Below are positions 1 to 64,000 of a DNA stretch of 64,000 bases, piece by piece. Location of the stretch: contig AZIN01000001.1 in NCBI GenBank assembly GCA_000511875.1, positions 751,332-815,331 on the forward strand, in the 5' to 3' direction. The notes below the pieces were generated by a model, which made no database searches, was not told the DNA's origin, and worked only from the letters and a program-made list of their open reading frames with translations. This DNA is from Gammaproteobacteria bacterium MOLA455 (lineage in GTDB: Bacteria > Pseudomonadota > Gammaproteobacteria > Pseudomonadales > Porticoccaceae). The position numbers and the translations under genes are program-made. Within the stretch, counting starts at the first letter, position 1, and every line of letters starts with the position of its first letter.

Positions 1-1
1 G

Positions 2-379
2 GTCCACGGCATGAGCCGTCCGATTGGCGCTTTCTATCATGTTCCTCATGGGCTCTCCAATGCCATGTTGTTGCCAGCAGTTACTGAATACTCTATCCCA
101 GCAGCGCCAGAGCGCTATGCCGATTGTGCACGGGCCATGGGTGTAGCCGAGATGAGTGATAGCGATGCGCAGGCCAATGCCAAGCTGATGACTGAACTCT
201 ATGCTATCAATGAAGAATTACAGGTGCCGACTCCGGAGCAGTTTGGTATTTCTCGGGAGCACTTTTTTGGCAATCTCGAGACCATGGCCGAGCAGGCTAT
301 TGGCTCAGGTTCTCCCGGCAATAATCCCCGAGTGCCCAGCGCTGAGGAAATTATTCAGATCTACAAAAAACTTTGGTAG
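2..379 (+). CDS. Iron-containing alcohol dehydrogenase, C-terminal part (cut by window edge)
   Basis: Only the last ~126 codons are present. The frame is open to the left edge, so the first internal ATG at 11 is not the true start. The visible part carries the family's C-terminal metal-site region, HGMSRPIGAFYHVPHGLSNA, where the two His-containing segments (HGM and the HGLSNA type) bind the active-site metal in group III (Fe-dependent) alcohol dehydrogenases. The family oxidises or reduces short alcohols and semialdehydes with NAD(P) in the cytoplasm. The next gene, 64 bp downstream on the same strand, is a (methyl)malonate-semialdehyde dehydrogenase, so a 3-hydroxypropionate-like alcohol is a sensible substrate. 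That pairing matches DddB-DddC of DMSP catabolism, but this is inference only. Confidence 0.9.
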   Translation, partial: VHGMSRPIGAFYHVPHGLSNAMLLPAVTEYSIPAAPERYADCARAMGVAEMSDSDAQANAKLMTELYAINEELQVPTPEQFGISREHFFGNLETMAEQAIGSGSPGNNPRVPSAEEIIQIYKKLW

Positions 380-443
380 TGCGTTTTGCAAGAGCCACTT
401 ATTAACAATTCATTTTTGACACTTTATTAAAAGGATACAAACC

Positions 444-1940
444 ATGGCCACAGTCGGACATTTTATCAACGGTCAACAGATCACTGACAGCGAACGCACT
501 CAGGATGTCTATAATCCCTCCACTGGCGCAGTCAGCAAGCAGGTTTCACTGGCATCAAAAGCCACCGTTGAAGAGGCCATCGCAGCGGCTCAGACAGCCT
601 TTCCTGAATGGCGCAATACTCCTGCTATAAAGCGCGCTCGAGTGATGTTTAAGTTTAAAGATCTGCTGGAACAGAACGCCGATAAAATTTGCCAAATGAT
701 TGGCGAAGAGCACGGTAAGATTTCCCACGATGCCGCCGGTGAACTGCAGCGCGGTATAGAAAACGTTGAATACGCCTGTGGCGCGCCAGAACTGTTAAAG
801 GGCGAGCACAGCAAAAATGTCGCAGCTGCTGTGGATTCCTGGAGTGAGTTTCAACCCCTGGGTGTAGTGGCCGGTATTACGCCGTTTAACTTTCCCGCTA
901 TGGTGCCGCTGTGGATGTATCCCATGGCGATCGTCTGCGGCAACTGTTTTATCCTCAAGCCCTCTGAGCGCGATCCTAGTTCTACTCTGTATATAGCATC
1001 GCTGCTCAAAGAAGCTGGCCTTCCCGATGGCGTGATGAATGTGGTCAATGGCGACAAAGTGGCAGTGGATACGCTGCTCCATGATGAGCGTATCAAGGCA
1101 GTTAGCTTTGTCGGTTCAACACCTATTGCAGAATATATTTACAGCACCGCCAGTGCCAATGGCAAACGCTGCCAGGCTCTGGGCGGCGCCAAGAACCACG
1201 CCATTGTGATGCCCGATGCGGATATGGACAATGCTGTGAATCAGCTGCTGGGTGCCGCCTTTGGTAGCTCTGGCGAACGCTGCATGGCGCTCTCTGTGGC
1301 AGTAGCAGTTGGCGATGCTGCCGGTGATGCCTTGGTGAGTAAAATGAGCGCCGCTATGGAAGCCCTAAATGTCGGCCCTTACAGCGACAGTAACAATGAT
1401 TTTGGCCCGGTGATTACTCAGCAGCACAAAGACAAAGTGGTTGGCTATATAGACAGTGCTGAGCAGCAAGGAGCCACCATTGTAGTTGACGGTCGCAAGC
1501 CTGAAATAGCCGGTCATGAAAACGGTTTCTTTGTCGGCGGCACATTAATTGACAGCGTTACTGCGGACATGGAAAGCTATAAAGCTGAAATTTTTGGCCC
1601 TGTATTACAAGTTATGCGTGTCGACAGCATGCAGGCAGCGATGGATCTTATCGACGCCCATGAATATGGTAACGGCACCTGCATATTCACCCGCGACGGT
1701 GAAGCCGCGCGCTACTTCTCAGACAATATACAAGTGGGTATGGTGGGCATTAATATTCCCTTGCCAGTACCTGTTGCCTACCATAGCTTTGGTGGTTGGA
1801 AGCGTTCACTGTTTGGCGACCTGCACGCCTATGGCCCGGATGCTGTGCGCTTTTATACTAAGCGTAAAACCATCACTCAGCGCTGGCCTTCGGCCGGTGT
1901 CCGCGAAGGTGCCCTGTTCTCTATGCCTACAATGAGTTAA
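444..1940 (+). CDS. mmsA: CoA-acylating (methyl)malonate-semialdehyde dehydrogenase
   Basis: This 498-residue protein has the usual family length. It is an aldehyde dehydrogenase of the MmsA/IolA/DddC type, which converts malonate or methylmalonate semialdehyde to acetyl- or propionyl-CoA with NAD+ and CoA, releasing CO2. Visible marks are the N-terminal HFINGQ start, GITPFNFPAMVPLW in the cofactor-binding domain, and the catalytic Cys at about residue 280 in FGSSGERCMALSV, the MmsA form of the ALDH cysteine motif. AAAGGA lies a few bases before the ATG. It follows an Fe-type alcohol dehydrogenase and precedes an IclR regulator by 8 bp, so these probably form one operon. The exact substrate (malonate versus methylmalonate semialdehyde) cannot be read from sequence alone. 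Confidence 0.93.
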   Translation: MATVGHFINGQQITDSERTQDVYNPSTGAVSKQVSLASKATVEEAIAAAQTAFPEWRNTPAIKRARVMFKFKDLLEQNADKICQMIGEEHGKISHDAAGELQRGIENVEYACGAPELLKGEHSKNVAAAVDSWSEFQPLGVVAGITPFNFPAMVPLWMYPMAIVCGNCFILKPSERDPSSTLYIASLLKEAGLPDGVMNVVNGDKVAVDTLLHDERIKAVSFVGSTPIAEYIYSTASANGKRCQALGGAKNHAIVMPDADMDNAVNQLLGAAFGSSGERCMALSVAVAVGDAAGDALVSKMSAAMEALNVGPYSDSNNDFGPVITQQHKDKVVGYIDSAEQQGATIVVDGRKPEIAGHENGFFVGGTLIDSVTADMESYKAEIFGPVLQVMRVDSMQAAMDLIDAHEYGNGTCIFTRDGEAARYFSDNIQVGMVGINIPLPVPVAYHSFGGWKRSLFGDLHAYGPDAVRFYTKRKTITQRWPSAGVREGALFSMPTMS

Positions 1941-1948
1941 AGGACTGA

Positions 1949-2737
1949 ATGGAAATGGAAACCAGCGGCAGAGAGAAAGGCTCGAGCATTAGTCGGGTAA
2001 TGGACATTATTGAGGCGGTATCCACAGCTGAGCGACCACTGTCGCCAGCTGATCTCGCCGTTTTATTGAACATTCCCAAACCGAGTATTCATCGCCTACT
2101 CAATCAATTGGAGAGCGATGGCGTGGTGCAGACGACTATGCGCGGGCTGATTGTCCCGGGACTGCGTTTGCACGGTGTCGCCTGGGGCGTGCTGCACAGC
2201 CAGCGCTTTAGTGCCGCGCGCCGCGCCATTCTCGAGAAGCTCACTGAGCAGACCGGTGAGACCTGCGGTATTGCTATCGCCAATGGCAGCGAAATGATTT
2301 ATTACGATCGCGTGCAGTCGGACTGGCCTCTGCAGCTGAACTTGCCAGTGGGCAGCCATACACCGGCCTGGTGCACGGCTAGCGGCAAGCTCTATCTCAG
2401 CTCGCTGCCCAAGCAGCGCCGGCAAAAGATCATTAGTCATCTGCCTCTGCGCCAGTACGCGCGCAATACCATTGTCGATGCAGAACAGCTAGAGGCGGCT
2501 CTGACAAGCACGAGACAGCGCAAGATGGGTACTGACAACGAAGAGTTTGTCGACGGAATGGCGGGCTGTGCTGTGCCTATTTTGGACGCTGGAGGACGGC
2601 TCTGTGCCTGCCTATTTATTCATGCGCCACTATTGCGTAAAACTCTCGATCAATTGCTCGGTTACAGTGATATTCTGCATACAGCAGCCGCCGAATTAGG
2701 CACACTGATTGACGGGCAAGACAGTGCGACCGGGTAA
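1949..2737 (+). CDS. IclR-family transcriptional regulator
   Basis: This 262-residue protein has an N-terminal winged helix (about residues 15-75, with LSPADLAVLLNIPKPSIHRLLNQLE as recognition region, positions 29-53) and a C-terminal IclR effector domain containing the characteristic LPVGSHTPAWCTASGKLYLS segment. IclR proteins bind operators as dimers or tetramers and respond to small carboxylates or aromatic acids. The start codon is 8 bp after the mmsA stop, with AAAGGA overlapping that stop, so it is probably co-transcribed with mmsA and regulates it. A second ATG two codons later is an alternative start. The effector is unknown. Confidence 0.92.
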   Translation: MEMETSGREKGSSISRVMDIIEAVSTAERPLSPADLAVLLNIPKPSIHRLLNQLESDGVVQTTMRGLIVPGLRLHGVAWGVLHSQRFSAARRAILEKLTEQTGETCGIAIANGSEMIYYDRVQSDWPLQLNLPVGSHTPAWCTASGKLYLSSLPKQRRQKIISHLPLRQYARNTIVDAEQLEAALTSTRQRKMGTDNEEFVDGMAGCAVPILDAGGRLCACLFIHAPLLRKTLDQLLGYSDILHTAAAELGTLIDGQDSATG

Positions 2738-2746
2738 CCTCGAGAA

Positions 2747-3667
2747 ATGAAAATGATTAAAAAAAGACTACCGCCTCTGAACTGGTTACGCTCCTTCGAA
2801 GCCGCCGCCCGTCACCGTAATTTCACTCTGGCAGCTGCCGAGTTGAATATGACTCAGGCGACGATTAGTCAGCAGATTAAGGGTCTTGAATCACAGCTTG
2901 GCTGCGCATTATTTATTCGCTTGCCCCGAGGTTTAGAGCTGACCGATGCAGCGCGAGCCTATATTCCTGGGGTCCGTGAATCCATTGAGAAACTCTCTGT
3001 GGTGACCGATGAAGTGTTCGGTAAAGAGCGCAGTCACACTCTAACAGTGCGCAGTAATCTGGTATTTTTCAATACTTGGCTGGCCCCGCGGCTAGCGGAT
3101 TTTCGGCATAATTATCCGGACATTGATCTGCGTTTTACCAGCAATATCTGGTTGGATTCGGTGAACAAAGAAGCGGATATAGAGATTCGTTATGGCAAAG
3201 GTATGTGGCCGGATCTAATCAGTGATCGGTTGACCTGGGATCAGTTGATTCCAGTCTGCAGCCCACGAGTTTTAGACCCTGACCATATCAGCAAAAACAC
3301 CTCCCCTCCGGCCACTGCGGAAGAGTTGGCAGAACATACACTACTCCATGTGATCGGCTATGAAGAAGGCTGGGGACATTGGCTGAAAAAGCTCGGCCAT
3401 CACAGTATTGATGCCTCTCAGGGCATCCACTTTGATTCACTGATTACGGCGATGGAAATGGCCGTGCAAGGCCACGGTATAGCCCTCAGTCGCACGTCTA
3501 TAGCCTCTGCCCTGCTGGCTTCTGGAAAACTGATAAAACCCTTTGAGGCTGGCGTCGCAACCGAGGAGGCATTCTTTATTGCGATCCCGTCAAACAAGCC
3601 AATTCAGCGTCATGTGCAGGCCTTTCGCAGCTGGGTGATTCATCAGGGGCAGAATGCCCGCTATTAA
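2747..3667 (+). CDS. LysR-family transcriptional regulator (GcvA-like)
   Basis: This 306-residue protein has the usual LysR length. Residues about 8-67 form the winged helix: LPPLNWLRSFEAAARHRNFT, then AAAELNMTQATISQQIKGLE, then LFIRLPRGLELTDAARAY. The 'LPPLNWLRSFEAAARH' opening is typical of the GcvA-like subgroup. The remaining ~210 residues form the periplasmic-binding-like effector domain. It starts 9 bp after the IclR gene and is probably the last gene of the plus-strand operon. It converges on the minus-strand DUF3726-type gene, with only 37 bp between stop codons. Its target may be this operon or the facing catabolic operon. Confidence 0.92.
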   Translation: MKMIKKRLPPLNWLRSFEAAARHRNFTLAAAELNMTQATISQQIKGLESQLGCALFIRLPRGLELTDAARAYIPGVRESIEKLSVVTDEVFGKERSHTLTVRSNLVFFNTWLAPRLADFRHNYPDIDLRFTSNIWLDSVNKEADIEIRYGKGMWPDLISDRLTWDQLIPVCSPRVLDPDHISKNTSPPATAEELAEHTLLHVIGYEEGWGHWLKKLGHHSIDASQGIHFDSLITAMEMAVQGHGIALSRTSIASALLASGKLIKPFEAGVATEEAFFIAIPSNKPIQRHVQAFRSWVIHQGQNARY

Positions 3668-3704
3668 TTTTTTGCTGGCATCCGACAAGGCGCTTTTGGA
3701 GAAC

Positions 3705-4439
3705 TTATGAGCCGCCAGCCCCGGCGCGGGATCTGTCGGTGGACTGCACCAACACTCTGGCAACCAGATCATCTAGGGTTCGCCATAACGCCTCGTCTAT
3801 CTCTATGCCGCCCTCCAGTGAATCCTGGTAACAGACCATCATCTCTTCCCCAGTATAGGTTTCGAGCAATGTACCGAACTGCAACTGCAGGGCATACTGC
3901 TTTTCAATAGACTCTAAGTTGTTGCCACAAAATATTCGCAGAGACTGGGGTTCCAGTACTTCAGTAATGGTAAAAGTCTGATACTCGGGCAGTGTAGCGC
4001 CGGCCTCGATCGACACTTTGACGCAGTAATCAAGCTGCCGCCAATAGGCGATAAAGGCGTAATTGCGCTGCGCGGCTTTTACCAGTCGCTGCAGAATAAA
4101 GGTTCGGTTATAACAGTCGAAAAGCTCTAGCGCTGCGCAGGAACCCAGCATCACCTGAGATCTGACCAGATCAACGGCCTCGCTGCCACAGAGCAGAATG
4201 GAGGTACCTCGACCATCGAGTACAGCGTTATGGGCATCTTCCTGAACAAGCTCGGCGTGAATCGGCTTGGTAGCATTGAGATAGGTCAGCGCCGCCCGCA
4301 GACGTTCAAATCCATCGAAACCATGGGTTTCTAGCCAGACCACCATATCCGCGGCGTCCTGATAGTCACCGGGGCGGAACCCTAGGCCTTCAAAGGCCTT
4401 CTTTAGGGAAGCCATCAACTCATTTTTAGACACTTTCAT
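3705..4439 (-). CDS. DUF3726-like protein of unknown function
   Basis: I take the start as the ATG at 4439 (MKVSKNELMASLKKAFEGLG), giving about 244 residues. An upstream in-frame start at 4502 would run into the preceding gene. This start sits 5 bp after the stop of the 591-residue gene, so the two are almost certainly co-transcribed. The protein begins with a short helical segment (KAFEGLGFRPGDYQDAADMV) and then has an alpha/beta body with no transmembrane segment or signal peptide. It resembles the DUF3726 family, which I recall in gammaproteobacterial amino-acid or quaternary-amine catabolic clusters, but no biochemical role can be given. It is the last gene of a minus-strand operon with a BCCT transporter, an M19-family protein and an aldehyde dehydrogenase. 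Confidence 0.72.
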   Translation of the reverse strand: MKVSKNELMASLKKAFEGLGFRPGDYQDAADMVVWLETHGFDGFERLRAALTYLNATKPIHAELVQEDAHNAVLDGRGTSILLCGSEAVDLVRSQVMLGSCAALELFDCYNRTFILQRLVKAAQRNYAFIAYWRQLDYCVKVSIEAGATLPEYQTFTITEVLEPQSLRIFCGNNLESIEKQYALQLQFGTLLETYTGEEMMVCYQDSLEGGIEIDEALWRTLDDLVARVLVQSTDRSRAGAGGS

Positions 4440-4444
4440 AGGGT

Positions 4445-6220
4445 TTATTGCGTCGGCAATACAGGTTTGATGGGAAACTGCCAATCGTCGGCAATAGCAC
4501 AACCAAAATCACTTATCAGGGGCGCGCCCTGGAACATGGTGTTGCGCACCCAAAGACGCGAGCGCGGATCAAATTTGCTGACGCCAAAAAATGATAGTTT
4601 GCAGCGCAGTAGATAAATCGGCAGTACATCGCTGTGCACCAAATTTTCACGAATATCCCCATAGCGACTCTGGGCCATGGTTTGCATGCGCGCGACTATG
4701 CCACTAAAAGTCGGGTTTTTAAGAATAAAGTGGGCCACATTCTGGCTGGGGCTGGTGCTATTGTAATCTCGCAGACAGTCGTAACATTCACGTACCAGAC
4801 GGCCAATACCCAGAGGCATTTCTTTCTCCATACCCATGTCTATATTGGTTTGACCCAGGCGCGGCTCCATTTTCTCTTCAGATCGATACCAAAACGCCCC
4901 CATGGACTCATGCTTGCTAAAGTCGATGGCCAGGGCCCAATCATATTTATCTTCAATGATTTCCAACAGCTCAGAGACCGACATTTCCGGGGTTACCTGC
5001 TGGGACTCCTCTGCTCCCATCTGCTCTTCAAGACCATCCACCAGATCCGGATAGAGCTCTATGAGCATGGTATTGATCACTTCCTGGGTTTCGACATGCC
5101 AGTGCTGCTCGGCATACTGAATCAGATCCGCCCACACATAATGGGTAATCGCCAAGTCGGCGGCCTGCTGTTGTAGCCATAGATGCAGAGCCTGCAGTTC
5201 TTCACGAACCACCACATTGGAATTTTTTTGCCGCTCATCGGCGGTGATAATTTCACCCAGATGCTGGATTACTCGCTCAGTGGCCATATCCAGGCGCGCC
5301 ATAGTTTCTTTATCAACACCGACCTCGCTGGCGACTACGGCGGTGGCCAGGGCGGTTTCACGCATCTCAATCCACTGATTAATCAGCAGCGGATGATTAA
5401 TTAAAAACGGCGCCATACCCAGACCGGTCGAGTTGCCTATACCTAGATAGCGTTTAAGCTCTGGATGAAGCTTGACCGCAGTGGTTGGCCCGCGTTGGGC
5501 TGCCAAAAAGTCCGCCTGCTGCATACTAAAGTGACGCAGCATATAGCAAGTGAACATCTCCGCAGCAAAGGGTCGGGCAAAATCACGGTGCTTGGTGCGC
5601 ACCTTTTCCCAATCCGCCATGCCCAGTTTGCCACTACCGTAGGCTGCTGTGGTGCGATAGAGATAACCTACTTCGGCGATGACATCGACGTTGGGCTGAC
5701 GGCCCAAGGTCAACTCATTAACCACATATTCAAAGGTCCGAACGCTGCGATTGGCGCGAGACAAAACCAACACCCTAGAGTCCATCCGACCGGCTTCCTG
5801 CTTGGGGACATTGGTGCGGAGAAACTCCAACTGCTCGGCGTCGACAGTGCCTTCACAGAGAGCCATCGTCAGGTCCCACTGATTGGCGATCACTCGATCG
5901 TTACGATTTTCAGGATCCAAATAATGGGAAAACAGCACATAACTAAAGGTGCCGAATTTAGCCTCCACCTGATAGACAACTGTGCCATAACCCTCATCGT
6001 CGAGGTCGAATATTGGACTGGTGATCTGCCAGTTCTCGGCCACCATTCGGCGCACCAATGTGCGCATAAAACTCAGGCGTGACTGATGAAAGCTGCCCAG
6101 GCGCTCAAGCTGCATAACCTGGCTGGCCGGTCGCAATGGCAATAGTCTGACGGTAGTCTCGACTGATGAGTCGAGAGATGAATCGAGTGACGCATTTGTT
6201 GAGTGCGGATCTTTATGCAC
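4445..6220 (-). CDS. Conserved-type 591-residue cytoplasmic protein, function unknown
   Basis: I do not recognise the family. The protein is 591 residues long, acidic, with no signal peptide or membrane helix. A Ser/Thr-rich N-terminal tail (about 25 residues) precedes a folded body beginning near RLLPLRPASQVMQLERLGSF. No nucleotide-binding loop, metal-binding cluster or catalytic signature stands out. The coding frame is clean and the gene is packed 5 bp before the DUF3726-like gene, so they may act together. Upstream, 94 bp away, is the BCCT transporter gene of the same strand. By context it may be a catabolic enzyme or accessory factor for the transported compound. Long antisense frames over it (4634-5176, 5465-6082 on +) look like shadows. 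Confidence 0.75.
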   Translation of the reverse strand: MHKDPHSTNASLDSSLDSSVETTVRLLPLRPASQVMQLERLGSFHQSRLSFMRTLVRRMVAENWQITSPIFDLDDEGYGTVVYQVEAKFGTFSYVLFSHYLDPENRNDRVIANQWDLTMALCEGTVDAEQLEFLRTNVPKQEAGRMDSRVLVLSRANRSVRTFEYVVNELTLGRQPNVDVIAEVGYLYRTTAAYGSGKLGMADWEKVRTKHRDFARPFAAEMFTCYMLRHFSMQQADFLAAQRGPTTAVKLHPELKRYLGIGNSTGLGMAPFLINHPLLINQWIEMRETALATAVVASEVGVDKETMARLDMATERVIQHLGEIITADERQKNSNVVVREELQALHLWLQQQAADLAITHYVWADLIQYAEQHWHVETQEVINTMLIELYPDLVDGLEEQMGAEESQQVTPEMSVSELLEIIEDKYDWALAIDFSKHESMGAFWYRSEEKMEPRLGQTNIDMGMEKEMPLGIGRLVRECYDCLRDYNSTSPSQNVAHFILKNPTFSGIVARMQTMAQSRYGDIRENLVHSDVLPIYLLRCKLSFFGVSKFDPRSRLWVRNTMFQGAPLISDFGCAIADDWQFPIKPVLPTQ

Positions 6221-6287
6221 GGCTTGCTCTACCTATGTATGTATCAGGGTGCCTGGCAATTTACTATTAGTATAGTGATCTCATCAG

Positions 6288-6326
6288 GCTATTTATTCGA
6301 GCTATTTATTAGGGCTATTTTATATG
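6288..6326. repeat. 13-bp tandem repeat, about three copies
   Basis: The motif GCTATTTATT recurs at 6288 and 6301, and a degenerate copy GCTATTTTAT at 6314, so the period is 13 bp. The array overlaps the stop codon of the BCCT gene and fills part of the 94-bp gap before the 591-residue gene. It may simply be a slippage array. No terminator T-run or start signal is attached to it. Confidence 0.5.
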
Positions 6327-7847
6327 GCCCTGCTCAACGGCCATTAACTTGGCGATTCTAGGCGCATTCCATAGTGACGGCATTAATATAAACGACACTG
6401 GCACTGCAGTTACGACAATAAATGACTGTAGTGCCGACACACCGCCGGATCCCACGGAGATCAGTATTGCCGCTAGCACACCCATCATAATCCCCCAGAA
6501 CACACGCAGCGCTGTGGGAGGATCATCGGTGCCCGTCATCACCATGGAAACCGTATAGGTCATGGAGTCGCCAGTGGTAGCAACAAAGATCGTTGTGAGC
6601 ACCAGAAACAACACCGAAATCAAAAAGCCCCAGGGCAATTGCTGGGTGATGGCCAATAGCGCCGCTGGCATACCAGAGGCAGCGTAAGGACCAGAGATGA
6701 CACCTGGATTGGCCAGCTCAAAGGCAATGCCTGTACCGCCCACTATGGTGAACCAAAAATAGGTTACCAGTGGGGCAATCAATGACAGGGTAATAATTAA
6801 TTGGCGAATCGTGCGCCCCCTGGAGATGCGCGCTATAAACATTGCCATCAGTGGACCATAACCAATAAACCAGCCCCAGAAAAACACCGTCCAGCCATTC
6901 ACCCAACCTGTATCAGCGCGGAAGCTGGCCATGGGAATGAACTCAGTGATCAACAGACCTAGAGACCGAATAAAGCTGTCAAAAATAAACGCGGTTGGTC
7001 CAAAGAGTAAAATAAAGCTGATCAGTACGATCGATAAACCAATATTAAATGAGCTTAGAATTTGAATACCCCGGGTGACACCAGAGACTGCAGAGACAGT
7101 GTAAATCATGATCAGGCCAAGAATAATCAATAGCTGAGTGCTGTAGTCATTGGCGATACCAAACAACTCCGAGAGGCCAAAGCTGACCTGTAGGCCCAAG
7201 AATCCGATGGGCCCCACTGTGCCTGAAACAACCGCCACCACAGAGGCCGCATCTATAAAGGCGCCAAACCAGCCATGCAATACTCGCTCACCAAAAACGG
7301 GGTACAGCAGAATACGCGGCTTTAGCGGCAGACCTTTTTCGTAGTGCAGATACATAAAAATAATTGCCGTGAGGCTACCGAGAATCGACCAGGACAAAAA
7401 GCCCCAGTGCATATAACTCTGAGCCAGTGCCGGATAGACCGCTTCTGGACTAGCAGACTCAATGCCAAACAGCGGCGGTGAGGAGATAAAATGTGCCATG
7501 GGCTCTGCTGCGGCCCAAAATACGCCGCCACCAGCTAGTAGCGTGCACATAATAATCGCCACCCATTTATAGGTGCTGATATCCGGAGCATCGAGATTGC
7601 CGAGTCGCGCCTTACCCGAATCGGAGATCGCCAGATACAGAGCAATTAAAAAAGTCAGCAGCATTAACACTTGCCAGTAAGCGCCAAACAATTTGGTCGC
7701 AGCGCCGAAGGCACTGTTAACCATGGCAGATAGTAGCTCTATATCAAATAGTGCCGTGGCCACAAACAGCATTAAGAAGCCGCCGCTCAGAATAAACACT
7801 GGCCAATCTATGGCTGGTGCTGAATTTTTAATCTCCTGATGGCTCAT
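6315..7847 (-). CDS. BCCT-family (betaine/carnitine/choline/DMSP-type) transporter
   Basis: This 510-residue protein has about 12 hydrophobic segments, as expected for the BCCT family. The unwound TM1 glycine motif is visible as LAGGGVFWAAAEPMAHF. The TM8 region reads FFWGWFIGYGPLMAMFIARI then SRGRTIRQL, corresponding to the W-x-W-W-I-S-W aromatic box of BetP but with Phe and Tyr at two of the Trp positions. That suggests a substrate differing from glycine betaine. The family imports quaternary amines or sulfonium zwitterions with Na+ or by exchange. Its ATG overlaps the stop of the M19-family gene by 4 bp, so the two are translationally coupled. DMSP (DddT role) is one possible substrate given the Fe-ADH/MmsA pair nearby; proline betaine or another betaine is equally open. 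Confidence 0.92.
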   Translation of the reverse strand: MSHQEIKNSAPAIDWPVFILSGGFLMLFVATALFDIELLSAMVNSAFGAATKLFGAYWQVLMLLTFLIALYLAISDSGKARLGNLDAPDISTYKWVAIIMCTLLAGGGVFWAAAEPMAHFISSPPLFGIESASPEAVYPALAQSYMHWGFLSWSILGSLTAIIFMYLHYEKGLPLKPRILLYPVFGERVLHGWFGAFIDAASVVAVVSGTVGPIGFLGLQVSFGLSELFGIANDYSTQLLIILGLIMIYTVSAVSGVTRGIQILSSFNIGLSIVLISFILLFGPTAFIFDSFIRSLGLLITEFIPMASFRADTGWVNGWTVFFWGWFIGYGPLMAMFIARISRGRTIRQLIITLSLIAPLVTYFWFTIVGGTGIAFELANPGVISGPYAASGMPAALLAITQQLPWGFLISVLFLVLTTIFVATTGDSMTYTVSMVMTGTDDPPTALRVFWGIMMGVLAAILISVGSGGVSALQSFIVVTAVPVSFILMPSLWNAPRIAKLMAVEQGHIK

Positions 7848-8839
7848 GTTTGCGCCATACCGACAAATGATTTGTCAAAAAATGACTGCCAGTTCTGGCC
7901 CATTATTTTGCCTATATCAGTGTCGCTAAAGCCGACATCTTCAAGGCCCTGAGCCACAGTGCGCATATCCTTTGATCCGGCGAACCAGCCTGGCTGACGA
8001 GGCCATGAGGGACTGGCAGCTGTGCCTTCGCCATGGTCTATACCCATGGTCCAACGACCACTGCGCATCCATTCTAATACTGAGTAATCCCAGTTTTCAC
8101 AGAGATCTGAACCAATACCCAGACGGTCGATTCCGATCATTTCCGCCGTCTGCATAATCATCTGGCAAAACTCTGGCAAGGTGCAATCTGAGCCATTTTT
8201 TAAATGAAATGGATACATACTAAAGCCCAGCATCCCCTCGGATTCGCCAATGGCACGAAGTACTTTATCGGACTTATTTCTCAAGGCAGCATGAAAAAAA
8301 GTGGGGTTGGCATGCGTGATGGCAATCGGTCGCTCAGAGATCTCTATGGCTTCAAGAGTAGATTTTTCGGCACTGTGAGACATGTCGATAATCATGCCCA
8401 CACGGTTCATTTCACTGATCACCTGCTTACCAAAGCGTGTAATACCGCCGTCTTGCTCTTCGTAACAACCGGTGGCTAGCAGGCTCTGGTTGTTATAGCT
8501 GAGCTGCATAATACGCACCCCCAGCTGATGCAGAATCTGCACCATTTTCACGTCGTCTTCTATGGGAGAGCAATTTTGAAAACCAAAGATAATAGCCACT
8601 TTGCCGAGACGCTTGGCTTCGAGGATATCTGACGCCTGGTGCACAGGCATAATCAGGTCCCCATGATCGAGGAAATGACGATTCCAGTGACCAATATTTT
8701 CCAGAGTCTCGCGACTGTTCTCCCAGTAGGCGATAGTCACATGAATTGCATGCAAGCCAGCTCGCTGAGCCTGTTCGAACAGTCCGCGGTTCCAATTGAC
8801 GTACTGTAAGCCGTCAATCATGAGCATATCGTTGTGCAT
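7844..8839 (-). CDS. M19 (renal/membrane dipeptidase)-family protein with altered metal site
   Basis: This 331-residue protein has the peptidase M19 fold, without signal peptide. Conserved features include IIDMSHSAEKSTLEAIEISE (His of the DxSH motif), ITHANPTFFHAALRNKSD (second His and the Arg-Asn-x-x-D segment) and IGIDRLGIGSDLCENWD. Ligands of the other half of the usual two-zinc site are missing: the canonical DGHND near the N-terminus reads DGLQY, and the bridging Glu position reads FGFQN. It therefore belongs to the IDGL/FGFQN subgroup, which I recall beside dimethylglycine-catabolism genes in pseudomonads, and may not be a dipeptidase. A GGGAG ribosome site precedes the ATG. It is 13 bp after the aldehyde dehydrogenase and overlaps the BCCT gene by 4 bp. 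Confidence 0.87.
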   Translation of the reverse strand: MHNDMLMIDGLQYVNWNRGLFEQAQRAGLHAIHVTIAYWENSRETLENIGHWNRHFLDHGDLIMPVHQASDILEAKRLGKVAIIFGFQNCSPIEDDVKMVQILHQLGVRIMQLSYNNQSLLATGCYEEQDGGITRFGKQVISEMNRVGMIIDMSHSAEKSTLEAIEISERPIAITHANPTFFHAALRNKSDKVLRAIGESEGMLGFSMYPFHLKNGSDCTLPEFCQMIMQTAEMIGIDRLGIGSDLCENWDYSVLEWMRSGRWTMGIDHGEGTAASPSWPRQPGWFAGSKDMRTVAQGLEDVGFSDTDIGKIMGQNWQSFFDKSFVGMAQT

Positions 8840-8852
8840 CAGTGACTCCCGC

Positions 8853-10298
8853 TTAGTAGGGCTTGCTGTAATTGGTTTTCACAATGGTGTAGAACTCACG
8901 AGCTGAACTACCCTGCTCTCGCGGACCATAGCTTGAATTCTTGCGACCGCCAAAGGGCACGTGATAATCAGTGCCTGCAGTGGGCAGGTTGACCATCACA
9001 CAGCCAGACTGCGAGTGGCGCTTAAAGTGGCCGGCGTATTTTAGCGAGTTGGTGATAATGCCTGAGGTCAGGCCAAAGTCTGAATCATTAGATACCTCAA
9101 GAGCCTGCTCATAGCTATCCACCTTGATCACACAGGCGATGGGGCCAAAGACTTCTTCACGGTTAATGCGCATCTGGTTGTTGGTATTGACAAACAGCGC
9201 GGGAGACATGAAGAAACCCTCTGTATCAAGGTTTAAACGCTCACCACCTACTACTAACTCTGCGCCTTCGTCTTTGGCGATCTGCATAAAATCGAGATTC
9301 TGCTGCAGCTGCCGGGCATCAACTACCGGGCCAATCTGTGAGCCTTCACCCAGAGCATGACCGACCACCAGATTGCTGACAGCGGCGCTAAGCTTTTCAA
9401 CGAAGGCGTCGTGAATACCAGCCTGGACAATAATGCGTGAAGAGGCGGTGCACTTCTGTCCGGTACCAAAATAACCACCGGCGAGGGCGCAGTTAACTGC
9501 CACATCCATATCCGCGTCATCCAATACCACCAGAGCATTCTTACTGCCCATCTCCAACTGCACACGGGCCATATTATCGATGGCATTGCGCGCGATATGG
9601 CGGCCAATACCCACAGAACCGGTAAAGGTTACTGCTTGAATATCTGGGGAAGTGCAGAGGGTTTCACCCACATCGCGGCCAGACCCCATGACCAGGTTAA
9701 AGGCGCCAGCGGGCAGACCACTGCGGCTAATAATGTCGGCCAATATCCAGGCACTGGCTGGCACTAGCTCGGCGGGCTTGAGCACTACAGCGTTGCCATA
9801 GGCCAGGGCCGGGGCCACTTTCCAAGCCGCCACGGCCATGGGGAAATTCCATGGGGTAACAATACCTACAACACCAAGGGCTTCACGATGCACTTCCACA
9901 TCCACACCTGGGCGCACTGACTGGGTGTTTTCGCCCATCAGGCGCAGTGCTTCGGCACCGTAGTATTGAAAGAATTGACCAGAGCGATAAACTTCGCCAA
10001 CGCCTTCAGCGCGGGTTTTGCCCTCTTCACGGGCAAGAATTTCACCGATTTCGGCGCTGCGGGCGATCAGCTCTGCGCCGATAAAATCCAGTACCTGCTT
10101 ACGCTGCTCTAAACCACTCTGGGACCAGTCAGCAAAGGCGGCATTGGCTGCGGCTATGGCTGCAAGACAGTCTTCTGGCGTGGCTTTGGCATAATGTCCC
10201 ACTACATCACTGGTGTCAGACGGGTTAATGTTTTCGATTACTGCTGAGCTACCAACCCACTGGCCATTAATATAGTTCTGAAACACTTCGTGACTCAT
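8853..10298 (-). CDS. NAD(P)-dependent aldehyde dehydrogenase (2-oxoglutarate-semialdehyde type)
   Basis: This 481-residue soluble enzyme has full ALDH length. Seen in order are GIVTPWNFPMAVAAWKVAPA, VTFTGSVGIGRHIARNA, the general-base Glu in LEMGSKNALVVLDDADMD (about residue 249) and the catalytic Cys at about residue 283 in GGYFGTGQKCTASSR. The overall pattern is closest to 2,5-dioxopentanoate (alpha-ketoglutarate semialdehyde) dehydrogenases of hydroxyproline and sugar-acid pathways, but substrate cannot be settled. GGGGAG precedes the ATG. It is the first gene of the minus-strand operon running to 3705, and a LysR gene is divergently transcribed from the same 205-bp intergenic region. Confidence 0.9.
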   Translation of the reverse strand: MSHEVFQNYINGQWVGSSAVIENINPSDTSDVVGHYAKATPEDCLAAIAAANAAFADWSQSGLEQRKQVLDFIGAELIARSAEIGEILAREEGKTRAEGVGEVYRSGQFFQYYGAEALRLMGENTQSVRPGVDVEVHREALGVVGIVTPWNFPMAVAAWKVAPALAYGNAVVLKPAELVPASAWILADIISRSGLPAGAFNLVMGSGRDVGETLCTSPDIQAVTFTGSVGIGRHIARNAIDNMARVQLEMGSKNALVVLDDADMDVAVNCALAGGYFGTGQKCTASSRIIVQAGIHDAFVEKLSAAVSNLVVGHALGEGSQIGPVVDARQLQQNLDFMQIAKDEGAELVVGGERLNLDTEGFFMSPALFVNTNNQMRINREEVFGPIACVIKVDSYEQALEVSNDSDFGLTSGIITNSLKYAGHFKRHSQSGCVMVNLPTAGTDYHVPFGGRKNSSYGPREQGSSAREFYTIVKTNYSKPY

Positions 10299-10387
10299 GC
10301 TGACTCCCCTTGTTTTTATAACGATTAGCGCCCTGCGGCTGGCTAATCTTATGCTTATTTAGTTATAAATCTAATTAAAAAATACTA

Positions 10388-10402
10388 TAGATATATAATC
10401 TA
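10388..10402. promoter_or_regulatory. Interrupted dyad in divergent LysR/aldehyde-dehydrogenase promoter region
   Basis: The AT-rich 205-bp gap between the divergent aldehyde dehydrogenase and LysR genes contains TAGAT-ATATA-ATCTA, an exact 5-bp dyad with a 5-bp centre. This shape is compatible with a LysR-type operator, which commonly lies between the regulator and its divergent target. No experimental support is available, and other AT-rich dyads could arise by chance here. Confidence 0.4.
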
Positions 10403-10503
10403 AACTAATTTATTGTTAGTGCCTGTCACTTGGTACTGCCAGGCATCACCGGCAGAAGATCTTCAGCTTCGCTGATGGTCAAAACAACGCTGAAGGTACT
10501 CAC

Positions 10504-11406
10504 ATCAATCACTTAAACGTTAGTCTCAGACACCTGCGCAGCTTTATTGCGGTAACCAATGAAGGCAGCTTTAACCGTGCCGCAGAAAAACTCTCGCGCA
10601 CCCAACCGGCTATCACCTTAGCAGTAAAACAGCTCGAAGAGTTTGTCGGCTTAAAGCTTTTGCAACGCACCACGCGCAATGTCAGCACCACGGCAGAGGG
10701 TGAAAATTTCTTACCCATCGCCGAGCGTCTAGTGCGGGAATTTGACAGCGCAATCTATGATTTGAGGGCCACCGCCGAAGGCCGCAGCGGTCATGTGAGC
10801 ATGGCGGCGGTACCCTCGGTAGCCACCAACCTACTGCCGGATATTATCAAAACCTTCGCCACGGAATTTCCCAGTATTAAACTCCACCTTGACGATGATA
10901 GCTCTCGTGGTGTGCAGGGTCGTGTGGAGCGCAATGAGGTGGACTTTGGTATAGGCAGTCAGTGGAATACCAATAAGCTGCTCGAGTTCACGCCGCTATT
11001 TGCGGATCAGCTGGAGTTGATCTGTCATCGGGATCATCCTCTGGCGCAAGATACCGGCGTGATTGGCTGGGACCAGCTAGATAAGGTAACTTTTCTCGAT
11101 ACCGGCGTCACCAAGGCGCTGCGCGCGCGCCAAGACCTCGGGGAGTCAAAGTTTGATTTCCCCAATATCACCACTCTGGTCGCCATGCTGAGATCTAACC
11201 TGGGCGTATCCGTGCTGCCCTCTCTGGCAATACCCAAGACCGCTGATGATTTGGTATCGCGGCCACTGACACCCACAGAGACCAGTGAAATCTATCTGAT
11301 TACACGCCAGCACTGGGCGCTTTCCCCAGCCGCTGAGGCAATGATCGAAACCATTATTCGCGAGACGCCTCAGCAGGTGAAAAAGTACGGACTGACTGTC
11401 CTTTAA
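10504..11406 (+). CDS. LysR-family regulator, apparent ATC start
   Basis: The reading frame encodes a complete LysR protein of about 301 residues: LRHLRSFIAVTNEGSFNRAA, then EKLSRTQPAITLAVKQLEEF, then LKLLQRTTRNVSTTAEGE, followed by an effector domain ending near 11406. The first ATG (10660) lies inside the helix-turn-helix and would destroy it, and no ATG, GTG or TTG exists in frame between the stop at 10417 and the domain. GAAGG at 10492-10496 sits 7 bases before ATC at 10504, which gives the N-terminus (M)NHLNVSLRHLRSF typical of LysR proteins. So translation probably starts at this rare codon, unless there is a sequence error or an inactivating start mutation. It is divergent from the aldehyde dehydrogenase operon and probably controls it. 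Confidence 0.82.
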   Translation: MNHLNVSLRHLRSFIAVTNEGSFNRAAEKLSRTQPAITLAVKQLEEFVGLKLLQRTTRNVSTTAEGENFLPIAERLVREFDSAIYDLRATAEGRSGHVSMAAVPSVATNLLPDIIKTFATEFPSIKLHLDDDSSRGVQGRVERNEVDFGIGSQWNTNKLLEFTPLFADQLELICHRDHPLAQDTGVIGWDQLDKVTFLDTGVTKALRARQDLGESKFDFPNITTLVAMLRSNLGVSVLPSLAIPKTADDLVSRPLTPTETSEIYLITRQHWALSPAAEAMIETIIRETPQQVKKYGLTVL

Positions 11407-11462
11407 AGCGGAGCCTTTTGAGGACGGTCTTTAAAAGAAGCCCTTTAATGACATGGTGCTCA

Positions 11463-12482
11463 CTAGCTAGCAGTATTCATAAATTCAATACAGCTAGCAT
11501 GGATTTTAGCGCTCACTGCAATGCCGTCGACGGCACTTTTCGCTCGGTTGGCATAGCGACGATTGCCCGGTATATGAGCACCCTCCATCCCCGCCAAGCA
11601 CTCTAAAAACGCCTCTGAGTGGTTTAACCAACCCTCAGCATCGCCAAAACGATTGGGGTCTATGGCGAGCATAAACTCTCCGCCATTCGGTGGACCACCA
11701 TCGTTATTGTCATTTTTCTGGGCTTCGTAACTGAAATCCATGCCGGTCAGACCCGCCACCAACAGCTCAATCATCATGGCAATGGTGGAACCCTTATGAC
11801 CACCAAAGGGCAGCAGTGCGCCGCCGTCAATGATCTTTTGCGCATCTGTGGTCTGATTGCCCGCAGCATCTACACCAGTGCCCATGGGCACCGGATGTCC
11901 ATCGCGGGCGGCGATCATCACTTCGCCACGAGCCATGGACGCAGAGGCCTGATCAAACACCAGTGGCGGCTTGTCTCCGCGGGGCCAGCCAAAGCACATG
12001 GGGTTGGTGCCAAAAAGCGGCGTCTTGGCGCCAGCGGGCACCACGGCGGGCTTATAGGTGGTAAAGGCCATTGCCACTAATCCAGCTTCGGCAATCGGCT
12101 CCACCTCAACCCACAGAGAGGCAAAGTGATGCACATTGACCAGCGCCATGGCGGCAATGCCATTCTCTCGAGCAGCTTCAATGAGAGCTTCACGACCTTT
12201 TTCCAGGGCCAGTGGCGCATAGCCGTGATCACCGTCCACCTTGACCACTGCAGGGGAGATTCGGGTGACGCTTGGCTCTGCACTGCCATTGACCTTGCCG
12301 CTGCGCAGGGAAGCTATGTAGCCGGGCATGCGGAACAAACCGTGGGAGGCGCTGCCATCTCTTTCGGCTGCGGCGATGGTGCGTCCCAGTGCTGCAGCAT
12401 TGTCTGCGTTACAGCCATTGGCCGTCAGGCATTGTTCTACTAGCTGCTGAATGTCTCTTTCAGTCATTATTATTTCAGTCAC
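11463..12482 (-). CDS. Malate/L-lactate/ureidoglycolate (Ldh2)-family NAD(P)H dehydrogenase
   Basis: This 339-residue protein belongs to the type 2 malate/lactate dehydrogenase fold, which includes ureidoglycolate dehydrogenase, sulfolactate dehydrogenase and delta1-piperideine/pyrroline-2-carboxylate reductases. Family landmarks are AAAERDGSASHGLFRMPGYI (substrate-site SHG), MALVNVHHFASLWVEVEPIA, FGTNPMCFGWP and LLPFGGHKGSTIAMMIELL. It reduces or oxidises 2-keto acids or cyclic imino acids with NAD(P)H in the cytosol. A second ATG five codons in is an alternative start. Its LysR neighbour converges on it, and the TPR-sulfotransferase lies 56 bp downstream-to-upstream on the same strand. With the aldehyde dehydrogenase, an imino-acid (proline-derived) pathway is possible but unproven. 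Confidence 0.86.
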   Translation of the reverse strand: MTEIIMTERDIQQLVEQCLTANGCNADNAAALGRTIAAAERDGSASHGLFRMPGYIASLRSGKVNGSAEPSVTRISPAVVKVDGDHGYAPLALEKGREALIEAARENGIAAMALVNVHHFASLWVEVEPIAEAGLVAMAFTTYKPAVVPAGAKTPLFGTNPMCFGWPRGDKPPLVFDQASASMARGEVMIAARDGHPVPMGTGVDAAGNQTTDAQKIIDGGALLPFGGHKGSTIAMMIELLVAGLTGMDFSYEAQKNDNNDGGPPNGGEFMLAIDPNRFGDAEGWLNHSEAFLECLAGMEGAHIPGNRRYANRAKSAVDGIAVSAKIHASCIEFMNTAS

Positions 12483-12538
12483 ATTGCACTCCCACTACTC
12501 TGTTTTAATGTTTCTACTTAGGCTGCGCCCCCTTTTTG

Positions 12539-14518
12539 CTAACTGGGGTATCGATCCAACACTGGACCCAAGGCCTCTTTTAGCGGATCTAAGTGGGCTT
12601 CAAAGTTCTTCCACTGGTCTATGCCACCGCGGTAGATAGGTTGACGCACCTGCTCGGAAGAAGGTGTTCGCACTGCGCGTTCGGTTTTATAAAAACTTAA
12701 GCAGGCTTCTTCAAAGGGCAATCCACAGTAGTCCAAAATTCGACGCACCTGTGTCTCGAAGTCATTCACCACATCTTCGTACTGCACATGTAATATCTGC
12801 TCGGGAAAGGCCTTCTGCCAGAAATCCATCAATGACTCATAGTCACGGAAGTAGGTTCCAGCATCCGCGAGGTCGTAACTAAAGGCCTGGCCTTCAGCGA
12901 ACAGCTGCTTATAGCCACTGAAACAGCAGCCTAAGGGATGACGGCGGGCATCAATGATTTTGGCATTCGGCAGCATCAGCTTAATCAAGCCAATATGCCT
13001 GAAATTATTCGGCATTTTGTCGATAAAAAATGGCGCACCCTGGCGATGAACCTGGGTATCTGCAATATAGGTTTCGCCAAACTCACGGTATTTACTGTTA
13101 TCAAGGGTTTGCAAAATACTCGGGTATAAATTATCCCCGGTCATATTGCCCCCTCTGCGCAGTTCATTGACCAGCGAGAGCACATTGGGCAATTCAAGCG
13201 TGCCGTCAACCTGACTGTGGGAAGAGAGTATTTGCTCCAACAGCGTAGAGCCAGCTCTCGGCAACCCAACCACAAAGATTGGATCAGCTGCACTGTGCCC
13301 AGAGTCTTTGGCGGCACTGATAAACTCAGGGCTAAAGACCTGTTTTTGCTGATTAAACTCGTCGGTCATCTGCTGGGCAGAATAGCGGCTCTGAGCTTTT
13401 TTAGCTTTGTTGCCCGCGGCGTAATGGCTAAAAGCCTGGTCAAATTTTCCCGCATCTTCAAAGGCTTTGCCCAGTGAAAAATTAATATAGACGCGATCCA
13501 TAAACTTTAAATCATCGCCCTCTAACTGAGCGAGCATTTTGCCAATATCTTCGTCATTGAATTTGACTGTTTTTAGGTTCGCCAGAGAATGCCAGGCTTC
13601 ACCATAGGCGAGACTACTTTGAGTGGCCTTTTTGTAGGACGCAATAGCCTCGGACGTATTGCCGCGAGTCTTTAGGGCGTGCCCTTTTGATGTCAGGGTT
13701 ACCGGGTCTCCAGGAATCTTGGTAAGCACGCTGTCGAACAACTCCAGCGCTTTGTCATAGTCGCCCATCTGCATACATAAGACTGCATAGAGTGATTCAA
13801 AATGGACATTGCCAGGATTATCGCTATAGAGTGTCATGACCTCGGCATGCGCGGCCTCAATCTTTTGACGCTTGCGCAGAGCCTCAATATAGTCGACCCG
13901 CAAGAGGTCATTTTCAGGCTCCAACTTAAGCGCACTTTCGAGCAAAAACTCGGCGTCGTGGAGTATATTTAACTTCATGCCCACTTCCGCCAGAAGTCGC
14001 ATAGCCTCGACATGGTGAGGACGCTGCTTTAAAAAGTCTCGACAAAGATCCTCAGCATTAGACAGTTTGCCTTGGGCTATATGGTCCATAGCCGCAATTA
14101 ACGCAGGAGGCATTTTTAAAACCCGCTCTAGATGAGGCTTTATCCTTAACGCCTCAGGTTCTCGATTCTGTTTGAGTAATATCTCAATCTGCCCACGCCA
14201 ACTTCCCTGTAGTGAGGGATTAGCATGGGTGGCTCGGGTATACAGGTGCAGTGCTTTCCTTAAATCACCCTTGGCACGATGAATATGTCCCTCTTCTTGA
14301 AGCCCTCGACCGTAACTGGGCGCAATTTTTCTCAATGCCTGTAATTGCTCCAGAGCCTCATCCAATCGGTTGAGGTACCTCAGGCAAACCGCGCTGTAAT
14401 AAAAAGCATCAACACTACTCGCCTGGGTTTCAAAGATAGATGCTAAGGCTACAAGCGCATCGTCAAACCGCTTATCACGCATCAATTGTTCAATTTGAAT
14501 CTTGTCTTGCTGGTTCAA
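12539..14518 (-). CDS. Tetratricopeptide-repeat sulfotransferase-family protein
   Basis: This 659-residue protein has two halves. Residues about 1-380 are TPR helices, for example ALVALASIFETQASSVDAFY near the start and ALELFDSVLTKIPGDPVTLT in the middle. Residues about 405-650 form a PAPS-type sulfotransferase domain with the 5'-phosphosulfate loop FVVGLPRAGSTLLEQIL (about residue 415) and a 3'-phosphate segment DARRHPLGCCFSGYKQLF. No signal peptide is seen, so it should act in the cytoplasm. It is the next gene downstream of a TonB-dependent receptor, an arrangement frequent in marine gammaproteobacteria and sphingomonads. A terminator separates them. The acceptor molecule is unknown. Confidence 0.9.
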   Translation of the reverse strand: MNQQDKIQIEQLMRDKRFDDALVALASIFETQASSVDAFYYSAVCLRYLNRLDEALEQLQALRKIAPSYGRGLQEEGHIHRAKGDLRKALHLYTRATHANPSLQGSWRGQIEILLKQNREPEALRIKPHLERVLKMPPALIAAMDHIAQGKLSNAEDLCRDFLKQRPHHVEAMRLLAEVGMKLNILHDAEFLLESALKLEPENDLLRVDYIEALRKRQKIEAAHAEVMTLYSDNPGNVHFESLYAVLCMQMGDYDKALELFDSVLTKIPGDPVTLTSKGHALKTRGNTSEAIASYKKATQSSLAYGEAWHSLANLKTVKFNDEDIGKMLAQLEGDDLKFMDRVYINFSLGKAFEDAGKFDQAFSHYAAGNKAKKAQSRYSAQQMTDEFNQQKQVFSPEFISAAKDSGHSAADPIFVVGLPRAGSTLLEQILSSHSQVDGTLELPNVLSLVNELRRGGNMTGDNLYPSILQTLDNSKYREFGETYIADTQVHRQGAPFFIDKMPNNFRHIGLIKLMLPNAKIIDARRHPLGCCFSGYKQLFAEGQAFSYDLADAGTYFRDYESLMDFWQKAFPEQILHVQYEDVVNDFETQVRRILDYCGLPFEEACLSFYKTERAVRTPSSEQVRQPIYRGGIDQWKNFEAHLDPLKEALGPVLDRYPS

Positions 14519-14540
14519 AATACGTTTCCTTCAGGCAAAA

Positions 14541-14563
14541 ATATGCCCCTAAGCGGGGCATAT
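14541..14563 (-). terminator. Rho-independent terminator after TonB-dependent receptor
   Basis: ATATGCCCC-TAAGC-GGGGCATAT is a perfect 9-bp stem with a 5-base loop. Read on the minus strand it is followed by a short T run (TTTTTGCC), and it lies 26 bp after the receptor stop codon. It probably ends the receptor transcript before the sulfotransferase gene. Confidence 0.85.
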
Positions 14564-14588
14564 AGATTTAACATTTGACTACTTTAAT

Positions 14589-17369
14589 TTAGAAATTGTA
14601 AGTCAGACGCAATCCCATTGTACGGGGTCTTGCGTAAGAAACACGCTCTCTGTCATTAACGAAGTTTCGCGACAGTTCAGCGCGCTGATCCGTCAGGTTG
14701 TCGACAAACAACTCGGCACCCCAGGTTTCGCCCGTTATGCCAGCAGTGATACCCACCATGGTCCAGCCCTTGATCTCATCGCGGTTCATGCGAATGATAT
14801 CACTATAAGACTTATCCGAGTGTGCAATATGAGGCATCACGTGAGCAATAAAGCCAGATGACAGAGCCCATTCATAACGCGCCTGTACATTGGCTTGGAA
14901 TTCAGGAGCAAATGCCAGTGAATCACCCTTCACAACGTCGTCTGTTGGGGTTAGAACCTTAGTGATCTCAGTGTCTAAGATCGACATGCCACCACTAATA
15001 GTCAAACCCTGAAGCGAATCCAGTGCCAGGATAAAGTCAGTTTCTAAACCAGTCACTTCGGCGTTTGCTGCGTTATCTGAGAAGAACAGGTTAGCAATCG
15101 ACGGATCGAAGATTGTTGTTTGCAGATTTTCGATTTCCACAAAGAACACACTACCATTCAAGCGTAACTGGCCGTCCATCAGGTCAGTTTTCCAACCAAA
15201 TTCATAGTTGGTTACTTCGTCGGTCATCAGCTCAAATGGCACAGTGTAACCAGCAGCATTAGAAGCGCCACCAGGACGGTTCAGCAGACCAGGACGGAAG
15301 CCTTCGGAATAAGTGCCGTAGAACAGCACGTTTTCATTAGGCGTCCAGTTCAATGTCGCTTTGACAATAGTACCGCTAGTCTTGGCTTCATCTGGCGCTT
15401 TCAGTGCGTTGAGGATACCGGTGATTTCTACATCACTGATCGCATTGGGCGCATTGGCTACAGAGCCACGACCAACACTAAAGCCGTCAGCAGCAGTTAG
15501 AGCAGCTTTAACTTCATCGAAGGTTACACCGTCTTCAAATGTGATTCGGGTAGCCAGTTTACTGTCACCAATAAAGGTCAGCTTGCCATCACCATCGTAA
15601 AGATCGGTGATGTTAGTACCGAATGCGTTGACATCTTCGCCCTGAAAGAAGTTACCAAATGATGAGTTGGCACCACCTTCCATATCAACACGAACGTCAT
15701 ACCAACGAGCGCCCGCAGTAAAGGAGAACTCATCGTTTAGATCAAAGGTTACTTCACCAAAAACGCCAACCTGCTCATCGGTACGCTTAATATCGTTTCT
15801 GAAAATTGTGTCGCGCTCGAAAGCGCCAGTCTGAGACAAAAAGCCGTCATCAAAAGGAAAATTCAGTGGTGAATCTGCGCCGTCATATAGATTCCAGAAG
15901 TTAGCTTGAGTCATACCCGGATAGCGGAAGTTGACGCGCTCTTGAAGTTCCAGGTCACTATAGAAAGCACCACCAGTTGCGCGGATAGACTTATCTTGAT
16001 CTGTGGTGAAACGCAGTTCATGAGTGCTAACGGTAGTTTCACTGTAGCTTTCAACATAGGTATCCGGTGCGTAGCAAGTGCCAGCAGGAATGTTTGAGGC
16101 ATAACCGGGGTTGTAGTAGTTGTACTCAGGATAGGTCACTGTTGTGTCACAGATATAGTAAGGAAGATACTGACCGACAAACAAGTAATCGGTGTAATCC
16201 ACTACCTGGTCTGTTTCACGTTTGGTATAGGCGCCAGCGTAAACAATGTCTAGCTCGCCAATACGGCCTTCGAGCTTCCAGTTAATGTTATCAAAGGAAT
16301 CTTCCAAGGTGTCTGGGCTAAAACGCTGCACAGACGGACTATCTTTACCTAAGTTGGGATCGGCCTGGAATACACCATCGGTCTCCAAGTCTTGATGACC
16401 ATAACCTAGCAGCAGAGACCAGTCTTCGTTGAGATCAACCAACGCGCCGATTCTAAAACCTTCATACATTGCGTCGTTAAAGTCGTCTTCAACCAAAGCG
16501 CTGTTGTCAGCTTCTTGAAAATCAACCAGGGCATAGCTTGCAGGGTCAGTTGGATCTAAAGGAACCCTATTTTCCTGATAAGACAGGCCCTGAATAGAAT
16601 CGATATACGTCTGAGTCTGGAATCCGGCACGCAGATCAGATACTGCAACGCCATTCGAGCGCATAGTACCTGCTTCACGGAAACGCGCACTCTCAAGAGC
16701 AGTAACGGTTCCATGTACGTTATCAATATAACCACCTTGATCATCGCGATAAACCACACCACGAACTGTTAGCTTGTCGTTAACCGGCATATTGAACATG
16801 GCTTCGATGCTATTGCTAGCCTCACCTTTAGCTGTCTTCGAGATACCAACTTTAACGCGACCGTAGGTATCAGTGGGATCTGGCTTGTTAGTGATCAAAC
16901 GTACTGTACCGGCCTGCGAGCTGGCGCCAAACAAGGTGCCCTGAGGTCCAGAAAGTACTTCGATACGGTTCATATCGGCTGCGTAAACATCCAGATTACG
17001 ACCCGGCTGCGAGAGCGGCTGCTCATCTAAGTAGAGTGCTACGTTGGGAGCCAAACCGGCTACACCAGCGGTTGTCAAGTTAGGGGTAGTCGATGCTACA
17101 CCACGGATATAAATTGTATTCTGTCCAGGACCACTGCCGCCGGCGGTAACACCGGGAAGTTGAATTAAATAGTCTTCGAAATTTGCAACGCCCATTTGGT
17201 CCAGTTTTTCTGAAGTAATTGCAGACACTGCTACTGCAATATCCTGAGTGCTAGCAGAGGTTTTAGTTGCTGTTACGATAACCTCCTCAATCGCTGCATT
17301 TGCCATACCAGCAAATGAAGCACCCATGGCAATCGAAACCGCCAAACTTAGTCTGTTATTTCTATACAT
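14589..17369 (-). CDS. TonB-dependent outer-membrane receptor
   Basis: This 926-residue protein has a signal peptide (MYRNNRLSLAVSIAMGASFA..ANA) cleaved near residue 25, followed at once by a TonB box EEVIVTATK. The plug domain spans about residues 40-160, with QLPGVTAGGSGPGQNTIYIR and RIEVLSGPQGTLFGASSQAG. A 22-strand-type barrel follows, ending in the terminal Phe of RLTYNF expected by the BAM insertion machinery. It imports an unidentified ligand across the outer membrane using TonB-ExbBD energy. GGGGAG precedes the ATG with 7-base spacing. The pairing with a TPR-sulfotransferase downstream is common in such bacteria. The plug and C-terminus look intact. Confidence 0.95.
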   Translation of the reverse strand: MYRNNRLSLAVSIAMGASFAGMANAAIEEVIVTATKTSASTQDIAVAVSAITSEKLDQMGVANFEDYLIQLPGVTAGGSGPGQNTIYIRGVASTTPNLTTAGVAGLAPNVALYLDEQPLSQPGRNLDVYAADMNRIEVLSGPQGTLFGASSQAGTVRLITNKPDPTDTYGRVKVGISKTAKGEASNSIEAMFNMPVNDKLTVRGVVYRDDQGGYIDNVHGTVTALESARFREAGTMRSNGVAVSDLRAGFQTQTYIDSIQGLSYQENRVPLDPTDPASYALVDFQEADNSALVEDDFNDAMYEGFRIGALVDLNEDWSLLLGYGHQDLETDGVFQADPNLGKDSPSVQRFSPDTLEDSFDNINWKLEGRIGELDIVYAGAYTKRETDQVVDYTDYLFVGQYLPYYICDTTVTYPEYNYYNPGYASNIPAGTCYAPDTYVESYSETTVSTHELRFTTDQDKSIRATGGAFYSDLELQERVNFRYPGMTQANFWNLYDGADSPLNFPFDDGFLSQTGAFERDTIFRNDIKRTDEQVGVFGEVTFDLNDEFSFTAGARWYDVRVDMEGGANSSFGNFFQGEDVNAFGTNITDLYDGDGKLTFIGDSKLATRITFEDGVTFDEVKAALTAADGFSVGRGSVANAPNAISDVEITGILNALKAPDEAKTSGTIVKATLNWTPNENVLFYGTYSEGFRPGLLNRPGGASNAAGYTVPFELMTDEVTNYEFGWKTDLMDGQLRLNGSVFFVEIENLQTTIFDPSIANLFFSDNAANAEVTGLETDFILALDSLQGLTISGGMSILDTEITKVLTPTDDVVKGDSLAFAPEFQANVQARYEWALSSGFIAHVMPHIAHSDKSYSDIIRMNRDEIKGWTMVGITAGITGETWGAELFVDNLTDQRAELSRNFVNDRERVSYARPRTMGLRLTYNF

Positions 17370-17724
17370 ACTGAAACTCCCCGTAAAATGAATTTTATTC
17401 TACGCAACACCTATAAAATTTGGCGTTTACGTATTTTTTTCAAATAACTCCCTGATGCTTCCCTCAATAACGAGAGAGGCATTAATTAAATAACTAAATC
17501 CATTTAGGCTAATTTTGATTACTAAGCTCTGAGGCTTAGATTTTTTTAGACAGGCCATATGAGACCTTTGGAATAAGCTGTGTTACACAAACACGGCGTG
17601 ATGATAGCACAGCTAATTTACAAAATCAGGGGCGCCAGCCTTTTCTTCGGCGCTTAAACAGTTTGTGATTGCAAACTTAACCCTCAAAACATGATTTTTG
17701 AGGCGTGGAATAAAGAATATAAAT
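17370..17724. other. Intergenic leader/promoter stretch with two small hairpins
   Basis: This 355-bp AT-rich gap lies between the receptor start and the CvfB-like gene stop, both on the minus strand. It holds the receptor's ribosome site (GGGGAG) and presumably its promoter. Near the CvfB end there are two stem-loops, CTCAAAA/TTTTGAG at 17683-17702 and AGTTTG/CAAACT at 17660-17676. Neither has a proper T run, so they are weak terminator candidates. No coding signal is visible. Confidence 0.5.
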
Positions 17725-18558
17725 TCATTTAACAAGCTGAATTTTTTCTGCACTCAATAAAATTCTTTTGCTTCTGTAAAGTGAACCCAGGGCCTGCTTA
17801 TATTTTTTCTTGGAGACCCTAAAGGTGCGGTATATCTCCTCTGGCTGGCTTTTATCGGTCAAAGTTGATACACCACCTGATGCGCGCAAACTTTCAATAA
17901 TTTGCTCACCTAAGTCGTGATCACCCTGCAGAGTTCCCTGAGAAATCACCAGATCAATCTTGCCATCAGGGCGAATATTCTTAATAAAGCCAGGCAATCG
18001 CTCACCGACCTTAAGTGGTCTAAATGCGTCATCGCGGAAAATAAGCCCCAAATACTGGTCGTTGATCACCGCTTTGTAACCCAGATCGGTGCGCCCAGCG
18101 ATTAACAGGTTAACCGCCTGACGAGGCTTAACCCATACTGACTCTTCAGCCAGATAGTCCTGCAGACGTGTAGATGCGGCAATACGGTCGCTATCCTGAT
18201 CATGAAATACGTAGACCACATAGGAATAACCTACTTCCATAGGCTTGAGCTGCTCGCTGTAAGGCACCAGCAGATCTTTTGGCAGCCCCCAATCCATAAA
18301 GGCGCCGGCGTTATTAACGTCTATGACTTTGAGCATTTCGCAGCGCCCCACTTCCACCCTGGGGCTTTCTGTAGTGGCAATTAACAGATCTTCAGAATCA
18401 AAGTAGAGAAAAACATCAATCCAGTCGCCTAGTTCACAGTCCTCTGGCGTATAGCGCTGAGGCAATAAAATCGTGCCCAACTCACCGCCATCCAAGTAGA
18501 CACCGAAATCGACTTCTTTAACCACTTCTAATTTATTAAACCTGCCAACCTGTGCCAT
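17725..18558 (-). CDS. CvfB-like S1 RNA-binding protein
   Basis: This 277-residue protein matches the CvfB family: three S1-like OB-fold domains followed by a C-terminal winged helix. Visible are GRFNKLEVVKEVDFGVYLDG (domain 1, residues 6-25), MLKVIDVNNAGAFMDWGLPK then DLLVPYSEQ (domain 2), LGYKAVINDQYLGLIFRDDA (domain 3), VGERLPGFIKNIRPDGKIDL and a basic C-terminus with FRVSKKKYKQALGSLYRSKR. The family binds RNA and affects expression of virulence or other genes in some firmicutes; its role in gammaproteobacteria is poorly defined. No operon partner is evident, since the receptor gene downstream has its own leader. Confidence 0.88.
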   Translation of the reverse strand: MAQVGRFNKLEVVKEVDFGVYLDGGELGTILLPQRYTPEDCELGDWIDVFLYFDSEDLLIATTESPRVEVGRCEMLKVIDVNNAGAFMDWGLPKDLLVPYSEQLKPMEVGYSYVVYVFHDQDSDRIAASTRLQDYLAEESVWVKPRQAVNLLIAGRTDLGYKAVINDQYLGLIFRDDAFRPLKVGERLPGFIKNIRPDGKIDLVISQGTLQGDHDLGEQIIESLRASGGVSTLTDKSQPEEIYRTFRVSKKKYKQALGSLYRSKRILLSAEKIQLVK

Positions 18559-18731
18559 TTTATTAACCGTGCCTTAAATTATTGAAAACCCAACTGAACC
18601 AATATCAAACTTGGATATACACAGCGGGTGAAAATAGAGGGCGCAGTATACAGCAGTTAAGGTGGTCTAGGCATACAAGCTTGGGCGGTTAAGCTCAAAC
18701 ACTTAAGACCTGCATCGAAGCAAGGACGCGG

Positions 18732-19055
18732 CTAACTATCTAAAGCTTTCGATTCGAATTCGGCAAGATCCGCACGCTGAATCTCCGCCAATTCTTCTAT
18801 CGACAGCTGCGCGGCAAGCATTCGTTTAATGTGATCAATAATGTCGGCAATTGTGACAAAGGATTCAATCTGCAGATCGGAAATATCAACATCGAAATGC
18901 TCCCCAAGATCCATGATCAATGATTTTTTTTTCAGCGAGCCAATGTTTAATTTATCTAAGGCTATGGAAGCATCCACTGCATCCACCACAGTCTGATTGT
19001 CGAGAATATAATCACAAACAATTTCTGCAACCCTTGGTTGTGTACTATTTGTCAT
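18732..19055 (-). CDS. Acyl-carrier-protein-like small protein
   Basis: This 107-residue acidic protein has the four-helix ACP pattern. The segment LNIGSLKKKSLIMDLGEHFD aligns with the usual GLDSLxxVELIMxLEExF at the phosphopantetheine site, so Ser40 could carry the prosthetic group. The invariant Asp before that Ser is Gly here (GSL instead of DSL), and three Lys residues follow the site, which is unusual for an ACP. It may be a divergent carrier for a secondary pathway or a non-modified ACP homologue. It is monocistronic, with AAGG nine bases before the ATG. No acyl-transfer or ketosynthase gene is next to it. Confidence 0.7.
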   Translation of the reverse strand: MTNSTQPRVAEIVCDYILDNQTVVDAVDASIALDKLNIGSLKKKSLIMDLGEHFDVDISDLQIESFVTIADIIDHIKRMLAAQLSIEELAEIQRADLAEFESKALDS

Positions 19056-19344
19056 GAGATCGCGCCTTTTTCTATAGGTGAAAATTTTTTTATCAACAAC
19101 GAAAAAATCAAACTATCACTAGTATCAACTAGGTATAACTCAATAAAGAATTAAATAGAGCGCTTTGTAGCTAGCTGGATAAAGAGCGCAAGAAAACAGC
19201 GGCACAATGTTCACGGCATAGCTACCGCCATGCTAAGCTCAGCGAACTTACTTAACACCTCGTTTAAGATCTACGCCAATTAATGGGAAAGCCTCAGTCA
19301 GTAGCCGGCTCTTTAATAATTGCTTCTTCAGGAACAAGAACAGC

Positions 19345-20544
19345 ATGCAAAACACCACAGCGAACGGCTTCACTAATGTCTGGATTTTAACCCTAAGCAA
19401 TGCTTTGGCAGCATCGATTATGGCGCTGATGATTTTGGTGGGCAGTTTGGTGGGCAGCGATCTGGCCCCGGCGGCAGAATGGGCGACACTGCCATTGGCG
19501 CTGACCATCTGCGGCACCGCAGCGGGGATTGTGCCAGCCACCAAAGTAATGCAGCGCCTAGGCCGCAAACAGGGACTTTGGGCTTTTATGGGGCTCGGTA
19601 TAATCGCCTGCGGGATTGCCATTGTAGCCTTGGAGCAACGTAGCTTTAGCCTCTTCTGCCTAGCTGCCGTGTTGCTCGGCACTACCAATTCCGCTCTGCA
19701 GCAGGTGCGCTTTGCCGCAATGGAGTCTGTAGCACCTGAGTCTGGCGCCAGCGCCGCGTCAATAGTGATGCTGGGCGGTATTCTGGCCGCTTTTGTCGGC
19801 CCGGAACTCGCCGTTCTCGGCGCTCATATGACCGCCGTCGACTATCAGGGCTCGTTCTGGCTTGGCGCCCTATCCATTACCTGTGGCGCATTGCTGCTGG
19901 GCACTTACAAACCAGCCCCTCTTGAAACCATCAGCAAACCCATAGCTGCAGGCTCGTTGCGAACTATTCTGTGCGGCCATGGATTTGTTCTCGCCGTAGC
20001 CAGTGGTGCAGTGGCTTTTGTGGTGATGTCCTTTGTGATGACCGGCACTCCGATCAGCATGCACCATACCTACGGTCATTCGCTGGTAGATACCAAATGG
20101 GTAATCCAAAGCCATATTGCAGCGATGTTTCTGCCCTCTTTAATAGCGCCACTGCTGTTTAGATGGCTGGGCATTAGAGGCTTGATGGCAGCCGGACTGG
20201 CTTGCTACGGAGCCACCATTGGCATCGGCTATTACGATATCAGCGTCAATGGCTTCTGGCTGCAGTTGGTGCTGCTGGGTGTGGGATGGAATTTTCTCTT
20301 TGTCGCCGGCACCGCACTGTTGCCCACCAGCTATAGAGAATCCGATCGTTTTAAGGCTCAGGCCTTTAATGACTCAACGGTGTTTTCACTACAGGCACTG
20401 GCTTCACTATCGGCAGGCTGGGCACTGAATTTGATTAGCTGGCAGCAGATGTTATTACTGTGCACCATACCCATCAGCTTGATGCTGTTGGCGCTGGCTT
20501 GGGACTTGACTCGATCAGCTAGGTTCAGCGGCGAGGGGCACTAG
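19345..20544 (+). CDS. MFS transporter
   Basis: This 399-residue protein has about 12 hydrophobic helices and the major-facilitator layout. The loop after TM2 has [20 protein letters not shown], a version of the GxLaDrxGrr motif, and [20 protein letters not shown] lies at TM4. Substrate is not predictable; the closest general group is the YfcJ/unknown drug- or sugar-type transporters. It stands alone and converges on queD, with stop codons overlapping by 4 bp. AGGA lies 11 bases before the ATG, so a slightly different start is possible. Confidence 0.88.
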
Positions 20545-20894
20545 CCGCGGTAGATACAACCGCTGGTACAAGTCTCTTTGATAGTGATGCAGCTAAGCAG
20601 TGGCAGCGTAGGCTTGAGATGCTGCCAAATCCAGATCGCGAGGTTTTCGCTAGTGGGATTTTCCAGCCCTTCAATATCATTGAGGTAATGGTGGTCGAGC
20701 TGATCGTAGATCGGTGCAAAAGCCGCTTTAATATCACCAAAATCCATAATCCAACCAGATTGTTCCCCTACTGGACCTTCAACCGCCACAGTCACAAGAA
20801 ACGAATGACCATGTAGACGGGAGCACTTGTGCCCTTCTGGAACATTCGGCAAGCGATGCGCTGCCTCGATACTAAACTCTTTGTAAATTTGCAT
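20541..20894 (-). CDS. queD: 6-carboxytetrahydropterin synthase QueD
   Basis: This 117-residue enzyme of the PTPS/QueD family converts 7,8-dihydroneopterin triphosphate to 6-carboxy-5,6,7,8-tetrahydropterin, the second step of queuosine (preQ0) synthesis. Zinc ligands are His13 in [11 protein letters not shown] and His28/His30 in CSRLHGHSF; Cys24 is the catalytic nucleophile. [15 protein letters not shown] and [12 protein letters not shown] are also conserved, and the C-terminal [13 protein letters not shown] contains the Glu that holds the pterin. Length is normal. It is cytosolic, appears monocistronic, and its product modifies tRNAs, including the Asp and Asn tRNAs encoded close by. Confidence 0.94.
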
Positions 20895-20972
20895 TTTTGT
20901 GCTTTCGAATGGCCTCTATTGGGGCGTATATTAGGGCCGCCGAAGAGATATGTATATAGCAGTAGAAAAGGT

Positions 20973-21000
20973 TTGACAGCCCATCCCAATTCGGTAGAAT
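20973..21000 (+). promoter_or_regulatory. Sigma-70 promoter for the tRNA-Val/tRNA-Asp operon
   Basis: TTGACA (20973-20978), a 16-bp spacer and TAGAAT (20995-21000) are followed by a GC-rich discriminator GCGCCCC just before the tRNA. A GC-rich discriminator is typical of growth-rate/stringently controlled stable RNA promoters. Confidence 0.85.
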
Positions 21001-21016
21001 GCGCCCCTCATTCAGT

Positions 21017-21092
21017 GGGTGGTTAGCTCAGCTGGTAGAGCATCGCCCTTACAAGGCGAGGGTCACAGGTTCAATCCCTGTACCACCCACCA
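21017..21092 (+). tRNA. tRNA-Val (anticodon TAC)
   Basis: The 76-nt gene folds as a full cloverleaf: acceptor GGGTGGT/ACCACCC, D arm GCTC..GAGC, anticodon stem TCGCC/GGCGA with loop CTTACAA (anticodon TAC, reads GUA/GUG), T arm ACAGG-TTCAATC-CCTGT, and an encoded CCA end. It is followed 18 bp later by tRNA-Asp in the same transcript. Confidence 0.97.
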
Positions 21093-21110
21093 AGTTTTAA
21101 AAGTTTATGC

Positions 21111-21187
21111 GGACCGGTAGTTCAGCTGGTTAGAATGCCGGCCTGTCACGCCGGAGGTCGCGGGTTCGAGTCCCGTCCGGTCCGCCA
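21111..21187 (+). tRNA. tRNA-Asp (anticodon GTC)
   Basis: The 77-nt gene has acceptor GGACCGG/CCGGTCC, anticodon loop CTGTCAC (anticodon GTC), T arm CGGGTTCGAGTCCCG, discriminator G and encoded CCA. G34 would be a queuosine target. Its last 16 bases plus 3 bp recur at 21361-21379. Confidence 0.97.
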
Positions 21188-21190
21188 CTA
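21172..21190. repeat. 19-bp repeat, copy 1 (3' end of tRNA-Asp)
   Basis: CCCGTCCGGTCCGCCACTA is present here as the tRNA-Asp 3' end and again exactly at 21361-21379. Such repeats arise from tRNA-gene duplication and deletion or from site-specific integration into the tRNA 3' end. Confidence 0.9.
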
Positions 21191-21200
21191 AAATAAATAA

Positions 21201-21229
21201 GGCTGCCTCGCAAGAGGTGGCCTTTTTTA
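21201..21229 (+). terminator. Terminator of the tRNA-Val/Asp operon
   Basis: GGCTGCCTC-GCAA-GAGGTGGCC pairs over 9 bp (two wobble pairs) and is followed by TTTTTTATT, 13 bp after the tRNA-Asp end. It is a clear intrinsic terminator. Confidence 0.9.
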
Positions 21230-21332
21230 TTGCCTGTGAGGAATGGACGATTAGGACGATAACCCTGGTCGACAAACTATGCCCGCGGCAGAGTTTGGAC
21301 GCACAGCTTGCCTGAGCACTCCGCAGGGAAGA

Positions 21333-21352
21333 AAAAAGCCCCTAGGCTTTTT
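21333..21352. terminator. Hairpin with A/T flanks, bidirectional terminator candidate
   Basis: AAAAAGCC-CCTA-GGCTTTTT is a perfect 8-bp stem with a 4-base loop lying between the two copies of the tRNA-Asp 3' end. It has the A-stem-T layout of bidirectional terminators, but no gene ends directly beside it. Confidence 0.6.
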
Positions 21353-21360
21353 GAATTAAC

Positions 21361-21379
21361 CCCGTCCGGTCCGCCACTA
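21361..21379. repeat. 19-bp repeat, copy 2 (orphan tRNA-Asp 3' end)
   Basis: This exact copy of the tRNA-Asp 3' end (T-arm half, acceptor strand, CCA and three more bases) has no tRNA body upstream. It is followed at once by its own terminator, so it may be the remnant of a second tRNA-Asp gene or an attachment-site scar. Confidence 0.88.
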
Positions 21380-21383
21380 TTAA

Positions 21384-21417
21384 GCCTCGTAAATCTCTGA
21401 CTTGCGGGGTCTTTTTT
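21384..21417 (+). terminator. Terminator after orphan tRNA-Asp 3' end
   Basis: GCCTCGTAA pairs with TTGCGGGGT (9 bp with wobbles, loop ATCTCTGAC) and is followed by CTTTTTTG. Its spacing from the orphan tRNA end resembles that of the real tRNA operon terminator. Confidence 0.75.
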
Positions 21418-21495
21418 GTGGGCTACCGCATTGCACCGCGGCCTACCGCATAGAGTGCCAGCCAAAAAAACAACTATCGACTGACTGTAATCCTC

Positions 21496-23508
21496 TTAAG
21501 ACGCCAAACTACGCTCACGCAATTTGCCAATCTCATCGCGTACCTGAGCCGCTTCTTCGAATTCCAAATTACGTGCGTGCTGATACATTTTGTCATCCAG
21601 CCGCTTGAGCTCTTTAGCTATATCGCGAATCGCCACCGGCGCCTCGTCTATCTCATAGCGCCCAAGACCCTCAGCCACTTTTTGACCGCGCTTAGTCTTA
21701 CCCTGTCCGGCATAAGCTCCTTCCATGATATCGGCAACAGATTTAGTGATACCCACAGGGGTCAGGCCATACAATGTATTGTGTTCAATCTGCTTGGCGC
21801 GACGACGCTTAGTCTCGTCAATGGCGCGGCCCATGGAACCGGTAATCTTGTCAGCGTAGAGTATGGCTTTACCGCGCACATGCCGTGCAGAGCGACCAAT
21901 GGTCTGAATTAATGACGTGTCAGAACGCAGAAAACCTTCTTTATCCGCATCAAAAATCGCCACCAGAGAAACCTCTGGCATGTCTAAACCTTCTCGCAGC
22001 AGGTTAATACCTACCAGCACGTCAAATTCTCCAAGGCGCAGATCGCGGATGATTTCGACACGCTCTACTGTGTCTATATCTGAGTGCAGATAGCGCACGC
22101 GGACGCCGTGCTCAGCCAAATAATCAGTCAGGTCTTCAGCCATGCGCTTGGTCAGAACTGTAATTAGGACGCGTTCATTAGCGGCGACGCAACGATGAAT
22201 TTCAGAGAGTACATCATCCACCTGATTCAGTGCCGAACGCACTTCGATCTCGGGATCTAAAAGCCCCGTGGGTCGCACCACCTGTTCAACCACCTGCCCT
22301 TCGTTAGCGGCTTCGTAGCGGCTCGGTGTCGCCGAGACAAAGATCATCTGTGGCGCCAAGCCCTCCCACTCATCAAAGCGCAGGGGACGATTATCTAGGG
22401 CTGAAGGCAATCTAAAGCCATACTCGACTAACGTTTCTTTGCGCGACCGATCTCCTTTGTACATACCACCAATCTGCGGCACTGTAACGTGGGATTCATC
22501 GATGATCAGCAGTGCATCGTCGGGCAGATAATCAAACAGTGTTGGCGGCGGATCGCCAGGCGGTCGACCTGAGAGATAGCGAGAGTAGTTCTCGATGCCA
22601 TTGCAATAACCCAGCTCACGCATCATTTCACTGTCGTAGCGGACTCTCTCGCCGAGGCGCTGAGCTTCAACCAGCTTGTCCACAGAGCGCAGTTGCGTCA
22701 GACGCTCATCCAGCTCAACGATAATTTTATCCGCGGCTTCAACCACTGTGTGGCGTGGCGTCACATAGTGAGACTTGGGATAGACGGTATAGCGCGGCAC
22801 TTTACGCAGCACTTCGCCGGTCAGCGGATCAAACAGGGTGAGGTTTTCTACCTCGTCGTCAAACAGCTCAATACGCAGCGCTTCATAATCTGAGTCGGCT
22901 GGATAGACATCGATCACATCCCCACGCACCCGATAAGACGAGCGATCAAAATCTATGTCATTGCGTTTGTATTGCAGTTCAGCGAGCCGCCGGAGAATAT
23001 CTCTCTGATCAATTTTTTCACCGCGGGATAGATGCAATAGCATCTTCATGTAGGCTTTGGGATCGCCAAGACCATAAATAGCCGACACAGTGGCGACAAC
23101 GATTACATCGCGACGCTCCATCAGCGCTTTGGTGGCGGACAGACGCATCTGCTCGATATGGGAGTTTACCGCGGCGTCTTTTTCAATAAAGGTGTCGGAT
23201 GAAGGCACATAGGCTTCGGGTTGGTAGTAGTCATAGTAAGAGACAAAATACTCGACCGCATTGTTGGGGAAGAAACTTTTAAACTCGCCATAGAGCTGTG
23301 CCGCCAATGTCTTATTGTGCGCCATAACAATAGTTGGCCGTTGCACAGCTTCCATGACTTTGGCCACAGTAAAGGTTTTACCTGAGCCTGTTACACCCAG
23401 CAGAGTCTGGGCGGAGAGGCCATTTTCTAGGCCTTGAACCAGCTTTTTTATCGCCTCCGGCTGATCTCCCGCCGGAGAGTAGTCACTCACCACAGTCAAC
23501 GGTGGCAT
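21496..23508 (-). CDS. uvrB: Excinuclease ABC subunit B
   Basis: UvrB is the DNA-damage verification helicase of nucleotide excision repair, working with UvrA and UvrC. The ATG at 23508 ([20 protein letters not shown]) gives about 670 residues, the normal length. A TTG at 23550 would extend it by 14 residues but overlaps the preceding mlaC gene. Motifs seen: Walker [18 protein letters not shown], the beta-hairpin region [20 protein letters not shown], motif [21 protein letters not shown], helicase motifs [23 protein letters not shown] and [20 protein letters not shown], and the C-terminal UVR coiled coil [20 protein letters not shown]. It lies 20 bp downstream of mlaC. Confidence 0.97.
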
Positions 23509-23528
23509 AGGTAGGACGTCGGCCACTC

Positions 23529-24233
23529 TTATTCTGCTCTCAGGGCGCAAGGCGCCCTGCCGCTGCTCTGGGTTTTGCTGCAGATATCGGCAAAGTACTC
23601 GCGGTTTTTGCGGTTTAAATCAGCAATCAATCTATCTATACCCTGCTCTTCGATGGTTTCGCGGAATGAGTGTTTTTTGACCGAGACATAGGTGATGCCT
23701 TTAAAGCGAATATCTACCGCCTGCCAAATTCCCTTCTCAGGGTCAGTCTGTTTAATCATTACGTCTAAAATAATATCTGGTATCAGTGACGACACCATCA
23801 ATACCTGAACCCAGCCCATACTGGCGTGCTGATTGATGACTATATCGACAATCCGAAACTGTTGGCCAGAATACTTTTCCAGCCCTTCAAAGGCATAGCG
23901 CGCCAAAGTGTTTCTCACAGCCACAATCAAATCCTGTCGCTGGGTACGGGTCATTGCCGCGAAATTCTGCCGCCCCACTAGGGCCCTGGTGGTAGACGCT
24001 ATATCCCAGAGCGGCCGCAATCGCAGATCAATAAAGTCCTGATAGGCCATGGGATCACGGAGATAACGCTGTTTATCGGTCGAAAGCTGCAGGGAAATCT
24101 CACTAAATAGTGGCGCGAACTGCTTTTCAACCTCGGCCAAGACTGGCGCTTGCCCCTTGGCAACGCCCAACTCAGACATCAAAAAAAACGCTGCGGCCAG
24201 CAGACACTTACTTATCCGATTAATCTGATGCAA
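23529..24233 (-). CDS. mlaC: MlaC/Ttg2D-like periplasmic phospholipid-binding protein
   Basis: The protein matches the MlaC family, which shuttles phospholipid between the outer-membrane MlaA complex and the inner-membrane MlaFEDB transporter. I choose TTG at 24233 as start because GGAAGGA lies just before it and it opens directly into a signal peptide ([21 protein letters not shown]). An ATG at 24335 would add 34 residues of non-signal character. The mature part shows the typical [40 protein letters not shown] and IDIRF-type segments, and ends in a longer Cys-containing tail. It is an orphan here: no mlaA, B, D, E or F is adjacent, and it precedes uvrB instead. Confidence 0.85.
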
Positions 24234-24448
24234 ACGAATTTCCTTCCATAAACGACCTACCCCAGAGTCAGCAAGCTCGAGATTATACAGTCTATAAGAA
24301 GTCAAATGAGCTGTGACCGAGAAAAAACTCGTCAACTGACAACCGGCTTGTCAGATCCATTGATAAAGCAAAGAGCAGAGCCAGATTGACCTACAACAAG
24401 ACTTTTTCAACAAGCTGAAAATAGCCGTAATTAAGTCCCCAGAAATTG

Positions 24449-24477
24449 TTGACTCTGCCCTCTATGCCACCTAAAAT
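24449..24477 (+). promoter_or_regulatory. Sigma-70 promoter for tRNA-Asn
   Basis: TTGACT (24449-24454), a 17-bp spacer and TAAAAT (24472-24477) are followed by a GC-rich GCCGGCC discriminator. It lies 27 bp before the tRNA gene. Confidence 0.8.
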
Positions 24478-24504
24478 GCCGGCCTTGTCGAAGAAACAGA
24501 CAAT

Positions 24505-24580
24505 TCCGCCTTAGCTCAGTTGGTAGAGCAAATGACTGTTAATCATTGGGTCCTTGGTTCGAATCCAAGAGGTGGAGCCA
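24505..24580 (+). tRNA. tRNA-Asn (anticodon GTT)
   Basis: The 76-nt cloverleaf has acceptor TCCGCCT/AGGTGGA (one G-T pair), D arm GCTC..GAGC, anticodon stem AATGA/TCATT with loop CTGTTAA (anticodon GTT), T arm TTGGTTCGAATCCAA, discriminator G and encoded CCA. Confidence 0.97.
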
Positions 24581-24590
24581 AATATAAGAA

Positions 24591-24618
24591 AGGCTGCAGA
24601 AATGCAGCCTTTTTTTTT
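24591..24618 (+). terminator. Terminator of tRNA-Asn
   Basis: AGGCTGCA-GAAA-TGCAGCCT is a perfect 8-bp stem with a GNRA-type loop followed by eight further T residues, starting 10 bp after the tRNA. Confidence 0.95.
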
Positions 24619-24948
24619 GACTATCTTTAGCCATTGATATAACCGCTAGATTTTTCACCATCTGCCGACAGGCCGACGTCTGGACGAACTGAAAAACTAG
24701 AATCCCCAGCCAGAAAAGAGCATAATCGGGCGCAGCAAGATAGGAAGTGCAATCCTAGAAGGGATAGCACTTCATTTAAGGTAGCGCTCAGGGTAGGTCC
24801 TGTACTCTGCGTAGTCGCTACTAAACCGCCATATTTAGATCTATTTGGGCGGCTGTAGTCAAGTTGGTGATAAAGCGTTCAAGGAGAGACTGTAGGTCTC
24901 AGCAGAACAGAATTAAGACTAAATGGAATTACAAAAGGAAATACACTA
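24619..24948. other. Long leader before wecA-type gene with ops-like motif
   Basis: This 330-bp stretch has no coding signal. At 24780-24786 it contains GGTAGCG, the core of the RfaH ops/JUMPstart element usually found upstream of polysaccharide genes. GTAGCG (24781-24786) can pair with CGCTAC (24816-24821), and CCGCC (24826-24830) with GGCGG (24848-24852). The leader therefore could form RNA or non-template hairpins. A 7-bp match can occur by chance, so this is only suggestive. Confidence 0.35.
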
Positions 24949-26016
24949 ATGATTCAGTATCTACCATCCCTCGCAGGCGTCGCCCTACTAAGCTTTGCTG
25001 TCACCAAGCTACTTATCCCAATATCTCATGCCACCGGGCTACTGGATCGCCCCCAGGGCCGTAAAACGCACCTTGGCGCAGTGCCCTTGGTCGGCGGCAT
25101 CTCCATCTACCTTTCGGTACTATTTTGTGCCGTATTGTTTCTCGACCTTCCCGAAAGCTTTATTGGCATTGCCCTAATCTGCGGCCTGATTACACTGATT
25201 GGCGCCCTCGACGACCGCTATCCCGTGCACCCCTACTACCGGCTGACCATGCAGCTTATTGCAGGCGTAACCCTTGCCACTGTCGGCGGCGCCAGTCTGC
25301 GAGACCTCGGTGATTTAACTGGGTTTGGTGCCATAAACCTAGGACTACTGGCAATCCCCTTTACCGCGATAGCGATTACCGGGCTCTGTAATGCCTACAA
25401 TATGGTCGACGGTATAGATGGACTGGCAGGTTCACTGACAATTGTCTCCCTGCTCAGCCTGCTGCTATTAGCCAACGGCCAAGCACCGGACAACCAAGTC
25501 GCCCTACTTGCCTACATCGCCACTTCTATTGGCGTATTCCTAATGTTTAACCTGACAATCGGGCCCTTTGCCAAGACTAAGGTCTTTATGGGCGATGCTG
25601 GCAGTACCTTTCTCGGCTGCGCCGTCGCCATTGCCATGATCCACTTCACTCAGAGCAACCACGCAGTGATTCAACCGGCAACCGCACTCTGGTTGGTTGC
25701 TATCCCGCTGATGGATATGGTCAGCACTATGGTGCGCAGAGTTAGCAAAGGTCGCTCGCCGTTCCATGCAGATCGAACTCATCTGCATCATATTTTGATG
25801 CGCGCTGGCTTTACTCAACAGCAGGCATTAATGGCGATCATTTTGGCTGCGGCAGTCCTTGCCGGGATCGGCATTGTGTTGGAACGAGCATGGCCCCAGA
25901 GTGAAGTAGTCTCTTTTACGTTGTTTTTGATGGTTTTTGGGCTCTACTTTAAGTTTATCTTTAAGCATGCGTTTAAGTTTGCACGGACTGTCCGACAGCT
26001 GGTTTTTAAGAACTGA
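24949..26016 (+). CDS. wecA: UDP-GlcNAc:undecaprenyl-phosphate GlcNAc-1-phosphate transferase (WecA/MraY family)
   Basis: This 355-residue inner-membrane protein has about 11 hydrophobic segments. It should transfer a sugar-1-phosphate from a UDP-sugar to undecaprenyl phosphate, starting O-antigen or another glycan. Diagnostic residues are the DD pair in LIGALDDRYPVHPYYRL, the metal-site motif CNAYNMVDGIDGLAG, GDAGSTFLGCAVA and the cytosolic HADRTHLHHILMRAGF loop typical of WecA-type enzymes. AAAGGAAA precedes the ATG. It stands alone: no other glycan gene is beside it, although a sugar transferase occurs at the right end of the window. A strong terminator follows. Confidence 0.92.
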   Translation: MIQYLPSLAGVALLSFAVTKLLIPISHATGLLDRPQGRKTHLGAVPLVGGISIYLSVLFCAVLFLDLPESFIGIALICGLITLIGALDDRYPVHPYYRLTMQLIAGVTLATVGGASLRDLGDLTGFGAINLGLLAIPFTAIAITGLCNAYNMVDGIDGLAGSLTIVSLLSLLLLANGQAPDNQVALLAYIATSIGVFLMFNLTIGPFAKTKVFMGDAGSTFLGCAVAIAMIHFTQSNHAVIQPATALWLVAIPLMDMVSTMVRRVSKGRSPFHADRTHLHHILMRAGFTQQQALMAIILAAAVLAGIGIVLERAWPQSEVVSFTLFLMVFGLYFKFIFKHAFKFARTVRQLVFKN

Positions 26017-26038
26017 TCCAAAAGACCACTAGTACAAC

Positions 26039-26076
26039 AAAAAAGGCCCCAGCACGATTGCTAGGGCCTTTTTTAT
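26039..26076. terminator. Strong bidirectional terminator after wecA
   Basis: AAAAAAGGCCC...GGGCCTTTTTT forms a stem with one internal C/A mismatch, continued by AGC/GCT and a 6-base loop ACGATT. It starts 22 bp after the wecA stop. Confidence 0.92.
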
Positions 26077-26431
26077 TATTCGTGGATGAGGTTTTGTTTA
26101 ACCCTCATACTGGATAGGCTCGCTGCATCGTATTGCCCGTTTTCTTGAATGACTTACTCGGCCTTATCGGCTGCCCAATTTCCGCGAGCTAACTGACCTT
26201 CTTGTCAGTCGATCTTTCACTCTTTTTCTTCATAACATTTCACGTGCTATACCAATAGTATTCATTGGCGACTACATGAATAAAATTAATTTTTCAGGCG
26301 TTCCCGATCTCTTAAGACAATTCATCACAACGAATATCAGTGTTTAATATTACTACATACGAGCAGTTGAGCAGTTGAGCAGTTAGAGAGCTCTGCCATT
26401 ACCACTCAGCTGAGCCCCTTTGCTACGAAGA
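26077..26431. other. Intergenic stretch with 8-bp triplicate
   Basis: No gene is visible in this 355-bp stretch, which lies downstream of both the wecA gene and the type I secretion locus. GAGCAGTT is present three times in perfect tandem at 26361-26384. No terminator for the minus-strand locus was recognised; a CTCAGCTGAG palindrome near 26408 lacks a T run. Confidence 0.6.
26361..26384. repeat. Perfect 3 x 8-bp tandem repeat (GAGCAGTT)
   Basis: Three uninterrupted copies of GAGCAGTT, about 50 bp downstream of the last gene of the secretion locus. It is a simple slippage-prone array with no known function. Confidence 0.9.
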
Positions 26432-27151
26432 TCAAAATCCTGCAACTGGAAGCGATATCACTATCTCGTGCATTGTTGTTGTTTCATCTGCAGCGAACTT
26501 ACTATTTTTATAGGTGAACTTAACTTCAGAGCCAAAAAGTTCTGTTTGCAGACCAACGATAAATAAGGGGTCAGTCCCACGTCCCTCAACGGAGGTTTTG
26601 GCTGAAATACCAGCCTCTAATCGACCTTTGGCTGTGGCATCTAACTGCCAATCTATTACACCAATCCCCAACTCCAAGGTATTTTTTTGATTGACTCTAA
26701 TGGGAGTGGAAAGCACCAACTCATTTATCTTTAAACGAGAATCTGCGTCAACACTCAAACGTTGATTGTTAATTTCGCCTTGTAAATCGCCTTCAATATC
26801 ATAATCGCGGTGATTTAAATACAGGTTTAAGGCCAACGTATCCGTCAACTTCAGCTTATTGCTGTAAGCCACTTGTTTAAATATGCTAGTGGCCGACCCA
26901 CTGGCTTTAGCGGAAAAAAAACTGGCAGCCTCATCCGGCGAATAGCCCACACCTCCACCCAGATAAAAAGTACCAAGACTTTCATCTTGGTACTTTCCCA
27001 ATATGCCCAAACCTCCTAACTTGTAGCGAGCACTTGTCCCATTAAACAAAAGCGCCTGCTCAGTCTGTGAGACGTTTAAAACAGCGTCAGCTCCCCACTC
27101 TCCCGCCTCAAGAGGAAGACTTAAAGCAACGAGTAAAAGACCAATACGCAT
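26432..27151 (-). CDS. Small secreted beta-barrel-like protein, coupled to dockerin lipoprotein
   Basis: This 239-residue protein has a short signal peptide (MRIGLLLVALSLPLEAGEWG) and a mature part made of alternating polar and hydrophobic beta-strand segments rich in Gly, Ser and Asn, for example GFYLGGGVGYSP-like turns and SNKLKLTDTLALNLYLNHRD. It ends in a terminal Phe (VISLPVAGF), as outer-membrane beta-barrels do. I do not recognise a family. Its ATG overlaps the stop of the 1839-residue lipoprotein gene by one base (TAATG), so the two are translationally coupled and their products probably work together at the outer membrane. A small 8-10 strand barrel is plausible. Confidence 0.7.
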   Translation of the reverse strand: MRIGLLLVALSLPLEAGEWGADAVLNVSQTEQALLFNGTSARYKLGGLGILGKYQDESLGTFYLGGGVGYSPDEAASFFSAKASGSATSIFKQVAYSNKLKLTDTLALNLYLNHRDYDIEGDLQGEINNQRLSVDADSRLKINELVLSTPIRVNQKNTLELGIGVIDWQLDATAKGRLEAGISAKTSVEGRGTDPLFIVGLQTELFGSEVKFTYKNSKFAADETTTMHEIVISLPVAGF

Positions 27152-30100
27152 TAATCACCGATCCTAAATTTGACAACCAATTGAGTCAAAGCGTTACTGT
27201 CCTGATCGACAAGGGCTAAGTCAGTTGTCACTACTGCCGTATACTCGCCATTGGTCAATATATTGGTTGGCAGGACACTATTTACCTTGTTTAACACCTG
27301 CATAAAGCGAACATCCAAAGACCTCGGATAATTTACTCCCCCCGTAGTGATACCTATGACATCTTCATCAAAGTTTTCTATGGTGATGTCAACTACTTGC
27401 CCCGAGCTTGTTATAAAAGAGCCCTCTACATCCTGAGCAGGGACAGTAAAGAGTGCGCTAAGACTATCTGCAGCCCAATTGAGCGTGAAGGATAACTCTG
27501 CATAACGCTCACCGTTATCATTTACAGTGTCGTTACCAGCATACAACTCTATTGTCATGTTAGCTGAGCCTTGCCCATTCGGGATCACTCTAATCGGCAT
27601 GCTTGCCTCGGGGACCTTGGCTGACGAAGCACCGGCTAACAAGTTGCTTATATTGTCAGCATTTAGCGGCTGAGACACCATATCAATGGTCGCAGAATTA
27701 TTTGCGATACTGAGCTCTGTAACCAACTCAACATAACCATCTGCAGGATCGAAATCAGTTACAACCGCTTCATTTCCATCGTCCAATACAAACCCGGTCG
27801 ATGGCAATACAGTGACTTTCAGTGTGTCGGGAAGAGCATAGCGCTCTGTACTATTCCTGAGGAATAACCAATCATCAGTCGACACTGTGACCTCTGAATA
27901 GGTTGGCACAGACGACGCTAAGTACAACGTAGCTTGATCTCTAACTGAGTTCCAAACCACATCTCTTGCCAGGGGTAGCTTTTCATTATTACTATTGACC
28001 ACATATAAATTAGGTAAGGGCGCATACAGATTTAAGCGGTTTGCAAAACTTATAACAATACGTTTATCCGCATATTGGGATGAGACGCTGGAAAGAGTAC
28101 TGCTGGTAGATTTTCTAACTTGGTTTGCGCTGCCGATAATTTCAGATTCACCCGCTCCATTAAGAACCTCCTCAAAAACTAAGGCGCTATCGCCATCAGA
28201 AATGAATGCATCTAAATTTCCTTCGGCTTTATAATAACGGTTATCAGAAGAATCCTTAAAATACGCAATCACTCGATTACCAGCGATAATCACATTTTGA
28301 ACGCCCGGAGGTGCCTTACATTGCTGATCCGGGCAGACATAATAACTGCCAGGAAAACGTGCCGGACTGTTACGAATATTTTCAAAATCAGTACGAATAG
28401 AGGAAAAATCGGTTAGTTCGGCACAGCGTTGATCCTTTGTTGCTGTGTTAAACACACAAAAGCTCGATCTTTCAGCCTCAGGATTGGGGATTTCAATAGA
28501 AATTCCCTCTCCATTTTCCTGAAGCACCTCATAACCGTTATTGTACTGGCTTGGGTCATATATGGTCTGATCAATACTGGTCATATTTTGTATTGTCTCG
28601 AGGGGCAATACAAACGTACGCTGCTCAGTTTTACCAGCAGCTGTGACTACTTCATAATTGAGAGTAACATCGGCTGTCTCATTACCCGAACGGAGGTAAT
28701 ACCAAAGATCTGGATCATTAAGCTTGATGAAACTACCTAAGTCGCCGGGTAGATCAATGTGCATCTGACTCAATAAAGAGTAAGCAACACCCTCCACTGA
28801 GGTGACTGTATCTTTGGAAAGTAAAGAGTATTTTGATGCTATCCAATTATCCGAAAAGGCTAAGTCGCGGTAGCGAATGCCTGTACCAGTGCCACTCTCA
28901 CTGTAAATATTCGGACCGCTTGAGTTTTCCTCCCCCAATTTGACGGTTAGATCACGCACAGCGTCAATCATCTCCAAACCGTACACTGATTCTTTTTGCC
29001 AAAGATTGCCATGACTATCGATGACTGCATTGCTCACACCTTGAGCGATATTAAGCTGACTACCATCCCAATATAAGGCCCCATCGGTACCAATAAACCG
29101 ATCACCATTCTTTGTGATTCTAAAATCACTAAACTCAATTTCATCGATTTCGTCGCCACTCAAAACATTAAAAGCCGACCAATATGATGTCGTACCACCG
29201 CCACCTTCTGGGTAAATGCTAAAGGTCACAGCAACATGTTCGTCATCCAGCCAAACAATGTTATCAACTTGGCGGGCAAAACCATTTGGAGGTAGTCGAG
29301 ATGGATCAAAGGAAGTAAGCGTTCCATCAAGCGCTAACATACGCGGACCCGCTGAGGTGTTAACCACCGATGTGCCATCCGCACGAAATGACATGGCTTT
29401 CTGCTGGTAATCATCACGCCAAACCAAGCTCTTACTTATCGGCTGGACTTCTGCATCATCGACCTCTAGTAAACAGGTAAATGTTCGTTGTTTGTCGAGA
29501 TCTACCCTATACAACTGACACCACTCATTATCCAATCCCTGCTTATCTCGCAGTGCACCCTGCATCGCGGGGCTTGTGAGATAATACAATTCATTTCCAC
29601 TTGGGCTAAGAATAGCTTCCGCAGCGAAAAAAGTATCAGTCGTAAGAATAGCATCGCCGACCTCTGAGCCGTCTGCATCCCAGTTGACTAGATTAGTCTG
29701 ATTAGAAAGGACGCTACCTCCCCCTTGCGCAATGACCGGAGCGGCGAACCATGACACTACTCGGGCAAGCCAAGAAGTGTCTTGAACTGAGAACTTATTA
29801 AAGACTATGGTCTGTTGGCCACTTTCACGGAGGCTTTCAGAAATCCCAGCGTCTGTGACGGTGTCGAGATCAAATATAGCGGCACGGCTGTTAGTTGAGT
29901 CATTAGGCGCAGCATCGTACATATCGTAGACCCCATCACCATCAGTATCCGTAAAGTTGCGAGAGTCTACCGGATACTCGTCAGAACTGTCGGCAACACC
30001 ATCACCATCATCATCAGTATCGATATTATTACCAATTTTGTCACCGTCGGTGTCCAACCACTCGCTGGCATCTAATGGGAAGGCGTCACCATCATTATCG

Positions 30101-32670
30101 AAACCATCATTATCTTTATCAGGATCATTGGCATCAGGCACGCCATCGCCATCCATATCTCTGGCAGCTGAAATAAAGCTAATTCGCGGATCTAGTGGCG
30201 CTGCATCATAATAATCTTCGACACCATCATTGTCAGAATCGATGATCGTACAACTATTGATTGTAGGGTTTTCAGATGCTGGATAATTGGTTATCTGTTG
30301 CGTTCCATCCGATAAATTTCGAGTCTCCGAGTAAGAACCATCATTCGCTCTATTGATCGTTACGGTGACATCACCATCCAAGAATTTCTTACTGCGGTAT
30401 ACGCTATTTGCCTCAGCAAGCCCCTTTTGGCAAAACAGTTTAGGCAGTGAATCTACGTAGGCCACCAGGGCTGTCGGGTTTAGATTATCAATATTCGCCT
30501 GGTAATCAGTCCAGTTAGGTAGCTGCTGTTTTGCGACCGAATAGTCAAAGGTGAACTGAGATCCCTGAGAGTTGAAATCAGAATAATTTTCGCCCCAAAA
30601 CACATACCGTGTTTGGCTTGATTCAGCAAAATTTTCAAATGCACAATCATCAATTGAGTTTGAACTAACCTTGTAGCTTGTGAGGTTAACTAGCTCATAG
30701 GATTTTTCATCTTCGGAGTAGGTGATTTTTTCTTGATAATTACAGCTGTAGTCTGAGGTATCACCACCTCGAGATTCAATTTCTTTATTCAGAGCAAATG
30801 TTAGATCTGAATTAGTGCGGCTAAAACTCCCAGACCGCTCAGACTGATAAATTAAACGAATATCAGTTTCCAGATCGTCACTGATCTTTTTGAGTTCAAC
30901 GAAGGTATCCTCACCATCTTTGTATGCGGTTTCTCGGTACCAGGCATTGGGGTATAGGTCATCACCATCCATGCTGCTAAAAACAAAGTAATTTACCTCT
31001 GCGTAACCAGCTTGGGGATAGTTTTCTCGTAACTCAGCAGTCTCAGCAAAGCTCTTTTTTAATCCCTTTACAATCAGCTCTGCCTTTGTCGATAAATCAC
31101 TATTGCTTTCAGCAATAAAGTCAGCGAATATTTTATCTGCGGGAATATTGTAGTGGCGAACAACATTTGCGATGGACGTGGATAAAGATTCCTGAAATGA
31201 AGGTAAAGAAGAGATATTTTCTTTAACTGTTTGACACGTTAAATCACTACCAACGCCTTCCTCGAGAAGTTTTTCTATTTCATCCCACAACACAGAAGTG
31301 AGCGGTGTTATATATAATTGTTCAGGTGACTCTACAAATCCAAACGTAGGGGGTAACACCATAGTAAACGCACTCGTCACCGCACCTAAATCTGCATCAA
31401 CCGCGCCAACAGGCACATCAACACGAACGGGGGCATAAGCAAGACAAGACCTTTGTTCTTCAGTCACCGCAAGCTCAAACAAACCCAAATCTACCGAAAT
31501 AGCTTGTGGCTCTCCGCTATCGTGAGAACCATTGTAATTAATATCAAGATAAACTCTCGCCCCTTGGATATACCCATCTATTACCTTGCCTATTAGACTA
31601 GTTTTTGGCTCATCGGGATCACTGTCAGAATCTCCTAAACTAAACCATTGATAGGCGGGACCAATACCAGCTTGCTCAAGACTAGCAAAGTAGTTGTCTG
31701 TGAGTTCTACTACTTCGTTTGAGGCCGACCAAGAACCATTGACATCACCCAGCAAAACGCCCAAAAAATTTGAATTTAAGCCAAGTGACTCAGAGAACTG
31801 AAGGCCCTCAGAGTCCCAAGATACATTCTTGTTGGTGAGAGTAAATGCGCCCTCTCCGTTATTGGCTGCCTCATCCCAAAAGTCTTCAGCTTCGCTAACA
31901 AAAAGCCATTCCTGTGGAATAGCATCACTTAAACCAACCGCAATCTTTAATATCTGCAATGCATCGGCACTGTTTACTCTGCCATCTTTGTTGACGTCCG
32001 CTGCAATCATTTGATAAGGCGACACGGGAAAAGAGTCAGCACCATTGGGGTTGAGACCAACTGCAATTTTTAAGGCCGCAAGGGCATCGGCTGAAGTAAC
32101 AACTTTTTGTTGATCGTTAGCAGTCATTTCCTTTGCGACGGTGATAAGTTTATCTCCCGCCACATTGCTGCCCAGTAAGAACTCACCCTCGGCATCGGTG
32201 AAAGTAGAGCCTAGCTCACTTGAAACACCATCTATTATCTCTGATAGCTCTATACCTACATCAGCTATTAACTCATGACTTCGCCAATGGTAAACACGAC
32301 CAAACGATGAGATAGCCGCAACAGACTGACCAGAGCGAGACACCGCGCGAACAACCTTATTATTTACCATCTGTCCATTTTGAGGTGTCACTACAGTGGT
32401 ATTGAGCTGGCGGCCATATAAAACTAATTGCAGAGAATCGGTGATCCCATATACTTTAGGTGATACGGACAGATTTGACGCAGACTTGTTGTTTTCTTTA
32501 CTCGTAAGAGTAACAGAACCATCGCCTACTTCATTGTTTGAACTGAGATCAAGAGACTCAACCTGACCTTGATTACTGGTAGAGGACGAATCTTTAACTA
32601 CAATATCTCCGGAATTACCGCAGCCCGCCAGCAGAAAAGAAAAGAGTAAAGAAAAAAGAAACTTATTCAT
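27151..32670 (-). CDS. Giant dockerin-type lipoprotein with thrombospondin type-3 repeats
   Basis: This 1839-residue protein has a lipoprotein signal (MNKFLFSLLFSFLLAGC; lipobox LAGC). Residues about 40-180 resemble the end of a beta-propeller plus a small carboxypeptidase-regulatory-like module (VYHWRSHELIADV...DAEGEFLLGSNVAGDKL). Residues about 187-260 form a dockerin-like domain: a first helix after a degenerate calcium loop (VVTSADALAALKIAVGLNPN) and a canonical second loop (AADVNKDGRVNSADALQILK). Residues about 360-410 hold a VYLDINYNGSHDSGEP module. Residues about 810-930 are thrombospondin type-3 calcium repeats (DSDNDGVEDYYDAAPLDPR, DTDGDKIGNNIDTDDDGDG). The rest is beta-rich. Outer-membrane anchored and calcium-dependent, it probably binds a cohesin-like partner. 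Its dockerin cassette is duplicated in the next gene upstream. Confidence 0.85.
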   Translation of the reverse strand: MNKFLFSLLFSFLLAGCGNSGDIVVKDSSSTSNQGQVESLDLSSNNEVGDGSVTLTSKENNKSASNLSVSPKVYGITDSLQLVLYGRQLNTTVVTPQNGQMVNNKVVRAVSRSGQSVAAISSFGRVYHWRSHELIADVGIELSEIIDGVSSELGSTFTDAEGEFLLGSNVAGDKLITVAKEMTANDQQKVVTSADALAALKIAVGLNPNGADSFPVSPYQMIAADVNKDGRVNSADALQILKIAVGLSDAIPQEWLFVSEAEDFWDEAANNGEGAFTLTNKNVSWDSEGLQFSESLGLNSNFLGVLLGDVNGSWSASNEVVELTDNYFASLEQAGIGPAYQWFSLGDSDSDPDEPKTSLIGKVIDGYIQGARVYLDINYNGSHDSGEPQAISVDLGLFELAVTEEQRSCLAYAPVRVDVPVGAVDADLGAVTSAFTMVLPPTFGFVESPEQLYITPLTSVLWDEIEKLLEEGVGSDLTCQTVKENISSLPSFQESLSTSIANVVRHYNIPADKIFADFIAESNSDLSTKAELIVKGLKKSFAETAELRENYPQAGYAEVNYFVFSSMDGDDLYPNAWYRETAYKDGEDTFVELKKISDDLETDIRLIYQSERSGSFSRTNSDLTFALNKEIESRGGDTSDYSCNYQEKITYSEDEKSYELVNLTSYKVSSNSIDDCAFENFAESSQTRYVFWGENYSDFNSQGSQFTFDYSVAKQQLPNWTDYQANIDNLNPTALVAYVDSLPKLFCQKGLAEANSVYRSKKFLDGDVTVTINRANDGSYSETRNLSDGTQQITNYPASENPTINSCTIIDSDNDGVEDYYDAAPLDPRISFISAARDMDGDGVPDANDPDKDNDGFDNDGDAFPLDASEWLDTDGDKIGNNIDTDDDGDGVADSSDEYPVDSRNFTDTDGDGVYDMYDAAPNDSTNSRAAIFDLDTVTDAGISESLRESGQQTIVFNKFSVQDTSWLARVVSWFAAPVIAQGGGSVLSNQTNLVNWDADGSEVGDAILTTDTFFAAEAILSPSGNELYYLTSPAMQGALRDKQGLDNEWCQLYRVDLDKQRTFTCLLEVDDAEVQPISKSLVWRDDYQQKAMSFRADGTSVVNTSAGPRMLALDGTLTSFDPSRLPPNGFARQVDNIVWLDDEHVAVTFSIYPEGGGGTTSYWSAFNVLSGDEIDEIEFSDFRITKNGDRFIGTDGALYWDGSQLNIAQGVSNAVIDSHGNLWQKESVYGLEMIDAVRDLTVKLGEENSSGPNIYSESGTGTGIRYRDLAFSDNWIASKYSLLSKDTVTSVEGVAYSLLSQMHIDLPGDLGSFIKLNDPDLWYYLRSGNETADVTLNYEVVTAAGKTEQRTFVLPLETIQNMTSIDQTIYDPSQYNNGYEVLQENGEGISIEIPNPEAERSSFCVFNTATKDQRCAELTDFSSIRTDFENIRNSPARFPGSYYVCPDQQCKAPPGVQNVIIAGNRVIAYFKDSSDNRYYKAEGNLDAFISDGDSALVFEEVLNGAGESEIIGSANQVRKSTSSTLSSVSSQYADKRIVISFANRLNLYAPLPNLYVVNSNNEKLPLARDVVWNSVRDQATLYLASSVPTYSEVTVSTDDWLFLRNSTERYALPDTLKVTVLPSTGFVLDDGNEAVVTDFDPADGYVELVTELSIANNSATIDMVSQPLNADNISNLLAGASSAKVPEASMPIRVIPNGQGSANMTIELYAGNDTVNDNGERYAELSFTLNWAADSLSALFTVPAQDVEGSFITSSGQVVDITIENFDEDVIGITTGGVNYPRSLDVRFMQVLNKVNSVLPTNILTNGEYTAVVTTDLALVDQDSNALTQLVVKFRIGD
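31635..32440. repeat. Duplicated dockerin cassette, copy 1
   Basis: This stretch of the lipoprotein gene, from GRQLNTT through the dockerin to PAYQWFS, is closely similar in DNA and protein to 33040-33925 of the 657-residue gene. Long runs are identical, for example around the second dockerin loop. Similarity stops sharply after TATCAATGGTTTAGT (minus strand), which suggests a duplication breakpoint there. Confidence 0.85.
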
Positions 32671-33036
32671 GATGTAAATCCATCGTTATCATTCTCGTTA
32701 TCGTTATTTTTATCTTTATGGGAGTAATTTTCTTTTTTAGCCTATCAATACATTAAAAAGAAGACCAAATTTTGTTCCGTGTAAAGGAATATAAAAAACA
32801 CAGCGGTAAAGCAGTACATCAATATACGATGGCCAGTAACTGTTAAGAGAATCGCCAAGTTAAGCGATCTAAATTGAAATCTAACAGTTCAAATAACACC
32901 GTCGCGCCCTATTAACTGCCTGATTCATCTATTGAAACACTGCCGCCTGCTATCCCTGGCTGCAAGTTTATGCACTCACAGTAGTACCCACTATTTCTGA
33001 AAAATCACAAGTCTGAAAGGTACCAAAGTTCCATTT
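32671..33036. other. AT-rich intergenic stretch upstream of lipoprotein gene
   Basis: This 366-bp gap between the 657-residue gene and the lipoprotein gene has no open frame of note and no tRNA. It probably carries the lipoprotein gene's own promoter. It starts where the duplicated dockerin cassette breaks off, so part of it may be what is left after a deletion. I see no clear homology to the continuing lipoprotein sequence. Confidence 0.5.
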
Positions 33037-35010
33037 TCAAGCAATAATAACACTAAACCATTGATAGGCTGGCCCAATACCAGCTTGCTCAAGACTTGCA
33101 AAATAATTGCCTGGTAGTTCCATTGCTTCCTCTGGGGCCGACCAAGAGCCATTGACATCGCCCAGAAGAACGCCCAAAAAGTTTGAATTTAAACCAAGTG
33201 GCTCAGAGAACTGGAGGCCCTCAGAGCCCCACGATACGTCCTTGTTAGTGAGAGTAAATTCGCCTTCCCCGTTATTGGCTGTCTCATCCCAAAAGTCTTC
33301 AGCTTCGCTAACAAAAAGCCATTCCTGCGGAATAGCATCACTTAAACCAACCGCAATTTTTAATATCTGCAATGCATCGGCACTGTTTACTCTACCATCT
33401 TTGTTGACGTCCGCTGCAATCATTTGGTAAGGCGATACGGGAAAAGAGTCATCACCATTGGCGTTCAGACCAACAGCAATTTTCAAGGCAGCGAGAGCAT
33501 CGGCTGAAGTAACAACTCTATTTTGATCATTGGCAGTCATTTCCTTTGCCGCGGTGATCATTTTTTCTCCCGCTACATTGTTGGCCAGTGTGAACTCACC
33601 CACGGCATCAGTGGTGGTAGAGACTAGTTCACTTGAAACGCCATTAAACTGCTCTGAAAGCCCTAAAGTTACATCGGTTATCAATTCATGGCTTCGCCAA
33701 TGGTACACATGCCCTGATATTGGTATCGAATCTGATAACGATACAAAGAGACCTCCAGCCGTTGCCTCAAGGGGCTCCTCAGTTAAATTATCCGCAGAGG
33801 AGGTAAACGCAGCAGAATAGCCAGACGAAGACATGGTTCCGTCAATTACCCAATTATTTGCCAACTGTCCATTTTGAGAAACAACCTCAGTAGTGTTGAG
33901 TTGGCGGTCATATACAACTAACTGCTGAGCACCGGTGTTTCCAGAGACCTCCGGCGATGAGGAAAGATAAGATATAAATCTGCCATTTTCGCTCGCAGAC
34001 ACAAAAATAGAGCCATTATCTAGTTCGTTATTTGATTCAAAAACAACACGCTCAATCTGGCCTTGATTATCGATAAAAATGGTATCATTGGATTCGTTAA
34101 TATCATCTTCAGTAATATTTTCAGCGCTACTTGTAAAGACACTTCCGGCATCAGTAATTTGGACACTGTTATCTCGGTCAACAAAACCCGCGGCTTTACT
34201 GTCAGAATCCAAAGACAGCAAATCAAATGTAAAGCTTCCAGTAAGGCCATCGTAATCAAATACAGACGACCATACATAGGCATCCGATCTTAAGTTCGCT
34301 TCAGCATTTATATTTTTGGAATTTAAATCTATTTTGGAGGGTGAAACAAATGCAGAATCGGTGACAAACGCTATCTTTACACTGTCGCCTACAACATGAA
34401 TATCCTGCAAGTAGGTCGGATCGGTGACTTCACTGCCGCCCACATAGCTAATTCGTGTTATGGAATTATTTTGTAAGTCTAAAAGATAAATATCACTTGA
34501 ATCGTTAGTATCAGGAGCATCTTCTGCGGCGAGTTGCTCACTGGATGTTTGGATAGCTAAAAATCGGCCATCATCGCTTAGTAAAAAGCGTTCAACTTTT
34601 GCATCCACCTGCTCCCCAGAAACAGAGTGAATGAGATTATTAGAAACCACCTGACCATTGTCTATGGATACCAAACGAGTTTCATCAGTACCCTTAGTTT
34701 CAACTAAAGCTACAGCAAAAAGATTCCCTGAAGTTCCAGATGTTTGAATATCTGAAACCTCTATCTCTCGAGCATTGTCAACCCCGGCAATCTGCTCATT
34801 AAAATTGGAAACATATTCCCTGGTCTGTACATCGAAGAGCCAAAAACTATAGTGCAGACCAAATGAAGGGTCGCCATCATCTGTATAGGTGCCTCTTACA
34901 ACTAAGTATCGTTCATCTGCCGTAAAGCCATAGCTCTCCAGCAACCTTAACACTGCACCACCTAACGACAGGTTGCTTAAATCTGGTGATGGAAGCTGAA
35001 AGAACGCCAT
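33037..35010 (-). CDS. Beta-propeller (PD40-type) protein with C-terminal dockerin
   Basis: This 657-residue protein starts without a signal peptide (MAFFQLPSPDLSNLSLGGAV). Residues about 20-440 are propeller blades of the TolB/PD40 kind, seen as LSDDGRFLAIQTSSEQ, DTNDSSDIYLLDLQNNSITR, SENGRFISYLSSS and GAQQLVVYDRQLNTT. Then follow the VYHWRSHELITDV module and a dockerin-like domain (about residues 505-575) with calcium loop AADVNKDGRVNSADALQILK. The last residues, YQWFSVIIA, replace the long continuation seen in the 1839-residue paralogue, so the gene looks like a truncated or recombined relative. It lies 74 bp downstream of the giant RTX protease gene. Without a Sec signal, export by the type I system or an unseen start must be considered. 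Confidence 0.8.
   Translation of the reverse strand: MAFFQLPSPDLSNLSLGGAVLRLLESYGFTADERYLVVRGTYTDDGDPSFGLHYSFWLFDVQTREYVSNFNEQIAGVDNAREIEVSDIQTSGTSGNLFAVALVETKGTDETRLVSIDNGQVVSNNLIHSVSGEQVDAKVERFLLSDDGRFLAIQTSSEQLAAEDAPDTNDSSDIYLLDLQNNSITRISYVGGSEVTDPTYLQDIHVVGDSVKIAFVTDSAFVSPSKIDLNSKNINAEANLRSDAYVWSSVFDYDGLTGSFTFDLLSLDSDSKAAGFVDRDNSVQITDAGSVFTSSAENITEDDINESNDTIFIDNQGQIERVVFESNNELDNGSIFVSASENGRFISYLSSSPEVSGNTGAQQLVVYDRQLNTTEVVSQNGQLANNWVIDGTMSSSGYSAAFTSSADNLTEEPLEATAGGLFVSLSDSIPISGHVYHWRSHELITDVTLGLSEQFNGVSSELVSTTTDAVGEFTLANNVAGEKMITAAKEMTANDQNRVVTSADALAALKIAVGLNANGDDSFPVSPYQMIAADVNKDGRVNSADALQILKIAVGLSDAIPQEWLFVSEAEDFWDETANNGEGEFTLTNKDVSWGSEGLQFSEPLGLNSNFLGVLLGDVNGSWSAPEEAMELPGNYFASLEQAGIGPAYQWFSVIIA
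33040..33925. repeat. Duplicated dockerin cassette, copy 2
   Basis: Counterpart of 31635-32440. Compared with that copy it contains an extra stretch of propeller sequence (about 33720-33830, FTSSADNLTEEP region) and ends at the same PAYQWFS point before a different 3-codon tail and stop. Confidence 0.85.
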
Positions 35011-35084
35011 AAAAAAATTCCCTATACCAACCTATTTCTCAATATAAAAATCAAAGTGAAGAAATTAATCCAACGAGGTTGACA

Positions 35085-38000
35085 CTAAATACCGACAAAG
35101 ACATCGCCGGATGTGATTCTCGCGCTATCTTCATCTAAGTTGATATGGGCAATGACCATAGTCTCTTCATCTCCTGAACCGTCAACATCAAACTGTAATA
35201 GTCCCTGAGCACTGTCAAAGATGAAATGATCATTAGAATCTAACGCTTTGGCACCTGCACCGATAACAAAAGACTCTGCACTTACCAAGCCAGAGGACAG
35301 CAATCCTAGTTCCTCAGCGGAGACACCATAGGAGGCCAGATCGAGTACAATTAAATCCTCGCCTGAGGTGAAATCGGTTATCAAATCAGCATCAACACCT
35401 TCACCATTATTAGCAATAACGAAGGTATCTGCTCCTTCACCGCCAGTTAAAGTATCAATGCCACCAGCTCCATCGAGAATATTATCCGCCATATTACCGA
35501 TCAAATTATTTGCCAGCCCATTACCAATTGCCATGGTATCGGCGATACCCACCAGATCAGCGTTTTCGATATCATTGATCAGTACAATATCTAAGTTGGA
35601 TCGGATAGTATCTTCACCACCTAAATCAATAATGGTATCCATTGAATCACTTAAGACATAAATATCATCCCCTAAACCACCTTCAAGAATATCCGCACCT
35701 ATACCACCGGCGAGAATATTATTACCTGCATTTCCGATCAAATGATTGTCGAGGGAGTTGCCGCCCGCGGTAAAGTTGCCGCCCTCTTCGAGCGTTAGGT
35801 TCTCGACATTCGACGATAGGGTATAACTGGAGGCAGCGATTACATGATCAACGCCTTGACCAACTTGCTCTACCACTCGGTCAGATTTTGAGCTGACGTT
35901 GTACGTGTCATCACCCAGTCCGCCTGCGAGCAAATCAACACCGGAACCACCATCAAGGGTATCTTCACCAGCCTCGCCAAATAATGTATCTCTTCCGTCT
36001 CGACCCTGCAAAACATTGTTCTCGTCGTTACCCAGAAGTACATTATCCAACTCATTACCGGTTAGATTAATCGCGTCACCAGCACTGGCTTGAAGATTCT
36101 CAATATTCTCAGGTGCGATGAGTGATATTGACGTGACAATCACGTCTTTACCGCCTGAGCCACCAGATATTACCTCAAGGGCGACATCACCAGCCGAATC
36201 AACAATATAAGTATCACTACCCGGCCCACCTGTCATAAAGTCTGCCCCAGAGCCACCATCAAGGTAATCATTACCAGCAGAACCATCCAGTTTATCGTCA
36301 CCACTACCGCCAATCACCGAGTCATTTCCTAGACCACCCAAAAGGCGATCGTCACCGGCGTTACCCACAAGAGTGTCATTGCCACCCTTACCATAGAGAA
36401 TATCATCGGCGATACTGCCGTAAAGTTCGTCATCACCTACCGTTCCAGAGTTAAATTCAGCATCACCCTGCACTTCTAACTGCAAGCTCCAATTAGTTGC
36501 AGCACCCTCATCATCAACAGCCTGAATGGTTATTGCACCAATGGGACCATTAACATTTTCATCTAAGGTAAACGTCAGTCTATTTAGCTGGTCAAATGTG
36601 AGTACTTGATCAATAGACACAACTTGATCATCAAGGCTAATAATACCCAGTTGTGGTAATTCACTGACACGAACCGTGGTCAAAACAGATTCCGGATCGA
36701 CAGGCTCTAAGATATCCAGCGCAACCGTAGTTTGCTCAGGATAATCAATTATGAGTTTACTAGATTTTGTACTAAATCGAGGTGCATCATTGACGGCATC
36801 CACAAAGATATGAGCAGAAGATTCAGACACAACACCATCTTCATCACTAGCCTTATAACGGACATAGCCCGCATCACCGTTGGCATCTTCGCCAGTTTGA
36901 TAAAATAGTTCAGTAAATTCATCTGCAGAAAAAACCGCACCCACAGACACCTGGTTACCAGACTTATCAATCAGAACACCTAGACTTGGTATCTCAGTGA
37001 TCTCTATACTCACTTCGCCACCCTCTGGGTCAGTGGGGGCAGTAAATTCAAGAGAGACTAAACCCTGATCCTCGCTGACAACCACTTCTTTGGGGTTTTC
37101 TAGCGTAGGCGCCTGATTATCACCAAACTGAAGGGTCAAAATATCTGACGTAGAGACGCCATATTCATCAATTGCTTCTACTTTTAGCTTAATAATGCCT
37201 TGGAAATCGGCCGGCGGTACGCCAGAAAAAGTGCCTGTCGCAGGATCATAGCTCAGCCACTCAGGCAATTCTCCTCCCGCTGCATCACTCACTGCTATTT
37301 CCATTTCAGAGGCAGCTTCGCCATCGGCGTCGGTAAAGGCATCGTCGGGCAACTGATACTCAATACCCATACCACTTTGTAGCTGCACTGTACCGTCGAA
37401 GACAGAAGCGTTAGCCACAGGCGGCCGATTACCGGTTGTTTCAGCGAGGTTAAGCTCACCATCACTAAAGACAATACGCTCGATGCCACTCAGGATATCG
37501 GTTCCGTCGTCTCCATTGGATGTTTTATTATCAACAACGGTAACGGTTTCAGTATTTGGATCCCATGAAACACTGTATTCCGCCATCAATCCGACGTAGT
37601 AGGCTGTATCTCGACCCGCACCACCAACTAACGTGTCGTCGCCTTCGCTACCCTGAAGAACATCATTTCCGGCACCCGCATCAAGATAATTATCAGCAGA
37701 GTTTCCGACCAAACTATCGTTGCCTGATCCAGAAATGGCATTTTCAACAATTGTCCAACTCGCTATCCCATGAGTCGTCGCGTTAGCCGCAATAATACCC
37801 TGATAAAGATCGATATATGTGTCAAACCTTACTGGAGAGGCGTTAATGGTATCTTCGCCAAATTCGTCTTCAAGAATAGATCCAGTCTGGTTTGCGAAAC
37901 CCTCATCAGTAAAGATATAAGTATCATTACCATCTTGTCTTTCACCGTATATACGCAACGACAGACTCTGAATAGTGCCGATTTGTTCCGGCCGCACATC

Positions 38001-41000
38001 GGCCACAGAAATAGTCCAGGTACCTGTGGCTTGTTCACCCCAAAACTGAACACTAGAAAAATCCCACAAGAGGTGTGTCGGTACACCACTGTCTTGGCCA
38101 CTGAGCCCAAAGGGACGCTCAGAATTCACCGTTGCTCTATCCATCAGCGTAGAAACGGTGCCATTGGGCGAGGTCAAAGTGATTATAAGATCACCCAAAC
38201 GCTGATGCCGCAAATCGATACCCAACTCCACATTCTCAACAGAGAGGTTACTATCCACCTCAAAGGCCATGGTGTAGGATGACCCATCACCGTCCGGTAT
38301 GGATTCGACCATGCCAAACTTGCGCGCCGAAGCACTTATTTCATTTATTGACGTATTGGTATCGGTCCAGGTTCTGGCTAATTGAACCGCAGTGTAGGCG
38401 TCAACCAAACCGAACCCAGCTTTATCATTGAACTGGAGACCTCCCAGATTCCAATCACTGGCCCCATTCGTTTTCCAGTCTTGTCCATCAGGGTGAGTAG
38501 TTGAATACGCTAAAATCTTTTGTACATCTCGGTAGCCAAGATTTGGGTTAGCCTCAAGCATCATCGCGACAATACCGGACACCAGCGGAGCAGATGCCGA
38601 GGTACCAGAAAAACCGCCATAATAATCACTCGATTTTGCCTCACCCCAACCCGGCTGATGGCGATCAGTGGTGATCATCCCAACACCATAGGAGCTAACC
38701 AGTACACTGGCGCCCGGCGTTGAGAAGCTTGCCATAGTGCCGTCGGCATTGGCCGCACCTACGGTAATAACCTCACGTGCATTTTGGAAATTATGGTAAT
38801 TGGTATTATCACCCGCACCTGCGCTATTACCGGCAGAGAAAACAAAGTTAGTGCCCAAGCCGTCGCGGCCATCCTCAACACCTTTGCGCAGAGCCACCCA
38901 ACCAAAGGTCAGGCTGGTGCTATTAAAATTATCGCTAAATGGCGAAATTGCACCCCAGCTGTTGTTACTGACATCGAACTGCCACTGCAAGCTTAGGGCC
39001 TGAATCATCTGATCCCAGGACCACTTTACTCGCGTTGATACCAACTCAGCATCCGGTGCAACACCGCGAATACCAGTTTCATTATTGGCCTCGGCAGCAA
39101 TAATACCCGCCACTAGCGTACCGTGATTATCGGGCGGCCCCACCAGGTATGGATATTTCGGCTGCCCATCGCTGGTGTCAAACTGGGTATCATAGGCCAG
39201 TGAGAAATTCAGATTATTTTGCAAATCAGGATGAGATGTATCTATACCATCATCGACCACACCAACAGTGATACCTGCACCAGTATACTGGCCATCCAGC
39301 TCGAATATGCCCGCCTCCTCGAGATACCACTGCGCTGTGACCAGCGGATCAGCAACACCGCTATAGAGCTCACGCACACGAGCCGTATAAGTACCCACTT
39401 CACCAAATCGCGAGGAAATATCCAAATAGTAGTCACCGCTAGTACCTGGGGTAACTTGTAAGCGCGCATCTTTGCCGGCGCCACTGTTATCATCAGAGGC
39501 GACCTCATCACCATTGCTGTCGATCAACCGCAGAGTCGCATCCGTAAGCGTGCCCCCCGAACCATCGCCATCAGCGAGAATATCTAAAACATAAACCTTA
39601 CCGGCTTCTAGGCTAACCGATATCCAATCATGATCACCCGCAGTTTCTATTTCACCGGTTGCAGGTTTTCCTGGCCCAACAACAACACCGGACTGGGTAT
39701 CAGCGGATATATCGTCGATTACATTGTCATCGCTGCCCCGCAACCGGGTATCCAGCGTGTATGTTCCTGTATTGCCGGGCAGTTCCTCAGCCGAAATTTC
39801 TAGAAAATAACGACCATCAGAGAATACGGACACTGAAAACTCAGTTCGCCCAGTGACTGCATCATAGCTGCCAACAGAGACCAACTGTCCAACCTCATTA
39901 AGTAAACGCAGTTCAGCTTCAGCAAGGGTGCCAAGCCCATCAAAATAACCCTTTACAGAGAAATCATAAATATTGCCCTGCGTAAGATTAACGGCGATTA
40001 AATCCTTATCTTCGGCACTATCAATCTTACCCTCAATATTTTCATTAATAGCCAGCACACCATGTTCAGACTCATTAAAGTCAGCAACAGCATTGGGCAA
40101 ATCGTCGTCAGCCTGACTGCCCAGATCAATAATACGCAGCTGATATCGACCGGTTTGCGTCTCTTCAAGTGGAGCAACATTTAGACTTAGCTTTCCTCCT
40201 GTAAGCGCTGTAAATTCTGCTGAATCAAAGAAAGATGGGTTAGTTAGATCAGCACCAGCTGAAATATCAGTAGCCTCAGACTCATCTGCGGCCAGCCATT
40301 TCATTGTCAGAGCGGCCGATGGTAGCGGCGCAACACTACTGTCACGCACCGCTACCGTTTCAATTCGATAACTATGCCCCTCTTCAAGAACTGCCTCAAA
40401 GTTATCGCTATCGCCACTGAGACCAATGGTTGCAACGGTAACAGATTGCTTAATGGCGCCATTATCCGAGAAGCTAAGACTAACAGGACCTTCAGAATCC
40501 TCGTCTGAGGCATCACCTGTAGTTAACTGCACACTGTAATTACCGGTTGCACCTGCACCATCAATCACGCGCGCATAATAAGTGCCATCAGTGGGCACTC
40601 TAAATGTAGCCACGGCCAACCCATTGTCAGTCTCAAGGCCGTCACCAAAAGCCATCACCCGGCCTTGCTCGTCAATCACCTCTACCATCGGCCTGCTAAG
40701 CATTGACCCGTCGGCTAATTCAACATTGATTGAGAGAATTTGCTCTGCAACACCAGTAAAGACAAACCAGTCTTCGTCAAAGTCTGTTGCAAGGCCTATG
40801 GAATCAAATGCCCTTACACCAAAACTGCCATCATTCCACTGTATGCCACCGGTAAGGGTTTCATCCAGCGCAATAACTGTAGCGTCGGACTGGGTGTTAC
40901 CGTGATCATCAGGCGCTCTAGTAATCAAGGTATAGGTACCAGTATCCACGGTACCGTCCGCTGCTTTAACAACCAGATAATAGGTGCCCGAATCGTCCAC

Positions 41001-44000
41001 CGAAAAACCAAGGGCCGGCTCATTGCCAGCAAGCATATTATCTACTGAGCGAAGAAGTTCGCCGTTGGTGCCGCGCAGCTCAAGAACAGGGTCTTCTAGT
41101 GAACCATTGCCACTTGCAGAGGCTTTTGCCCTAAAGACATAGTGTTCGCCAGCCTCCAATTTAATACCAAACCAGTCTTGATCATTTTTGGTCAATAAAT
41201 TACCGTTAAATGAGTCGCCTGGGTTGAGAATTACCTGAGTACTTAAATTATTGGGCACATCATCCGGTGGCAGGTTGCGCTGAGAAACCGAGACTTCGTA
41301 GGTGCCCATACCGCGATTATTATTTGACGATACCTCTATATAATAAGTACCCGCGTCTTCAGGGGCAAAATAGAATTTAGCATCTGTACCTGACCCGCCG
41401 TTGTTATCAAAATCAAGTAATTGGCCATTACTATTAAACACACGAATATAGGGGTCGACCAGCGTACCGGCAAAACCGGCAAAGCCAGAGGCCTCAAGTT
41501 GATATACTTTGCCCCCATCAAACTCCATTTTGAATACATCTTTATCACCCGGAATACCAATGTCACCGGCTGACATAACAGCATAATTTTCCCCAAGTAC
41601 CAGCGCTGTGGCTGTTTCATCAAGTACAGAGCCATGATCATCTTCTGGCGCCAGCGCTACATCAATGGTGTAGGCACCAATATCATATTTAAAGGCACTG
41701 CGAGCCTCTAAGAAATAGAGGCCATCATTATCTGGCGTAAAGTAAGCCCTGGCATCTAAAGTGCCATTAAAATCATCCGTCCGGTAAATAACATTACCCG
41801 AGGCATCGCGAATAATAAGCAATGGATCGCGTACAGGGTCCAGTCTCGCCCCATCACTAATATCGCCCTTTAGGTCAATCACATAGGTGGTATTGGCGCT
41901 AAGGCCTACCTGCAGCCAGTCGCTATCAGCAATATAAGAGATAAGGCCGCTAGCCTGCTCACCCAGTGTAACCAGACCTTCTGTGAGTATTGAATTTGCA
42001 TAATCATCGGTCAGCGACGAGCCACGCAAAATATAGGTGCCCCTTGAGGCATTGCCTGAGGCACCTGCATCAAGGTAGTACCAGCCACTATCCGGGGCGG
42101 CGAAGTAGATCTCGGCATCGGAACCACTGCCGCTGTTATCATCCTGCGTTAATAAACGACCGGTAACCGAACGCAAGCTCAGCTGAGGGTCGCTTAATGT
42201 TCCACCCAGCGATATGCCATCCATGGTAAAGCTGTAGGTCAATCCCTTATCCAGCCAAACCTTAAACCAATCATGATCGGTGAGCTGATTAATCTCACTT
42301 TCGGCTCTAAAAGTATTGGCGGCACTCCACTCAATACGCTCTGTGGTCGATATATTGCCGGCGATGGTATCAAGGCTACCCTGTGTCAGGGTCCATGAGC
42401 CCTTATTAATACTTGCCACATCGGTTACAGCAAGATAGTAGGTATCAGAGTCTGTTGGTCTAAATACAATCGCATCGTCGGTTCCGGCCACATCGTTGGC
42501 CTGATCCAGACCCGCCTCAATAACCCGCCCCTGGCTATCTAACAGCTGAAGCTTGGGATCAACTAAGGTGCCAGCATCCGATGACTGTCCCTGCAATCTA
42601 AACTCATATTTTGTGCCGGCAATAAGGTCTGTGCGAATCCAATCAGCATCATTGATATCACCGATATAGCCTCGAATGAGCCCCTCCTGAGGGTCGATTT
42701 CACCAAGGGTATCAACACCACCCGCATAGTCATCTAGGTAATTAAAGGTAAAGGCATAGTCTTCAATCGGATAATCATCATTAGCCTCTACTTTAGCCCT
42801 TACCAAAACCTGACCACCCTGATAGGCCTCAAAACCATCATTGGTATTAAACCCAGGCAACCACTTTTGATCAGCCGACATCCAATTGCTGAAACTATAA
42901 TTGATCCAACCATAGACCAGCGACTTAAATTGAATCTGCTGATTTGTAGCAACGTCCCAAAACTCAAACTGCCAGCCACTGCCATTTACTGTTGAAGCCT
43001 CAATCGCCAGAGGAGAATTTGGCGCAAAAGTTGCTGAAAAAAGATCGTAGTCATTGCGGTAATCAGATTTGGCCGACATCTGTTTGCCATACTCAATGGC
43101 AGTTAAGCTCGCAATAAGCTCGTCACCATTACCATTGGTCTGATAAAGATACGAATCTACCAGATCAGGCGCATCGTCTAACACCACGGTGGTGTCAGCA
43201 AACTGCAAGTTTAGAACATGACGAACTGTGTCATTACCATCAAGTAAAGTGCCTCGAGCATGCTCTACGAAGACCGCCTCGCCATCTCGGGTTCGGTCGT
43301 AGTCAGCCAAATTTCCAGAGAAAACTGCAGTATGAAGACTTCTTAGCGAATCATTACCGGCACCACCCTCAAAAGCTCCCTGCCCCTGGCCATCAAAATA
43401 GTCATCGCCCGCTGTTCCGGTGATAACACCGTCTGACTTGGTAAATACCGCGCCGGTACCGTCGAGGCTCCACCCGCTAAATTGCTCCTCGGTAAGAACA
43501 ATTCTTGTTTCGCCGTGATAGACATTTTCTACATTAGTTAATGTAACCTGCGTTAGATCAATAAAGCCTGTATTGCTGATATCAAAGGTATCTGAGCCCG
43601 TACCGCCCTCAATGCTGGCAACCAGATTGCCAGAGCGCTTATGCTGTATCCAATCATCTCCAGCACCCGCCGCCAGTTGATAATTAAGATCATCATAAAC
43701 CTCTATCCGGTCGGCATTATCACTGAGAGTGATATCAATAAATTTCCCATACAACTCCAACTTGTAGCGTTCTTCATCCTTAGTAACTAAAGGGTCATTA
43801 GATACATCGATACTACCAAAGGAGCCATTTAGGCTAATGGATTCAGCATAGGTTTGGCTTAAAACACTTTCGAAACTTAAATCTTCACCTGTACCTTTAA
43901 TGCTTAGCTTAACTGCACCCCACTCATTGCCATCACTCAATGATACTTCTTCAAAGCTATTCCAAACATCTGCACTTAACTGCACAGTATTTTGGTAGGC

Positions 44001-47000
44001 ATTACCTCCTGTGCCCAGGATGGAGAGCGCCTCTATACCGGAAAGGGATCCATCAACAATAGTATAAGTGCTGTAGTTGCTCTGATTAAAATCTACCTGC
44101 AGTAGATCATAATCCGATCCACCAAATACTTTATCGCCACCGATTGTTTGGCTATCCTGAGTAAATGCACTGGCACCGACAATAAGCGTATCGTCGCCAC
44201 TGCCTCCCATCAGGGTATCGGTACCCTTGCCACCAATCAGCGTATCATTGCCATCACCACCGGAAAGGTAATCAGCTCCCCGTCCACCCACCAGGGTATC
44301 TGCGCCACCAGAGCCGGTAATAATGTCGTCTTTTGCCGAGCCTACAACACCGGAAGCACCCACTAATTCTGAATCCATAGCGGGTAGATAAATAGCCGCA
44401 CCCTGCAGAAGCTGCAACTCACTGGGCATGGTAAATTCAGAGGACTCACCGGTTAACTGAACATTAACCCCTTGAATTTTTTTGAGTAATTTAAGCTGCT
44501 CAGCGGACATGGTGACCGTGCCAGCACCCGATAAAATTTCAATACCATTAATAGTGGCACCGGTTAGATCTTGGCCATCAGAAACGATTAAGGTATCTGT
44601 GCCCTCACCACCCACAAGCCGGTCGCTGACCACTGCCTTGCCGGAGACATTTAACTGGTCATCGCCAGTGCCGCCGAGTATTTCATCAACCCCCGAGCCG
44701 CCTATAAGGGTGTCATCACCAGCATTACCCTGCAAGATATCATTGCCAGCATTACCGGTTAATATATTATCTAGACTGTTGCCAATTAAACGGTCGTCCC
44801 CCGACGAGCCACTAAACCCGGCAAAGAGAGTCTCCTCATCCAGAGTGAAAGTGCCCGCATTTTCAAGGGACAATGTAAACTCTGTAGTGGCACCGGAAAT
44901 AACCTTAACCAAACTGCCAAATTCCGCCCACTGGCTCTCGCTCATGGCAAGGGACTGCGAGGACACCCGAATTTCTTCAAGATTAGTCAGGATTGCGCCC
45001 GATAAATCAACATCGGCTCCGCGAACAGTCAGCGCATCGGTGCCATCACCGCCATCGATACTGTCGAGGACAAGTGATTTGTTATCAATGGTAATACCAT
45101 CAGAACCCTCTCCAGCAGACACCACCATCAAACCACTGCCAAGGTTGATACTTTCCGAATTTGCAGAGCCATTGATGGTGTAGGCCATATCATCGGCAAT
45201 ACGCCAATTTTCAAGGCCAAGGGCATTTAGGTGCTCCATCTCAATGGTGCCGCCACCTACTATACCCACAGAGCGCAAACCGGAAACCGAGGACAGCCCA
45301 TCAAGCTGCGCTATTGTTAAAAGAAATTCAGAGGGGTGTGCCCAGAAGCGATTAGAGTCGTAACCAATAACCTCAAAAGTTTCGATATCGAGTAATTCAA
45401 GCTTAGTAAGATCCAGCTTCCAGGCAAAACTATCAGACTGATTCCATGTATTTCCACTCGGGTGGTAAAAATAACTTCCATTAAAGTCAAGCGTAACCTT
45501 ATCGCTACCTAGGCCACCATTATAGGTGCCTTCAAGGGTATAGGTTTTAGTCCCAGCATCAAATGATGAGAACGACGCTGACCATGACTGATACTGCTGA
45601 ATTTTCCAAATTAAACTATCATCACCGGCACCGGCATTGACCGTATCAACCCCCAAACCATTGCCTACTTGCTCGCTAGCGTTTAGATAGATTTGGTTAT
45701 TATCATCATTGCCGATCAGGGTATCAGACTGATTTGTGCCACGCACATCGATATTGCCACTGAGCTTACTGACATCGACAGTACCGCCCTCCGCTAGATT
45801 AGGATCCAATCGGAACTCGATATTTTTCGCCCCAACAAAACCCTTATCCAGTAATGCATCAACACTTAAACTAGAAGCACCATTGCGACCATCCAAAATT
45901 TCAACATTGCTTACTAGCAGATTATCCCAGCTCACACCGCCATCAATCTGTAATGTGTCAGTGCCTTCTCCCCCATCAATGGTGGCGGTAGGTGCATTGA
46001 CCATATTGGTAATTGATATAAGGTCATCACCTGCATCACCTTTGATAATATCATTACCTTCACCATCTCGAAGAATATCATCACCAGCACCACCACTCAG
46101 GGTATCATCGCCATCGCCACCGACAATTTCTTCATTGATGTCGCTGCCGGTAATAATATCGTTACCCTCACGAGCATCGATATATCCAACCTGCGCATCA
46201 CCCACCAAGGTGTCATCACTGGCAGTACCAAAGATAACCCGATCAACACTAATGCTATAGTTAATTAAATCGCCAAATTCAGCTTGATCTGAGTAGGCAT
46301 AACCATCGACCTTGATATCGGCTCGCTGGGCCATGGCCAGAAATTCAGACGAATCCCCCCAATACTCTGGGCTAACAAACCAAGAGGCACTTTGATTAGT
46401 ATTGACCTCAAATTTAATGATACTGTTTTCGGTTTCAAGGTTTTTAAAGCTTAATCGATCATCGGAACCCATGGCTAAGAACCGCAGCGTTAACCGACCA
46501 TTGGTATAATTTCCACTTTGCGGGGAAGTCTCAAAACGAATACGCAGTGCACTGTCTGTAGAAATATCAGCCGTAAACTTTTGTTGGAAGTAATCCTGAT
46601 CTAAATACCATAATTGTGAAGCAGCCGGTAGGGTTCCGGTTATGGATTCACCAATACTGTAAGCGTCAAAGTTAGCGCTATTAGACTCGGCATCTAACAC
46701 CAGATCCCTATCAGCAAAGCGCAGAATCTGTATATTTGCAAGCTGGTCAAAACCATCTCGATTATCGATCGAATCGCGAATCGATAACTTTAAATCTCGG
46801 TCATAGGTGGCAACAAAATTAACCGCGTAGTCTGCGTAGTTACCCGTATAGTGGGCTATATTGGCATCCCCCGCGCCACCGTCCAGACTATCATTGCCTA
46901 GGCCACCGGTAAGAACATCATTACCCGCGCCTCCAAGCAGCTGATCATCACGGTCCGAGCCTATAAGACTATCATTACCAACTCCGCCCTCAAGCCATTC

Positions 47001-47942
47001 ATAACTACTGCCGGCCTCTAGCGTATCATCCTGGTCGGTACCCTCCAGAACCCGTCTGATAACAAAGCTGTAACTCTTTGAGCGCATCGGTGCGTCATTG
47101 GACAGGCCGCCAGAAGTAAACCAAATATCCTGCAGACCTGAACCGCTAAGCGTTCTATCCCCAACTTGATTAGACCCTAGATAGACACCGCCATCCTCAA
47201 AATTTAGATAACTGCCCCACTCCGTAGAGCTGCCCGAGCTAATCTTGACCTTGGTACCCTCGGTGACCTCAAGGGTAAAATAATCTATATCACCGTAGAA
47301 GTTGGCCCGCCCATTGACCGATTCTCCGTAGTCTATCTGCCTATTGGTGACATCCGGTGCATTACTAAAATCATCAATTACAATACTACTCTCGACTGTA
47401 CCATCGGGAGCGACATAGCTGATGGCTTGTATATTAGTGAGCGTATCAGTGCCTTCATCGCCGCCATCGACCGGGTCATCATCAGCAACAACAGCATCGT
47501 TAAGGATTACCTGCCCAGAACTATTGACCGTCCAATAAAAGGCATCGGCGCTGCCCTGCACCTGAAAGGTGTTAAAACCCGATCCTCCATCAACAATATC
47601 ATCGCCCGCGCCACCGATCAGGGTCTGGTCGCCAGCACCACCTTCAAGAACATCAACAACTGACAAACTTATACTGTGTTGGCTGGATTGGCCGTTATTA
47701 TCAGAGGCAATAACGGTAAAGTCATAGAGGCTTTGGGTCTCATAGTCAGGACTTTCCGAGAGAAAAACCTCTCCGCTGCTGGCGTTTATGGACAGTTCTG
47801 CTGGACTATCAGCCGATAGCGTGTAGACAAGTTCAGTGGAACTGTCGTCATCATGTGCGGCGATGGCTGTGTATATAAGCCGGTTTTGACCTATATTTTC
47901 ATTCACTTTGGCTTGCGAATCAGAAGAAAAAACAATGGCCAT
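35085..47942 (-). CDS. Giant RTX protein with S8 subtilisin-like protease, P-domain and nine PPC modules
   Basis: This 4285-residue protein is a type I secretion substrate with no Sec signal. In order it has: a cadherin-like module (residues 1-100); RTX nonapeptide blocks (about 100-125, 300-358, 570-640, 1045-1100, 1198-1258); nine tandem pre-peptidase C-terminal (PPC) modules (about 1750-2850, each with a D-D/H-W start and a YYL-type strand); a subtilisin domain with Asp in VGVVDDGIDTSHPDL (about 2894), His in NHGTLVAGIIA (about 2937), oxyanion Asn in FSAGNSAG and Ser in GFSGTSASAPLVSGI (about 3114); a proprotein-convertase P-domain (about 3200-3337); cadherin/Ig-like modules (about 3500-3830); more RTX blocks (about 3834-4180); and a C-terminal secretion region. 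All catalytic residues are present. It is likely a calcium-activated furin-like cell-surface or secreted protease. Confidence 0.93.
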   Translation of the reverse strand: MAIVFSSDSQAKVNENIGQNRLIYTAIAAHDDDSSTELVYTLSADSPAELSINASSGEVFLSESPDYETQSLYDFTVIASDNNGQSSQHSISLSVVDVLEGGAGDQTLIGGAGDDIVDGGSGFNTFQVQGSADAFYWTVNSSGQVILNDAVVADDDPVDGGDEGTDTLTNIQAISYVAPDGTVESSIVIDDFSNAPDVTNRQIDYGESVNGRANFYGDIDYFTLEVTEGTKVKISSGSSTEWGSYLNFEDGGVYLGSNQVGDRTLSGSGLQDIWFTSGGLSNDAPMRSKSYSFVIRRVLEGTDQDDTLEAGSSYEWLEGGVGNDSLIGSDRDDQLLGGAGNDVLTGGLGNDSLDGGAGDANIAHYTGNYADYAVNFVATYDRDLKLSIRDSIDNRDGFDQLANIQILRFADRDLVLDAESNSANFDAYSIGESITGTLPAASQLWYLDQDYFQQKFTADISTDSALRIRFETSPQSGNYTNGRLTLRFLAMGSDDRLSFKNLETENSIIKFEVNTNQSASWFVSPEYWGDSSEFLAMAQRADIKVDGYAYSDQAEFGDLINYSISVDRVIFGTASDDTLVGDAQVGYIDAREGNDIITGSDINEEIVGGDGDDTLSGGAGDDILRDGEGNDIIKGDAGDDLISITNMVNAPTATIDGGEGTDTLQIDGGVSWDNLLVSNVEILDGRNGASSLSVDALLDKGFVGAKNIEFRLDPNLAEGGTVDVSKLSGNIDVRGTNQSDTLIGNDDNNQIYLNASEQVGNGLGVDTVNAGAGDDSLIWKIQQYQSWSASFSSFDAGTKTYTLEGTYNGGLGSDKVTLDFNGSYFYHPSGNTWNQSDSFAWKLDLTKLELLDIETFEVIGYDSNRFWAHPSEFLLTIAQLDGLSSVSGLRSVGIVGGGTIEMEHLNALGLENWRIADDMAYTINGSANSESINLGSGLMVVSAGEGSDGITIDNKSLVLDSIDGGDGTDALTVRGADVDLSGAILTNLEEIRVSSQSLAMSESQWAEFGSLVKVISGATTEFTLSLENAGTFTLDEETLFAGFSGSSGDDRLIGNSLDNILTGNAGNDILQGNAGDDTLIGGSGVDEILGGTGDDQLNVSGKAVVSDRLVGGEGTDTLIVSDGQDLTGATINGIEILSGAGTVTMSAEQLKLLKKIQGVNVQLTGESSEFTMPSELQLLQGAAIYLPAMDSELVGASGVVGSAKDDIITGSGGADTLVGGRGADYLSGGDGNDTLIGGKGTDTLMGGSGDDTLIVGASAFTQDSQTIGGDKVFGGSDYDLLQVDFNQSNYSTYTIVDGSLSGIEALSILGTGGNAYQNTVQLSADVWNSFEEVSLSDGNEWGAVKLSIKGTGEDLSFESVLSQTYAESISLNGSFGSIDVSNDPLVTKDEERYKLELYGKFIDITLSDNADRIEVYDDLNYQLAAGAGDDWIQHKRSGNLVASIEGGTGSDTFDISNTGFIDLTQVTLTNVENVYHGETRIVLTEEQFSGWSLDGTGAVFTKSDGVITGTAGDDYFDGQGQGAFEGGAGNDSLRSLHTAVFSGNLADYDRTRDGEAVFVEHARGTLLDGNDTVRHVLNLQFADTTVVLDDAPDLVDSYLYQTNGNGDELIASLTAIEYGKQMSAKSDYRNDYDLFSATFAPNSPLAIEASTVNGSGWQFEFWDVATNQQIQFKSLVYGWINYSFSNWMSADQKWLPGFNTNDGFEAYQGGQVLVRAKVEANDDYPIEDYAFTFNYLDDYAGGVDTLGEIDPQEGLIRGYIGDINDADWIRTDLIAGTKYEFRLQGQSSDAGTLVDPKLQLLDSQGRVIEAGLDQANDVAGTDDAIVFRPTDSDTYYLAVTDVASINKGSWTLTQGSLDTIAGNISTTERIEWSAANTFRAESEINQLTDHDWFKVWLDKGLTYSFTMDGISLGGTLSDPQLSLRSVTGRLLTQDDNSGSGSDAEIYFAAPDSGWYYLDAGASGNASRGTYILRGSSLTDDYANSILTEGLVTLGEQASGLISYIADSDWLQVGLSANTTYVIDLKGDISDGARLDPVRDPLLIIRDASGNVIYRTDDFNGTLDARAYFTPDNDGLYFLEARSAFKYDIGAYTIDVALAPEDDHGSVLDETATALVLGENYAVMSAGDIGIPGDKDVFKMEFDGGKVYQLEASGFAGFAGTLVDPYIRVFNSNGQLLDFDNNGGSGTDAKFYFAPEDAGTYYIEVSSNNNRGMGTYEVSVSQRNLPPDDVPNNLSTQVILNPGDSFNGNLLTKNDQDWFGIKLEAGEHYVFRAKASASGNGSLEDPVLELRGTNGELLRSVDNMLAGNEPALGFSVDDSGTYYLVVKAADGTVDTGTYTLITRAPDDHGNTQSDATVIALDETLTGGIQWNDGSFGVRAFDSIGLATDFDEDWFVFTGVAEQILSINVELADGSMLSRPMVEVIDEQGRVMAFGDGLETDNGLAVATFRVPTDGTYYARVIDGAGATGNYSVQLTTGDASDEDSEGPVSLSFSDNGAIKQSVTVATIGLSGDSDNFEAVLEEGHSYRIETVAVRDSSVAPLPSAALTMKWLAADESEATDISAGADLTNPSFFDSAEFTALTGGKLSLNVAPLEETQTGRYQLRIIDLGSQADDDLPNAVADFNESEHGVLAINENIEGKIDSAEDKDLIAVNLTQGNIYDFSVKGYFDGLGTLAEAELRLLNEVGQLVSVGSYDAVTGRTEFSVSVFSDGRYFLEISAEELPGNTGTYTLDTRLRGSDDNVIDDISADTQSGVVVGPGKPATGEIETAGDHDWISVSLEAGKVYVLDILADGDGSGGTLTDATLRLIDSNGDEVASDDNSGAGKDARLQVTPGTSGDYYLDISSRFGEVGTYTARVRELYSGVADPLVTAQWYLEEAGIFELDGQYTGAGITVGVVDDGIDTSHPDLQNNLNFSLAYDTQFDTSDGQPKYPYLVGPPDNHGTLVAGIIAAEANNETGIRGVAPDAELVSTRVKWSWDQMIQALSLQWQFDVSNNSWGAISPFSDNFNSTSLTFGWVALRKGVEDGRDGLGTNFVFSAGNSAGAGDNTNYHNFQNAREVITVGAANADGTMASFSTPGASVLVSSYGVGMITTDRHQPGWGEAKSSDYYGGFSGTSASAPLVSGIVAMMLEANPNLGYRDVQKILAYSTTHPDGQDWKTNGASDWNLGGLQFNDKAGFGLVDAYTAVQLARTWTDTNTSINEISASARKFGMVESIPDGDGSSYTMAFEVDSNLSVENVELGIDLRHQRLGDLIITLTSPNGTVSTLMDRATVNSERPFGLSGQDSGVPTHLLWDFSSVQFWGEQATGTWTISVADVRPEQIGTIQSLSLRIYGERQDGNDTYIFTDEGFANQTGSILEDEFGEDTINASPVRFDTYIDLYQGIIAANATTHGIASWTIVENAISGSGNDSLVGNSADNYLDAGAGNDVLQGSEGDDTLVGGAGRDTAYYVGLMAEYSVSWDPNTETVTVVDNKTSNGDDGTDILSGIERIVFSDGELNLAETTGNRPPVANASVFDGTVQLQSGMGIEYQLPDDAFTDADGEAASEMEIAVSDAAGGELPEWLSYDPATGTFSGVPPADFQGIIKLKVEAIDEYGVSTSDILTLQFGDNQAPTLENPKEVVVSEDQGLVSLEFTAPTDPEGGEVSIEITEIPSLGVLIDKSGNQVSVGAVFSADEFTELFYQTGEDANGDAGYVRYKASDEDGVVSESSAHIFVDAVNDAPRFSTKSSKLIIDYPEQTTVALDILEPVDPESVLTTVRVSELPQLGIISLDDQVVSIDQVLTFDQLNRLTFTLDENVNGPIGAITIQAVDDEGAATNWSLQLEVQGDAEFNSGTVGDDELYGSIADDILYGKGGNDTLVGNAGDDRLLGGLGNDSVIGGSGDDKLDGSAGNDYLDGGSGADFMTGGPGSDTYIVDSAGDVALEVISGGSGGKDVIVTSISLIAPENIENLQASAGDAINLTGNELDNVLLGNDENNVLQGRDGRDTLFGEAGEDTLDGGSGVDLLAGGLGDDTYNVSSKSDRVVEQVGQGVDHVIAASSYTLSSNVENLTLEEGGNFTAGGNSLDNHLIGNAGNNILAGGIGADILEGGLGDDIYVLSDSMDTIIDLGGEDTIRSNLDIVLINDIENADLVGIADTMAIGNGLANNLIGNMADNILDGAGGIDTLTGGEGADTFVIANNGEGVDADLITDFTSGEDLIVLDLASYGVSAEELGLLSSGLVSAESFVIGAGAKALDSNDHFIFDSAQGLLQFDVDGSGDEETMVIAHINLDEDSARITSGDVFVGI

Positions 47943-48022
47943 ACAACACCCCTCAACAAACGCTATTTTTTAAACGCGTTTTCTAATTATCGTAACGTTA
48001 ACGCTGCAAGTACTTGTTAAGC

Positions 48023-48325
48023 TCATTTCGCGTTAGGTTTCTTTTTTGATACGTTTTTCGCTTTCTTGGTATCTGTCTCTTCAGCACTCTTCTCACTGGG
48101 TGATGCAGCTTTAGCCTGATCGATGATGCCTGAGCGCAATTTAATTGCCTGATCAATAAAGTGCATAAAACCATCCATTGGCATGACCAGTCGAGTTGAA
48201 GGCGACATGGTGACTTCATTTTTTGCTGAATCAATATCTTCAATACGTGCAAAATCCAGACGCACAACGCCCTGACTGACATTGAACTTCATAAAACGGT
48301 CTACAAAAATATCCGACATCGGCAT
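48023..48325 (-). CDS. Small conserved-type protein between adhesin and protease genes
   Basis: This roughly 100-residue protein has a compact beta-rich core (FVDRFMKFNVSQGVVRLDFA then RIEDIDSAKNEVTMSPSTRL then VMPMDGFMHFIDQAIKLRSG) and a Lys-rich tail (AEETDTKKAKNVSKKKPNAK). There is no signal peptide. The pattern of a strand pair ending in STRLVMP followed by a helix resembles the DUF3467 kind of small protein, but I cannot assign it firmly. ATG at 48325 follows GGAG; ATG at 48319 and a TTG at 48343 overlapping the adhesin stop are alternatives. The close packing to the adhesin gene suggests a cytosolic helper, for example a secretion chaperone or regulator. An overlapping frame (47998-48282) is a shadow. 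Confidence 0.65.
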   Translation of the reverse strand: MPMSDIFVDRFMKFNVSQGVVRLDFARIEDIDSAKNEVTMSPSTRLVMPMDGFMHFIDQAIKLRSGIIDQAKAASPSEKSAEETDTKKAKNVSKKKPNAK

Positions 48326-48335
48326 GTTGCTCCAG

Positions 48336-51300
48336 TTAGGCAATAAACGTAGGCGAGGCCAAGTGAAGATCAGTTAGATCAAATCCACTCTCCCCGGACA
48401 GGGTAATTGTGTAGGTCTCGATATCTACAACGCCCGCGGAAGTGTCGCTGTCTATAAACGCTGTAAGCGCGCTGGAACCTGAATCAAAGAAAGCCCCAAA
48501 GACATTATCCAGCGAATCATCGGCAGTGGAAATGAGCTGTGCAATATCTGCTGGAATATCGAGAATTTTAGATAGGTTCAGATCTTGGGCTTGCGTGCCA
48601 CTTTCTGCAATACCGGTATAACCCAACGCATTGGCTAACGTACTCAGCTCAATACTGTCGACACCGGCCTCAAAGTCAGAAATAGACATATCTGTTCCAG
48701 TGCCCGAGGTTAATGCAAAAATATCCGCGCCTGCACCCCCTGAAACCGTCGCAGACCCACCGAGCAACTCAAAAATCTCGGTCGCCTCCGTGCCTTCAAC
48801 AATTACCGCTTCACCTAGTACATAACTTGAATCAGACAGATCATCGTTGCCCACAATTACATCTTTAAGGGTAATGCTGGTTGTCGTTACTGTATCTTGG
48901 GCCTGATAGGTAAGCGCCAACAGTGAACCGTCCGATGCAACGGCAGGGAACCAGATTATGGATACACCAATTTGCCCTTCTACACCGACATTGGCTGCCG
49001 CAATGCCTGCAGAGGGATAGGATATTTGCGATTCCTCAATAACACCCAATTCAGACACATTGTAGACTAGCGTAAAGTCAATATTTTCCAACCCTGCCGC
49101 ATAGTCTCCAACCACGGATGGATCGATAGCAATAGAGATTACCGAATTGCCATCATCATCCTCAGAAAGGCTTGGCTTTAGTCCACCCCGAGAAATTTCA
49201 CCCGGGCCAGTGACAGACACCGACGAGTCTACAGACACTGAAACCTGCTGCTCGGTAGCAGCATTGACGCCATCGCTTGCCAGCAGGGTAAAGGTATAAC
49301 TCGCCTTAGTCGGATAATTGGTAACGCCAGTATTAAGTGACACAACACCGGTTACTGCATCAACCGAAAGGTTTTGCTCATCCCCCTCACCGGGTTTAAG
49401 CGAATAAGTTATACCCGCACTAATATCAGCACTATCATCTGCCGCCCCCAAATAGATTACTGACTCATAGCCCAGCACCGTTGAGGTACTTTGAGAGGTA
49501 ATAGTGGGCGCAATCTCATCCAAATCACCCACACTCAGAGTAACGGCCTGCTCACTGGCATTGCCCGCATCATCGGTTGCTACCACAGTAAAGCTGTAGC
49601 TGTTTTGAGCCTCTTCATCGGGGTTATCACTCAGGCTAACGGCACCACTGGTACCATCGATAGTTAAAGCTGTATCACTGCCGTCGCTAAGACTAAAGGT
49701 GACGCCGGCACTAATGTCCGCGCTGTCATCGGCTGTTGCCGTGTAGATCACTTGATCTGCACCACTGTTTTCATCTACTGACGTTGCTGTTGCGCCGGAG
49801 GTAATCATGGGCGCGACTTCGTCGAGGTTATTCACCGATAGAACTATCAATTGTTCACTGGTATTACCGGCTTCATCGGTTGCTGTTGCCGTGAAACTGT
49901 AGCTCTCTTTCGTTTCAAAATTTGGTATACCTGAAAGGGTTATCGCTCCAGTAGCACTATCAATACTTAGAGCATCATCACTACCTTCCTTCAGGTCATA
50001 GGTGATAACAGCACTGGCATCTCCTGCATCACTAGCCTCTACGGTGTAGACAACTTGATTTGCAGCAATATTTTCATCCACTACAGGTGTAGTAGAGGAA
50101 GTAATCAGTGGCGCGACATCGACTGTTAACGTTACAAGCAACTCACTGCTATTACCCGCTGCATCCTTGGCTACCAAGGTGAATTCATAGGCATCCTGTA
50201 CGTCTTTTTGCGGATTGTCAGCCAGGGTAACAACGCCGGTGGCCTCATCAACACTTAATGCTGAGTCACTGCCTTCTGCTAGGCTAAAGGTAACACCTTC
50301 ACTGATATCGGCACTGTCATCGGCAGTGGCGGTATAAACAACTTGACCGGCACCACTATCCTCTACTACCAGACCAACTGACAATGAGGTTATTGTGGGG
50401 GCAACCTCATCCACATCGCCCACACTCAGAGTAACGGCCTGCTCACTGGCATTGCCCGCATCATCGGTTGCTACCACAGTAAAGCTGTAGCTGTTTTGAG
50501 CCTCTTCATCGGGGTTATCACTCAGGCTAACGGCACCACTGGTACCATCGATAGTTAAAGCTGTATCACTGCCGTCGCTAAGACTAAAGGTGACGCCGGC
50601 ACTAATGTCCGCGCTGTCATCGGCTGTTGCCGTGTAGATCACTTGATCTGCACCACTGTTTTCTTCTACTGATGTCGCTGTTGCGCCGGAGGTAATACTC
50701 GGAGCGACTTCATCAACATCACCCACGCTCAGCGTAACAGACTGTTCGCTGACATTGCCCGCACCATCGGTTGCTACCACATTAAAACTGTAGCCGGCTT
50801 GAGTTTCGTGATCCGGATCATCACTGAGACTCACCGCGCCACTGGCAACATCGAGAGTTAAAGCTACATCACTGCCGTCGGCTAATGAATAGACAACATT
50901 AGAAGCATCAGTAGATGCTGCATTATAGACAACTTGATCAGAGCCACTATTTTCTTCTACTTGGGCATCGACCGTCGAGGTAAATACAGGCTCTACGGTG
51001 TCCACTAATAGCGTAATGGATGAGGCATTTTCAGAGATATTGCCGGCAATATCAGTAATACGCGCACTTAAGTTAGCTAAACCATCAATTAGATCAGCTG
51101 TAACAATTTCAATAGAGCCATTATCAAAATCATCAGAGCTTACGTAAGCACTACCGACAACACTAGCGCCATCATCTGTCAAAGACAGTATTTCGATGAG
51201 GTCACCAATTACCACTGCAGTACCGTCGAGTGAATCAACGTCAAACTTAACTTTAATCGATGGTGTAACATCGGCAGTAGAGCTATCACCCACAACACCA

Positions 51301-53708
51301 GTATCGCTGGCTGCAACCAGACTAACCTCGGGAGCGGAGGTGGCTAATGCATCCGTGGCGGCGGCCTGAACGGCAACAACCTCATCGATCGAAGTAGCAA
51401 CTTTTAACTCTTGAACTGCATTCTTCAGCTCTTCTAGAGCAGCAACGGACACCAGTGACGCACCCTGCGCATTGACAAGCAAGGCGGTTACCGTTTCAGC
51501 ATCCAAAGTCACATCCGTATCGGTGCTCGCACTATCTTCAATAAGAACCGCCAAGTTCTCCAATGCCGTTGATTGGGCCTCTGCGGCCGCTTCAGCATCT
51601 GTTGCCGATGACGTTGCCACTGCAAGCACTGTAGCAATCTGGGCCGTCACAATTCTATTACCCAATGCGGCGTCTGAGTCGTCCGACAAAGGATCATATT
51701 CAGATAGACTGTCACCCTCGGCCAGAGACAAACCCAGCGCAGACACAACCAGCGCCTCAGCCTCAGCAACAGTTTTTTCTCCCTCAGAGCTACTTTTTCG
51801 CATAACCTGAGCGACAAGCGTAGAAAGCGGGTTAACAACAGAGTATCCAGTGGGTGCAGTCAGTGAAAGCTCATTTATCGCACCCGTATCTGTGTTAATA
51901 CCACCGAGAATAATAACATCTGCAGAGAGTGCATCACCCTCGAGCAATACCTCACCACGACTGTTTGAGCTCACGCCCTGGATAAGCTCATCTGGATCTG
52001 CGATACCATCACCATCTATATCAACATAAACCTCGCCACCGCGGATATAACCATCAGAGACAACAATTTGTGAGAAGCTAGCAGCGGGATTACCTGCCAA
52101 ATCCTGCAATGTAGAGCCGGAATAAGACAGCTGTAACGACCCTTCCGTTAATTGAGACCCAATCGCTAGCGTGACAGAATCGTCTTCAATTGAGACTGCG
52201 CTAACATCTAATAGCACTCCCCCCTGCCTAAGAGTGAATGAAGAAACATTTAGAACTTGAGTTTGTGAAAGGCTCTCGCTGTAATTAATGGTAACCGTTT
52301 GATTGTCGACAGAACTCTCGATGGAGGTCACCGCTGGCGGAATTTCATCTACATCCTCAACCAATAGGGTTACCGGCTTCTCACTGACATTTCCTGCTCC
52401 ATCAGTTGCCACCACAGTGAAAGCATAGTTTTGTTGAGATTCGAAGTCGGGGTTACCCGCTAAAGTTACTGCACCTGAAGCACTATCAATTGTCAGCGCT
52501 GCATCACTTCCATCAGTTAAGCTGAAGACAACGCCGTCACTAATATCGGCGCTATCATCTGCGGTGGCAGTATAGATAACTTGATCAGCACCGCTATTTT
52601 CAACCACGGTTTCCTCATCTGACGATGTGATAGAAGGAGCCACTTCGTCCAAATTAGTTATGCTAAGCTCTACCGTTTGCTGATCCGTATTGCCTGCCAG
52701 ATCGGCCGCAACCACAGTAAAGGTATAGCTTTCTTTGGATTCGAAATCAGGGTCGTCAGTCAGTGTAACCTGACCGGAGGCACTATCGACATCAAAAGCA
52801 CTGTCGCTGCCATCATCCAAGCTATAGGTAACTGCACCATCATCAGCCGCACTGGCTGTAAAGACAACTTGGTTGGCACCACTGCTCTCCACGATGGAAA
52901 TATCATTTGAAGCTTCAAGAACCGGAGTTACAGTATCCAACTCAAGCACCAAAGTCGCGCTAACCTCTGATTTTTTATCGCCTTTTGTCTGCCTAGCGAC
53001 CACTGAGTAGCTTCCGTCTTGATCAAGCTCAAAGCTATTACCCTGACCAGAAACCCAAGTTGCGCCATTGTCTAGACTATATTCCCAGGTCGCTGAATCG
53101 ACTAAGTCACCGACTAAGACCACGCCAGAGTTGGTCACTCCATCGCCGTCAGAGCCATTGTCATTCGCTAGAGTCAAGATAGGCTTTGACGGCGGTTTAG
53201 ATGTGCCTCCAGACACTGCCAAACCAATTCCTACGGCACCTAAGGCCGACAATCCCAATGTTGAAAGGCTAAACCCACCTATGGTGGTATCTTGAGACTG
53301 AGCATCATCCAATGCCTCAGCAACCTTAGATTCAGCTTGAAAGCCCAGACCTAACTGATCTTGTGGCCCCTGCTCAGCTGCAACAGCTTCGTCTAAATCT
53401 GGATTTTCAATGGCATCATCAGCATCTAGCACTTGGTCGTCACTGGCTGGTTTTTCTTCGTCTTCGTCGTTTTTTTCAATTATTGATGTTTCTGCAATTT
53501 GAATCATTTCAGACGACTGAGACATATCACCCAGATGAGGCATCACATCAAATGAATTTTCACCATCTTGACCAGCAAAGGTAGGGGCGACTTGAGAGGA
53601 TGGGTCATTGGATTCTGACTGCTGCACAACGCCAGTATCAGTATTTGCGCCATCAGCACTGGATGTTGAGTCGACAAGAGGGGTAACATCTAAAGAATCT
53701 GTAGTCAT
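48336..53708 (-). CDS. Cadherin-repeat type I secreted adhesin with cohesin-like domain
   Basis: This 1790-residue acidic protein has no Sec signal. The N-terminal ~140 residues are acidic and disordered, followed by a hydrophobic Gly/Ser segment GGFSLSTLGLSALGAVGIGL (about 143-162) of the sort found in retained RTX adhesins. Then come two cadherin-like repeats, a Big-like domain, a VYVDIDGDGIADPDE module, a long Ala-rich helical region (about 640-800), and six more cadherin-like repeats (ENSGADQVIYTATADDSADI units, about 100 residues each). Residues about 1506-1640 look like a cohesin fold (ISIAIDPSVVG, ENIDFTLVYNVSELGVI, GSLLALTYQAQ). The end (about 1646-1790) has one RTX motif GGAGADIFAL and a type I secretion target region. 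Repeats 4 and 7 share an identical 245-bp DNA stretch. Confidence 0.88.
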   Translation of the reverse strand: MTTDSLDVTPLVDSTSSADGANTDTGVVQQSESNDPSSQVAPTFAGQDGENSFDVMPHLGDMSQSSEMIQIAETSIIEKNDEDEEKPASDDQVLDADDAIENPDLDEAVAAEQGPQDQLGLGFQAESKVAEALDDAQSQDTTIGGFSLSTLGLSALGAVGIGLAVSGGTSKPPSKPILTLANDNGSDGDGVTNSGVVLVGDLVDSATWEYSLDNGATWVSGQGNSFELDQDGSYSVVARQTKGDKKSEVSATLVLELDTVTPVLEASNDISIVESSGANQVVFTASAADDGAVTYSLDDGSDSAFDVDSASGQVTLTDDPDFESKESYTFTVVAADLAGNTDQQTVELSITNLDEVAPSITSSDEETVVENSGADQVIYTATADDSADISDGVVFSLTDGSDAALTIDSASGAVTLAGNPDFESQQNYAFTVVATDGAGNVSEKPVTLLVEDVDEIPPAVTSIESSVDNQTVTINYSESLSQTQVLNVSSFTLRQGGVLLDVSAVSIEDDSVTLAIGSQLTEGSLQLSYSGSTLQDLAGNPAASFSQIVVSDGYIRGGEVYVDIDGDGIADPDELIQGVSSNSRGEVLLEGDALSADVIILGGINTDTGAINELSLTAPTGYSVVNPLSTLVAQVMRKSSSEGEKTVAEAEALVVSALGLSLAEGDSLSEYDPLSDDSDAALGNRIVTAQIATVLAVATSSATDAEAAAEAQSTALENLAVLIEDSASTDTDVTLDAETVTALLVNAQGASLVSVAALEELKNAVQELKVATSIDEVVAVQAAATDALATSAPEVSLVAASDTGVVGDSSTADVTPSIKVKFDVDSLDGTAVVIGDLIEILSLTDDGASVVGSAYVSSDDFDNGSIEIVTADLIDGLANLSARITDIAGNISENASSITLLVDTVEPVFTSTVDAQVEENSGSDQVVYNAASTDASNVVYSLADGSDVALTLDVASGAVSLSDDPDHETQAGYSFNVVATDGAGNVSEQSVTLSVGDVDEVAPSITSGATATSVEENSGADQVIYTATADDSADISAGVTFSLSDGSDTALTIDGTSGAVSLSDNPDEEAQNSYSFTVVATDDAGNASEQAVTLSVGDVDEVAPTITSLSVGLVVEDSGAGQVVYTATADDSADISEGVTFSLAEGSDSALSVDEATGVVTLADNPQKDVQDAYEFTLVAKDAAGNSSELLVTLTVDVAPLITSSTTPVVDENIAANQVVYTVEASDAGDASAVITYDLKEGSDDALSIDSATGAITLSGIPNFETKESYSFTATATDEAGNTSEQLIVLSVNNLDEVAPMITSGATATSVDENSGADQVIYTATADDSADISAGVTFSLSDGSDTALTIDGTSGAVSLSDNPDEEAQNSYSFTVVATDDAGNASEQAVTLSVGDLDEIAPTITSQSTSTVLGYESVIYLGAADDSADISAGITYSLKPGEGDEQNLSVDAVTGVVSLNTGVTNYPTKASYTFTLLASDGVNAATEQQVSVSVDSSVSVTGPGEISRGGLKPSLSEDDDGNSVISIAIDPSVVGDYAAGLENIDFTLVYNVSELGVIEESQISYPSAGIAAANVGVEGQIGVSIIWFPAVASDGSLLALTYQAQDTVTTTSITLKDVIVGNDDLSDSSYVLGEAVIVEGTEATEIFELLGGSATVSGGAGADIFALTSGTGTDMSISDFEAGVDSIELSTLANALGYTGIAESGTQAQDLNLSKILDIPADIAQLISTADDSLDNVFGAFFDSGSSALTAFIDSDTSAGVVDIETYTITLSGESGFDLTDLHLASPTFIA
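49528..49772. repeat. 245-bp identical direct repeat, copy 1
   Basis: This stretch, encoding most of one cadherin-like repeat of the adhesin, is identical base for base with 50419-50663 as far as I can read. The first differences are A49773 versus T50664 and flanking bases. Confidence 0.92.
50419..50663. repeat. 245-bp identical direct repeat, copy 2
   Basis: Second copy, offset by 891 bp from the first, so exactly 297 codons apart. Recombination between them would remove three repeats in frame. Other cadherin repeats of the gene are much more diverged. Confidence 0.92.
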
Positions 53709-53906
53709 TTTGTAACCTAATAGGGTTGATTTTGTTTGTTTTTAGATCATTTGCTTTACATTACTAGTTATACGAATAAACATAGTTACACTATATCGTT
53801 AATATTATTCGCTCCACAAGATTTTTTGAGGGACGATCTGAGTCACAACTGGCAGGCCCTTTTATACGTAAAACTGGCGCTCGCCATTTCTCCATCGGTC
53901 AAGTAA
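53709..53906. promoter_or_regulatory. Leader of adhesin gene, with weak terminator of the secretion genes
   Basis: This 198-bp AT-rich gap separates the HlyD-type gene from the adhesin gene. Next to the HlyD stop, TGGC-GAGC-GCCA (53875-53886) followed by GTTTT on the minus strand could be a weak terminator. The adhesin's AGG ribosome site sits just before 53708. A promoter is expected but no convincing -35/-10 pair was found. Confidence 0.4.
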
Positions 53907-55109
53907 TTATCTTTCACCCATAGATTCAACCAGCGTCTTTGCAATTGGCTTTAACAGATAATTGAGCACTGTATTCTTACCTGTTTTAATCTCAATTGTG
54001 GTAGTCATACCAGGCAGTATTTGCAGGTCATCATTTGGCTTTCCTGTAAACTGCTTGCCTTGGGTTCGGACATGAATTCTGTAATACGGAATATTCCCCT
54101 GAGATGACTGCTCTTCCAAGGTGTCTGCGCTAATGTATGTCACCGTTCCGGTCAAATCACCATAAACTGTATAATCAAAAGCATCGACTTTTACTGCCGC
54201 TGATTGACCGAGGGAAACAAAACCAATATCAGCTGGAGATAGCTTTCCCTCGATAACAAAGTCGTCTTCGATAGGCACGATTTCCATAACGTCTTCGCCG
54301 GGACGAATTACGCCCCCCTCGGTGGTAACACGTATATTTTTTACAATCCCTCTTACCGGCGCATTTAGTGTTTTCTGACGCAACTGGCGCTGCCGCTGAA
54401 CTAAGGCCTGACCGACACTTTCAAGCTCTTCTTCCGTTTGATTGTATTCGGCCTGAGCATCTTGGAAATATTTATTCCGCGTATTAGAGATTTCTGCCAC
54501 CAGCTCAGCCTCTTGACGCTTTAGGCGAAGAATCTCTGTCCGACTGACATCCCCTTGCGCGACGAGAGGTTCGTTCATAGCAATCTCCTCTCTCACCAAG
54601 ATCAGAATGCCTTCAAGAGATGCTATCTCTTCGGACTGAGCAGCCTTGCGCTTTTCGTAAAGGGCTAGCTGACTCTTAACAAACTGGGGATATGCACTTG
54701 ACCCCTCCGGAAAGCGGGGCTCCAGCCCGAAGATCTCAGCACTGAGTCGCGCCATACCAGCACCCAATGCCGCAACTTTCGCCAAAGCCTCTTGATAGTC
54801 AGCCTGAGCATCGGTCTGATCAAAACGGGCTATAACCTGCCCTTTATTAACCTCATCACCGGCTCCAACAGGAAGCGCCTTAAGCACACCACCGTCTTTT
54901 GACTGAATGATTTGTATTTTTGAACTCGGAATGATTACACCTGGCGCCCGAGCCACCTGGTCAATTTCAGAAATGTAAGCCCACAATAAAAAAGTAAAAA
55001 AAGCGAATGCGGTAACCCTAAGCACCCATCGCGTCTGCTTGAGCTCAGCATCTAAAACATAGTCCGGTTGATCGGCGTCAGCTGATTTTAAAAACCAAAA
55101 GAGATTCAC
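53907..55109 (-). CDS. Type I secretion membrane fusion protein (HlyD/LapC family)
   Basis: This 400-residue inner-membrane adaptor of the type I secretion apparatus has one N-terminal membrane helix (WVLRVTAFAFFTFLLWAYIS, about 29-48), a biotinyl-lipoyl half (VGAGDEVNKGQVIARFDQTD), a long periplasmic coiled coil (about 100-240) and the second lipoyl half with APVRGIVKNIRVTTEGGVIR. The C-terminal beta-barrel ends with ILPGMTTTIEIKTGKNTVLN, typical of the PrtE/LapC group. Its start overlaps the ABC transporter stop by 4 bp. It should link the ABC protein to the TolC-like channel for export of the RTX and cadherin proteins downstream. Confidence 0.95.
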   Translation of the reverse strand: MNLFWFLKSADADQPDYVLDAELKQTRWVLRVTAFAFFTFLLWAYISEIDQVARAPGVIIPSSKIQIIQSKDGGVLKALPVGAGDEVNKGQVIARFDQTDAQADYQEALAKVAALGAGMARLSAEIFGLEPRFPEGSSAYPQFVKSQLALYEKRKAAQSEEIASLEGILILVREEIAMNEPLVAQGDVSRTEILRLKRQEAELVAEISNTRNKYFQDAQAEYNQTEEELESVGQALVQRQRQLRQKTLNAPVRGIVKNIRVTTEGGVIRPGEDVMEIVPIEDDFVIEGKLSPADIGFVSLGQSAAVKVDAFDYTVYGDLTGTVTYISADTLEEQSSQGNIPYYRIHVRTQGKQFTGKPNDDLQILPGMTTTIEIKTGKNTVLNYLLKPIAKTLVESMGER

Positions 55110-57265
55110 GTTACCTTCCTATTTGCTGCTTGCTTATTTAAATGTTCAATCACTTTTTCTTTTGGCCCATCTATCGCGATTTTGCCCGCCTCCATAACAA
55201 TAATTCTGTTAACGTGCTTTAGTGCTCCGATTTTATGCGTCGCCAACATGACCACAGCACTATCATCTACATCACTAAATAGATGATCCATAACACGCGC
55301 TTCCAACTGTGCATCCATAGAAGCTGTTGGCTCATCAAGTAACATCACCTGCGGTCTAGCAAGCAGCAATCGCGTCAAGCCAACTAACTGCCTTTGCCCT
55401 CCAGATAGCCCCTTACCTCCCTCTGAGATCATAATATCCAAACCCTTTGGGTGACTCTGAATCGCGCGATCAAGGCCCGTATTGACTGCCGCAGCCAAGA
55501 TTTGACTGTCGCTCAATACAGGCAACCCAAGTACCAAATTGTCTCTTAGTGTCCCGTTAAATAAACGTACTTCCTGGGGCAGATAGCCAATCTGCTCACG
55601 CAAAAACTCAACAGCGAGTTGCTGCATTTCCACGCCATCTAAAAACACCTGCCCTGACTGGGGGCGATAGAGCCCGGACAGCAGCTTGATCAAAGTTGAT
55701 TTCCCTGATCCAACTGAGCCCAAAACTGCTATTTTATCTCCTGGGTTTAATTGTAACTTGCCTACCTCTACAGTCGGGGCGTTCTCCTCATAGGCAAACG
55801 TCAAATCTGCAACCTTTATTTGCCCAACACAGCGGTCGGGAACCACCTGCCTATCAACACCCTGATCACCCGGCATCGCCATAATGCCATCGAGAACATC
55901 TAGAGCTATTTTAGCGTGCTTCCACTGTACAACTAGATTGGGGATTTGCGCTAATGGCGTTAGCGCCCTACCGGAGATGATCGAGCAGGCAATTAACCCG
56001 CCCATGGTTAAATTACCTGAAGAAATAGCATAGGCTCCTGCGGCAATAATGCCGACATAACTTAGCTGCTGAATGGATTGAGCTGAACTAGTTGAGATGG
56101 TAGTGAGCATTCTGGACTTGAGCTCAGTGTCACTTATTTTTAGCGTTAAATCGCGCCAACGGTCTTTAATTTTCCACTCTGCAGAAGCAGCCTTTACAGA
56201 CTCAATACCATCAATTGCCTCGATGAGAAGGCCGTTCTTTTTATTCGACTCTTCCATATGTTCAGCGGTATAACGCTCTATAGGCCCCTTCATAGCCAAG
56301 CCAATTAACAGGCCTAACGGTATCACCGCAAGCGGCACCATCGCTATCGGACCAGCCAATAAGAAAATAATAAAGATAAAAAATAAAGCAAAGGGGGCAT
56401 CAGCAAGAATAAATAACGTGGTGGAGGTCATAAAATTCCGTACAGACTCAAAGTGCCTTATTTGAGCGGCAAATGTGCCTACGGTGCGTGGGCGAGATTC
56501 TGCCCGAATGTCTAACGCCTTACCAAAAAAGACACTCGACAACTCAACATCGATCACCTTGCTAGCTCGATCAACCATATGAGCCCGCACTAACTTCATT
56601 AAAAACTCAAAAAATATTGCCAATAGAACGCCAATAGTTAAGACCCAAAGCGTACTAAATCCTTTTGTGGGCACTACTCGATCATATACCTGCATTGTGT
56701 AGAGCGCCGACATTAAGCCGAATATACTCAGCATAAAGGTGCCAAACACAGCTTCTAAAAACACTTTTCTTCGCTTTCGAATAGCGTAAATAAACCAGTC
56801 TTTGGCGCTGAAGTTATTTTTCTCGGCTTGCGACTTGGACCCGTCACTCACTGAAAGCAGCAGACAAACGCCATTGGACAGTTCTTCCAAGGACATCGAG
56901 TTAGTCGAAAAGTCTTCTCTCTCTGACAGATAACCGTGGTTCTGAATACCACGGATGATGCATGCGTCTGACCCATCTTTTTGCAACCAGAGAACCGGAA
57001 GGTCAGACTTACTCACGCTCTGCGTGTTTACAATTTTAGCCTCGCCATCCGGAAAACGTAGCTTCCAAAGCTCTATGGCCCGCTCAACCACATCAAGACG
57101 CGCCAATTCAACGCCATCGGTATTTTTTTCTGCGTAAGTAAAGCGATGAACCGGCACCGCAACACCAGCGAGCCCAGCGATTCTTACCAAAAGACTTACA
57201 AGAGGGCCGGGGGGCATAGTGCCTGCACTCATATCATCAGGAGATGAAGACTTAATCTTATTCAT
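55106..57265 (-). CDS. Type I secretion ABC transporter/permease (LapB-like, C39-like N-terminus)
   Basis: This 719-residue protein has three parts. The N-terminal ~150 residues form a C39-peptidase-like domain without the catalytic Cys (at the expected position it reads LVSLLVRIAGLAGV), as in RTX exporters where it only binds substrate. Six transmembrane helices (about 165-440) follow, including FGTFMLSIFGLMSALYTMQV. The ATPase domain (about 475-710) has Walker A AVLGSVGSGKSTLIKLL, signature KGLSGGQRQLVGLTRLLL, Walker B PQVMLLDEPTASMD and the H-loop LATHKIG. It powers one-step export of unfolded RTX substrates. It overlaps the TolC-like gene by 8 bp and the HlyD-like gene by 4 bp. Confidence 0.95.
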   Translation of the reverse strand: MNKIKSSSPDDMSAGTMPPGPLVSLLVRIAGLAGVAVPVHRFTYAEKNTDGVELARLDVVERAIELWKLRFPDGEAKIVNTQSVSKSDLPVLWLQKDGSDACIIRGIQNHGYLSEREDFSTNSMSLEELSNGVCLLLSVSDGSKSQAEKNNFSAKDWFIYAIRKRRKVFLEAVFGTFMLSIFGLMSALYTMQVYDRVVPTKGFSTLWVLTIGVLLAIFFEFLMKLVRAHMVDRASKVIDVELSSVFFGKALDIRAESRPRTVGTFAAQIRHFESVRNFMTSTTLFILADAPFALFFIFIIFLLAGPIAMVPLAVIPLGLLIGLAMKGPIERYTAEHMEESNKKNGLLIEAIDGIESVKAASAEWKIKDRWRDLTLKISDTELKSRMLTTISTSSAQSIQQLSYVGIIAAGAYAISSGNLTMGGLIACSIISGRALTPLAQIPNLVVQWKHAKIALDVLDGIMAMPGDQGVDRQVVPDRCVGQIKVADLTFAYEENAPTVEVGKLQLNPGDKIAVLGSVGSGKSTLIKLLSGLYRPQSGQVFLDGVEMQQLAVEFLREQIGYLPQEVRLFNGTLRDNLVLGLPVLSDSQILAAAVNTGLDRAIQSHPKGLDIMISEGGKGLSGGQRQLVGLTRLLLARPQVMLLDEPTASMDAQLEARVMDHLFSDVDDSAVVMLATHKIGALKHVNRIIVMEAGKIAIDGPKEKVIEHLNKQAANRKVT

Positions 57266-58568
57266 TGGAATCCGAAAGTGTATTTTTATTTAAAGCACCG
57301 CTTAGAAGCCGTATTTGATAGGATGCTGTTAACTCAATCGCTTCATAATCAGCAAGGGTATGCTGAGCCTGAACAACCTCACGCTGGGCATTTAAAACAT
57401 CCAACCACGACTTTCTTCCCACCGTATACTGGCGCAAATAGGAGCTCACTACCTCAGTAGTTGCCGAAACAAGCTGGCGTGAGGGGGATAACTGCAAACG
57501 GGCAGACTCATATTCACGCCACGCAATTTGAACCTTTCTTCTAAGCTCGCGTCTTGACGCCGCCAGCGTCTTCATAGCCGCGCGCACACGCGCCTTGCTG
57601 GCTGAAATAGATGACCGAGATGCCAGACCTGCTCCAGGCTGGAACTCTAAGGCCACAAACACCTGCTCGCGCTCCTGAGCAAACAAGAGCTCACCAAATC
57701 TTCGTTCATATCCGAGAGAAACCTGCGGATAGAGCGCAGAAGAGGCTATCCTAGCATTGGCATTTAACCCCGCTATCTCTGACTGTATAGCTCTTAACCT
57801 AGGGGAAAAGGCTATTGCAGCATTTTCAATATCGGAAAGTGGGACCAAACTTGGACTAAAGCGCACCGGGGCCGAGACATTATTTACCGCCCGGCCAATT
57901 AACTGCTCAAGCTCAGACCTAGCAACCTCTTTGGCACTAGTATTTTGCAATACCTGAGACCGCGCGAACGCCAACCGAGCTTTTGCCAGCATTGCATCAA
58001 CTTCAGGACTTATTGCCGCCTTGACACGACGATCAATGATATCGAACAGCCGCTTATGCTCTGTCACATTATCAACAGATATTGTCAGCTTCGAATTGGC
58101 GCGGTGAAACTCAATAAATGCTCTGGCAGAATCCTCGAGTAAAATCTGCTCCACTTCCACGATATTGGCTACGGCATTATCACGACGCGACTCTGCTAAC
58201 TCTATATTTCCCGAAAGCCTCCCTCCAGTCCACAGTGGCTGAGAAAGTGAAAATGAATCCTGGCTGCCACTATCGAAAAGGCCCCGAGCGCTGTAACTCG
58301 GCGTTGGGAAAGCCGACCAACGCGCAGCACTTAAGTCTCCAAGCGCGGCCTGGTAGTCACCCTCGCGAGAAGCAACTAATGGGTGGTACTTGACCGCCAA
58401 AGTCATTGCATCGATCAACGTCAATGGCTCTTCAAATACAATATCGTCCGCCAAAGATGGAGGCACCATGGAGACAAAAAGCACCAAGAAAATTGATAGA
58501 GACTTAAAGAGGTGTAAGTGAATGCCAAGCTTCTGAGTCTTAAGCATTTTAAAGGAATTTTTAGTCAT
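57258..58568 (-). CDS. TolC-family outer-membrane channel of the type I system (LapE-like)
   Basis: This 436-residue outer-membrane efflux protein has a signal peptide (hydrophobic core SLSIFLVLFVSMVPPSLA, about 24-41) and two TolC-like repeats of coiled-coil and barrel strands. Landmarks are LTLIDAMTLAVKYHPLVASR, SFSLSQPLWTGGRLSGNIEL and YTVGRKSWLDVLNAQREVVQ, the conserved C-terminal repeat motif. It provides the outer-membrane conduit for the ABC and HlyD-type proteins encoded immediately downstream in the same operon. The start at 58568 gives a slightly long n-region; the ATG at residue 8 is an alternative. Confidence 0.93.
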   Translation of the reverse strand: MTKNSFKMLKTQKLGIHLHLFKSLSIFLVLFVSMVPPSLADDIVFEEPLTLIDAMTLAVKYHPLVASREGDYQAALGDLSAARWSAFPTPSYSARGLFDSGSQDSFSLSQPLWTGGRLSGNIELAESRRDNAVANIVEVEQILLEDSARAFIEFHRANSKLTISVDNVTEHKRLFDIIDRRVKAAISPEVDAMLAKARLAFARSQVLQNTSAKEVARSELEQLIGRAVNNVSAPVRFSPSLVPLSDIENAAIAFSPRLRAIQSEIAGLNANARIASSALYPQVSLGYERRFGELLFAQEREQVFVALEFQPGAGLASRSSISASKARVRAAMKTLAASRRELRRKVQIAWREYESARLQLSPSRQLVSATTEVVSSYLRQYTVGRKSWLDVLNAQREVVQAQHTLADYEAIELTASYQIRLLSGALNKNTLSDSNE

Positions 58569-58637
58569 GACTGCATAAACATTGGCATCCGAATAGTTTT
58601 TAAAATAAGCATTTCAGCGGCTGTCATTGTAGGCAAG

Positions 58638-58925
58638 AAGGCTGCCGACTCATCAATTAATATCGAATAGCACCTCGCTTGTGACCGAAACAACACTTGC
58701 GTCCAAAAGAGCGGGATCTCTTACCCCCCGCCACCACCATAGCGCTCTATTTGACCTGCATGAATAGCCAGAATGTCAACGACCCGATTATAGTCAAAGC
58801 TTATTGCGCTAACTTTTTATAGAGATCTGAAAAACGTTCGGTAATTTTCAGATGGGCTGCCATCATATGCACTCGGCCCGGCGCGCGACTTTTTGCATCT
58901 AAACATTAAAGCGGCAATCGCATCA
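58638..58925 (-). pseudogene. Decayed copy of RHH antitoxin/Doc toxin module
   Basis: This stretch aligns with the intact RHH/Doc pair at about 60440-60680. The antitoxin C-terminus is preserved as DLYKKLAQ followed by TAA (stop 58801-58803). The toxin's ATG has become ATA (58802-58804), after which SFDY..R.VDILAIHA.QIERYGGG is readable, then a one-base deletion after GGCGGGGGG creates a stop. Similarity continues past the stop through CGAAACAA to about 58640 and fades on both sides. It is therefore a non-functional fragment carrying the toxin N-terminal third and the antitoxin C-terminal half. Confidence 0.85.
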
Positions 58926-59563
58926 GATCTCGCGGGAGTACACGAAGCATTCACCGCGGCAAAAGTTGCCGAAATTGGCGCAATTACTATCTACGAGACC
59001 GTATCAAGCGAAGGTATTTCGCCCCCAGACCCACCACTTGACCCTCCGCCACAGGCGGACAATAAAAAAGTAGTAACAGCAACACAGTACAGCCTTCTCA
59101 TGAAAATTCCCCGAAAATAAAGCCCGATCAGATGGCTAAATACTCTTGAATAATAGTGTAATTACGTTATTGATGCAATTACTCAAAACACATCATGATA
59201 GGCCGGCCATTGCTACTCATCTGTGAATGGCTAAAATTACATCTAGATGTATCGACGTCTAATTGCCATCATAAAAGGGGATTATAGAAAGACCTAGGCA
59301 TTGGAAAGATAGCCAAGCACCATATAGATATTGATAACGAATGTAGCATCTCAGAATGGGATACTATAGATTTATGAACACAGCGGACGAGTAGATAATT
59401 AGCAGATGTAATCCAACTTGCAGCAGCGTCCCTGCCCCATTAAGGGCGAGATTCACGATAAGAGGAATAAAGGCGCACTGCCAAACGGCATAAATTGGTA
59501 AGTGCGATTAGGGGTGTTATCGTTACCTAAGCATTTCATGACACTAGCCACACAAATCAACGA
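58926..59563. other. Non-coding stretch between toxin-antitoxin remnant and YoeB-like gene
   Basis: No convincing gene is seen. A 75-codon plus-strand frame at 58893-59120 overlaps the toxin-antitoxin remnant and has no ribosome site or family resemblance. A perfect 14-bp palindrome TACATCTAGATGTA lies at 59238-59251. The sequence reads like decayed accessory DNA. Confidence 0.55.
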
Positions 59564-59824
59564 CTACTCGTAATGAGTCCACAGCCGCAATACCTTGACA
59601 GCCTTTTCCGCCTCTAAAACCTGGTAGACAAGCCGATGCTGAATATTAATTCGTCTTGAATAGGCGCCGGTCAGGTCACCGACCAGCTTTTCGAAAGGCG
59701 GCGGAGTTTGCCATGGATCAGACTGAAGAATCGCTAATAATTGCTGTGCTTTAGCTTTTAATCCGGACGATGCTAGTTTTCGTGCATCCTTTTGCGCCTG
59801 CTTAGTGTAGTACAGCGTCCACAT
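59564..59824 (-). CDS. YoeB/Txe-family mRNA interferase toxin
   Basis: This 86-residue protein matches the YoeB/Txe group of ribosome-dependent mRNA-cleaving toxins: MWTLYYTKQAQKDARKLASS at the N-terminus, PFEKLVGDLTGAYSRRINIQ then HRLVYQV in the middle, and the C-terminal catalytic His-Tyr in LRLWTHYE. Glu, Arg, His and Tyr of the active site are present. The ATG at 59824 overlaps the antitoxin stop by one base (TAATG), which is typical coupling; a TTG two codons earlier is less likely. It would arrest translation unless neutralised by the YefM-like protein encoded upstream. Confidence 0.92.
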   Translation of the reverse strand: MWTLYYTKQAQKDARKLASSGLKAKAQQLLAILQSDPWQTPPPFEKLVGDLTGAYSRRINIQHRLVYQVLEAEKAVKVLRLWTHYE

Positions 59825-60066
59825 TACCAATTTAATTCAGTCGCAGCGCTGTCAATGCTCTCCTGCATACCCTCTACAATTGATTCGCGCATCCCTGGCA
59901 CCGATAAAAGGTGCAGGGTTTCGTTGATCGCATTCCAATCATCTTCAGCCAAAAGAACCGCATTGCCACGCTTGCCCGTTATAACCACCGGCTCATGGTT
60001 AACGGTCGTATCATCGATCAGTTTGTACAAGTTGGCTCTCGCCTCAGTAACATTCAGTGTCGTCAT
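59824..60066 (-). CDS. YefM/Phd-family antitoxin
   Basis: This 80-residue protein has the YefM/Phd DNA-binding N-terminus (TTLNVTEARANLYKLIDDTT, HEPVVITGKRGNAVLLAEDD) and an acidic, probably disordered C-terminal tail that wraps the toxin. It is expected to neutralise the YoeB-like toxin and, with it, repress their promoter. GAGG precedes the ATG. The promoter at 60087-60115 contains a repeated GTACGCT motif that may be the operator. Confidence 0.92.
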   Translation of the reverse strand: MTTLNVTEARANLYKLIDDTTVNHEPVVITGKRGNAVLLAEDDWNAINETLHLLSVPGMRESIVEGMQESIDSAATELNW

Positions 60067-60086
60067 AATGAAATCCTCTGGATCTA

Positions 60087-60115
60087 AAAGTACGCTAAAC
60101 CGTACGCTTAGTCAA
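60087..60115 (-). promoter_or_regulatory. Promoter and putative operator of the YefM/YoeB operon
   Basis: On the minus strand TTGACT (60110-60115), a 17-bp spacer and TACTTT (60087-60092) lie 21 bp before the antitoxin ATG. GTACGCT occurs twice on the plus strand (60090-60096 and 60102-60108), 12 bp apart and within the spacer, where a repressor complex would block polymerase. Confidence 0.6.
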
Positions 60116-60188
60116 GTTGACCTGAGTTATCCTCCACCAAGAGTTGATAAGCCTAATTATCGTTATTTAGCGTTTCCGCGCACAGCAG

Positions 60189-60566
60189 TTAGCGAGCCTT
60201 GGTGTTTTCACCCAGCCAAGCACGCAGGTTGTCGAAAGTTATACTCGAAGTGGCGTAAAGCCCTAAAACAAAGTCTTGAGCTTCGTCATCCGTCGCAGTG
60301 ATATCCAGTCCATTAATTGCCAAAAATACATAGGTTGCAGCAAATGCAGTCCGCTTGTTGCCATCAACAAAAGGATGGTTCTGGGAAAGGCTTTCCCATA
60401 AAGCTGCCGCCTCCTCGATTAATGTCGGATAGTAACCCGTTTGAGGCCGAAACAAGGCCGCTTCCAGAAGCCCAGGATCTCTTATCCCTTCGCCACCACC
60501 ATAACGCTCTATCTGATCAGCATGAATAGCCAGAATGTCATCGACCCTAATATAGTCAAAGCTCAT
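60189..60566 (-). CDS. Doc/Fic-family death-on-curing toxin
   Basis: This 125-residue protein is a Doc-type Fic-fold toxin. The active-site motif is NHPFVDGNKRTAFAATYVFL, with His64 as catalytic base and Asp68, Asn70 and Lys71 in the phosphate loop. The family phosphorylates EF-Tu and halts translation. The N-terminus IRVDDILAIHADQIERYGGG and the GIRDPGLLEAALFRPQTGYY segment are also typical. Its ATG overlaps the upstream antitoxin stop by 4 bp (ATGA). A decayed copy of this same gene lies at 58638-58804. Confidence 0.93.
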   Translation of the reverse strand: MSFDYIRVDDILAIHADQIERYGGGEGIRDPGLLEAALFRPQTGYYPTLIEEAAALWESLSQNHPFVDGNKRTAFAATYVFLAINGLDITATDDEAQDFVLGLYATSSITFDNLRAWLGENTKAR

Positions 60567-60790
60567 TGCGCTAGCTTTTTATAGAGACCTGAAAAACGTT
60601 CAGTACTTTTTAGATACGCGGCCATCACGTGCTCTCGGCCTGGGACTCCATTTTTGGCATCTAAATGTTCCCGCAAAGCGTCCTCCACCACAGCCTGGAT
60701 CTGTCGGCCCTCTGACTTAGCAAGCTTTCGGACCGAGTCTAAAAGGGCTGAATCAACCTGAGTTGCAAATTTTTCCCTTGCTATTGACAT
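60563..60790 (-). CDS. RHH-type antitoxin partner of Doc
   Basis: This 75-residue protein has an N-terminal ribbon-helix-helix pattern (REKFATQVDSALLDSVRKLA, KSEGRQIQAVVEDALREHLD) and a C-terminal tail (YLKSTERFSGLYKKLAQ) likely to block the Doc active site. It should also autoregulate the operon, using the ATCATGATA repeats just upstream. Classic Doc partners are Phd-type; an RHH partner is a known alternative. Confidence 0.88.
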   Translation of the reverse strand: MSIAREKFATQVDSALLDSVRKLAKSEGRQIQAVVEDALREHLDAKNGVPGREHVMAAYLKSTERFSGLYKKLAQ

Positions 60791-60801
60791 AATTGCACTC
60801 C

Positions 60802-60830
60802 ATCATGATATTTCATTTTTTATCATGATA
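60802..60830. promoter_or_regulatory. Paired ATCATGATA operator candidate
   Basis: ATCATGATA occurs at 60802-60810 and 60822-60830, two helical turns (20 bp) apart and 12 bp upstream of the RHH antitoxin start. Each contains the palindrome ATCATGAT. Paired half-sites at this spacing are what RHH dimers commonly bind. Confidence 0.6.
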
Positions 60831-60934
60831 AGTCTTGATGACATCCTTTGCAAGGCTGTTAAGCCGCTATAACAGTATTTATCGCACGCCATGATTTGGA
60901 GTTGGGTTTGGCTTCGTTTTGTTACTTTTTTAAT

Positions 60935-61459
60935 CTAGCCCTGCCGAATCGCCCTCGATAATCGAGCGATGCCGTTGCGCTGATAGCGTATCAGCTTGTG
61001 GGTATCCGCAGAGCGACGTGACGCAGGCCCACCCTTGCGTCGCTCCTGCCTCTGCATGCTCGCAAAAAAAGCGACCATCTCTCGCACATCTTGGGGCTCA
61101 CTGCCCGACGGACTGAGAAGCTCGCTAAAGATAGGGTTTGAAGCCTTCACATTCGCATCGCGCAAAAACTCATCCACTGGCTCGGGGCTGCTATAAATAT
61201 GGTAATAGGCATCCATCACCCGTCGATAATTGAGAAGACCCGCGGCAATATCGGCACAGGCAAAGGCAGAAAACCCCTCCTCCGCGATTAGATCGACAAG
61301 CGTCTGATACTCAATGGACGATTCAAAGTCGGGGACACTATTTAGGCCATGCTTGCGGGAATTTTGGCTGCTAGTCCGCTTCCCAGCCACCGATCTTGGG
61401 CCGGTTGATTTAAGTGCGTTGCACCGATTTGCAAGGCTCCTACGAAGGTTTTGCGTCAA
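60935..61459 (-). CDS. Hypothetical protein with NALKSTGP motif
   Basis: This 174-residue basic protein opens with RCNALKSTGPRSVAGKRTSS then QNSRKHGLNS, a motif common in uncharacterised proteins of accessory and mobile regions. The rest is helical with no recognisable domain, signal peptide or membrane segment. Its start overlaps the end of the 202-residue gene by 20 bp, so they form an operon. Function is unknown; the basic N-terminal motif suggests nucleic-acid contact. Confidence 0.7.
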   Translation of the reverse strand: MTQNLRRSLANRCNALKSTGPRSVAGKRTSSQNSRKHGLNSVPDFESSIEYQTLVDLIAEEGFSAFACADIAAGLLNYRRVMDAYYHIYSSPEPVDEFLRDANVKASNPIFSELLSPSGSEPQDVREMVAFFASMQRQERRKGGPASRRSADTHKLIRYQRNGIARLSRAIRQG

Positions 61460-62048
61460 GGGTCAGCGCTCCCTTCGCAGGCTGCTTTGACTCAAGCGCT
61501 GCTAGCTCAAGATCCATGCGCTTAATCAGGCGTGACTTATAGTCTATGGAATCGATACTCCGCTGAAGATGCCTAATGGTTTGGTGCTGACGGTGAATCA
61601 GATCATCCACCATCTTGATATACTTGGCCGCATCCTTAAAGGCCCTAACCCGGAGATCGGATAGGGTCAGATTGCCATCGGTAAGAGCTTGCTCAATCAG
61701 AGCTGCTTCATCCTTATCCGCGCTACCGGCCAAATAATGCTCAAGGGCCACCGACAGCTTGCTATTGCCAGAAGCCATCCAGTTGCTCCCCGCCTTAGAC
61801 AAAAGTCTCGCCATCGCCTCATGGAGCAATAGCTCCTTATCCACGGTGTGCCTCCTAATCCACCAGAGGCACTCATTCAGCTGACTGACCAGCGCAACCG
61901 CCAAGGGTGAGGGATTGTCTAGCTCGGATAACAGGCTTTGCAAGCCAGATTGGAAATCAGCCTCAGATTCATCAGGCAAAAGTTTGGGGCTTGATAGGAA
62001 GGGTAAAAGAGACTTGGATTTATCTTCAACAGGCATAGCAACATCCAC
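61440..62048 (-). CDS. Hypothetical helical protein, partner of the NALKSTGP protein
   Basis: This 202-residue protein is predicted almost entirely helical, with a coiled-coil-like C-terminal part (VDDLIHRQHQTIRHLQRSID, KSRLIKRMDLELAALESKQ). No family is recognised. It is upstream of and overlaps the 174-residue gene by 20 bp, and lies between the toxin-antitoxin genes and the XRE regulator/recombinase pair. ATG at 62048 is used; ATG at codon 5 is an alternative. Confidence 0.65.
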   Translation of the reverse strand: MDVAMPVEDKSKSLLPFLSSPKLLPDESEADFQSGLQSLLSELDNPSPLAVALVSQLNECLWWIRRHTVDKELLLHEAMARLLSKAGSNWMASGNSKLSVALEHYLAGSADKDEAALIEQALTDGNLTLSDLRVRAFKDAAKYIKMVDDLIHRQHQTIRHLQRSIDSIDYKSRLIKRMDLELAALESKQPAKGALTLDAKPS

Positions 62049-62104
62049 ATAAATACCGAAGTGGACATTGTAAAGTATAAGCTAAAAGATAAAGCAGTTA
62101 GAAC

Positions 62105-62350
62105 TTAGTTGTCGCGCTTGATACGCAGCGTCACACCAGGGTTTACCAACGGATCGCCGGTGAATTCAATACCTGCCTCTTCAAATGTATTTCTTATCAC
62201 CATCAAATTTTTGGTATTAGCAATAGGGATACCCGGCTGCACCTCATAGCGCTTAATAGAAGCGCTACCAACCCCACTTCGGTTTGCGAGCTCAATCGCG
62301 CTCCAACCTAACATAGCGCGCGCTGCTTTTATTTGATACGAAGATACCAT
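62105..62350 (-). CDS. XRE/Cro-type helix-turn-helix regulator
   Basis: This 81-residue single-domain DNA-binding protein has an HTH in QIKAARAMLGWSAIELANRS then GVGSASIKRYEVQPGIPIAN, as in small XRE regulators of mobile elements. The C-terminal part (EEAGIEFTGDPLVNPGVTLR) is the usual short strand pair. It is divergent from the recombinase gene, 60 bp away, and probably controls that promoter. Confidence 0.88.
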   Translation of the reverse strand: MVSSYQIKAARAMLGWSAIELANRSGVGSASIKRYEVQPGIPIANTKNLMVIRNTFEEAGIEFTGDPLVNPGVTLRIKRDN

Positions 62351-62410
62351 TGACTCTACTTTATGATTCTATTAGAATCATTACGATTGTTTACCTAGGG
62401 TTAGAATAAC

Positions 62411-63274
62411 ATGATTGACGATATCTTAGCCAAGTTTGATGGCGCCTTTGCCAAAAATACCATAAGAGCCTATAGGTCAGACTTTATTCAATACCAGGCC
62501 TGGTGCTCACACAATAATATTGATTCAATACCAGCTACTGCCGACGCCATGGCGCAATATGTTGACTACCTTGCTACCGTCGCAAAAAGCGCGACCATCC
62601 GCAGAAGGATCAATAGCTTGGGGACGGTCCTAAAACTCTCCAAACACTACAACCCCACCAACCAGCCAGAGGTGATATTGGCCATAAAAAGAATGCACCG
62701 CAAAATTGGACGGGCACAGCAGCAGGCTACTCCACTCACCAAGCCGCTACTCAACCAGCTACTTGGCAACTGCGATAACACCGTCAGAGGTTTAAGAAAT
62801 CAATTACTACTGAGGCTCGGCTATGAAACAATGCGCCGCCGGTCGGAACTCTGCGCCTTTAAGTTCGAAGATATAGAGCTAGCACCCAACGGTAAAACTA
62901 TAATTAGACTCAATTTCTCAAAGACCGATCAATTTGGAACAGGTAAGGTTTTACCTGTCAGCGAGGAGTTGCTTAACTTGTTAGATAAATGGGAAGGGAT
63001 AGTTTGTAATCAGGGCTATATCCTAAGATCCATCAACAAACACGGACATATTGGGGATAGCCTAAACCCTGCCAGTATCAGCACCATCTTAAAGACGCTT
63101 CAGGAAGGATTAAATTCTGGATCAATCCAACAACCGCTGAGCGGTCATTCATTTAGAGTGGGTGCGGCACTTGATCTATTAGAACAAGGTGAGCCGCTTG
63201 AAAGGATAATGATTAGAGGAGGGTGGCAAACTGACTCTAGCGCCATGGCATATCTCAGAAACTGGAGTATTTAG
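62411..63274 (+). CDS. Tyrosine recombinase/integrase
   Basis: This 287-residue protein has an N-terminal SAM-like core-binding domain (AKNTIRAYRSDFIQYQAWCS) and a C-terminal catalytic domain. Catalytic residues visible are Arg at about 143 in YETMRRRSELCAF, Lys in NFSKTDQFGTGKVLP, the H-x-x-R box in LSGHSFRVGAALDLLEQG, Trp in GGWQTDSSAMAYLR (usual His/Trp position) and Tyr281 near the C-terminus. All appear present. It is shorter than phage integrases, resembling XerD-like or transposon-type recombinases. It presumably moves or maintains the accessory region at 58.6-63.3 kb. No obvious attachment core was identified beside it. Confidence 0.9.
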   Translation: MIDDILAKFDGAFAKNTIRAYRSDFIQYQAWCSHNNIDSIPATADAMAQYVDYLATVAKSATIRRRINSLGTVLKLSKHYNPTNQPEVILAIKRMHRKIGRAQQQATPLTKPLLNQLLGNCDNTVRGLRNQLLLRLGYETMRRRSELCAFKFEDIELAPNGKTIIRLNFSKTDQFGTGKVLPVSEELLNLLDKWEGIVCNQGYILRSINKHGHIGDSLNPASISTILKTLQEGLNSGSIQQPLSGHSFRVGAALDLLEQGEPLERIMIRGGWQTDSSAMAYLRNWSI

Positions 63275-63286
63275 ATATTTTGAGCG

Positions 63287-63967
63287 CTAACCTGGGAAGT
63301 TTAAGTCTTTCTTTAAGATATCGGGAGGGGAAGGCAAATCTTTAAATAACCTCCAAACCCAATCTGACTTGGGAAATAAAACGACCCAAACAGTAAGCAA
63401 TATCAAGGAAAAGTAGGCAATGAGACCTTGTTTTCCTACATACCAAGCTTCGACGTCTCCTTTGTATGGTCCAATTACGTTGTCGTAAAAATCTAGCGTA
63501 CCACTATGACCTTCAAGAATATCCTCTTCACCACGAAACACTACCGGCCCAATGCCAGAAAGACCAGGTTTGACCTGTACAATAATATTCTGTGCTTCAA
63601 CGGGAAAAGCATCAAAACATCTTGGCGCCTGTGGTCTTGGGCCAACCAAACTCATATGTCCAATAAATACATTGAGTAACTGCGGTAATTCGTTAATTTT
63701 TGTTTTCCTCAAAAACTTACCAGCCGGTAAAACTCTGGGATCGTTTTTCATAGTAACGGTTCCAGTTCCCATACTCGGACTATTCTTCAGCATAGTTGCA
63801 AATTTAAACAGCTTAAACATTTCCCTGTTTTTACCAACACGCTCTTGGAGGAAAAAAACTTCACCCTCACCAGAAAATTTCAGAAACAACACGATGGGAA
63901 TAATCAAAGGCGAAAGTACAATAAGTGCGAGACCTGAAAGTACTACATCGAAAAATCGAATCAACAT
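63287..63967 (-). CDS. Bacterial sugar transferase (undecaprenyl-phosphate sugar-1-phosphate transferase)
   Basis: This 226-residue protein belongs to the WbaP/PglC-type polyprenyl-phosphate hexose-1-phosphate transferases. It has an N-terminal membrane helix (LIRFFDVVLSGLALIVLSPL), the conserved FLQERVGKNREMFKLFKF, KNDPRVLPAGKFLRKTKINE then LPQLLNVFIGHMSLVGPRPQ catalytic region, and the KPGLSGIGPVVFRGEED loop. An extra C-terminal hydrophobic helix (GLIAYFSLILLTVWVVLF) is present. It starts synthesis of a capsule, exopolysaccharide or O-antigen unit at the inner membrane. It is close to the right edge, so further glycan genes probably lie beyond. Confidence 0.92.
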   Translation of the reverse strand: MLIRFFDVVLSGLALIVLSPLIIPIVLFLKFSGEGEVFFLQERVGKNREMFKLFKFATMLKNSPSMGTGTVTMKNDPRVLPAGKFLRKTKINELPQLLNVFIGHMSLVGPRPQAPRCFDAFPVEAQNIIVQVKPGLSGIGPVVFRGEEDILEGHSGTLDFYDNVIGPYKGDVEAWYVGKQGLIAYFSLILLTVWVVLFPKSDWVWRLFKDLPSPPDILKKDLNFPG

Positions 63968-64000
63968 TACATCCTCTGATCAAGATATTTACCGGTCTCT

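Follow-up and report, generated by a model that had tools for sequence, protein, structure and literature searches.

Organization of the locus

The window, the whole stretch of 64,000 nucleotides that was analysed, belongs to a genome of 2.6 Mb, which is present in 4 contigs and is 97.8% complete. On the minus strand, from position 58568 to position 26432, nine genes follow one another, coding for an efflux protein, an ABC transporter, a HlyD-type fusion protein, an adhesin of 1790 amino acids, an open reading frame of 106 amino acids, an RTX protein of 4285 amino acids with a subtilase domain, a protein of 657 amino acids, a lipoprotein of 1839 amino acids and an open reading frame of 239 amino acids; all modules of the window described below are encoded on the same strand. 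The first gene (57258..58568) codes for a TolC-like outer-membrane efflux protein of a type I secretion system with 436 amino acids (PF02321, OEP, E 5.2e-40), followed by the ABC transporter of the system (55106..57265, 719 amino acids, PF00005 and PF00664) and the membrane fusion protein (53907..55109, 400 amino acids, PF13437, E 4.4e-17). This trio adjoins the gene for the adhesin (48336..53708), in which cadherin repeats were identified in 8 stretches (PF00028, E 2.1e-56), an arrangement by which the protein is classed with the RTX-class adhesins secreted by type I systems. The link between secretion system and adhesin, which had been proposed in a preliminary description of this DNA, is supported by the Pfam assignments of the adjacent genes.

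The RTX protein (35085..47942, PF00353) contains a subtilase domain (PF00082, E 1.2e-45), a P-domain (PF01483), PPC repeats (PF04151) and one cadherin repeat (PF00028). The protein of 657 amino acids (33037..35010) and the protein of 1839 amino acids (27151..32670, PF00404) both carry a dockerin-bearing module, designated X-Doc here, which in the larger protein is located near the N-terminus. The larger protein is a predicted lipoprotein, as had been proposed, with the lipobox LAGC identified by eye. A lipobox was seen by eye in four relatives (P0044, P0045, P0047 and P0048), with P0045 being 99% identical to the lipoprotein, and the first 126 residues of P0047 not aligning.

The open reading frame of 106 amino acids (48023-48343) overlaps the end of the adhesin gene and has no Pfam match at E<=0.01. 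Beside the secretion operon, positions 58638-58903 are 81% identical to positions 60400-60665 and represent a degenerate repeat of the end of a Fic/DOC-family gene (60189-60566) together with sequence upstream of that gene. With toxin-antitoxin-like genes recognized by eye at about 59580-60070 and an integrase gene at 62411-63274, this suggests a mobile or decayed stretch.

The cohesin-like module of the adhesin

For the adhesin, no Sec signal was found by eye, and its C-terminal end reads ...SPTFIA. Residues 1495-1639 (48792..49226) comprise a module designated the W type. When this module was scanned alone, Cohesin (PF00963) was the only Pfam family matched, with 16.9 bits and an E-value of 0.0075. 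Since this score is below the curated Pfam cut-off of 24.1 bits, the module is called cohesin-like. As a control, 10 other slices of the adhesin were scanned, and none of them matched Cohesin. The predicted model of the module has the cohesin beta-sandwich fold, and cohesins headed the fold searches, the nearest solved folds including 2jh2, 2w1n, 2vo8 and 2xdh. The cohesin-like fold read at about residues 1506-1640 in the preliminary description was thereby substantiated at the level of profile and predicted structure. A sequence search of the solved structures with the single domain gave no match at E<=10, and five proteins scanned with NCBIfam matched neither a cohesin or dockerin model nor one for an adhesin retention module at E<=0.01. 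The possibility that the W module is one more cadherin repeat was rejected, since no Cadherin match was obtained for the module in the Pfam scan. With the Pfam Cohesin model, no other place besides the W module was found in the own genome at E<=1. The adhesin contains one cohesin-like module and no CBM match, and is in this respect not a cellulosome scaffoldin, for which several cohesins and a CBM are characteristic.

The module is followed by a C-terminal tail (residues 1640-1790, 48339..48791), which is 54-75% identical to the tails in four relatives and is the probable type I secretion signal. Two of the cadherin repeats, at 49495-49820 and 50386-50711, have 326 bases in common with 96% identity, apparently a sign of recent repeat exchange. 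A protease of the LapG type (PF06035) was found in none of seven genomes at E<=0.001, the own one included, and a LapG-type release or retention of the adhesin was dropped as being without support.

The X-Doc module

In the protein of 657 amino acids, X-Doc comprises residues 441-623 (33142..33690; predicted with AF2 at a pTM of 0.81), and in the lipoprotein residues 132-314 (31729..32277). The E-values obtained with a local HMM, 4.1e-72 and 2.4e-71, respectively, have to be read with the reservation that both sequences are themselves part of the model. The two modules lie within blocks of 87% identical DNA, as identified by blastn (33048..33709 and 31636..32296). A dockerin with DVNKDGRVNSADAL is present in each protein. 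For the protein of 657 amino acids, the dockerin repeat pair (residues 496-549, 33364..33525) reached 24.0 bits with PF00404, above the Pfam cut-off of 22.9 bits for type I dockerins. For the lipoprotein, residues 190-240 scored 22.5 bits in the scan of the whole protein, slightly below the same cut-off, and 29.5 bits in the genome search. The presence of dockerins on two neighbours of the adhesin, as claimed earlier, is borne out by these scores. In the F-hand repeats both helices are present, the second calcium loop being canonical and the first one degenerate.

Among the matches listed for the fold search with the predicted model of X-Doc, only the surrounding CnaB/transthyretin-like sandwich was recognized. 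Dockerins were not among these listed matches, an absence that does not exclude them. The dockerin seems to sit inside a CnaB-like domain, and X-Doc looks like a dockerin built into such a domain, a layout that is without mention in the excerpts of the papers cited below.

Conservation of the gene order

A W adhesin in the same setting was identified in G058, which represents another genus of the same family. Here, on one contig (L029/L030 and L040), the order is X-Doc lamin-tail protein, efflux protein, ABC transporter, fusion protein, W adhesin, RTX protease and X-Doc protein. Secretion genes, adhesin, RTX-subtilase and a dockerin-bearing protein, whose clustering had been noted for the window, succeed one another in the same order in a second genus. 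In the aligned parts, the G058 proteins are identical to those of the window by 75% for the ABC transporter, 76% for the fusion protein, 55% for the efflux protein, 50% for the adhesin and 53% for the X-Doc protein; the RTX protease reaches 67% in residues 770-4285 and 51% in residues 96-768. The W module of the G058 adhesin (L030, residues 1309-1472) is only 24-25% identical to residues 1495-1639 of the window, though the adhesins align at 50%. W diverges faster than the rest of the adhesin, as a changing binding specificity might, judged from these alignments.

In MED584 (L039), a Porticoccaceae MAG, the secretion genes and the adhesin are present, with identities in the aligned parts of 79% for the ABC transporter, 73% for the fusion protein and 55% for the efflux protein, and upstream of them the end of the lamin-tail protein was found, which is 58% identical over 432 residues. 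Since both ends of this contig are truncated, the X-Doc part is outside view. In G075, a contig of 6146 bases starts inside the protease gene and runs into the X-Doc protein. A scan of named genomes with an alignment including the C-terminal tail of the adhesin gave 2 loci, and none was found in a scan of viral contigs.

The X-Doc proteins of the window, G058 and G075 all start with MAFFQ and have no Sec signal by eye (3/3). The window's protein of 657 amino acids has no Sec signal by eye and ends with ...VIIA, and it is probably a type I substrate; the MAFFQ start without a Sec signal fits type I export of the X-Doc proteins. The C-terminus ...IA is found in the window and G058 and not in G075, a mismatch that was counted slightly against the explanation favoured below.

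X-Doc proteins in related genomes

With the X-Doc profile (A6, E<=1e-10), the module was detected in 5 of 143 relatives, with 3 places in the own genome, 1 in G035, 11 in G058, 11 in G075 and 12 in G082, a few of them partial. The domains were scanned at 9 of the 11 G058 places, at 2 of the 12 G082 places, at one of the 11 places found in G075 and, in the own genome, at the third place. In G058, X-Doc was found on proteins with GH3, CotH and CBM6, with sulfatase and YHYH domains and RCC1 repeats, with a thermolysin (M4) and with an imelysin (M75) domain, and further on a CBM4_9 protein with beta helix and cadherins, on a protein with DUF1800 and CHRD, on one with RCC1 repeats, on the lamin-tail protein and on the relative of the protein of 657 amino acids. 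The scanned G082 proteins contain GH17 in one case and sulfatase with YHYH in the other, and the G075 protein contains CotH and CBM6. X-Doc also occurs on many RTX proteins. The proteins with GH3, GH17, sulfatase and CBM6 in G058 and G082 (L052, L035, L054 and L060) suggest a dockerin-tagged polysaccharide-degrading set.

In the own genome, the three places are the lipoprotein, the protein of 657 amino acids and an esterase domain with LRR repeats; a glycoside hydrolase, as would be characteristic of a cellulosome, is not among them. The earlier claim that glycoside hydrolases are missing holds for the 20 open reading frames of the window that were scanned. It does not hold for the system, since X-Doc proteins with GH3, GH17, sulfatase, peptidase and CBM domains are present in relatives. 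In view of these hydrolase-type proteins, a dock for several enzymes describes the idea better than an adhesin of purely structural function.

Proposed assembly and alternative explanations

The features established by computation are a cohesin-like fold, the dockerins, the preserved order of the genes and, in relatives, hydrolase-type proteins equipped with X-Doc. They are best explained by a non-cellulosomal cohesin-dockerin surface assembly of the Porticoccaceae that is served by type I secretion, a reading to which a probability somewhat better than even, about 0.57, is assigned. In this assembly, the adhesin and the RTX-subtilase would leave the cell through the type I system, as would probably the protein of 657 amino acids. 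The W module, just before the C-terminal tail of the adhesin, would capture X-Doc proteins via the calcium-dependent dockerin, and the lipoprotein, bound by its lipid to the outer membrane and presumably exposed at the surface, would hold the adhesin at the cell. The cargo would consist of the protein of 657 amino acids and of the X-Doc esterase, whose gene lies outside this locus, and in relatives it would include glucan, sulfate-ester and peptide hydrolases.

The conservation of X-Doc was determined for 77 modules, obtained from 102 after an 80% identity filter. Conservation is highest in the dockerin repeats (0.57 and 0.87 bits), followed by the linker (1.28 bits) and the flanking beta parts (2.64 and 1.94 bits), and the two repeats are alike (SADALAALKIAV and SADALAILKMAV). 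Conservation and mutual resemblance are such as would be expected of a binding face, as far as can be read from the alignment. They bear on a different, improbable explanation, in which X-Doc would have a structural function, as an insert stabilised by calcium within the CnaB-like beta domain of RTX proteins and other secreted proteins, and would not bind cohesins, W being an Ig-like stalk or a ligand-binding domain. Against such an insert speaks that the repeats are conserved to a much greater degree than the beta parts in need of stabilisation, and also that W and X-Doc occur together in a small number of genomes and in a conserved locus.

The distribution of both modules is also relevant for the pairing of W with X-Doc, on which the proposed surface assembly depends. 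With the W profile (A3, E<=0.001), W was detected in 5 of the 143 relatives (own genome, G035, G036, G043 and G058) and in 2 of 390 genomes of the order, in which X-Doc was found in 4, one of them, G222, being weak and with an internal stop. Three genomes among the relatives and two in the order have both modules, with hypergeometric values of 2e-4 and 8e-5, respectively, for genomes that are related, in two overlapping sets, and with the query genome counted; the co-occurrence is suggestive only. PF00404 was matched in 13 of the 143 relatives and 36 of the 390 genomes, with an overlap with W of 3 among the relatives (p 0.005). Against the pairing stand G075 and G082, which contain X-Doc at 11-12 places without a detected W, and G036 and G043, which contain W without X-Doc; the lack of W in G075 was not counted, as the contig there begins only within the gene of the protease. 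These genomes would fit an explanation in which both modules are functional and the local X-Doc binds another cohesin, for example of the second cohesin-like type, T2, while W has a partner of a different kind, for instance a second dockerin-like module. A candidate for the latter is present in G036, a genome of the same genus, where two proteins with W or T2 (L032, 5163-6680 and 6752-8449) end in a DxDGNGxxxALTDGLLLLRYLFGL-type repeat, recognized by eye, that looks like a second dockerin class. Against other partners stands the finding that W is the only candidate detected in the own genome, and that G058 has W too, though the Cohesin model does not reach the G058 module at E<=1. This explanation is regarded as just as unlikely as that of a structural insert.

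T2 modules of the sister genomes G035 and G036 exceeded the Cohesin cut-off at 4 places where the T2 model matches too, and in G154 a place above the cut-off matches neither the W nor the T2 model. In profile-profile comparisons W and T2 were not significantly similar (Prob 0.3 and 0.8), and they are not claimed to be close relatives. Single chains with both halves were sought with residues 1240-1705 of P0012. Scoring was confined to the 7983 candidates sharing most words, and of 216 proteins at E<=0.001 the best 120 were taken, which together with proteins of another search and 4 from the window gave a set of 131 proteins, which is biased, the query itself containing X-Doc and T2. In this biased set, at least 18 of the 131 proteins combine X-Doc with W or T2 in one chain and 88 have X-Doc only, the window's two included; related adhesins combine X-Doc with several cohesin-like modules in a single chain. 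In another family of the order, a G445 protein has T2 joined to X-Doc. A pairing between cells, by which cohesin-like and dockerin adhesins cross-link cells or polymerise into fibres and the X-Doc of the lipoprotein is a receptor on another cell, would be in line with the adhesin-type cadherin repeats and with the at least 16 of the 131 proteins that unite W with X-Doc in a single chain, in several cases along with 3-6 T2 modules, but is still less probable than the two preceding explanations, the modules of the window being on separate proteins.

The proposed surface assembly can be extended to the Porticoccaceae and their relatives. Tentatively, and with the odds rather against it, cohesin scaffolds delivered by type I systems, in the form of cadherin adhesins with one to several cohesin-like modules, might dock X-Doc hydrolases for beta-glucan, sulfate esters and peptides from the whole genome together with lipoprotein anchors, forming a cellulosome-like surface machine of the ocean, with chains containing both modules self-assembling into fibres.

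Comparison to known systems

Cohesin-dockerin assemblies are best known from anaerobic plant-fibre degraders. The clostridial cellulosome resembles the system described here in the cohesin-like fold, the type I dockerin match and, in relatives, the X-Doc module on hydrolase-type proteins, some of them with CBMs. It differs in that here a single cohesin-like module is part of a cadherin adhesin encoded next to a type I system in a Gram-negative host; a scaffoldin is lacking, and the 20 open reading frames scanned in the window contain no CBM. The folds nearest to the W module include cohesins of Clostridium perfringens glycoside hydrolases and of Archaeoglobus fulgidus (2jh2, 2w1n, 2vo8 and 2xdh), which by their titles originate from glycoside hydrolases or an archaeon and not from a type I adhesin. 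Adhesins of the LapA/BapA type are large repeat adhesins encoded beside their own secretion system. The same holds for the adhesin described here, which differs by the lack of a LapG-type match in the 7 genomes and by the cohesin-like module near its C-terminus.

The following comparisons refer to excerpts of the papers cited. For freshwater Planctomycetes, the planctosome has been described as a hypothetical cohesin-dockerin complex for peptidases with a lamin-tail anchor (PMC6461901). It is reminiscent of the X-Doc lamin-tail protein upstream of the G058 secretion genes; however, the planctosome proteins have signal peptides, and no type I secretion system is named in the excerpt (PMC6461901). 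For Candidatus Stygibacter (Cloacimonadota), a cellulosome-like complex of dockerin enzymes and a cohesin protein was reported from outside the clostridia, with the difference that a multi-cohesin, scaffoldin-like protein with CBMs is attached by a C-terminal domain (PMC8542988). Dockerin and cohesin proteins have also been described for ANME archaea (PMC9012536), and in a review on adhesion and secretion the pair is mentioned for the cellulosome (PMC3796261). For Saccharophagus degradans, which is also a marine gammaproteobacterium, two dockerin-like and six cohesin-like open reading frames were identified and their binding was left open; the excerpt does not connect them with a type I adhesin (PMC2386152).

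In view of the pairs in print from Planctomycetes, Cloacimonadota and ANME archaea and of the S. degradans open reading frames, the earlier claim of an undescribed use of the pair was not upheld for non-cellulosomal pairs in general. It may hold for type I delivery only, no paper describing a type I-secreted cohesin adhesin having been recognized in the accessible parts of the open-licence literature. If the proposed assembly is correct, the cohesin-like module of a type I adhesin together with dockerins on surface proteins and hydrolase-type proteins would represent a way for marine gammaproteobacteria to hold enzymes at their surface, and the question raised in 2008 on the cohesin-like and dockerin-like open reading frames of S. 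degradans, as it stands in the excerpt (PMC2386152), would become directly testable in a related group.
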